A stretch of DNA of 34,576 nt, from the NCBI GenBank assembly GCA_021779935.1, contig JAJXZT010000059.1, positions 1-34,576 of the forward strand, given 5' to 3'. Origin of the DNA: Acidobacteriota bacterium (GTDB lineage Bacteria; Acidobacteriota; Terriglobia; Terriglobales; Acidobacteriaceae). A model generated the notes under the pieces. It was not told where the DNA came from and did no database searches. It saw only the letters and a program-made list of their open reading frames with translations. A program made the translations under genes and the position numbers. Positions 1 to 34,576 of the stretch are shown here, in pieces (the stretch's first letter is position 1; each line of letters begins with the position of its first letter).

Positions 1-168
1 TGGTTCACAGAGAATCCTCCTTCTCTGCGAAACAAACTATCCCGGCAGCCGCAAAAGCCGGCTCAGCCGCACGCGGAAGCGTCCGCCGCCGCAGCGGCTT
101 CGTTCAAGTCGACCAGTGTCCCGCGATACTGGCAAATGTCCGCTATCCTCTGTACGGATGTTGCATAA
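1..168 (+). CDS. Possible 3' end of an upstream gene (partial)
   Basis: Frame 1 is open from the first base to a TAA at 166-168 and has no start codon in it, as expected for the C-terminus of a gene that begins before the window. The translation has an Ala/Pro/Gln-rich low-complexity tail, including the run EASAAAAASFKSTS. The last 14 or so residues are encoded by a dispersed repeat copy, which may mean the repeat replaced the original end of the gene. No domain is recognisable, and frame 2 is also open here, so the call is weak. Confidence 0.3.
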   Translation, partial: WFTENPPSLRNKLSRQPQKPAQPHAEASAAAAASFKSTSVPRYWQMSAILCTDVA

Positions 169-200
169 TTTCAAACGCGACGGTGGCCGGTCATCGGCTC
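125..200 (+). repeat. Dispersed intergenic repeat, copy at 0.1 kb
   Basis: It aligns with the copy at 5345-5420: both have GATACTGG, then TCCGCTAT, CGGATGTTGC and a GCGACGRTGGSCGGT right end. It can form a short hairpin (TCCG...CGGA). It lies upstream of tex. Confidence 0.6.
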
Positions 201-341
201 GCGATTTAGGAAAGCGATGCCGAGCGTGGGTGTGGAAATGTTGTCGTTTTTCGATCTGGAACACCGAAAGGCAGCGCGGGTTTTACACAAGAGATCGTTG
301 GACTCCTCGCCCTCCATTCCGTTTAGGATGGAACCTGGACC

Positions 342-2603
<2,262 letters not shown>

Positions 2604-2673
2604 ACCCCGTTTATTGGCGGCATCAGCGCTTATGGCGTCCTTGGATATTGTCGCAGGAGTAACCTCACCATGG

Positions 2674-2711
2674 ACACGCGACGATAGGCGGTTAACCAGG
2701 CCCGTGGGACG
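2674..2711 (+). repeat. Dispersed intergenic repeat, right-end copy after tex
   Basis: GCGACGATAGGCGGT followed by a GGCCCG-like end closely matches the copy at 14560-14600. Only the right part is clear. It lies between tex and the VapBC-like operon. Confidence 0.5.
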
Positions 2712-2779
2712 TTCAGTACCGAAGGTCAACAAGGATGCCCCCTTCTTTACTACCGGCTTCGAGAACGCCAGGCCAGGCG

Positions 2780-2810
2780 TTGCCACCACTCTATATATTA
2801 GCTAATATAT
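2780..2810 (+). promoter_or_regulatory. Promoter with palindromic operator of the VapBC-like operon
   Basis: ATATATTAGCTAATATAT at 2793-2810 is a perfect 18-bp palindrome. A -35-like TTGCCA (2780-2785) stands 17 bp before a -10-like TAATAT (2803-2808) that lies inside the palindrome. Transcription would start about 2815, close to the ATG at 2833. A palindrome over the -10 is the usual arrangement for autorepression by an antitoxin or TA complex; that use is inferred. Confidence 0.65.
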
Positions 2811-2832
2811 TCTTAGCAGGTTGGAGGATGGG

Positions 2833-3078
2833 ATGACTGAGGCGACGATGTTCGAGGCCAAGACCCAGCTTTCCGAGTTGGTAAAGCGGGCCCAACGGGG
2901 AGAAAAGGTTGTTCTGACTACTGGGCGGAAAAAGACACCGGTAGCCATGATTGTCGCTCTGAAACCGGTGAAGGAGCGGGTATTCGATTTGTTTCATCAT
3001 CCTGATTTCGATATTCCCGCCGATTTCGACGAACTTCCCGAAGCCGAACAGAAGGCATGGAGCGGAGAAGGCGAGTGA
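2833..3078 (+). CDS. Type II antitoxin, Phd/YefM family
   Basis: This 81-aa protein has the typical Phd/YefM N-terminal DNA-binding fold (FEAKTQLSELVKRAQRGEKV...TTGRKKTPVAMIV). It ends in an acidic tail (FDIPADFDELPEAEQKAW) that would wrap and inhibit the toxin. The ATG at 2833 is preferred over a TTG at 2821 because GGAGG (2823-2827) sits 5 nt before it and nothing suitable precedes the TTG. The stop overlaps the start of the PIN toxin by 4 nt (GTGA, 3075-3078), so the two are translationally coupled. It probably represses its own operon through the palindrome at 2793-2810. Confidence 0.9.
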   Translation: MTEATMFEAKTQLSELVKRAQRGEKVVLTTGRKKTPVAMIVALKPVKERVFDLFHHPDFDIPADFDELPEAEQKAWSGEGE

Positions 3079-3476
3079 GAGTTCTTATCGACACGCACTA
3101 CGTGCTTTGGGCGGCAATCAACTCGAAACGCATGGAAATCTGGGCCAGGAGACTAATGGCTGACCTGGACAATGAGATCCTGGTATCCGCCGCGTCCGTG
3201 TACGAGATATGCCTCAAAGTGAGGCTTGGCAAACTCCCGGAGGCAGTTGAATTCGAAAGCGACCTCATTGCAAATATAGAAAGCCGTCTTGGATATACGC
3301 TGCTCCCCTTGGAACCGGAGTCGATGATGCGCGCCGCGCGTTTCGAAGATCCTCATGCGGATCCGTTTGATCGCATGATTGCAGCGCAGGCTATCCAGAA
3401 CAACCTGCCCCTTCTCAGCGCAGATCCCAAGCTCGATGCCTTTGGCGTTCGACGCCTGAAGAAACCTAAGCGTTAG
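3075..3476 (+). CDS. Type II toxin, VapC-like PIN-domain ribonuclease
   Basis: This PIN-domain protein of 133 aa from the GTG at 3075 would cleave RNA when freed from its antitoxin. The acidic metal-binding residues are present: D6 in VLIDTHYVLW, E44 in SAASVYEICLK, D96/D99 in the DPFDRMIAAQA motif, and D117 in LLSADPKL. The upstream ATG at 3057 would add six basic residues not expected in the family. GTG 3075 overlaps the antitoxin stop and has GGAGAAGG before it. No catalytic residue is missing, so it should be active. The RNA target cannot be read from sequence. Confidence 0.9.
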   Translation: MRVLIDTHYVLWAAINSKRMEIWARRLMADLDNEILVSAASVYEICLKVRLGKLPEAVEFESDLIANIESRLGYTLLPLEPESMMRAARFEDPHADPFDRMIAAQAIQNNLPLLSADPKLDAFGVRRLKKPKR

Positions 3477-3894
3477 CGCAATAGGCATCAGTAAAAGTCA
3501 GCATTGTTCAGCTGAGATTCCGGCTTTTTCTGACAATACTTCGTTCGACAATACTCTGCGCAAATGTTCACTACTTCGTCATCTCACCATTGCCGGTCGT
3601 ACGGCCCTTTACCGGATTCTGACCTCGGCTGGGTACATCGCCGCTGGATAACTTGGACTTGCCTAAAGTCAGAACTTCGGGTCCAGTTGCTGTGCCGTTG
3701 GTCTGTAACAGTTCCCGGTTCCCATCAAGTGCGAAGGACCGAAACCTTTAGCAGCGCCGAAGGGGCAGGCGGACAGTATGGTCTGGTTCGACTAAATGAG
3801 GGAAGCGACCGAAATCATCTTCAGACCGGATGCGTTTACCGATTCCGGTTGAAAATACCTCCGAAATCGGAGATGATTATGCGAAGAGGTCTTG
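3477..3894. other. Intergenic stretch between the first two TA pairs
   Basis: No convincing gene is present. The stretch holds pieces resembling the dispersed repeat (AAAGTCAGCATTGTTCAGC near 3495, and ACCATTGCCGGTCGTACGGC near 3587). A 9-bp direct repeat, GACAATACT, occurs at 3532-3540 and 3547-3555. The open frame that crosses into the next gene from 3564 has no coding character. Confidence 0.4.
3859..3872 (+). promoter_or_regulatory. Inverted repeat upstream of the Xre/RES operon
   Basis: CTCCGA-AA-TCGGAG is a perfect inverted repeat with 6-bp arms, 22 bp before the antitoxin ATG. A weak promoter can be drawn around it (TTGAAA 3849-3854; TGATTA near 3874). Position and symmetry suggest an operator for the Xre-type antitoxin; this is inference. 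Confidence 0.4.
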
Positions 3895-4338
3895 ATGGTA
3901 GCCCACGTACTTGCCCCCATGCCGGCGATCGGTTATCCCGAGCGGAAGCCGATGAATCTCTCCGACCCGGAGGTCCGGCGCAAACTCTCCCCGGCCGCCC
4001 TCCGGGGGTTTTTCTCGATCGCCCGAGAGTGGGACCTAAGCGAGAGCCAGATGCGCAGCCTTCTCGGCGGCATAGCCGCCTCGACCTTGCATGCCTGGAA
4101 GTCTGGTCCTGACAAGCGGGTGCTCGACCAGGACACGCTGACGCGCATCTCTTACGTGGTCGGCATCTACAAGGGACTGCACACCTACTTCGGCGCCGCC
4201 GGCGACGAGTGGATTACACTCCCGAACGACAGCCCCCTGTTCGGGGGAGCGGTACCCATCGACTTCATGGTCGCAGCAGGGCTGATAGGCATGTACGAGG
4301 TGCGCAGAATGCTCGATGCCTGGAGCGCAGGACATTGA
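3895..4338 (+). CDS. Xre/MbcA/ParS-type antitoxin (DUF2384 region)
   Basis: This 147-aa protein matches the antitoxin partner of RES-domain toxins. It has an N-terminal Xre-like helix-turn-helix segment (FSIAREWDLSESQMRSLLGG, then STLHAWKSG) and a C-terminal toxin-binding region (VVGIYKGLHTYFG...WITLPNDSPLFGG). The end (AAGLIGMYEVRRMLDAW) is typical. The ATG at 3895 follows AGAGGT; a TTG just before it is less likely. Its TGA overlaps a TTG in the toxin frame (TTGA, 4335-4338). It should neutralise the RES toxin and repress the operon. Confidence 0.88.
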   Translation: MVAHVLAPMPAIGYPERKPMNLSDPEVRRKLSPAALRGFFSIAREWDLSESQMRSLLGGIAASTLHAWKSGPDKRVLDQDTLTRISYVVGIYKGLHTYFGAAGDEWITLPNDSPLFGGAVPIDFMVAAGLIGMYEVRRMLDAWSAGH

Positions 4339-5027
4339 TTCCGCCACTAGGAGAGATCCAATTCCGCGACTCCCACCGTCTTGTTCGAACCCAGTACCGA
4401 CCGAAGGCCATATTCCGCAGGGTCTCCGCTGACGCCGATCTGCTCGATGAGATCGCATTTGCCACAGATACTTCAGAAGTCCCCAGCGCCGCGGGCCTGG
4501 CAGGGATCTCGCAGCGGGAGCTTGTCTTCGGCATCCCCAATGCTCAGATCGTTCGCGATGCCTTTCGCTTCCCCGGCGACGGGGGGAGATTTCACGACCG
4601 CGACCGTGGCGGCTGGTATGCGGCGGACCAGGTCCACGTGTCGATCTACGAGGTCGGATATCATCTCGCCCGGCGGCTACAACTCGCGCGCGGGATCGAG
4701 GTGGAGGACCAGAACTACGAGTATGACGACTGGCAGGCGGACTTTCACGCCAGTTTCTATCAACTTGACCGTTCGCGGAGATTTCAAAAGTATCTCCAGG
4801 CCGAGCCGGTCCCTCAGTGTTACGCCGAAGGCCAGACGCTGGCGCGCACCCTGCTCGCCAAAGGCGCCAATGGGATCGTCTATCCGAGTGTGCGCGAGGA
4901 AACGGGGCTCTGCATCGTCTGCTTCCGCCCGGCACTGGTCTACCGGCCGCGGCTGACCGAGAGTTACACGCTCAAGATCACGCTCGAAGCTTCGGGAGCC
5001 TTTCATATATTGCACAACCGGAAATAG
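4335..5027 (+). CDS. RES-domain toxin (NAD+-depleting family)
   Basis: This is a RES-family toxin of about 230 aa. Characterised members (for example MbcT) degrade NAD+. The conserved Arg is in KAIFRRVSADADLL. The GRFHDRDRGGWYAADQ segment leads to the Tyr/Glu-containing HVSIYEVGYHL. A late Ser lies in ANGIVYPSVREETGLCIVCF, followed by RPALVYRP. The open frame runs upstream to 4209, but that part only shadows the antitoxin. I choose TTG 4335 because it overlaps the antitoxin stop by 4 nt, leaves the usual RES length, and follows GGAGCGCAGGA. The hallmark R, E and S residues all appear present, so the toxin is probably functional. Confidence 0.87.
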   Translation: MIPPLGEIQFRDSHRLVRTQYRPKAIFRRVSADADLLDEIAFATDTSEVPSAAGLAGISQRELVFGIPNAQIVRDAFRFPGDGGRFHDRDRGGWYAADQVHVSIYEVGYHLARRLQLARGIEVEDQNYEYDDWQADFHASFYQLDRSRRFQKYLQAEPVPQCYAEGQTLARTLLAKGANGIVYPSVREETGLCIVCFRPALVYRPRLTESYTLKITLEASGAFHILHNRK

Positions 5028-5344
5028 CCTGATTCTGTCAGAACGGAATTCAGTCGGCGATTCTGGGCCGCTTCAAATGCCCCTGCTCAACTCTTTGAGC
5101 ACTCCCACCCGACTGTCGGCGACGGGAACACGGAATCTCACATCAGAACCTAGTTTTATCATGCAGGTCTATTGCAGCATCTCGATGTCCTCCGATACCG
5201 ATTGGCGCAACATCAGCGACACCAAATTCGCTGACCAGGTGATTGCCCACACGAGCAAGGCTGCATCGGAGAATGCCCATTCGTTGATGGGTGTAGCAGA
5301 GAGACCGATCGCGCTATGAAGGCGGTAGGAGGCCGGTCCCCCAA
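5028..5344. other. Intergenic stretch after the RES toxin
   Basis: No recognisable gene, RNA or strong terminator. Short open frames here have no coding character. It leads into the repeat copy at 5345. Confidence 0.4.
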
Positions 5345-5420
5345 GATACTGGAAGCCGCTCCGCTATTATCCTGCGGATGTTGCTCACTTTGTAAAGCGA
5401 CGATGGGCGGTAAGACGGGA
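5345..5420 (+). repeat. Dispersed intergenic repeat, copy at 5.4 kb
   Basis: Clear alignment with the copy at 125-200 (GATACTGG, CTCCGCTAT, GCGGATGTTGCTC, AAGCGACGATGGGCGGTAA). TCCGC...GCGGA forms a 5-bp stem. It lies 75 bp before the HEAT-protein start. Confidence 0.6.
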
Positions 5421-5495
5421 GTCTCGACGGATTCGGGCTTATACTGGGCGCGCAGACTCAACACCATGAACTGTCCAGTGACAGGGGGTTGCTCG

Positions 5496-6269
5496 ATGCT
5501 CATCACAGTCGCGCTGTTGATCTTTAGCGTGGCTGCTGGCGCTGCGTTCCCTCAAGACGTCCAAGGGAGTCCACAAATCACTTCGCGAATGATTTCCCTT
5601 GCGGAGGTGCTGTCCTCTCATGGGGTGACGGACCTTTCAGAGCAGTCGCTCATATCGACTCTTACAAACAGCAATCCGCAAGTGCGGAGTGTGGCTGCTA
5701 TGAAGCTCGCGGAGGATCATCATGATGACGCGGCACCTGCTGTCGAATCTGCGCTCTCTCGCGAGCAAGACCTTAATGCGCAAATCGGATTGTCCGAGGC
5801 GCTTTGGGGGCTCCACAGTGAAAAGGGAATCGCGCACCTGCGTGCGATGTGTACAAACTCATCGTTGAAACTTGCAACCTTGATTGCAGTCGTTGACGCC
5901 CTCAGACTTACCCATTCCCGAGCGGGCGTTTGCGCGGAGACGTTTTTCGCCGCCATCGGAAGCGCGAAGGAGCCGGGGGACATTGCAATGGGAGAAACCC
6001 GGCTTTCGGCTATCTACTGCGACTCCACTCCTGAAGAGGCGCGTCGTATCATGACGACTCTCAAGCTGTACTTGACGAATCGTAAGCAAGAAGCGCAAAT
6101 TCGTTTGGAAGCAAGTCAGGCGCTCGCAGACATCGGCACTTCAGAGTCCGAAGAAGCCATTCGAGCGGCCATTTCTCAAGAACAAAACCCAGATTATCGG
6201 ATGTTCTTTGAGGCCACTTTGAAAGGCCTAGAGAGAAACCCGCACTATTGTGACAGCACCAGAAAATGA
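5496..6269 (+). CDS. Exported HEAT-repeat protein
   Basis: This protein of about 257 aa begins with a Sec-type signal peptide (MLITVALLIFSVAAGAAFPQ). Helical HEAT/PBS-lyase-like repeats follow: NPQVRSVAAMKLAEDHHDDA, EQDLNAQIGLSEALWGL, NSSLKLATLIAVVDALR and AQIRLEASQALADIGTSE. Such repeats form protein-binding solenoids, so it is probably a periplasmic scaffold. The frame is open upstream to 5316, but the ATG at 5496 has AGGGGG about 9 nt before it and places the hydrophobic stretch at the N-terminus. An ATG at 5466 is the alternative. It stands alone between two TA pairs; no partner or enzyme function is evident. Confidence 0.75.
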   Translation: MLITVALLIFSVAAGAAFPQDVQGSPQITSRMISLAEVLSSHGVTDLSEQSLISTLTNSNPQVRSVAAMKLAEDHHDDAAPAVESALSREQDLNAQIGLSEALWGLHSEKGIAHLRAMCTNSSLKLATLIAVVDALRLTHSRAGVCAETFFAAIGSAKEPGDIAMGETRLSAIYCDSTPEEARRIMTTLKLYLTNRKQEAQIRLEASQALADIGTSESEEAIRAAISQEQNPDYRMFFEATLKGLERNPHYCDSTRK

Positions 6270-6281
6270 TGCCAGTAAAGT

Positions 6282-6330
6282 GTGTCGTCGGCGGTGATTG
6301 CCGTATTGTCGGCGACTATTCCCATGTTTC
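6282..6330 (+). repeat. Possible dispersed repeat fragments before parDE
   Basis: CGTCGGCGGTGATTGCC resembles a repeat right end, and TTGTCGGCGACTATTCCC resembles a left end, giving two partial copies back to back. The match is weaker than for the better copies. Confidence 0.35.
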
Positions 6331-6344
6331 ACCACTTAGCAAAA

Positions 6345-6363
6345 GGTGGTAATATTTACTACC
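6345..6363 (+). promoter_or_regulatory. Operator/promoter of the ParDE-like operon
   Basis: GGTGGTAA (6345-6352) and TTACTACC (6356-6363) form an inverted repeat with one G-T mismatch around TAT. The -10-like TAATAT (6350-6355) lies inside it, 18 bp before the antitoxin ATG. This suits autorepression by a ribbon-helix-helix antitoxin. Confidence 0.5.
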
Positions 6364-6373
6364 GAGGGTGAAG

Positions 6374-6655
6374 ATGGCTGACATTCAAAAAATTAGCGTC
6401 GCCCTGACAGCGGAGCAGGTAAATTCGCTCAAGGCCGCCGTGGAAACGGGCGAATACGCCACAACAAGTGAAATCGTGCGAGAAGCTTTGCGCGAATGGC
6501 AATGGAAGCGAGAGCTTCGCGGCGAAGACTTGAAGAGAATGCGAGAGCTCTGGAACGAAGGCAAGTCCAGTGGCCCAGCGGCGCCGCTGAATATGGCTGA
6601 GACCCGGAATCAGGCGAGGCTGAGACTCAAGAAGGCCGCCGAACGGACTGCATGA
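6374..6655 (+). CDS. parD: Type II antitoxin, ParD family (ribbon-helix-helix)
   Basis: This 93-aa protein has an N-terminal ribbon-helix-helix: a beta strand (QKISVALTAEQ), then helix-turn-helix (LKAAVETGEYATTSEIVREALREWQW) with the conserved SEIVREALR segment. A charged C-terminal tail follows for toxin binding. GAGG at 6364-6367 is well placed for the ATG at 6374; a GTG at 6368 is less likely. The stop overlaps the ParE start (ATGA, 6652-6655). It should dimerise on the inverted repeat upstream and repress the operon. Confidence 0.88.
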   Translation: MADIQKISVALTAEQVNSLKAAVETGEYATTSEIVREALREWQWKRELRGEDLKRMRELWNEGKSSGPAAPLNMAETRNQARLRLKKAAERTA

Positions 6656-6963
6656 AGACCAAGGTCTTGTGGACACCTCAGGCACGCGAAGACCTGTTCG
6701 ATATCTACGTCACGATCGGCTTTGACAATCCCTCGGCGGCGGAGCGAATGTATTCGGCGATCGAGGCGCACGTCGACTTGCTTGCAAGCTCGCCCCGTAT
6801 TGGCGTCCGCAGGCCTGAAATTGCGCCATCAACCCGAATTCTGGTGGAAGGCGTGTACTTGATTCTCTATGAGACGCACCCGGACACAAACGACGGACTC
6901 GTTGATTCCGTTGAGATTGTGCGTATCGTACATGGCCATCGAGACCTAAGCCGCCTTTTCTAG
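6652..6963 (+). CDS. parE: Type II toxin, ParE/RelE superfamily
   Basis: This 103-aa protein shows the ParE pattern: VLWTPQAREDLFDIYVTIGFDNPSAAERMYSAIEAHVDLLASSPRIG, then RRPEIAPSTRILVEGVYLILYE and the C-terminal VEIVRIVHGHRDLSRLF. ParE toxins poison DNA gyrase, whereas related RelE proteins cut mRNA. The VxIVRIxHGxRD ending favours ParE. It is full length and overlaps its antitoxin by 4 nt. Confidence 0.88.
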   Translation: MKTKVLWTPQAREDLFDIYVTIGFDNPSAAERMYSAIEAHVDLLASSPRIGVRRPEIAPSTRILVEGVYLILYETHPDTNDGLVDSVEIVRIVHGHRDLSRLF

Positions 6964-7017
6964 TGCCCCGACCAAGTGTGACGAAGCAAACGGCACTCAA
7001 AGTTGTGTCGTTAGCGT

Positions 7018-7153
7018 ATGGTCGGCATTCAAACAACGGAGACAATGCCTCCGGAAACGGCCCCGCCGGGGCCGGGACCTCCTTGGGACGGCATCAACAG
7101 ACATGGTTGTTTACTATCTGCAAAAGTCAGCATGGGCGGTTACTCGGGCGGAA
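7018..7153 (+). repeat. Dispersed intergenic repeat, full-length copy at 7.1 kb
   Basis: It aligns along its whole length with the copy at 19979-20111 (ATGGTCGGCA, ACAATGCCT, CCTCC, TTGTTTACTA, GTCAGC). It contains a strong hairpin, GGCCCC-GCC-GGGGCC (7059-7073). The right end is GTCAGCATGGGCGGT with CTCGGGCGGAAC. It sits between parE and the convergent araC-type gene. Confidence 0.75.
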
Positions 7154-7249
7154 CTCGGCTTTTGAGCTCGATGAGTGACTTGGCGATTGTGCGCTCGTTG
7201 ACATAGGCCTCGACTGCGGTGAACCCGCAGGTAGCGGAGCCACGGGGGT

Positions 7250-8263
7250 TCAGTGGACCGCGGGAGACCGATGACTCTCTCGCCAATGCTTGGGGGGAAT
7301 CCCTTCCCAACCACGAAACGCTCGCGCAAACGAGTTCGCATCCTCGTAGCCGAGCAGGTAAGCCGCTTCACCAAGTTCGAGAACCGAATTGCTTAGGTAA
7401 TAACGGGCGAGCTGCCGGCGGGCATCGTCGAGCACGCGTTGAAAGCTCGAGCCGGCATCCTGCAACCGTCGCTGCAAAGTGCGCGAGCTGGTGTGCAGAT
7501 CATCGGCGATCTCCTCGATCGAGGGACGTCTGCCGGTAAGCCTCTGTTGAATTGCTCCGCGCACAAGTTCGATGAAACTGTTCTGCTCATCAGCGTAGCG
7601 GTGCTCGAGCTCGTGCTCGAACTGAGGCGCGAGCATTTCCAGAAGCTCAGAGTTGCGGGTGACGAATGGCAGTTCTGCGTCAGTGACGCGGAAGATCATC
7701 GCGTTTTGTGTCGCTCCACAGACCACGGGGCATCCGAAGTGCCGTTCGAGCTGTTTCAGGTGTCCGCGAACCTGAACCAGTTCCACGCGTAGCGGTGAAA
7801 GGCGACTACCCGTACCTTGCCGGGCGATGGTCAAAAGCCAGGCGAAGCAGTTCTCAATCAGTGCGGGCGGCTCGACCTCAACTGCCAGTGTCCAGCGAAA
7901 CCGAATGCTCCATTCTCCCCCGCGCTTCGTCTGCAGAATCTCTTCGGGTGCCGACAGTCTTTTGTACTTTGCCATATAGTCGATGGCCGGGCCGAACTTC
8001 TCTGCCGCCAATGCGGCGATGCCGATGGGATGAAATCGCTCCACCTTCGTCTCGGTGCCGAGCTTGAGGCCGATCGCGGGGTCTTTGCTGACGTCCCCGA
8101 TGGCGCGCCAGAGGGCAAACAGTTCCAGCGTATTCACAAGGATTCGCGACTGATCGAAGAAGTCTCGCGGCAGACCGGCCGCGCGCAGAACGGCGGGGGA
8201 GGCGACTCCCGATTCCTCGAGTTTGACGCGCAGACTATTCGAAACCCTGAACTGTTTGGCCAT
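7250..8263 (-). CDS. AraC-family transcriptional regulator (arabinose-binding-like N-domain)
   Basis: This 337-aa regulator has the long N-terminal sensor domain of the OruR/ArgR-like branch (from MAKQFRVSNSLRVKLEESGV through WRAIGDVSKDPAIGLKLG and the FRWTLAVEVEPPALIENCFA region). The C-terminal AraC DNA-binding domain is at about 235-335: PSIEEIADDLHTSSRTLQRR, then LARYYLSNSVLELGEAAYLLGYEDANSFARAF. It is transcribed away from the aldo/keto reductase operon, which it probably controls through half-sites at 8407-8466. The ligand is unknown. No truncation is seen. Confidence 0.93.
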   Translation of the reverse strand: MAKQFRVSNSLRVKLEESGVASPAVLRAAGLPRDFFDQSRILVNTLELFALWRAIGDVSKDPAIGLKLGTETKVERFHPIGIAALAAEKFGPAIDYMAKYKRLSAPEEILQTKRGGEWSIRFRWTLAVEVEPPALIENCFAWLLTIARQGTGSRLSPLRVELVQVRGHLKQLERHFGCPVVCGATQNAMIFRVTDAELPFVTRNSELLEMLAPQFEHELEHRYADEQNSFIELVRGAIQQRLTGRRPSIEEIADDLHTSSRTLQRRLQDAGSSFQRVLDDARRQLARYYLSNSVLELGEAAYLLGYEDANSFARAFRGWEGIPPKHWRESHRSPAVH

Positions 8264-8406
8264 GAGGTTCTGGTATCCACATACGGCGCGAGGAACGTGC
8301 GATCAGGCAGACACGGTGAACGTCGCGCTCTGCTTACTACGTTAGTCAATTCCGGTCGCCGGCGCCATGCAGATCGCGCCAAAGTCCCTGCCGGATGCGC
8401 CACCTT

Positions 8407-8466
8407 GCCGGCGCATTCTACGGCTTTTCGATTGGCGCATTCTGCCGTCATATTGGCGCCTTCTGC
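8407..8466 (+). promoter_or_regulatory. Three direct half-sites between araC-type gene and reductase operon
   Basis: GGCGCATTCT occurs at 8410 and 8434, and GGCGCCTTCT at 8455. The last two lie in the longer matches ATTGGCGCATTCTGC and ATTGGCGCCTTCTGC. The spacings are 24 and 21 bp, about two helical turns, as in tandem AraC-type operators. They lie 90-150 bp before the reductase start. Binding by the divergent regulator is inferred. Confidence 0.6.
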
Positions 8467-8493
8467 AGGGCGGAGAGTCTCGAACATGGCTAA

Positions 8494-9540
<1,047 letters not shown>

Positions 9541-9546
9541 TGCGGC

Positions 9547-9572
9547 CCATGCCACGCCGAGGCGCGGCATGG
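9547..9572 (+). other. Intercistronic hairpin between AKR and SDR genes
   Basis: Arms CCATGCCACGCC and GGCGCGGCATGG pair with one mismatch around GA. No T-run follows, so it is more likely an mRNA processing or stabilising stem, or partial attenuator, than a terminator. Confidence 0.45.
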
Positions 9573-9615
9573 TTGCCCCTCAGGAAGCGCAGCTAAACGA
9601 AGTATGGGAGATGTT

Positions 9616-10443
9616 ATGCAAGTGGTGGTGGTAATCGGCGCGGGCGGTATCGGAATGGCCATTGCCCGCCGGCAGGGATTTGGCAAGCAAATTCTACTGG
9701 CGGACTTCAACGAGAAGATACTGGTGACCGCGGTGAAGGAACTCGAAACAGCGAGCTACCGGGTGTCCACCCAAAAGGTGGATGTCTCTTCGCGAGAGTC
9801 CGTGCGGGCGCTTGCCGATCACGCCGCCTCCCTCGGCGATGTGATCAACGTTGTAAACACGGCGGGGCTGTCGCCCAACATGGCCCCGCCCGACCGGATT
9901 CTTGCTGTGGACCTCTACGGGAGCGCAGTCGTTTTCGAGGAATTCGAGCGCGTCATCGCGCCCGGAGGTGCTGCTCTGATCGTCTCCAGCATGGCCGGCC
10001 ACATGTCTGCACCGCTGCCCCCGGAGCAGGAGCGCGATCTGGCATTCGCGCCTGCCGACGAGCTGATGAAGAAGCCGTTCCTGGGAACGGAGGCTGTGCC
10101 AGATTCGATGGTGGCCTACATCATCTCCAAACGAGCCAATCATCTTCGAGTTCAGACATCGGCCATCACCTGGGGCCGGCGCGGAGCGCGTGTCAACTCC
10201 ATCAGTCCAGGAATTATCTCGACGCCCCTTGCGCAGCACGAACTGAATTCGGCGATCGGTGATATCTATCGGGGCATGATTGAGGCATCGCCTGCCAAGC
10301 GCATGGCCTCGCCCGACGAGATTGCTGTAGCCGCGAGCTTCCTGCTCGGGCCCGACGCAGGATTCGTGACTGGCAGCGATCTTCTAATTGACGGTGGCGT
10401 GATTGCCGCCATGCGAGCAGGCCTGCTGCCGACGCCGGCGTAG
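9616..10443 (+). CDS. SDR family oxidoreductase
   Basis: This 275-aa classical short-chain dehydrogenase/reductase begins at ATG 9616, which has GGGAG 5 nt upstream; the ATG at 9604 has no site. The nucleotide-binding motif is GAGGIGMAIA, close to the N-terminus. An NTAG-like NTAGLS, the catalytic Ser in VSSMAGH and YIISK (Y168, K172) follow. SPGIISTPL and the FVTGSDLLIDGG ending are typical. An insertion of about 35 residues between Ser and Tyr (APLPPEQERDLAFAPADELM) would shape the substrate pocket. It lies downstream of the AKR gene in the same operon. The substrate is unknown. Confidence 0.93.
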   Translation: MQVVVVIGAGGIGMAIARRQGFGKQILLADFNEKILVTAVKELETASYRVSTQKVDVSSRESVRALADHAASLGDVINVVNTAGLSPNMAPPDRILAVDLYGSAVVFEEFERVIAPGGAALIVSSMAGHMSAPLPPEQERDLAFAPADELMKKPFLGTEAVPDSMVAYIISKRANHLRVQTSAITWGRRGARVNSISPGIISTPLAQHELNSAIGDIYRGMIEASPAKRMASPDEIAVAASFLLGPDAGFVTGSDLLIDGGVIAAMRAGLLPTPA

Positions 10444-10515
10444 TACCAGCCGCCCAATCCCAGATCGCTTGCGAACGGCAACCTGAGCCGCATGCATTCA
10501 GCCGATGGAGATCAC

Positions 10516-11280
10516 ATGAACATTCTCGTTGTGGGAGCGACCGGCAGCGTCGGTCGCCTCGTAGTGAAAGAGGCGTTGCGGCGAGGCCATGTCGTCCGCG
10601 CCATGGTTCGCTCGCAAGCGAAGGCGCGCCAGCTGCCGCCTGAAGCAGAGCCAGTCATCGCTGACGTGACGTGTCCCGAGAAGCTCGCCAAAGCTGTTGA
10701 AAACGTAGGTGCGATCATCTTCACCTTGGGGTCTGATGGCCAGGGAAAGGCTGGCGCGGAGAACATCGACTACGGTGGAGTTCGCAATGTGCTGCGTGCG
10801 CTCGGGCCGCGGGAGGTGCGCATCGCCCTTATGACGTCAATCGGAGTGACGAACCGCGATAGTTCGTACAACCGGAGCACCGAAGCCCACGATTGGAAGC
10901 GGCGATCAGAGCGGCTAGTACGCGCCAGTGGGATGCCGTACACAATCGTGCGGCCCGGCTGGTTCGATTACAACAAGCCGGACGAATGCAGGCTCGTCTT
11001 TCTGCAGGGCGACAAGCGGCACGCAGGGAACCCAACCGACGGCGTCATCGCGCGACAGCAGATCGCGCAGGTCCTGGTGCAGAGCGTCACGTCCGAAGCA
11101 GCTCGTCGGAAAACCTTCGAGCTGGTCGCTGTCAAAGGTGCCGCACAGGAGAATCTCGAACCGCTATTCGGAGCGCTCGAAGCTGATCCGGAGGGTTCGT
11201 TGGATGGCGTGCACGACGCATCGAATATGGCTGTCGAAGATGAACCAGCGCGCGTTAAGGAATATTTCAAGATGTTCTGA
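10516..11280 (+). CDS. Atypical SDR / NAD(P)-binding (NmrA-like) oxidoreductase
   Basis: This protein of about 254 aa has the Rossmann motif NILVVGATGSVGRLVVKEAL at its start and then RAMVRSQAKARQLP, as in atypical SDRs that bind NADPH. The middle section (IALMTSIGVTNRD...DWKRRSERLVRASGMPYTIVRPGWF) is the usual epimerase/NmrA-like core. ATG 10516 follows GGAG and gives the conserved N-terminus. It is the last gene of the AKR-SDR-SDR operon. It could be an oxidoreductase or a redox-sensing protein. Confidence 0.9.
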   Translation: MNILVVGATGSVGRLVVKEALRRGHVVRAMVRSQAKARQLPPEAEPVIADVTCPEKLAKAVENVGAIIFTLGSDGQGKAGAENIDYGGVRNVLRALGPREVRIALMTSIGVTNRDSSYNRSTEAHDWKRRSERLVRASGMPYTIVRPGWFDYNKPDECRLVFLQGDKRHAGNPTDGVIARQQIAQVLVQSVTSEAARRKTFELVAVKGAAQENLEPLFGALEADPEGSLDGVHDASNMAVEDEPARVKEYFKMF

Positions 11281-11462
11281 GCGGGAGGGGTCTCGTCTTC
11301 CCTGAACAAGTCCGCAAAGCAAATAGATTTCATACCTCCACCGAAGAACGGGAACGATCGGTCGGTTATTGTTCGGTGCGATCGCGCGCGACTCGGATTC
11401 CAACTGTCGATATCAGATCAAATCGCTCATCGACCCGACGCCAAAACACTGTAGTTCTGACA
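11281..11462. other. Intergenic stretch after the reductase operon
   Basis: Nothing recognisable; only short non-coding open frames. It leads into a repeat copy. Confidence 0.4.
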
Positions 11463-11578
11463 GTATCGTCGGCTACGATTACCCCACAGTGCTCCAAATC
11501 ACCGTCTGGAGACGCTTGGCGGTACTCCTCGGTTTACCATCTGCAAACTGAACGCTAGGCGGTGATTGGCTCGGAACG
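11463..11578 (+). repeat. Dispersed intergenic repeat, copy at 11.5 kb
   Basis: AGTATCGTCGGC at the left matches the copy at 23753. TTTACCATCTGCAAACTG near 11533 and CTAGGCGGTGATTGGCTCGG at the right match the copies at 7018 and 25067. CTCCA...TGGAG can form an internal stem. The 300 bp that follow (to 11895) hold nothing I recognise. Confidence 0.6.
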
Positions 11579-11895
11579 CCAGCTATCTATTTCGCGTTGC
11601 TTGCCGCGTTCCCCGGAATTTGGAGAATGGAGAGCCAACGATTACAGCACCCTTGATAATCAGATTCCATGTTGAGGGTTGCCCCTACATCGATTCTCTC
11701 GACTATGTGACCTTATTTGTAAAGGTACAGGCAGTCAATGCTTGGTCTCCCGGCAAACAAGCGAGATTGACGGAAATATCTATGCGCCTTAGCTAAGGAG
11801 ATCCGCTAGGCCGATCATCGGAACACACATCCAGTATCACAGCCCTGGTGAAACGCCAGCGGAACTGTGGAGAAGCTGCATCGCACCACTGGATT

Positions 11896-12867
11896 TTATG
11901 GAACCTGCGAGCCGCTGGGGCTCGCCTGGGGATTCGTCCGTCCGGTTCGTTCCTCGAGAATCTTTTCGAACTCGACCTTCGGCATTTTCAACTTGTCTGG
12001 ATGCGCGTCGACCCATTGCCTGAAGCTGGCAAACTTCCTGGGCGTCCATCCGCCCTCGAACATCGCGCCGTTCTTGCCTTCTTGATTGAGTTCGAAGTTG
12101 TAGTCGTCCATCAGGCCGGTGAATTCGGCGGAACTGATTGCTTCCTCGGCGAGAATGGCCGGAACGAAGAGGACGCCTTGGTCGTTGGCGATGACGAGGT
12201 CCCCTGGCAATACGGTGGCCCGTCCAATGCGGATGGGGCAATTGATGCAGGTTAGCTCTTCCTGCCGCCAAGCCGAGGGGTCGTAGCCCTTGTAGAAGCC
12301 GTTGAAGTCAGGAATTTCGCGGTTTTCGGCCTCATCGCGGATGCCGCCGTAGAACACGAATCCGTTGCGAGTATGCGCGGCAATGCCGTTGCCCAGATTG
12401 GAGCCGATGAGCGTGCCTTCCACGATCTTGCCGTAACCATCGGCGACATAGACATCGCCCTGCACCAGTTCCTGGATGGGCCAACTGTTATTCATGGCAA
12501 ACGGAATGAGGCCTTCCGCTTTGCCCTCGGCGGCTTCGGCTTTGGCCACGTCAGGCCGGGTGGGCATGTACTGCGTGGTGAGCGCCCGGCCTGAGAACGG
12601 CTTGCCGATGTGCAGTGCCTGCCAATTGCCTTCAAACTGATTGTCGTATCCCTTTTCGCGAAGGAAATCCCAGACATCTTCCGTGGAGACATCAAGCGCG
12701 CGCTTGAGCAAGTCGTCAGGGATTTTGGGTCGCCCATCCGGAAATCGCTCGCCTTTCCAATCGGATGTATAAAACTCGATCTGTTGGCGAGTTTGTCTCA
12801 CCTGGGCAAAGGCGCACGTTCCGAGCACGCTCCATATCACAAGCATGACAACTGTATACTTCTGCAT
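11896..12867 (-). CDS. Exported RraA-like protein (putative aldolase fold)
   Basis: This 323-aa protein has a Sec signal peptide (MQKYTVVMLVIWSVLGTCAFAQ) and an RraA/HMG-aldolase-type domain at about 120-260. That core reads ELVQGDVYVADGYGKIVEG, GSNLGNGIAAHTRNGFVFYG, GGIRDEAE (R177, D178), then PGDLVIANDQGVLFVP. In the aldolases the Arg-Asp pair binds substrate and metal. E. coli RraA instead inhibits RNase E, but an exported protein cannot do that, so a catabolic lyase or aldolase role is more likely. The start has GGAGG 5 nt upstream. It is 57 bp downstream of the enolase-superfamily gene and surely co-transcribed. Confidence 0.88.
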   Translation of the reverse strand: MQKYTVVMLVIWSVLGTCAFAQVRQTRQQIEFYTSDWKGERFPDGRPKIPDDLLKRALDVSTEDVWDFLREKGYDNQFEGNWQALHIGKPFSGRALTTQYMPTRPDVAKAEAAEGKAEGLIPFAMNNSWPIQELVQGDVYVADGYGKIVEGTLIGSNLGNGIAAHTRNGFVFYGGIRDEAENREIPDFNGFYKGYDPSAWRQEELTCINCPIRIGRATVLPGDLVIANDQGVLFVPAILAEEAISSAEFTGLMDDYNFELNQEGKNGAMFEGGWTPRKFASFRQWVDAHPDKLKMPKVEFEKILEERTGRTNPQASPSGSQVP

Positions 12868-12924
12868 TGGACCTCCGTGCGAGTCGATTCCCGCAGCTTG
12901 AACAGCGGCGCCTGTGAACAGCCC

Positions 12925-14238
12925 TCAGTCAAAGAAAGTGCGATCCTCTTCAGACAAATGCGCTTTGGCTGCACGAACGTTGAAGGTGATGCCGAGACCC
13001 GGTTTATCCCAAACATCGATGTAGCCGTTTTTGACAATCGGATCGGGTAGTCCGTCAACAATGTCTGTCCACCACTCCGGCTGGGCCTTGGCGTATTCGA
13101 AAGCGATATAGTTCTGCGGGCAGACCGCCCCCAAATGAACTTGAGCGGCCACCCCAAACAGTCCGTCGAAGATACCGTGCGGAGCCACCTGGATGCCGTG
13201 GAGGTTGGCATATTCGGCGATCCACTTCAATTCGGCAATGCCGCCGACGTCTTCCGGATCGGGACCGAGCACGTTCACTGCCTGCGTCTCGATCAGGTCT
13301 TTGAAGTTTTCGCGCAAATAGATCTCCTCTCCGGTATGAATCCGCGTCGAGGTGCTATCGGTGACTTCTTTGAAGACCTGGGCGTTGGGATAAGGTGCGT
13401 AGTCGCCAGTAATCAGGTCTTCGAGCCATGCGAGGTCGTATGGCTCGACTGCGCGCGCCAAACGGATGGCGTCCTTGGGAGTCCAGCCGGGACCGCAGTC
13501 GAAAGCGAGGCCGACCTCGGCGCCTGTGACCTTCTTGGCGGCTTCAACGCAGGCGATCACATGATCGATGCCGGGCTGGGTCATCATGCCGCGATCCATA
13601 TATGGGGGCATGCGCCCCGCCCATTGCTGTCCATACCAGGCATCGGGAATGGATCGCATCATTGCGTCATTGTGGAAGCCCACGGGCAACTTGATGAGCG
13701 TGTAGCCCTCTTTAGCCGCTTTTACTTCGGATGCGACTTCGGCGTAATCCTGAGGTGTGCGGAGCACGAGTTTGGAGTTGTTTTCGGAGTTCCCATAGGG
13801 GCGAACACGGTCGTGGATCTTACCGCCAAGCAGCTTATACACGGGCAAACCGGCGGCTTGGCCGGCGATGTCCCAGAGGGCGATTTCGATTGCGCTTACC
13901 GCAGCACCCCAGGGCTTGAACGCGCCCATGCGGCGAATCTTCAGCAGGATGCGATTCACGTCGGTGGGGTCTTCGCCGAGAAGATAGTCTTTATAGAACA
14001 GCACCATGGGCTTGAGGTACGGCTTGGCGGATTCCGCCTCGCCGTATCCGGAAATACCCTGGTCGGTGACAATGCGCACCACCGGATTGCGCCCGATGAT
14101 GGCACACTTCAGGTCAGTGATCTTAATCTTTCCTTTGGCAGGTACTGGGGAAGAGCTTCTCTCCTGAGCGGCAAAAGCGGTTGCGGCTGCCGCTCCTGAA
14201 AGCGATCCGATAAATCCTCTTCGCGTCCAATTCCCCAT
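12925..14238 (-). CDS. Tat-exported enolase-superfamily enzyme (mandelate racemase/muconate lactonizing type)
   Basis: This 437-aa protein starts with a twin-arginine signal (NWTRRGFIGSLSGAAAATAFAAQ). The enolase-superfamily N-terminal capping domain follows, then a TIM barrel with metal ligands D247 (LAFDCGPGW), E273 (AWLEDLI) and E304 (HTGEEIY) and an Asp/His pair (GPDPEDVGG; VAPHGIFDG). This resembles sugar-acid dehydratases such as gluconate or mannonate dehydratase relatives. ATG 14238 has GGGGTG before it; a GTG at 14247 is the alternative. It is the first gene of a pair with the RraA-like protein, suggesting extracytoplasmic processing of a sugar acid. The substrate is not determinable. 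Confidence 0.92.
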   Translation of the reverse strand: MGNWTRRGFIGSLSGAAAATAFAAQERSSSPVPAKGKIKITDLKCAIIGRNPVVRIVTDQGISGYGEAESAKPYLKPMVLFYKDYLLGEDPTDVNRILLKIRRMGAFKPWGAAVSAIEIALWDIAGQAAGLPVYKLLGGKIHDRVRPYGNSENNSKLVLRTPQDYAEVASEVKAAKEGYTLIKLPVGFHNDAMMRSIPDAWYGQQWAGRMPPYMDRGMMTQPGIDHVIACVEAAKKVTGAEVGLAFDCGPGWTPKDAIRLARAVEPYDLAWLEDLITGDYAPYPNAQVFKEVTDSTSTRIHTGEEIYLRENFKDLIETQAVNVLGPDPEDVGGIAELKWIAEYANLHGIQVAPHGIFDGLFGVAAQVHLGAVCPQNYIAFEYAKAQPEWWTDIVDGLPDPIVKNGYIDVWDKPGLGITFNVRAAKAHLSEEDRTFFD

Positions 14239-14247
14239 AGTTTTCAC

Positions 14248-14559
14248 CCCATGGAAGAACCGTAGTCAACTGCAGCGGTCTTCAGGTGCTTTCGCGAGCG
14301 GCTTCTGTACGGCCCCAAACACATCCGCCATCATATCGCATGGACTAAGAGAGCCCGTTGCCGGCTAGGTAGTCAAGAACCAGGGAGCGTCCGTCGTCGT
14401 GGCCGAGATAATTTTAGGGCTTGCATAGGAATCCCGAATGGAGCGAGAGCGTTTTCGATTATCTTCTCTTTGCCGACCACGACGATTGTCGACCACCGTC
14501 GTCCGTGAGAGAGCCAGATCACAGGAGGGCCAGCAGGTGCGCGCCTGGGAAATGGGAAA
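14248..14559. other. Intergenic stretch upstream of the enolase-superfamily gene
   Basis: It would contain that gene's promoter (minus strand), but no box stands out. Short open frames on both strands have no coding character. Confidence 0.35.
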
Positions 14560-14600
14560 TTCCAAAGGCGACGATAGGCGGTCGTACGGGCCCGAGCCGG
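14560..14600 (+). repeat. Dispersed intergenic repeat, right-end copy at 14.6 kb
   Basis: GGCGACGATAGGCGGTCGTA followed by CGGGCCCGAGCC matches the copy at 2674-2711. The left part is not clear. Confidence 0.5.
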
Positions 14601-14977
14601 ATTCACGCCGTCTGTTTACGCGCGGGCATCGTCAATTTGCGAGATCCCGTTTATCTTATCTGGTTTGCGAAGCAGAAGCTTCCTCGAATTAAAGATCGGC
14701 CGTGATGTCATTTCGCGCAACTCAAGTGGGATGCCGCACCCCGTAGAATGGCCTGTGCTGAGGTCGTGGTGATTCGGCTCACGCTGAGCTAGGATATGCC
14801 TAGAACTGGCTCCAGAGATCTCACCCAGAACCGCATACGTTAACTTGCTGTTCCGATTCGGTGCCTATGATAAGGTGTAACCGGATCAGGAGGCTGCGCT
14901 GGATTTTGCGGACATGAAGTCAGCAACGGGTCGCGACTGAGAGTACAACTGCGCAAGTTTCCAGGTCAAAGGTGAGA
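14601..14977. other. Leader region of the S53 peptidase gene
   Basis: A possible promoter lies at 14845-14871 (TTGCTG, then TATGAT, spaced 15 bp), which would give a leader of about 100 nt. The spacing is poor. No riboswitch-like fold is evident by eye. Confidence 0.25.
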
Positions 14978-17900
14978 ATGTCGACAACATCCCGGTTTAT
15001 TCCGTTGTTGATTCTTCTGTTGTGCGGGGTTGGACAGACTCAGACTCCTGTGATTTCCCGTATCACGCGACCGATCGATGAAAACGTTCACGTCGCCCTG
15101 AAGGGGAATGTGCATCCCCTGGCGCAAGCGGCTTTCGACCTCGGCGAGGTCCCTGATTCATTTCCCGCCTCACGAATGGTGTTGCTCTTGAAGCGCTCAC
15201 CGGAGAGCGAAGCGGCTTTGCAGCAGTTCCTGCAAGAGGCAAACACGGCGGGATCTCCCACCTTTCACCGATGGCTCAAGCCGCAGCAGTTTGGCGAGTT
15301 CTATGGAGTTAGCGATTCCGATATCGCTGCGGTCTCCGGCTGGCTTCAAGGACATGGGTTCTCGATCGACAAAGTCAATCGTGCCCGGACAGTGATCGAG
15401 TTTTCGGGCACGGCCGGGGAGGTGCGCTCCGCGTTCCACACACAAATCCACGCCTATCGAGTGAACGGCGAGGTGCACCACGCCAATGCCGCCGATCCGC
15501 AGGTCCCGGCGGAGCTTGCGCCGGTGATTGCGGGCATCACTCCGATCAACGACTTTCGCCCCAAATCCTACTTGAGTAGTCCCGGCAAGGCGACCTACGA
15601 CAGCAACAGCAAGAAATTTCTTCCGGACTGGACGTTTCCTTCAGGGCAGGATTTGCTGGAAATGTCGCCGGGCGATTTCGCGCTGCAGTACGACCTCGGG
15701 CCGTTGTATGCGGCGGGCATTACCGGCAGCGGCGTCACCATCGGAATCATCGGTGCGTCGAACGTCGACCCGTCGGTTGTGGCGACCTACCGTTCGTTCT
15801 TCGGGTTGCCGGCCAACCCGCTCAAGGTGGTCGTCGATGGAACCGATCCGGGAGAAAACGGCGCCGCCAATGAATCGTATCTGGATGTCGAACTAAGCGG
15901 CGCTGTCGCCCCCGGCGCAACCATCTACTTATACACCGCTGCCGACACCTCGGTGCAATCGGGCCTGTATCTGGCGGCGCTGCGGGCCGTTGACGACGAC
16001 CAGGCCCCTATCCTCAGCACCAGCTACGGTTCATGCGAAGCGGATCTCGGGGCGGCAGGAAACCAGTTCTGGAATGCCCTGTGGGAGCAGGCGGCAGCGC
16101 AGGGGCAAACCTCGTTCGTCTCCGCGGGGGACGGTGGCCCGGCCGGCTGCGATGACTTCAATCAACTCCAGGCGGCGCAGTACGGAAGCGCCGTGAACGG
16201 GTTCAGCTCCACTCCTTGGAACATCTCCGTGGGCGGCACGGACTTCTATTACAGCAGCTACAACCAGTCCACGACCGCTCAGCAATCTCAGTTGCAGACG
16301 TACTGGGATACTGTTCCGACCTGGTTCCCTACCACGTCTCTCCTCCAACCCGTACCCGAGCAGGCATGGAATGTGCCATTCGGACTGAATCTTGCGGATG
16401 GCGGCATCTATGACTCCAGCCAGCCAAGCATCGTTGCGGGAAGCGGCGGCCCGAGCAACTGCGTGAGCGGGACCGAAGCTTCGAACGGCGCTTACAGTTC
16501 GTGCTCCGGCGGATACCCGAAGCCTTCGTGGCAGGCGGGGGTCGGAGTTCCGAGCGATGGCGTGCGCGATCTTCCCGATGTGTCGGTGTTTGCCGCGGGG
16601 GGGCAGAATGACACGTTCTATCCCTTCTGTGCGGGACCCAACGAATGTGTTCTCTCCAATGGCGATCTGTCCATTGGCCTTGTGGCAGGAACCTCGGCCT
16701 CTTCCCCCGCGATGGCCGGCATCATGGCGTTGATCGAACAGAAATACGGAGCGCAGGGACAGGCCGACTACATCCTCTACCCCTTGGCGGCTCAGCACCC
16801 GTCCGCAATTCACGACATCGCGACCGGCAGCAACATTGTGCCCTGCAAGCAGGGTTCGCCGAATTGCTCTCTGAGCGCGGCCACCGACAATACCGAGGGC
16901 AATTACACATTCGGCTACCGTGCCGGCCAGGGATTCGACATGGCGACCGGGTTGGGCAGCGTGGACGCAAACCTACTGTTCAACTACTGGAATTCGATGA
17001 GCTTCAAGTCAACTTCGACCAGCCTCAGCCTGAGCCAGACGAGCTTCCCCCATGGCACTCCGATCACGGTCGACGTTGGCGTAGGCGGGAACGGCGGAAC
17101 TCCAACGGGAAGCGTAGCTCTGCTGATTGCGCAGGGCACTGGAGGAATGAGTCCACTGACTCTTCAGGACGGAGCGGCAAGCGCCACCGTAAACAGTCTT
17201 CCCGGGGGCCAATACAAGATCACCGCCCGCTATAGTGGCGACAATTTCTTCGCATCGAGTAGCTCCAACCCTGTAGACGTGAACGTTGCCCCGGAGGCAA
17301 GTAGCCTATCGCTGTTTGGGGCTTATTCTCTGTTCTCCAGCAACAGCGTGGGCGCTCTCGCAAACGGTGGAAGCTATCCCGTCGGCGCTTCCATCGTGCT
17401 TGAGGCGCAAGTGACCGGAGCGAAAGCGCCGGCCGGATCGAGCGATGGCATTGCCACGGGCAAAGTCACCTTTACAGATGCGACGAGCACAGGCACGGTA
17501 AGTTCAGGCCCGCTAAGCGTGGGGTCGGGCAGCACGGCGGAGTGGTTGCCAGCAGCACTTGGCGCCGGCAGTCACAGCATAAGCGCCAGCTATTCAGGGG
17601 ACGCGAGCTTCAACGCGTCGTCCAGCACCACCCCGCTGAATTTCACCCTGACCAAATCCACGCCATACGTTAGTTGGTCGACAAGCAGTACTTCGATCAC
17701 AATCACATCCGGCCAAAGCCTCACGCTTCAGCTCATCGTTGGCATCAATGTGGCTCCCGCGCCCACCGGAACGGTCACTTTCCGCTCCGGAAATACGGTT
17801 TTGGGGACAGCCACAATAGCGCCGACAACGCTGACCTTTCCCAATATCAATTCCGCGGCTAGTTTGAATCTGGCGAATTTGCCAGCGGGGACGAACTCGA

Positions 17901-18886
17901 TTACTGCACAGTATAGCGGCGATGCGAATTACGAGGCCACAACCTCAGATCCCATCGCGGTCACCGTGACCCAGCCGCAAGCGTCCGCCGTCCTTACCGC
18001 CAGTGCGGGCGCGCCCTCGCAGCTTGCAACGGAGGATTTGATTGTCACGGCCAAGGTTGCCGGCGCGAGTGGAAAGCCCACGCCGACAGGGTCCATCAGT
18101 ATGTATGCTTATGGTCCCGGTGGAGACTGGAGCACCGGCTGTACCTTGGTGAACGGCTCGTGCAGCTTTGATTTTTCGGGCGCATACTGGAGCCCCGGCA
18201 CGGTTACTGTGAATGTGGGTTACAGCGGAGATTCGAACTATGGGCCCGGCGCCACCGTCGTCACAGTGACCATGCTGAACGTGTTCACGATGACGGCTGC
18301 AAATTCAGTATCGTTTGCCGCCGGATCGGCCACGGGCAACACTGCCGTGCTCACGGTGACGCCTATCAACGGATTTACTGGGCCCATCTATTTTGCGTGC
18401 GCGCTTGCCTATTATCCGCCCGGCGCGCAGCATCTTCCCACATGCTCAGTCCCGGCATCGGTGAATGTGACGAGCGCAACCGCGGTGATCTCCGCCATGA
18501 CGATTAGCTCCACGGGACCGACGACGGTTTCGGGCACTGAGGTCTCGCGTGCTTCAGGAAACCGCCGCCCCAGGCCGCCGGGAGGGCGATCTCTCGCGCT
18601 CCTTGCCGGCCTTTTCGCGATCGTATTTCCATTGCGGAGGCGCATTCGCCTCAATGGAACCGGTCTGTGCCTGCTGATCATGCTGCTGGGGTGCTTGGCC
18701 GTGACGAGTTGTGGCGGAGGTGGCGGAGGCGGCGGAGGTGGCGGAGGTGGAAAGACGATCCCCGGCACAACCTCCGGGACCTACAAATTCATGGTCTACG
18801 GCGCCTACACTCAAAACACCGGCACATCTCATCCATTTTTCTCCAGTCAGCCGCAGGTGTTCGTGGTGAGCGTGAGTATTCAATAG
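14978..18886 (+). CDS. Secreted S53 (sedolisin/kumamolisin) peptidase with Ig-like repeats
   Basis: This 1302-aa secreted acid serine peptidase has a signal peptide (FIPLLILLLCGVGQTQT) and a pro-kumamolisin activation domain (about 60-200). The S53 catalytic domain is at about 220-670 with E299 and D303 (NESYLDVELSGAVAPGA) and S573 (GTSASSPAMAGIMALI), so the Glu-Asp-Ser set is intact. Four bacterial Ig-like repeats follow (about 675-1110), each ending in a YSGD-type motif (GDNFF, GDASF, GDANY, GDSNY). The C-terminus has two hydrophobic stretches with Arg-rich flanks, then VTSC and 13 glycines, and a beta-type tail. AGGTG lies before ATG 14978. It is probably autoprocessed at low pH and digests extracellular protein. 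Confidence 0.93.
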   Translation: MSTTSRFIPLLILLLCGVGQTQTPVISRITRPIDENVHVALKGNVHPLAQAAFDLGEVPDSFPASRMVLLLKRSPESEAALQQFLQEANTAGSPTFHRWLKPQQFGEFYGVSDSDIAAVSGWLQGHGFSIDKVNRARTVIEFSGTAGEVRSAFHTQIHAYRVNGEVHHANAADPQVPAELAPVIAGITPINDFRPKSYLSSPGKATYDSNSKKFLPDWTFPSGQDLLEMSPGDFALQYDLGPLYAAGITGSGVTIGIIGASNVDPSVVATYRSFFGLPANPLKVVVDGTDPGENGAANESYLDVELSGAVAPGATIYLYTAADTSVQSGLYLAALRAVDDDQAPILSTSYGSCEADLGAAGNQFWNALWEQAAAQGQTSFVSAGDGGPAGCDDFNQLQAAQYGSAVNGFSSTPWNISVGGTDFYYSSYNQSTTAQQSQLQTYWDTVPTWFPTTSLLQPVPEQAWNVPFGLNLADGGIYDSSQPSIVAGSGGPSNCVSGTEASNGAYSSCSGGYPKPSWQAGVGVPSDGVRDLPDVSVFAAGGQNDTFYPFCAGPNECVLSNGDLSIGLVAGTSASSPAMAGIMALIEQKYGAQGQADYILYPLAAQHPSAIHDIATGSNIVPCKQGSPNCSLSAATDNTEGNYTFGYRAGQGFDMATGLGSVDANLLFNYWNSMSFKSTSTSLSLSQTSFPHGTPITVDVGVGGNGGTPTGSVALLIAQGTGGMSPLTLQDGAASATVNSLPGGQYKITARYSGDNFFASSSSNPVDVNVAPEASSLSLFGAYSLFSSNSVGALANGGSYPVGASIVLEAQVTGAKAPAGSSDGIATGKVTFTDATSTGTVSSGPLSVGSGSTAEWLPAALGAGSHSISASYSGDASFNASSSTTPLNFTLTKSTPYVSWSTSSTSITITSGQSLTLQLIVGINVAPAPTGTVTFRSGNTVLGTATIAPTTLTFPNINSAASLNLANLPAGTNSITAQYSGDANYEATTSDPIAVTVTQPQASAVLTASAGAPSQLATEDLIVTAKVAGASGKPTPTGSISMYAYGPGGDWSTGCTLVNGSCSFDFSGAYWSPGTVTVNVGYSGDSNYGPGATVVTVTMLNVFTMTAANSVSFAAGSATGNTAVLTVTPINGFTGPIYFACALAYYPPGAQHLPTCSVPASVNVTSATAVISAMTISSTGPTTVSGTEVSRASGNRRPRPPGGRSLALLAGLFAIVFPLRRRIRLNGTGLCLLIMLLGCLAVTSCGGGGGGGGGGGGGKTIPGTTSGTYKFMVYGAYTQNTGTSHPFFSSQPQVFVVSVSIQ
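18713..18751 (+). repeat. Poly-glycine codon tract in the S53 peptidase gene
   Basis: Thirteen consecutive Gly codons built from GGC, GGA and GGT follow a Cys codon (VTSC). Its trinucleotide make-up allows length change without a frameshift. Cys followed by poly-Gly after a hydrophobic stretch looks like a lipobox placed internally. Confidence 0.85.
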
Positions 18887-19267
18887 GAGGATGGGGCGAG
18901 GAAGGTCGCCCTTCAGAATTGTGCCCGTCGGTGTCTACAACATCGGCAAGTATTCAGAAATTCGCTATTTGTACCTCAGACAAAAAGACGGCGGGGAACC
19001 AAGGCCTTAGGATGAAGTCTGTCCAACTGCGAGTGCCCCGCCCCTCCGCATTGGATGGGAATCGCGATGACAGCGATACGACTCCCCACAAGTTAGCTTT
19101 GCGCTAGGTTTCCGGAGGTAAGCGTTTGATTGGCAGCCAACCGCTTAGCCGGCGGCTCGTGCAGGTTAATGCCGGAACAGCATGCCGGTTCCGAAAATGG
19201 AGTCACCATTTTCCTGTGGCAGGCCCGTTCATTATTGACCGACACCTATCCCACTAGGCAGCAGTCC
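18887..19267. other. Intergenic stretch after the S53 peptidase
   Basis: No recognisable gene. The open frames here lack ribosome sites and coding character. The end of the stretch merges into a repeat copy. Confidence 0.4.
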
Positions 19268-19353
19268 ACGATCGGCAGGGCACCCACCCCGAAAAACTCC
19301 CGATCGGTTTACTACTTCGACAAGGAAGAGTCGCCGGTCATTCACCCGGAAAC
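19268..19353 (+). repeat. Dispersed intergenic repeat, short copy at 19.3 kb
   Basis: ATCGGCAGGG at the left, then GGTTTACTACTTCGACAAGG and GTCGCCGGTCATTCACCCGG at the right, match the internal TTTACTA and right-end motifs of the family. It lies between the convergent S53 gene and the exported hypothetical gene. Confidence 0.5.
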
Positions 19354-19369
19354 CGTCAAAAAAGGCACG

Positions 19370-19936
19370 CTACTGCTTTAGTTTTTCACACCAGGTGAGC
19401 GGCCTGACGAAGATGATAACCTCACCCGGCTTTGCAGCCGCTATAGGCTTTCCGCAGGTATTCGCCATGGTGGTCCCCTTCTGCAGCACCCGGCTGGTGG
19501 ACAGTTCCATCGTCTTGAGCCAGGAATACTCCCCGCCGTTTAGCTGACACAATGCATAAGGAACATTGATCCGAAGAGATTCGTTGTACTTCACGATAGG
19601 ATGGGTCACGACAATGGACCCGCGTTCGCTCGGAAGGTTTGGAATGTTTATTTCTGCGGTATTGAGAGTGAGTTGTAACGAAGCAATACCGTTCACATCA
19701 GTCGGTATAGTGATCGCATCTTTTCGTTCTGTACCCACCCATACATTTACGTAGGACGCCTTCCCCGCCATGGGGTGCCCGTTTCGGCCATCCACGAGCT
19801 TGATCTTTATCGTTTCCGGTTGTGGTTTCCGCGTTGCTGGCAGTTGCGGATCAGTTGATTGGGCGCGAGAAGCAACTGTGAAAAGTAAGAGGGCGACGAC
19901 CTGCACCACAGCGAATCGAGGAGCCAATTTGGGCAT
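19370..19936 (-). CDS. Exported hypothetical protein, carboxypeptidase-regulatory-like fold
   Basis: About 188 aa. A signal peptide (MPKLAPRFAVVQVVALLLFTVASRAQ) is followed by a single beta-rich domain whose start (TIKIKLVDGRNGHPMAGKASYVNVWVG) and TDVNGIASLQLTL segment resemble transthyretin/CarboxypepD_reg-like domains. Three or four Cys residues near the end (YALCQLNGG, ANTCGKP, TWCEKL) could form disulfides. The frame is open to 20080, but upstream residues are encoded by a dispersed repeat, so a start at 19936 is preferred; ATG 19981 is possible. Neither has a strong ribosome site. The role is unknown. Confidence 0.65.
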   Translation of the reverse strand: MPKLAPRFAVVQVVALLLFTVASRAQSTDPQLPATRKPQPETIKIKLVDGRNGHPMAGKASYVNVWVGTERKDAITIPTDVNGIASLQLTLNTAEINIPNLPSERGSIVVTHPIVKYNESLRINVPYALCQLNGGEYSWLKTMELSTSRVLQKGTTMANTCGKPIAAAKPGEVIIFVRPLTWCEKLKQ

Positions 19937-19978
19937 GGAAATGGACTGCGACAAGCATAGCAGGAGACGTCGCTGGCC

Positions 19979-20111
19979 CATGGTCGGCAATAAGGACAAT
20001 GCCTGCGAAAACTGCTCCGGCCGAGCCGGAACCTCCCGGGCCACGTTCGGGAAACTTGCGGTATTGTTTACTAGAACCAAACGTCAGCCTGGCCGGAAAT
20101 ACTCTCAGAAC
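19979..20111 (+). repeat. Dispersed intergenic repeat, full-length copy at 20.0 kb
   Basis: It aligns end to end with the copy at 7018-7153. The hairpin TCCGGC-CGA-GCCGGA (20016-20030) lies at the same place as the hairpin there. TTGTTTACTA and GTCAGCCTGGCCGGAAATA mark the right part. Confidence 0.75.
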
Positions 20112-20238
20112 TCGATTTCGGGCTCGCTGGGGGAGTTGGGATTTGGCTTGAACCGAGAGGCGAAGTGTCTTAGGGCGAGCGTAATCGGCAAAGCAGGCAG
20201 CCTCATCGTCCTGGATCTACCATGCGCATAGGTAAGGC

Positions 20239-21210
20239 TCACCGCAACCGAGAAGAACGCCGCGCATCAGAATGGCGGGTACCTTTTTGCGGCAGGAATT
20301 GGTAGCAAAAGAGGAATCCCAGGACCAGCACGCACAATCCCACGACGCTTCCCTCCGGGCCCGCTGTTCCTCCTGTAAGCCAAGCGCTTCCGTGCAGCGA
20401 TGAGTGCAGCAGCGATCCGCGCGCCGCTAGTCCGCTTCCCGGTGCAGAGAAGAGAAACGTAAGAGAAAAATCCCACGCCGAATGCACCCCAATCGCAAAC
20501 CATAAGCTTCCGGTGCGCATGAGTGTAAACGATGCCAAAAGAGCATAGGCAATCACGTCCAGTGCACCGATCGCACTTTCCCCTGGGTTAAGCAGATGAA
20601 GCATTCCAAATGCGAGCGCCAGAACTACAGCAGCGGGCCAGAAGCCGATTGCTTCTGCCAGAGTCTTGAGAGCATATCCCCGGTACAAACATTCCTCATA
20701 GATGCCGACCAGGATGAATGCACCACCCCAGAGCAGGCCATGTTCAACAATCCCTCTCAGTGAGAGTTCCGGCCGGCCGAAGGAATAGCCACCGAGCAAC
20801 CGGGTCGCAACGATATCCAAGCTAGCCAGCGCAAATCCGAGCAGCAGTCCGGCAGTCCAATGCTTACGACAGGAAGCGCGCAGCGGCAACCCGTAAGCGG
20901 ATAGTGACCGTTTTTCGCGACGTGCGGCAATGACGATGTAGACAAGCACCACAGCGAGCGCTCCACTATCCACGATCCAGACGAGCGCAGCATCGAGATA
21001 TCCGGAATTTGCGGCTTTCAACAGGCCGGCAGTGGTGCGATTCGTCGTCAGTAGGAATCGTATGGACAGAAGAGCCGCTACCATTACCAAGGCAAATAAG
21101 AGAAAGCGCCCACCTGCAATCAGGCGTGGAGGAATTCGGTGGCCTTCGGCGCTATTTGTACTGGCGGGCGGGTTTATGACTGAGGCTGGATGATCGTTCT
21201 TTACGAACAT
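20239..21210 (-). CDS. CPBP family intramembrane metalloprotease
   Basis: This membrane protein of about 323 aa has multiple hydrophobic segments. It carries all three CPBP (Abi/CAAX protease-like) motifs: EExxxR in GIYEECLYRGYALKTLAE (E172, E173, R177), the FxxxH-type motif in LAFGMLHLL (H205), and HSAWDF further on. Family members cleave prenylated or small membrane peptides, or act in bacteriocin self-immunity. ATG 21210 has AGGTG at suitable spacing; upstream ATGs in the frame do not. It diverges from an AraC regulator 131 bp away, which probably controls it. Confidence 0.9.
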   Translation of the reverse strand: MFVKNDHPASVINPPASTNSAEGHRIPPRLIAGGRFLLFALVMVAALLSIRFLLTTNRTTAGLLKAANSGYLDAALVWIVDSGALAVVLVYIVIAARREKRSLSAYGLPLRASCRKHWTAGLLLGFALASLDIVATRLLGGYSFGRPELSLRGIVEHGLLWGGAFILVGIYEECLYRGYALKTLAEAIGFWPAAVVLALAFGMLHLLNPGESAIGALDVIAYALLASFTLMRTGSLWFAIGVHSAWDFSLTFLFSAPGSGLAARGSLLHSSLHGSAWLTGGTAGPEGSVVGLCVLVLGFLFCYQFLPQKGTRHSDARRSSRLR

Positions 21211-21283
21211 AGGAACACCTGATAGCCAGCATGTCATCAAAACGCAGCCGTGTATTGAATGTGTTTGACACGCTTGAACAGAA

Positions 21284-21331
21284 TTGACATCCTGCTGTCT
21301 TACCGGCAAGATGGCGCAAATCAATTTGCGC
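21284..21331 (+). promoter_or_regulatory. Promoter and perfect palindrome before the second AraC-type gene
   Basis: TTGACA (21284-21289) and CAAGAT (21307-21312) are spaced 17 bp. GCGCAAATCAATTTGCGC (21314-21331) is an inverted repeat with perfect 8-bp arms starting about at +1 and ending just before GGAG (21333-21336). It could be an operator for autoregulation or an mRNA hairpin near the ribosome site. Confidence 0.5.
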
Positions 21332-21341
21332 TGGAGCACAG

Positions 21342-22151
21342 ATGGCGACGATTCTCCCCGCAGGTCAACACCACGGAACGTTTCTCACGAAATGGTCTTC
21401 CAGAACTCAACTGGTATGCCGGATTGAATATCAGGGTGGATCAACCTACGAAGAGCATGGAAACGAACGGGCTTCCATCCTTTTCATCGAAAAGGGAATG
21501 CATACGAAGAATTTCGGGCGCAGTACGTTGCATTTGCCCCGCGGCTCCATGCTCCTGATCCCCCCTTCGTACCTGCAGGTCGACAGTTTTGAGCGGAACA
21601 CCGTAATCCTTGCCGCGGAGATTCCGGCCGAGCTCATGGGAGAACTTTGCGAATATGGCATTGTCTTGCATGACCATATTCAAATTTCGACTTGCGATGC
21701 GGCTCCTTTGAAGAGCCGTCTTCAGCGAGAGCTCTCGCAGGCCGATGAACTATCGGGGCTGATCTTCGAAAGCATCCTCGCCGAGCTTGTTGTAGATGTG
21801 GTTCGCAAGACAAGGCATGCAATGCGAACTGCAACATCCCGCATGCTGCAGGCACGCGATCTTCTCCACGACCGCATGTCCGAACCGCTCAGACTCCGGG
21901 AGATCGCTGCCGCAGTAGAGGTTCATCCATCGCAGTTGTCACGCGACTTCCGACGATCCTTTGGCACCACTCCGGGCGAGTACCTGCGTCGTCTTCGTCA
22001 CGAACACGTGGCACGACAAATTGAGGAGACATTTAAGCCGCTAGCTGAAATTGCCGCTGATTCAGGATTTGCTGATCAGTCGCATCTGTCGCGATCTTTC
22101 AAACAATACAACGGCCTCAGCCCATCCAGATACAGAAGTACCGTCCGCTAG
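21342..22151 (+). CDS. AraC-family transcriptional regulator
   Basis: This 269-aa regulator has an N-terminal cupin-like sensor (LVCRIEYQGGSTYEEHGNER, STLHLPRGSMLLIPPSYLQV). The C-terminal double helix-turn-helix is at about 165-265: DRMSEPLRLREIAAAVEVHPSQLSRDFRRSFG, then ARQIEETFKPLAEIAADSGFADQSHLSRSFKQYNG. It starts at ATG 21342 with GGAG upstream. It is divergent from the CPBP protease gene, its likely target. The effector is unknown. Confidence 0.93.
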   Translation: MATILPAGQHHGTFLTKWSSRTQLVCRIEYQGGSTYEEHGNERASILFIEKGMHTKNFGRSTLHLPRGSMLLIPPSYLQVDSFERNTVILAAEIPAELMGELCEYGIVLHDHIQISTCDAAPLKSRLQRELSQADELSGLIFESILAELVVDVVRKTRHAMRTATSRMLQARDLLHDRMSEPLRLREIAAAVEVHPSQLSRDFRRSFGTTPGEYLRRLRHEHVARQIEETFKPLAEIAADSGFADQSHLSRSFKQYNGLSPSRYRSTVR

Positions 22152-22347
22152 GGCGGTCCGGCTCACGCTGGAGTGATCGTGGCCGAAAATTCGCATAGAA
22201 CCGAGATTTCATTGTTCATGTCGGAAATGAAAACTCCAAGGGCGATGTTTGCCGGTGACACACTCGAAAACCCGCTGGGGGCGTCATTTCGAGCAGTTAG
22301 CCTGGACCAGCTAGTTGGCGATTATGAGCCAATCGAGGGAACCTTGA

Positions 22348-23607
22348 TCATTTGTAGATCGGCTCAATTGATATGCCCGGCAGAGTTGTATCCGTCTGGC
22401 CGAAGATTGGCATTGATGCGTCCTTGAGGTACTTGTCCAGAAAGGCTTTCTCTAGCTCTTCAGTCTGTCGTAGATTCTCAAGTGCGATAGCAGCTTGTTC
22501 GTTATCTCGAGCACTCAGAAGAGGCCCATCGCTGAAACTCGAGTGGCCCATACCGGGTCGATGAAGCCGGATCAAATAGCTCCCTTTGCCACATTGGCGA
22601 AGTTGCCACTGCTCATGCACAAGAAATTCATTCCATTTCGTGCGCGACTCATGCATGCGAGCCAGTTCTTCATCGGTCGGATCATGTTCTACCTGGATAA
22701 GCAGGAACGGCTGCTGCATGGAGTTGTGATCTGAATAATCGAAGAAAGCGCCCACTGGATTTACCTCGCCATCTTCGCTGATGCACACCTTGATTCGGGG
22801 GTCAATCTGGCATGCCCGTGCCGCGAGAGTGCCTCCGGCAGAATGCCCGACAACGCCTATCCTTGAGAAATTCATTATCTCGGAGAGAGTCGTGATCCTC
22901 TTGAGAGTATCGAGGACATAGCGCGCGTGCTCCGCGCTCGTTTGGGTGCCTTCCTGCGCAGAAGCGATCATTGCTTGCAAGGGGTCCGTCGAATTCGAGG
23001 CTGAAGGCGGCGGGCTCTGAATCAAACCTATCCTGCCGTCTAAAAATCGGACCATCCCAGAACCGTTTGTATCTTCGACGGCGACCACTACATATCCGTA
23101 GCTCACGAGGTTCTCGATCTGAGCAGTGTAGGAGAACGTTGTAGATGAATAGCCGGGGAAGAAGAGAACAAGCGGGAATTGCGCGCCGACAACGGGCCGG
23201 GCGTCTGTGACTGCGTGCGCGTGAATTGACCCATCGACAATCATCGCCCAGCTTGCTCCGAAAATCTCACGTGCCGCTTCCTTGTATTTTGGATCTTTGT
23301 CGATTTGGGCAGCGAATGGGAAGTAGTCTGAGCCCCTTTTCGATGACGACTGCCTCGCCGGATACCAGATGTACACCATCAGCTCGCGATGCCCTCCGGC
23401 AATCGACGATGGGGAATCCGGATGCGTGTTCTCGGTCAAGTCGAGGGCTTGGCGTCCGACGCCATATTCGCCGGAGGGGATTGGAAGTTCTCTCTTAACA
23501 TCGCTTTGCGAATCAGCCGCCTGGCTTCCGCTATTCTGCGCCCAAACCATGCTACTGAGTAGAACAAGAACCATCAGATGTCGATGGATATTTGGTCCGC
23601 GTTTCAT
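22348..23607 (-). CDS. Exported alpha/beta hydrolase (platelet-activating-factor acetylhydrolase-like)
   Basis: This 419-aa protein has a signal peptide (IHRHLMVLVLLSSMVWAQ). Its alpha/beta hydrolase domain resembles PAF acetylhydrolase isoform II. The strand FPLVLFFPGYSSTTFSY holds the oxyanion region. The nucleophile elbow is GVVGHSAGG (S256). A later Asp (KVCISEDGEVNP) and the His in RPGMGHSSFSD complete a plausible triad. GGAGG lies 7 nt before the start. It is a single-gene unit facing the AraC gene across 196 bp that hold nothing notable. Short-chain ester hydrolysis in the periplasm is inferred. Confidence 0.9.
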   Translation of the reverse strand: MKRGPNIHRHLMVLVLLSSMVWAQNSGSQAADSQSDVKRELPIPSGEYGVGRQALDLTENTHPDSPSSIAGGHRELMVYIWYPARQSSSKRGSDYFPFAAQIDKDPKYKEAAREIFGASWAMIVDGSIHAHAVTDARPVVGAQFPLVLFFPGYSSTTFSYTAQIENLVSYGYVVVAVEDTNGSGMVRFLDGRIGLIQSPPPSASNSTDPLQAMIASAQEGTQTSAEHARYVLDTLKRITTLSEIMNFSRIGVVGHSAGGTLAARACQIDPRIKVCISEDGEVNPVGAFFDYSDHNSMQQPFLLIQVEHDPTDEELARMHESRTKWNEFLVHEQWQLRQCGKGSYLIRLHRPGMGHSSFSDGPLLSARDNEQAAIALENLRQTEELEKAFLDKYLKDASMPIFGQTDTTLPGISIEPIYK

Positions 23608-23752
23608 TCAAGTTCCTCCGCGAGCTCTGCGGAGACCACTACTTCTCCGTGTGAACGCAGCGCCTTTCTACCAAACTTTACGCGAACAGGCCAACCCACT
23701 CATCAACCGTCTGCAATGCCTGAACTGTGCAGATTCTTTGGTTGTGCGAGTG
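23608..23752. other. Upstream region of the hydrolase gene
   Basis: Non-coding. It should contain the hydrolase promoter on the minus strand, but no clear boxes are seen. Confidence 0.35.
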
Positions 23753-23888
23753 TATCGTCGGCGATGGAGAGATGCCACCGAGCTGCTGCAGCCCGGTACG
23801 AGTCACCCGGGGCTTTGGCCCGAGCTTTGGACACGGCAGATGTTGATCAATTCGACAAGTCAGCATAGCCGGTAATACGCCCGGAACG
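23753..23888 (+). repeat. Dispersed intergenic repeat, full-length copy at 23.8 kb
   Basis: Positions 23758-23868 match 25070-25180 at 110 of 111 bases. The core has GGGC-TTTG-GCCC. The right end CCGGTAATACGCCCGGAAC is shared with 29510-29528 rather than with the 25-kb copy. It lies 86 bp upstream of the lipoprotein start. Confidence 0.85.
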
Positions 23889-24058
23889 TCTTTTTGGACA
23901 CCCCGCGACGCTGAATTTAGTTGCAGGGCTTAGAATGTGATCGATTCAGCAGAAGCGCGATGGGGAAGCAAGAATGAACATCTGCACCCGGAATCAAATG
24001 CGCAAAAGCATCTCTCTTGCTACAAGTGCGCTCCTGATTGCTTTGAGCGCTTGCTCCA
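23871..24058 (+). repeat. 188-bp direct repeat, copy 1 (lipoprotein leader)
   Basis: Identical base for base to 29511-29698, offset 5640. It covers the end of the dispersed repeat, the upstream region and ribosome site, and the codons for the signal peptide and lipobox of the lipoprotein at 23974. Confidence 0.97.
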
Positions 24059-24924
24059 AAGACAAGGTCAATCCGCATGGCGGACAACTGGTTGCAACGA
24101 ACTTCTACGAGCGTCCCTTCCATTTCGATTGTTCACCAAATCCAACGCCGCAAGGTGCTTCTTCGTTTACGACAGGTTCGACTCAGCCTGACTACGCACG
24201 TTCGCGTGCCGATACACTTGACCTGCCGCACAATGAGATTCCCGCCTTGACAGTTGCCGTTGAATTAATGAATATCGTCGAAATTGCTGCATCTCCTCAG
24301 GATCATTGGATTGCGCACTATTGCGCGATGGGAAAGGGCAACACGCCGGAGGAAGCCGACAGGAATTTGCGGAAAATCTCGATGGAGCGTACCGGAAGTC
24401 TGCTCTCGTTTAACAGCAGTAGTGCGGGTGGATATGGTCATCTCCTGCTGGAGGTGCCCCCCGGAGCGCCTTTAACCGTGCATAGCGATAATCCTGTAGA
24501 AATCCACGACCTGTCTGGACCGGTCCGCGTCTCGAGCTTGGGTCGTGCTGTCGTCCTCAATACAACGGGTCGCCTGGATATCTTGGCCATGGCCATCGAT
24601 TTTGCGGGTTCGCGGGGATCAGTCTTCCTCAATGCGTCCGAGGAAATCAACTTCATGATCACTGCGGCCAACTTCCAAGGCAGTTTGGCCGCCAACGCGC
24701 AACATCAGGTAAACGCATACTTCCCAGCCGGTTTTCAAACCCGAGTGGACGTCTTTGTCGACCGCCCGAAGGATTTCATCTGTCGCGCCGATTTCTGCTT
24801 AAAGGTCAAGAAAGATCGCGAAGGCGGTCTCTACCGGTTCACGTATGGCGACGCCAAAGGTGCAACTGATCGAATTGCCATAAGATCCATGGACGCGCAG
24901 GTCACGCTTACGACGATACCGTGA
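23974..24924 (+). CDS. Lipoprotein with DUF4097-like beta-repeat C-terminus
   Basis: This 316-aa lipoprotein has a signal peptide and lipobox LSAC (C27) in MRKSISLATSALLIALSACS. The C-terminal half is a run of short beta strands (APLTVHSDNPVEIHDLSGPV, RAVVLNTTGRLDILA, GSVFLNASEEINFMITAANF) ending in GDAKGATDRIAIRSMDAQVT. This is the pattern of DUF4097-like beta-helical proteins. ATG 23974 has GGGGAAG 6 nt upstream; ATG 23998 is the alternative. The gene lies wholly between two near-identical repeat copies, and its 5' end is duplicated at 29.6 kb. The function is unknown. Confidence 0.82.
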   Translation: MNICTRNQMRKSISLATSALLIALSACSKDKVNPHGGQLVATNFYERPFHFDCSPNPTPQGASSFTTGSTQPDYARSRADTLDLPHNEIPALTVAVELMNIVEIAASPQDHWIAHYCAMGKGNTPEEADRNLRKISMERTGSLLSFNSSSAGGYGHLLLEVPPGAPLTVHSDNPVEIHDLSGPVRVSSLGRAVVLNTTGRLDILAMAIDFAGSRGSVFLNASEEINFMITAANFQGSLAANAQHQVNAYFPAGFQTRVDVFVDRPKDFICRADFCLKVKKDREGGLYRFTYGDAKGATDRIAIRSMDAQVTLTTIP

Positions 24925-25066
24925 GACCCGACTGCTCAATTTCACGCGCCCAAGCTCGTTTGCCATAGCAGGGCAAGTGCCACGTCAGTTCCTGAATAGG
25001 TAGTTCTACGAACTGGGCGCGATAGAGAGTAACTGCGGCGTCTGCCACGAAAGGGTTTTGTCTGAG

Positions 25067-25197
25067 TGGTCGGCGATGGAGAGATGCCACCGAGATGCTG
25101 CAGCCCGGTACGAGTCACCCGGGGCTTTGGCCCGAGCTTTGGACACGGCAGATGTTGATCAATTCGACAAGTCAGCATAGGCGGTGATTCGGGCGGA
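25067..25197 (+). repeat. Dispersed intergenic repeat, full-length copy at 25.1 kb
   Basis: Almost identical to the 23.8-kb copy, with a different right end (GCGGTGATTCGGGCGGAATG). The two copies are direct repeats 1312 bp apart, flanking the lipoprotein gene. The 140 bp before it (from 24925) hold nothing else recognisable. Confidence 0.85.
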
Positions 25198-25308
25198 ATG
25201 GCCATCTTGCCGTTGTATGTTCTCGCTTGGTCACCAGCAGTGGTGACGGCTATCACGTTGATGGCGGTGAATGTCAGCAACCATAGGCACGCGTACTTTG
25301 AGGCTGCA

Positions 25309-26199
25309 ATGAAAGCCTTTTGCAGAGCAGTGGTTCTTGTCTGGGTTGCATGCATCTTTCCTTCTGGATGCGGTAGCAACTCTAAGCCCATATCCGCACC
25401 GCCGGGTAACAGTTGCAGTGGCGCAGCTCTCTCGGGCACAATGCGTGACTCATTGACTCATCAGCCCATCACGCAAGGAATGGCCATCCTTGAATCGGGA
25501 ACCCAGTTGGGCGTGCCGAGCATCTACAGTTTTGCTCCAATGCAACAAGTCGGGACCAATGCGCAAGGCGAATTCAGCCTTTGTGCACAGTCGCTTCCCA
25601 GCCCCTCGGTCCTCGTTCTTCAGGCAACGGACCCGGGTGGTAAGGCATATCCGCCCTACGTCACAGCCGTAACAATGGCCGCCGACCTTGGAATTGTTTC
25701 GATGGGAGGGTGCACCGGAGTATGCGGTTTAGCAGGTGAGCAGCAGACTGCCAAACCCGCAACCATTACCGGCGTCGTCACCAGTTCACCAATTGGGATA
25801 ACGGGGACTCTGATTCCTCAATACGTCATGAATGCCCTAGATGGATCGAAAACTCCAGACGGCCACTCCAACCTGTGGGCGTTGGCAATGCCTGTGTTCG
25901 GCGCATCTCCCATACTGACATTCAGTTCCGCGCCGGGTGACTGTGGCGGGACGGAGCCATTCTGTTTTGCGTATACATTTTCAGTGCCAGCGCAGAGCCC
26001 GTTTTATCCAATCGACGGCGGAACAATGGGGATGGCCGCTCCGCCTGGTTATTTGATTCATTCCGTACCAACCGCCTCGTTTGTATGCACCCCTCCGCTT
26101 GCAGACGCTTCATTTCAATCGGACGGAAAATCATTCCTTGTCACAACGGAGGGTGCACAGCTGATCGCGCAAACCATCGACTTCGCGAACTGCCGCTGA
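25309..26199 (+). CDS. Lipoprotein of unknown function
   Basis: This lipoprotein of about 296 aa has a signal peptide ending in a lipobox-like FPSGC (C21) from the ATG at 25309, which has GAGG 6 nt upstream. The frame is open back to 25198, but that stretch is repeat-derived. Residues 36-130 look like a carboxypeptidase-regulatory-like beta domain (LSGTMRDSLTHQPITQGMAI, VGTNAQGEFSLCAQ, SVLVLQATDPGGKAYPPYVT). The rest is Gly/Ser/Pro-rich with scattered Cys (MGGCTGVCGL; DCGGTEPFCFAY). It may be a surface protein. No enzyme motif is seen. Confidence 0.75.
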   Translation: MKAFCRAVVLVWVACIFPSGCGSNSKPISAPPGNSCSGAALSGTMRDSLTHQPITQGMAILESGTQLGVPSIYSFAPMQQVGTNAQGEFSLCAQSLPSPSVLVLQATDPGGKAYPPYVTAVTMAADLGIVSMGGCTGVCGLAGEQQTAKPATITGVVTSSPIGITGTLIPQYVMNALDGSKTPDGHSNLWALAMPVFGASPILTFSSAPGDCGGTEPFCFAYTFSVPAQSPFYPIDGGTMGMAAPPGYLIHSVPTASFVCTPPLADASFQSDGKSFLVTTEGAQLIAQTIDFANCR

Positions 26200-26220
26200 A
26201 CAGTCCGACGGGTTCGGGCC

Positions 26221-26275
26221 GTATCGTCGACAATTGGGAAACAAGCCAGTCTTGGGGCAATGACCCGCCTGAACT
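26221..26275 (+). repeat. Possible short dispersed repeat before the permease gene
   Basis: GTATCGTCGACAATTGGGAA resembles the left end and GCAATGACCCGCCTGAAC resembles the right end of the family, like the short form at 29440-29528. Confidence 0.4.
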
Positions 26276-26335
26276 ACGAACTTCTCAAAGCTTCGCGGGA
26301 ACCTACGCAGTTCGGTTCGCGTACCACATTTGCGT

Positions 26336-28750
26336 ATGTTTAGCGACCTGAAACTAGCCCTTCGTCAGCTAGCCAAGTCCCCGGGCTTTGCCATCACTTC
26401 TGTCGTCACACTGGCTCTCGGCATCGGCGCGAACGCCATCGTCTTCAGTGTCATGAACGCCCTTGTACTTAAGCCGCTCAACCTTCCCGGTAGCGAAAAT
26501 CTTTACAGCGTCCAGCGCTTCACTTATCCGTCGCAGTCCTACCCCGACTACATCGACCTGCGCGATCGCAACCATACGTTCGAGAGCTTGATGATCTTCC
26601 AGATCATCGGCGCTGTCGGTGTCGATACTGGCGGGCATCCCTCGACTGCGTGGCCCTTCCTCACCAGCGGCAACTACTTTGATGCTCTCGGCGTGCAGCC
26701 GTACCTTGGCCGTTTCTTTCATCCCTCCGATGAGAAGGGCAACAACAGCGCTCCCTACGTCGTCCTCAGCTACGCCTATTGGCACAGCTACTTCCACGGC
26801 GACCCCGGCGTCATTGGGCATGCGATTTCTATCAACAAGCACCCATTCACTGTCATCGGCGTCGCTCCATCGACATTCCGCGGAACCGAGCTCTTCTTCG
26901 CGCCGGCCATGTGGATCCCAATCGTCGAGCAGCCCACGGTCCAGGGCTCGAACGAACTTCAGAATCGCGGCGACCACTCGCCCTGGGTGATCGGACGTCT
27001 TCGCAAAGGCGTAACTCCAGCCGAAGCGACTGCCGACCTCAACACCATCGGCGCAGCGCTCGCGAAAGCCTACCCAAGTGACGATGACGGTGTAAAATTC
27101 TCACTGGCCAAGCCCGGCCTCGTCGGCGACTTCCTCGGCGGTCCGGCGCGCGCTTTTGTGGCCGGCCTCATGCTGCTAGCCGGCCTTATCCTGATCGCGG
27201 CGTGCGCTAACCTCGGCAGCCTCTTCGCCGCCCGCGCCTCCGATCGGTCCAAGGAAGTTGCCCTGCGCATTGCGCTCGGCTCCCGCCGTCGACTCATCGT
27301 GCGTCAACTGCTCACAGAGGCTATGCTGATTTCCATCACTGGCGGCGTTCTCGGCCTCGCCGGTGGCGTGGTTCTCCTGCGCTTCCTCAGTGCCTGGCAG
27401 CCCCTGCCCGACATCCCTATCAACGTTCCTGTCAACCCCGACTTTCGCACCTACGTCGTGGCTCTCCTGCTCGCCCTCGTCAGCGGCTTCCTTTTCGGCA
27501 TGGTTCCCGTGCGCCAGGTCCTTCGCGCCGACCCTTGGCAAATCATCCGCACCGGCATGAGTTCTGACGCCCTAAAGCGCTTCAGCTTGCGTGACGTCCT
27601 CCTAGTCGCCCAAATCGCCATCTGCGCCGTCCTCATCACCTCGTCGCTCGTCGCCGTCCGTGGGCTCGTCCGTTCGCTGCACTCAGACTTCGGCTTCAAC
27701 CCGCAGAACGTCATGCTCGTCGATACGGACCTCCAGATGGCTGGCTACAAAGATGATCAGGTCCCGCAGATGCAGCGCCGCATGATCGACGCCGTCGCTT
27801 CCATCCCCGGAGTTACCACCGTCGGCACCACGAACAACATTCCCCTTGGCCTCGGCGGAGGCGACTCCTTCGTCTATAAGGACGCCACCACCGATTTCCG
27901 CCCCACCAACATGGCTGCCGACGCCATGAACTACAGAGTTTCTCCCGGGTACCTCGCTGCCGCCGGCACGCGTCTCCTCGCCGGACGCGATCTGACCTGG
28001 AACGACACCAAGAGCGCCACCCGCGTCGCAATCATCAATGAATGCTTCGCGATCAAAGTCTTCGGCTCTGTCCAGAGGGCCATCGGCAGCCACTTCAAAT
28101 ACTGGGGCGGAGAGCGCGCCGAAGTCGTCGGCGTAGTTGAAGACGGCAAGTACCGCACCCTGACCGAAGATCAGCAACCGGCGATGTTCTTCTCCTTGCA
28201 ACAACACACCGATAGTGACACGTGGCTGGTGCTTCGCTCCGCCCGCGATCCGCAGGAATTGGCTCCGGCGCTAGACCGCACACTGCATAACCTCGACTCC
28301 GCCCTGCCGCTTTCCATCCGCACCTGGGACTCGGAGATGGATTCCGCCCTCTTCGCCGCGCGCGTCGCCACCGTCGCTCTTGGCGTCCTTGGCCTACTTG
28401 GTGCCATGCTCGCCATCACCGGCATCTTCGGGATGGCCTCCTACGTCGTCTCGAAGCGCATGCGCGAACTCGGCATCCGGGTAGCGCTCGGCGCCGGGCG
28501 GCGGCAGATCCTCGGCGCGTCGCTCGGTCGTGCCTTCCGCCTGCTCGCCTACGGCTCTATCGCCGGGATCGCCCTCGGTCTGCTCGCAACGAAGATACTA
28601 GCCTTTATCGTCTACCAGGCCACTCCGCGTGATCCCTTCGTCCTCACCGGCGTCACCCTCACCATGCTTGTGCTCGGCATGCTGGCCGCCCTCATACCCG
28701 CGCGCCGTGCATTAACTGTCGACCCACTCATTCTGCTGCGCGACGAGTAG
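26336..28750 (+). CDS. ADOP-type ABC permease (MacB-like, two FtsX domains)
   Basis: This 804-aa membrane protein begins MFSDLKLALRQLAKSPGFAI, with the first membrane segment TSVVTLALGIGANAIVFSV. A MacB-type periplasmic domain follows (YPSQSYPDYIDLRDRNHTFE onward). A first FtsX block lies at about 275-405, a second periplasmic domain in the middle, and a last FtsX block at about 680-800 (GMASYVVSKRMRELGIRVALGAGRRQIL). This duplicated layout without a linked ATPase gene is that of ADOP proteins, numerous in Acidobacteriota. ATG 26336 begins the conserved N-terminus, though a ribosome site is lacking. It probably works with an ATPase encoded elsewhere, in export or envelope signalling. Confidence 0.93.
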   Translation: MFSDLKLALRQLAKSPGFAITSVVTLALGIGANAIVFSVMNALVLKPLNLPGSENLYSVQRFTYPSQSYPDYIDLRDRNHTFESLMIFQIIGAVGVDTGGHPSTAWPFLTSGNYFDALGVQPYLGRFFHPSDEKGNNSAPYVVLSYAYWHSYFHGDPGVIGHAISINKHPFTVIGVAPSTFRGTELFFAPAMWIPIVEQPTVQGSNELQNRGDHSPWVIGRLRKGVTPAEATADLNTIGAALAKAYPSDDDGVKFSLAKPGLVGDFLGGPARAFVAGLMLLAGLILIAACANLGSLFAARASDRSKEVALRIALGSRRRLIVRQLLTEAMLISITGGVLGLAGGVVLLRFLSAWQPLPDIPINVPVNPDFRTYVVALLLALVSGFLFGMVPVRQVLRADPWQIIRTGMSSDALKRFSLRDVLLVAQIAICAVLITSSLVAVRGLVRSLHSDFGFNPQNVMLVDTDLQMAGYKDDQVPQMQRRMIDAVASIPGVTTVGTTNNIPLGLGGGDSFVYKDATTDFRPTNMAADAMNYRVSPGYLAAAGTRLLAGRDLTWNDTKSATRVAIINECFAIKVFGSVQRAIGSHFKYWGGERAEVVGVVEDGKYRTLTEDQQPAMFFSLQQHTDSDTWLVLRSARDPQELAPALDRTLHNLDSALPLSIRTWDSEMDSALFAARVATVALGVLGLLGAMLAITGIFGMASYVVSKRMRELGIRVALGAGRRQILGASLGRAFRLLAYGSIAGIALGLLATKILAFIVYQATPRDPFVLTGVTLTMLVLGMLAALIPARRALTVDPLILLRDE

Positions 28751-28837
28751 TTCGCAATCCTCCATCTGAACCTTCACTACTCAAGAACCGCGCCACTAAA
28801 CCAAAAAAGAACCGCCTGCAGTAGACAAGATTTTGGC

Positions 28838-28870
28838 ATAAAAGCGACAGTAGCCGGTCACTCGCCCACG
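28838..28870 (+). repeat. Dispersed intergenic repeat, right-end copy at 28.8 kb
   Basis: AAAAGCGACAGTAGCCGGTC followed by ACTCGCCCACG matches the right end of the family. It lies between two convergent genes. Confidence 0.5.
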
Positions 28871-28899
28871 ATGTCCATTGAAGTTGAGCAATCGTCTAT

Positions 28900-29400
28900 T
28901 CATCCGAGAGTGGAGAGGCGTGCTTCAAGTTCGGCGATCGGCATTAGTCGCTGGCCCAAAAAAGACACATTTTGGGGTGAGTAGAAAACCATCCACTCAC
29001 CGGACTGATCGACCGTGTAGCTAAAGTCTGAAGCCACGGTTGCGAATACGTCTCGACTAGCGCGAGCGGCTATGACAGTCCGCCGCCAGCTTCCCTTACC
29101 TGAACCGATTCGGCAGTCAAATACGACGAAGGGAATGTCATTCTGCACGCCCTCAAAGACATTCCATGTTGCGCTTCTGCTAGCTAACGGTGTCCCCGCC
29201 AGCGATAGGTCTGCAGGCAGTTGGTGTCCACGAGCCTTCAGGCCTAGAGTACTCGCCATCCTTGCCATTTCTTTAGCTCGTCTCCAGTCATCGATTGCAG
29301 ACCACAGAAAGAAACTCGCGAGTGCGGCTACCCACACAGCGATGCCCCAATGGCTCATCGCCTCATGTCGTCGCACCGGAATTGGCCCAATCATCAGCAT
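28900..29400 (-). CDS. Small single-pass membrane protein of unknown function
   Basis: About 166 aa. One N-terminal membrane segment (WGIAVWVAALASFFLWSAI) is followed by DDWRRAKEMARMASTLGL and a soluble domain with WNVFEGVQNDIPFVVFDCRIGSG. The latter resembles domains in small membrane proteins that compare a short-lived conformer, but I cannot assign a family. The frame is open to 29496, yet its first part lies in a repeat copy. ATG 29400 is plausible and ATG 29358 is also possible. Confidence 0.6.
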   Translation of the reverse strand: MLMIGPIPVRRHEAMSHWGIAVWVAALASFFLWSAIDDWRRAKEMARMASTLGLKARGHQLPADLSLAGTPLASRSATWNVFEGVQNDIPFVVFDCRIGSGKGSWRRTVIAARASRDVFATVASDFSYTVDQSGEWMVFYSPQNVSFLGQRLMPIAELEARLSTLG

Positions 29401-29439
29401 CGCTCGCCCTTTTTTAATCGTGCAACGCCATTGTTGTCG

Positions 29440-29528
29440 AGTTGTCGGCGATGGAGACAAGGCCCCGGAAGTTGCCAAATTGAACAACATCGGCAAGGGT
29501 CATCATCGGCGGTAATACGCCCGGAACG
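29440..29528 (+). repeat. Dispersed intergenic repeat, short copy at 29.5 kb
   Basis: GAGTTGTCGGCGATGGAGA at the left and CATCGGCGGTAATACGCCCG at the right match the family, with about 45 bp missing inside relative to the 23.8-kb copy. From 29511 it is identical to the end of that copy. Confidence 0.7.
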
Positions 29529-29698
29529 TCTTTTTGGACACCCCGCGACGCTGAATTTAGTTGCAGGGCTTAGAATGTGATCGATTCAGCAGAAGCGCGA
29601 TGGGGAAGCAAGAATGAACATCTGCACCCGGAATCAAATGCGCAAAAGCATCTCTCTTGCTACAAGTGCGCTCCTGATTGCTTTGAGCGCTTGCTCCA
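29511..29698 (+). repeat. 188-bp direct repeat, copy 2 (orphan lipoprotein leader)
   Basis: A perfect copy of 23871-24058. It carries the ribosome site and the first 28 codons (through ALSACS) of the lipoprotein, but not the rest of the gene. The sequence diverges at 29699, four bases before the group II intron. Confidence 0.97.
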
Positions 29699-29702
29699 CG
29701 TC
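29614..29702 (+). pseudogene. 5' fragment of duplicated lipoprotein gene, interrupted by intron
   Basis: This fragment encodes MNICTRNQMRKSISLATSAL and the LSAC lipobox exactly as at 23974, then four unrelated bases, then the intron. After splicing, the leader frame would continue through 31621-31867 for about 80 codons, but that part is antisense to the gene at 31767-32468 and looks non-coding. A gene fragment is therefore the likely reading. A neighbouring frame in the 3' exon (EFTVRYPFAKPYPGLSEANH) looks more protein-like but is shifted by one base. Confidence 0.6.
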
Positions 29703-31620
29703 GTGCGCCGGGATAAACCGGCATGTTGTAGGGGATGCTAGAGCCCTACAGGAAAGGAGACAGCGACTCCATCCTGGCCTCGAGTCTTGCATGGGACATC
29801 GCGAGGTATTTTGTGAAGCGTAGACCAGAGGTTTCGGTGGGCCGGGCTATTGAGCTTCGAAAGGTCGCAGATCAGGATGCCGACTCCCTGACGAGTAGGA
29901 GGAAGGCAACACGACAGCTGCGTTATCGCGAGTGGCTGTGTCGGTCCTGCGTAGTCTGAGAACCCGCGCACGCTGAGAAAACAACATGCACGAGAACCGG
30001 GAGATCTCCAGTGCGCCTTTGGGAGTTTCCAGAGGCCGGTCCGCGAAGGCGATAAGCCGAACGGCGGATATGCACGTGCTGGAGAAGTCGGACTGCGCCG
30101 TAGTACCTGTGAACCAGCCGAACAAGGCAGCGCAAACCGCCGCGGAGGTTGGGGAGGGAAGGGCACAGATGAAGGAGAACATCGATCAGCCACGCATGCT
30201 CCCGACACAGAGCGGGACCCGCATGTCACAGGGACTGGACGGTGTGCGTAAAGCAGCAAGGGAAAGGAAGCAGGAACGGTTCACTTCCTTGCTCCACCAC
30301 CTGACTACATCACTTCTGCGCGACAGCTTCTACGCTCTCCAGCGTCAGGCTTCTCCGGGAATCGATAGCGTAACGTGGCAGGAGTATGAATCCGGTTTAG
30401 AAGATCGGCTTGTTGAACTTCACAGCCGGGTTCAGAGTGGGACGTATCGGGCGCAACCTTCAAGGCGAGTCTATATACCGAAGGCCGACGGGCGGCAACG
30501 TCCGTTGGGTGTCGCGGCACTGGAGGACAAGATCGTCCAACATGCCGTGGTGACGATCCTCAATCAGATTTACGAGGTCGGCTTCAAGGGCTTCTCTTAC
30601 GGGTTCCGTCCGGGGCGCAGTCCGCATCAGGCGCTGGACGCGCTTGCAGTGGGACTGGAACGAAAGAAGGTGAACTGGGTGCTCGACGCCGACATTTTGG
30701 GCTTTTTCGACAATTTGAGCCACGAATGGGCGGTTAGATTCATCGAGCACAGGGTGGCCGACCGAAGAATCATTCGCCTGATCCAGAAGTGGCTCAAAGC
30801 GGGTGTGTCGGAGGATGGCCAGTGGTCGGAGACAAAGCAGGGTACGCCGCAGGGAGCAGTGGTCTCACCGCTGATCGCAAACGTGTATCTCCACTACGTG
30901 TTCGACCTGTGGGCGGATGTCTGGCGCAGGAAAGCGGCACAGGGCGATGTCATCATCGTTCGCTACGCCGACGATCTTGTGATGGGCTTCCAGCAACGAG
31001 CCGACGCCGAGCGGTTCCTTGAGGACTTCAGGGAGCGGCTGGCGAAGTTCGGCTTGCAACTTCACCCGGAAAAGACCCGGCTGATTGAGTTCGGGCGTTA
31101 TGCAGCCCGTGACCGTAAACAGCGCGGGGTTGCGAAACCAGAGACGTTCAACTTCTTGGGCTTTACCCACTACTGTGGGCAACGTCACAAGACCGGGACC
31201 TACACCGTCAAGCGAATTACTGCGAAAAAGCGGATGGTCGCGAAGCTGAAGGCCATCAAGGCCGAGCTTCAACACCGCAAGCATCACCGCTCAAGCGAAG
31301 TCGGTGCGTGGCTTCGGAAGGTCGTCAATGGCTATTACCAATACCATGCTGTGCCCTGAAATCTCGACCAGATGCGCACCTTCCGTCAGCGCGTGGCCTG
31401 GCTGTGGCGAAATGTTTTAGTTCGTCGCAGTCAACGCGCACGCAAGAAATGGGAGTTGCTCACTCCGATCTTCGACAGGTGGATACCACGACCGCGTATC
31501 CTGCACCCCTACCCTCAGACTCGCTTCTACGCCATCCATCCTTCATAAGAGCCGCATGCGTAGACGCGCTCGTGCGGATCTGTGCGGGGGGCGGTCAGCG
31601 ATGATCGTCCCTACCGCGAC
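29703..31620 (+). mobile_element. Group II intron (1918 nt) with encoded reverse transcriptase
   Basis: The 5' end is GTGCGCCGGGATAAACCGGC, matching the group II GUGYG start. The 3' end has a domain V-like hairpin (GAGCCGCATGCG...GCTCGTGCGGATCT, 31549-31582) with the AGC triad, then a domain VI stem ending CCCTACCGCGAC. In that end an unpaired A stands 7 nt before the AC terminus, as expected for the branch point. The maturase-type reverse transcriptase lies in the usual domain IV position. The intron is inserted in the same orientation as the lipoprotein leader. Boundaries are set by motif and may be off by a base or two. Confidence 0.85.
29986..31548 (+). pseudogene. ltrA: Group II intron reverse transcriptase/maturase, in-frame TGA
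   Basis: The 520-codon frame encodes a typical intron RT. N-terminal RT0/RT1 segments (SFYALQRQASPGIDSVTWQE; RRVYIPKADGRQRPLG) are followed by palm motifs (LDADILGFFDNLSHEW; GTPQGAVVSPLIANVYLHYV), the catalytic YADD at Y327-D330, and HPEKTRLIEFG. The maturase domain X includes FNFLGFTHYCG and WLRKVVNGYYQYHAVP. Codon 458 (31357-31359) is TGA where relatives usually have Gly, so translation stops. The same frame then continues for 62 codons of the family's normal ending (MRTFRQRVAWLWRNVLVRRS...WIPRPRILHPYP) to TAA 31546. The last part of domain X and the DNA-binding region would be lost. No HNH endonuclease domain is present. Confidence 0.88.
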
Positions 31621-31766
31621 AAGGTGGAGTTCACTGTGCGGTACCCGTTTGCCAAACCCTATCCTGGTCTTTCCGAGGCGAACCATTCTGGATGAGTGCG
31701 TTGGCCTGAAATCGACACTTGAAACCAGGATTGGTAAACAGATCTTTCGCGAGGTCAGCAGTGCTT

Positions 31767-32468
31767 TCACCGCCTTCGAACGACAAGCGCCTGGCGTGCG
31801 TGTTCGAGAAATGTCTGTGCAGTTCTTGGCGATTCTGTATCGAGGCGGACCCGGCCTTTGCCCATAGGGACATCGCTATTAAGCGGCAAAGCCTCTCCGT
31901 ACAAAATCAGCAACTCCGTTCGGTGATCGGCCGACGGAAAATGGACCATTCGGACCAGAACAGACTTATGCGGAAGAGAAAGGTTGTGTTTTGCAAGCAA
32001 ACGTTCCAATGCTGCACCATCCGAGGCCTGATCTTCCGCCAGAGTGGCCGCAAGATCAGAGAAGCTTTTCACGTCATAGATGAATTGCATGTCGCCTATT
32101 TGCTTCGTCTGCATGGAGTCGTACTTGTAAGTGAGGTTGTTCGTCGGAAGAAAATGCTCAAACTGCAGCAGGTAGAATCTTTCTGCAGTATTGCCAGCGC
32201 CCGACCGCACAAATACATACTGCTCTGCTTCCGCATTTCCATAAAGATTTATTTGTTGATCGCCAATGAACCGGAACCCTTTCGGAATGCGCAGCTCTGC
32301 CCTGGGTGATTCTTCTGAGATGATCGTTCTGCCTTTGACGTGGCGTGTTACTTTAACGTCCTCTTCCTGGCTCGCGTGAGCAGACATCGCAATACCCAGA
32401 AGTAAACACATCATTCCGACCGCCATGGCGCTCCCGCTCGACAAGACTTGTCTTTTCGTGGGGTCCAT
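31767..32468 (-). CDS. Exported hypothetical protein
   Basis: About 233 aa, with an N-terminal signal peptide (MAVGMMCLLLGIAMSAHASQ, after a basic start MDPTKRQVLSS). One mixed alpha/beta domain follows (RAELRIPKGFRFIGDQQINL, AEQYVFVRSG, FYLLQFEHFLPTNNLTYKYD), ending FLEHARQALVVRRR. No catalytic motif is evident. ATG 32468 has GAGG 8 nt upstream; the frame is open to 32660, but that part has no coding look. Its 3' end is 147 bp from the intron. It may be a periplasmic stress or binding protein of unknown family. Confidence 0.75.
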   Translation of the reverse strand: MDPTKRQVLSSGSAMAVGMMCLLLGIAMSAHASQEEDVKVTRHVKGRTIISEESPRAELRIPKGFRFIGDQQINLYGNAEAEQYVFVRSGAGNTAERFYLLQFEHFLPTNNLTYKYDSMQTKQIGDMQFIYDVKSFSDLAATLAEDQASDGAALERLLAKHNLSLPHKSVLVRMVHFPSADHRTELLILYGEALPLNSDVPMGKGRVRLDTESPRTAQTFLEHARQALVVRRR

Positions 32469-32529
32469 TTCGCAATCCTCGTCCATCTCTGAAAGATACA
32501 TTCGAGAGAAGTTAAAGTTCCCTTGCAAT

Positions 32530-32620
32530 GGTCGGCAAGCCTGTGGGTGATAATCTCCGCCGAAGCGCTCACTGAGCGGCTTGCCAAATCCTTGAGTGGG
32601 TCGGGCTGTTGGCAAAAGTT
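32530..32620. repeat. Uncertain dispersed-repeat relative
   Basis: ATGGTCGGCAAGCCTGTGGG resembles the left end seen at 7018 and 19979. On the minus strand, CTTCGGCGGAGATTATCACC resembles a right end. The match is weak and the orientation ambiguous. Confidence 0.25.
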
Positions 32621-32702
32621 GACAGTCCGCGCTGCTGGTGAGACTTGGTTGAAACTTCACAAAGCCCCTTTTCCGAGAACGAGCGAGCCAATTACACGCT
32701 GT

Positions 32703-33044
32703 TTAGGATGCGTGAATCATCGCATGCTCATTTAAGTCATTTACCCCTTGACATTCGACAGGTCGGTCATGACCCGCGCGAATAAAGCCATTCCTATAGA
32801 GACGACGCATGCGCCGCATGACAATCGGAACAGCGGCCTCCCAGATTTCTCTCGGGATATCGTTGTAATCCCATTCCCAGTGACCAAACAAGCAAACAAG
32901 CGGCTTTTGGAGTCGCGAAGTGGAATGCCAGTGCCTCGGAGGAGTCCTGGCATCAGATCGTCCGGACGGGGGGCTGCCTGAGGGGCATTCTATGTGAATC
33001 TCTTGTTTACTTGGATCAGTCCAGACGGTACCAATCTCAGCCAT
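32703..33044 (-). CDS. Possible small hypothetical protein
   Basis: 113 aa. The C-terminal half (KPLVCLFGHWEWDYNDIPRE, then AVPIVMRRMRRLYRNGFIRA) has the amphipathic, Trp- and Arg-rich look of a real protein. The N-terminal part (CPSGSPPSGRSDARTPPRHW) is low-complexity. No ribosome site lies at a good distance from the ATG. No family recognised; it may be a remnant. The 225 bp on to 33269 hold nothing I recognise. Confidence 0.35.
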   Translation of the reverse strand: MAEIGTVWTDPSKQEIHIECPSGSPPSGRSDARTPPRHWHSTSRLQKPLVCLFGHWEWDYNDIPREIWEAAVPIVMRRMRRLYRNGFIRAGHDRPVECQGVNDLNEHAMIHAS

Positions 33045-33269
33045 ACCGACTCACTCGTTTCCTGTGTAATACCAAGATCCCGGTTTTGTCCCGACTGCTG
33101 GCTCATGTGCAGTTATCGACAGGTACGGCCCTTTCCAACAGGCTGGTCACCGTACGTTCGAAATCGAGGCAGCAATTCTCACTTCGAAAGGGTTCAGAAG
33201 CGTAACAGTCTGCTAACGGTTCGGCGGACCTGTGCAGCGATGTATAACAACCCTCTATAAATCATGCAG

Positions 33270-33755
33270 TTATAGGAATTGCGACGTTCTGCGTGCTGTC
33301 GTAACTGTGTAGCTCGTAATCGGAGAGAGATCCGCGAGCAGCTCTTTGGCCTGCTCAACGGTGAGCCACTGGCCCAGACGGACGCCCTGCGCAGGAACAT
33401 TGGGCACGGAGATGATGCGCCCTGCACTGGACGGATCGACGAGGCCATTCTCGCGGGCTTCGTTCACCAGTTTGCGCACCCCCGACAGGCGAACATTGAT
33501 GGTGGAGCCGCCCAGACCGGCGTCTACCATCTCCGAGCGGAACTGCTGGAACAGCTGCCAGCTGATCGGCTGGCCGGTGCGTACGGACAGCGCCAGTAGA
33601 TCGTCGAACGCCTTCGCGTAGGCGCGGCGCGTGTGCGCTGAAGGAACCGAATTGGTGAGCATCGCGCGGAGCGCCGCCACCGAGGCAGGACCGGCCGGAC
33701 GGGCCGCCGGCGGAAGAACTGAAAACGGAGTGAGAGAGGAGATAGAGTCGTTCAT
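33270..33755 (-). pseudogene. Truncated tyrosine recombinase (core-binding domain only)
   Basis: 161 aa. Residues about 25-115 are the SAM-like core-binding domain of XerC/XerD-type phage integrases (NSVPSAHTRRAYAKAFDDLL, ISWQLFQQFRSEMVDAGLGG, STINVRLSGVRKLVNEAREN). The start of the catalytic domain follows (RLGQWLTVEQAKELLADLS). After that it diverges to SPITSYTVTTARR and stops, so the catalytic Arg-His-Arg-Tyr region is absent. The break is near 33326. It cannot recombine DNA and marks a decayed mobile element. Confidence 0.8.
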
Positions 33756-34400
33756 ATTAGTGCTTCTGGTTGAGTTGCCTGGTTGAGTGGCGTCGAATCA
33801 CGCCGAGACAGACAGCAAAAAGGCGTCCCCAAGCGTGCATTGCTTCGCCCGCGCGGCGCGCCTGTGACGGTTGAGGTCTCGCATGGAAGTGCTGCGGCAA
33901 GGAGAGGAATTGAGGAAGCAGATGAAGGAGAGGTGAACGCACCGCCTTGCTGCCGGCGGACTAGATGCAGGGAGCCGGGTGGGTCGGGGGCGGAAGTCCG
34001 ATGATGTACCCAAGCCACAACGACCGGCGGCTTGGAAGGTGCCCCAATGGGCTGGATAGAGTGTGCTGGCCGGGTCGAGGGAGGGCCAGCGCCGACCTGT
34101 AAAGCTGGCTCCTCCGCAACCGCCCTGGGGAAGCCATAACAATGAATTGCAAGGTGGCGTTCAGCGGGCTTCGAGGGCTCCGCATTCCGAGGGTTTCACG
34201 ACGATATCAATGCGTGCTTCCAACGTACGCCGCTTCTTAGCAACCAGCCTCGGTTGTTGCCAGGTGCGGAATGAAGCGGATTGGTGCAGAGACTCAGAGC
34301 TGCGGAATTGGGCGAGTACCCAGGGGTAAGAATTCTCGTTCTTTTTTTCGAAAGGCCGCCTGATTTCTCTGCCCAAGACGAAGACGGGCAAGACGCGACA
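33756..34400. other. Non-coding region upstream of the truncated recombinase
   Basis: No convincing gene on either strand. On the minus strand it would be the leader of the recombinase element, and it may include that element's terminus somewhere between about 34140 and 34330. No clear inverted terminal repeat or target duplication is visible. Several open frames overlap here without ribosome sites or domain matches. Confidence 0.35.
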
Positions 34401-34409
34401 TATCCCGCC

Positions 34410-34543
34410 GCGGCACATCCCGCTCAACGCAATTGCTCTCGGCGCAATCACGTGAATCACATCCTCGATAAGCTGCAGGCCAGCGACCGCTCGCAAGCTG
34501 TCGCCATCGCCATTCAGTAGGGCATCATCGCCATCCACTCGTG
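34410..34543 (+). pseudogene. Remnant of a LuxR/NarL-type response regulator HTH
   Basis: NHVNHILDKLQASDRSQAVA at 34441-34500 is the characteristic end of the LuxR-type DNA-binding helix-turn-helix. It is followed by IAIQ, an in-frame TAG at 34518-34520, and then GIIAIHS, where intact relatives read on through xGII. Before it, about 34410-34440 keeps only fragments of the preceding helix and seems to lack the SxGTVK segment. The receiver domain is not visible upstream. It is a decayed gene fragment at the edge of the recombinase region. Confidence 0.65.
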
Positions 34544-34576
34544 AGCGTTTTAAGGGCCACGCGTGAGGTCGCTTTT

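Follow-up and report, generated by a model that had tools for sequence, protein, structure and literature searches.

What kind of event sets the beginning of a lipoprotein gene, and none of its mature protein, twice into the same DNA? Within the window, by which we mean the whole stretch of 34,576 nt analysed here, positions 23870-24058 (copy 1) and 29510-29698 (copy 2), both on the plus strand, are identical letter for letter over 189 bp. A first-pass annotation, made from the sequence alone, had placed the start of this identity at 23871 and 29511; exact comparison bears the identity out, moves its start one base to the left and leaves its end at 24058/29698. As that annotation stated, the duplicated part holds the upstream region, ribosome-binding site, signal peptide and lipobox (LSAC, located by eye) without the mature protein, with the start ATG at 23974 in copy 1 and 29614 in copy 2; it also includes the core of a repeat site, rA. 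Similarity extends back to 23859/29499 if a few mismatches are allowed (99% over 200 bp) and to 23843/29480 with gaps (96%), the weaker similarity left of GGTAATACGCCCGG arising because each copy has a member of the same repeat family there. The duplication is far beyond chance, and together with a 130-bp pair at 23757/25069 (56) it supplies (160) all 216 repeated 30-mers of the window.

Fate of the two leader copies

Copy 1 opens an orphan lipoprotein gene of 316 aa (23974-24924, plus strand, an ORF), the content of a putative intact cassette at 23870-25180. The protein has no Pfam or NCBIfam match, and a search of plasmids returned none. Among 99 other genomes searched, two each contain a distant homologue, and both homologues align outside the leader, to residues 43-299 and 102-297 only.

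Copy 2 runs after 4 nt into a group II intron (29703-31620, plus strand). RF02005 matches 29740-29964 (E 1.9e-46), RF00029 matches the D5-D6 region at 31547-31620 with 39.9 bits, just below its cut-off of 40, and a reverse transcriptase/maturase is encoded at 29986-31359 on the plus strand (TIGR04416, 347 bits against a cut-off of 300); D1-D4 core, D5-D6 and maturase are thus all present. The 5' end, GTGCGCC, is the same start seen in three relatives' introns, and no further copy of the intron was found elsewhere in its own genome. The EBS1 assignment is weak, since three other 6-mers of the intron also reach 5/6 pairs with the target when G-T pairs are counted.

The intron interrupts a repeat of a second type that faces the other way. 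The 4 nt before it (CGTC, 29699-29702, minus strand), which also end its 5' target, and the flank beyond it (31621-31744, minus strand) fit a single such site, separated from its own last bases by the intron. This second-type site matches a profile of repeats from a related genome, G423, at 31723-31632 (E 4.2e-6), and the 12-nt TCCACCTTGACG that spans the intron gap is also present on contig C25. An orphan gene with no family above cut-off (an ORF at 31767-32660, minus strand) lies just before the site, and gene and site possibly make up one cassette of that strand. Further on, 33270-33755 (minus strand) encodes a second tyrosine recombinase, truncated so that only an N-terminal part is present (PF02899, 22.5 bits, cut-off 22.3).

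The first-pass annotation had read the leader as a movable expression-and-export module that, joined to new mature parts, makes chimeric surface proteins. A search of the genome yielded only two leader copies, and the lipoprotein has no match there besides itself and the truncated copy, which covers residues 1-30; for the leader, the isolated truncated duplication that the annotation had named as fatal to its idea is what was found. We rejected a chimeric lipoprotein because copy 2 leads into the intron and then the second-type repeat, with no recognisable protein. The sequences 3' of the two breakpoints show no homology to each other (score 19, shuffled mean 20.8). A chimera could still arise if splicing of the intron joined the leader to a new frame: with the flanks joined without the intron the frame is open for 111 aa, and of the three frames of the 3' flank it scores highest, at -0.107 bits per codon. 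Five genes scored for comparison nevertheless all lie higher (-0.036 to 0.128), and the flank matches a repeat on the opposite strand, so that we give this possibility very little credence. Rather than an export signal on the move, the copied leader looks like the first part of a gene cassette whose remainder was cut off.

Same-facing repeat sites between genes

The annotation's further claim, that the repeat motif forms the left breakpoint, holds and can be extended. Model R1, trained on 12 window sites and two sites of contig C18 (150 of 1340 candidates scored), gives 14 sites in the window, all on the plus strand. Three surround the leader copies: rA (23757-23886; body 23757-23868 plus core; also found by profile), rB (25069-25198; 95% identical to rA) and rC (29438-29539). 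Profile matches define r7k (7015-7165) and r20k (19978-20120), and a further site at 11464-11581 has the left arm TATCGTCGGC at 11464 and a right half at 11531-11581 (31.5 bits). Right halves occur at 158-206 (31.3 bits), 3564-3615 (25.4), 5378-5425 (26.1), 14552-14601 (28.5), 19306-19356 (29.5) and 22228-22275 (26.9); another at 28840-28875 is weak (17.0 bits, outside the training set), and one at 2671-2697 is doubtful, its 12.9 bits (E 0.4) not exceeding those of background matches on contigs C20 and C65. A position weight matrix from five sites, among which r20k was misaligned by five bases, gave 12 plus-strand matches above 11 bits, including 7 outside its training set; the best scores were 10.3 bits on the other strand and 10.6 on reversed sequence.

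These sites lie between genes far more often than chance would place them. None of the 14 overlaps a gene when later start codons, chosen by us for four genes, are used; with the longest ORFs ten are gene-free and four overlap the first part of a gene. Random placement left at most 8 gene-free in 5000 draws under either choice of start codon.

Around the lipoprotein gene the sites form a mosaic. rA and rB have the body 23757-23868 in common (one mismatch) and differ in core and downstream sequence; rA and rC have 23870-24058 in common and differ in body. Both switches of identity fall within 23868-23874, about 6 bp. This pattern resembles the outcome of site-specific recombination, and the repeats may be its sites; we infer recombination itself, as well as the crossover's exact position and the order of the steps. 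Four window sites folded no better than shuffles (z -0.66 to +0.83). We rejected an insertion-sequence or transposon end as the identity of the repeat: plasmids hold no similar DNA, and among 297 genomes of the phylum (E 1e-3) the only match is in the window's own. The right-end pattern occurs in three stretches of the genome collection and four of the viral collection, and after inspection of their surroundings we took all seven as chance. One of them adjoins flagellin genes and scores 20.1 bits with the repeat profile.

The repeat had been called dispersed; convincing matches elsewhere in its own genome are confined to contigs C18, C19 and C25. A profile from window sites only, the fair test here because model R1 included C18 sites, gave 28.7 and 25.5 bits on C19, 28.2 on C25 and 17.7 on C18, with no match in reversed sequence. 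In 683,339 bases of relatives it found nothing convincing, its one match having 10.2 bits, and no other window-site profile did better in relatives.

A recombinase and the sites near it in related genomes

Contig C18 also encodes a tyrosine recombinase domain (PF00589, 100 bits). It is split over two frames, 3106-3585 and 3449-4087, and is for that reason dead or misassembled. Arm motifs flank it at 3028 and 4180, found with a pattern loosened after they had been seen. A recombinase of this type would act on the sites described above.

Homologues at E <= 1e-40 occur in 73 genomes out of 300 in the family, counting the window's own, and in five other genera they lie near repeat or imperfect-palindrome sites. 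G423 carries five plus-strand repeats, one of them outside training (5.6e-12), with no inverted pairs, and their profile also matches the window array. A profile from four stretches of G516 matches G558, G490, G404, G394, G405 and G470. Refined, it finds ten full palindromic sites (E < 1e-10) in five genomes, nine of them seeds found beforehand with the four-stretch profile, and none in reversed sequence; eight lie on the recombinase strand and two face away. In G558, G394 and G405 a left half-site stands 46-47 bp before the recombinase frame and a right half 27-29 bp after it; in G516 a right half also follows two broken recombinase copies, and in G490 the left half is placed by alignment only. 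Single half-site matches are weak (E 0.003-0.5) and may partly reflect ordinary conservation of gene flanks. One of the four G516 stretches contains recombinase coding sequence, so matches at recombinase 3' ends are in part coding similarity.

Full palindromic sites were found in 5 of 57 recombinase stretches of relatives and G423-type repeats in one; L146 has four self-repeats. Most of these stretches show no array by profile and self-comparison, which counts against reading the window as one. Direct repeats with no inverted counterparts also emerged when several other stretches were compared with themselves, for example L105, L119, L123, L129, L133, L137 and L141; duplicated genes could be the cause there. 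In the relatives' sites 81.2% of palindrome cells are paired, with no covariation (320 of 500 shuffles scored as high), and a structured hairpin finds no support on that measure; folded singly, the ten sites gave z from -4.27 to +0.59.

The recombinase itself falls far short of the integron-integrase model. With TIGR02249 (cut-off 265) the C-terminal piece on C18 scores 49.6 bits and two full-length homologues 38.5 and 53.3 bits. The best-matching models are those of XerC and XerD, at 96-108 bits, against equivalog cut-offs of about 330. In alignments with PDB chains, the catalytic domain before the HxxR motif is at most 6 residues longer than in XerD (G558 homologue) and at most 3 longer than in a XerC-like chain.

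A probable cassette array and its rivals

These data suggest that the window is probably part of a cassette array of integron-like layout, in which the recombinase is not an IntI and the sites are not attC. Its modules would each comprise one or a few genes set between recombination sites that face the same way, and they would be exchanged, at a core near CGG^TNATWC, by a tyrosine recombinase of Xer-like type that has a homologue on C18. Recombination at the core would have copied the lipoprotein module (23870-25180) beside the rC body; the module's second copy would have lost all that follows the lipobox on joining the oppositely facing second-type site, which a group II intron later entered. 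With that truncation and the later intron, copy 2 would therefore be the defunct remnant of a cassette instead of a chimeric gene, and the puzzling leader duplication would be explained in ordinary terms. The array reading assumes that contigs C12, C18, C19 and C25 belong to one island or one organism, and we count this against it.

The same repeats might instead be ordinary intergenic repeats used by general homologous recombination without a dedicated recombinase, the leader having been copied by unequal exchange or gene conversion before a deletion and the arrival of the intron. The continuation of similarity to the left of the core, the many recombinase stretches of relatives that have no recognised array and the palindrome's want of covariation all sit well with this. 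Yet two switches of identity on the same few bases, sites that face one way and avoid genes, and half-sites that keep a fixed spacing to the recombinase frame in three other genomes argue for dedicated sites, and we regard ordinary repeats as unlikely, though deserving of real weight. A duplication or misjoin made by the assembler at a short repeat is scarcely credible: the assembly is a draft of 72 contigs, and of the four that carry sites three are only 6-7.5 kb long, as though the assembly broke at sites, but the copies have four distinct flanks, the 189-bp repeat is short, and the joint runs on into a second-type repeat that is seen on C25 too.

Alternatively, the window might be an integron proper, or a CALIN, with attC sites and an integrase that have diverged very far. 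The layout is integron-like (a recombinase, mostly same-facing imperfect palindromes, orphan and toxin-antitoxin-like genes), the core GTNATNC resembles GTTRRRY, and integron arrays are known to contain group II introns (PMC7923331). Against this stand the model scores and the catalytic-domain lengths given above, and RYYYAAC...GTTRRRY pairs number one on each strand of the window against a shuffled mean of 2.33 for one strand; attC boxes are not enriched there. We consider a true integron improbable.

Beyond the window, we advance more tentatively, at rather less than even confidence, that six genera of one bacterial family have a cassette-capturing platform distinct from integrons, with a Xer-like recombinase lacking the integron-integrase segment, split half-sites flanking its gene, mostly same-facing palindromic sites and a GTNATNC-type core. 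Such a platform would have been invented independently or else be related to the ancestor of integrons. Among the matches listed in the PMC literature, outside which preprints and most subscription journals lie, none describes such an array. Integrons are the textbook example of a natural system by which genes are collected and shuffled; if the platform is real, it would be a second route of bacterial gene trading, and its features would serve as a marker for finding such islands. Integron integrases are said, in the abstract of PMC7790495, to have gained an extra helix toward single-strand recombination, and with a working array whose recombinase lacks the extra segment the origin of integrons could be put to the test.

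Comparison with known systems sharpens these distinctions. The cassette boxes of attC are RYYYAAC and GTTRRRY, and most integron cassettes are unlike the modules found here, which are up to 4.7 kb long and carry genes in both orientations. Integrons and CALINs are matched in the orphan and toxin-antitoxin-like genes between same-facing sites (14/14 on the plus strand, 12 of them training sites, and 7/7 of the new matrix matches), in the imperfect palindromes of relatives with a putative half-site beside the recombinase gene, and in the group II intron within the array; they differ in that our recombinase fails the IntI models and shows no extra segment (the I2 helix), our sites are without RYYYAAC/GTTRRRY boxes, and many modules are multi-gene and lie on either strand. 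In PMC7923331, where the left box is printed as RYYYACC, group IIC-attC and group IIB introns occur in integrons. The position of our intron, inside or adjoining a cassette-array site, is similar; its site, however, is not attC and has no TTGT/T target by eye. In the pdif modules of Acinetobacter, Xer-type recombinases likewise move gene modules, often toxin-antitoxin, between short sites, which are 28 bp long and, fused modules excepted, face one way and the other by turns (PMC13141974), whereas ours measure about 52-150 bp, face one way in the window, have a recombinase gene lying with them and are unlike dif by eye. The nearest likeness of the enzyme is to the Xer-like simple tyrosine recombinases (PMC8138268), as its best-matching models are XerD and XerC, with scores far below their equivalog cut-offs; we infer that the recombinases described here are tied to arrays, not to chromosome dimer resolution.

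The duplicated leader and the mosaic at its left end

Exact comparison bears out the perfect duplication of a lipoprotein leader described in the first-pass annotation, with identity spanning 189 bp (23870-24058 = 29510-29698); a genome search found no third copy of this stretch in the 4.49-Mb draft genome, one complete contig of which, C12, makes up the window. The same annotation had proposed a movable leader, cut at its left by a repeat motif and capable of making chimeric proteins. The repeat motif holds as the left breakpoint and the chimeric protein falls away; the duplication is isolated and truncated.

Three repeat sites, each with a body and a core, surround the lipoprotein gene and its truncated copy. 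Sites rA (23757-23886) and rB (25069-25198) are 95% identical, but their differences are uneven, with one base in the bodies and five in the last 18 bases, and the downstream sequences are unrelated. The comparison of rA with rC (29438-29539) is reversed: the bodies are unlike, while core and downstream sequence are identical over 189 bp. Both switches in identity fall within 23868-23874, which suggests that the left breakpoint is a recombination core. General recombination could also have made this mosaic, but it offers no reason for using the same few bases twice.

Same-facing sites and the genes between them

Scanning the window with a PWM built from five sites gave twelve plus-strand matches over 11 bits, including seven new ones, compared with best scores of 10.3 bits on the other strand and 10.6 bits in the reversed sequence. 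A 14-site model, trained on 12 window sites and two from contig C18 of the same genome, detects 14 sites in the window, 14/14 on the plus strand, the weakest of which (2671) is indistinguishable from background. The window sites avoid genes: 14/14 lie outside them with start codons of our choosing and 10/14 with the longest ORFs, against a maximum of 8 among 5000 random placements. Elsewhere in the genome the model finds three sites on C18, four on C19 and one on C25, in a single orientation within each contig, and four further matches with E >0.07; a common origin of the site-bearing contigs is assumed. A profile from window sites only still scores on C19, C25 and C18, has no match in the reversed control, and yields just one match (10.2 bits) in 683,339 bases from relatives. 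The folds of four window sites were unremarkable. At 6284-6330, a right-half-like core is followed at once by the left arm ATTGTCGGC (6305), perhaps two half-sites back to back.

The modules between sites contain one to a few genes, among them the orphan lipoprotein, an ADOP permease (26330-28750; TIGR03434, 763.7 bits, cut-off 622.3), and a PIN toxin paired with an antitoxin that looks Phd-like (22.8 bits, below the cut-off of 29.8); further pairs resemble toxin-antitoxin systems by eye. The permease family suggests that the source belongs to Acidobacteriota. C18 modules carry beta-lactamase-family, shikimate-kinase-like and DUF5615-like genes (the last below its cut-off), and C19 genes were named by eye only. 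A gene for a Tex-like RNA-binding protein (by eye) occupies 342-2603, between the first two sites.

The group II intron and second-type repeat at the right end

Four bases past the end of copy-2 identity, at 29703, a group II intron starts with GTGCGCC. Its core (29740-29964) matches Rfam, its D5-D6 (31547-31620) scores 39.9 bits against a cut-off of 40, and its reverse transcriptase clears TIGR04416. The intron is single-copy in the draft genome, and at E 1e-20 similar introns are carried by 12/297 genomes in the phylum, the source among them; the introns of three relatives share the GTGCGCC start, and the exons before them look unrelated. Beyond the intron, a minus-strand second-type repeat (31723-31632), facing opposite to the window's other sites, was detected by a profile of repeats from genome G423, of another genus (E 4.2e-6). 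The joined intron flanks align to C25 with a local score of 45 (shuffled mean 22.4, maximum 38, n=300), and a 12-mer common to both, TCCACCTTGACG, spans the intron position. Because the flank beyond the intron matches the G423 repeats and the joined flanks share the 12-mer with C25 across this position, CGTC (29699-29702) would most simply be the final segment of a second-type site that faces the opposite way, with the intron located inside it; given that location, the leader was probably joined to the site before the intron entered. Against the 5' target CACGTC, the intron 6-mer GACGAG (29890) forms five Watson-Crick pairs, a weak match. Were the intron spliced out, the leader (29614-29702) and the 3' flank (31621-31867) would together form one open frame, 111 aa long; its coding score in the 3' flank is below those of all five genes tested.

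Recombinase homologues and comparison with known arrays

The tyrosine recombinase of C18 scores 100 bits with PF00589 in its catalytic domain, and its N- and C-terminal parts lie in different reading frames (3106-4087); either it is dead or the frame break is a misassembly, and the array may therefore be a relic in the source genome. There are intact homologues of 319 and 324 aa, and 73/300 genomes of the family, including the source, have a homologue at E <= 1e-40. At the right end of the window's contig lies a second, truncated tyrosine recombinase (33270-33755, minus strand), an N-terminal half missing its catalytic part.

We sampled 57 stretches around recombinase homologues in relatives. 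That of G423 holds five repeats of ~140-190 bp in one direction, outside ORFs of at least 190 aa, and no inverted repeat pairs; the fifth was found by a profile trained on the other four. A profile from four G516 stretches matched G558, G490, G404, G394, G405 and G470, and its refinement yielded ten full sites, each 51-58 bp long, with E < 1e-10 (five in G558, two in G516, one each in G490, G404 and G470), 8/10 on the recombinase strand, with no match on reversed sequence. Their consensus, GGATGACGGGCAACTCTTCC...GGTAAGGTTTGCCGACAATCC, forms an imperfect palindrome, one arm of which contains an additional G; covariation in the palindrome does not exceed what column composition gives. Only 5/57 stretches have recognisable full palindromic sites, and one set of 20 has none. 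Within G558 (L102, 855-19885), six large ORFs resemble serine/threonine kinases with a repeat domain by eye; three gaps between neighboring ones contain a palindromic site and one does not. In G558, G394 and G405 a left half alone precedes the recombinase frame by 46-47 bp and a right half follows it by 27-29 bp; G516, with both recombinase copies broken, keeps a right half at the same 27-29 bp, and the G490 left half is visible in alignment only. Look-alike arms, when read on the other strand (TATNGTCGGC ... GSCGGTNATWC), bound several window sites and flank the recombinase of C18 (3028 and 4180); the latter placement used a pattern relaxed post hoc.

Other arrangements were also seen. L142 (G516, 1-5250) has two copies of the recombinase 3' part with its neighbouring sequence, separated by 4.6 kb (95% over 620 bp), each with an open frame of just 146 aa. 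Four direct repeats sharing AGAAACGGGCTT surround another homologue in L146 (G404, 5877-18500), perhaps a third site type. Direct repeats without inverted ones around homologues in L119, L123, L129, L133, L137 and L141 may be duplicated genes or further arrays.

Co-occurrence in several genera ties the array to the recombinase, and we consider it fairly probable, from sequence comparison, that the left breakpoint belongs to an array of same-facing sites served by an Xer-like enzyme. That these are ordinary repeats seems unlikely; two results, the overlap of four sites with the longest ORFs and the weak scores of single half-sites, shift the odds slightly toward ordinary repeats and away from the array and from a separate platform.

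On paper, the layout works like an integron. The half-sites flanking the recombinase gene might represent a split primary site. We do not file the array as an integron because the recombinases score 38.5-53.3 bits with the integrase model (cut-off 265), have <=6 extra residues relative to XerD in alignment to solved structures, the window shows no excess of canonical attC box pairs, and the core GTNATNC only resembles GTTRRRY. XerC/XerD models give 96-108 bits, below equivalog cut-offs. A dif-module array was likewise rejected, since dif sites are 28 bp and alternate in direction (PMC13141974). The array would be a novel form of cassette array and, more tentatively, might constitute a separate platform.
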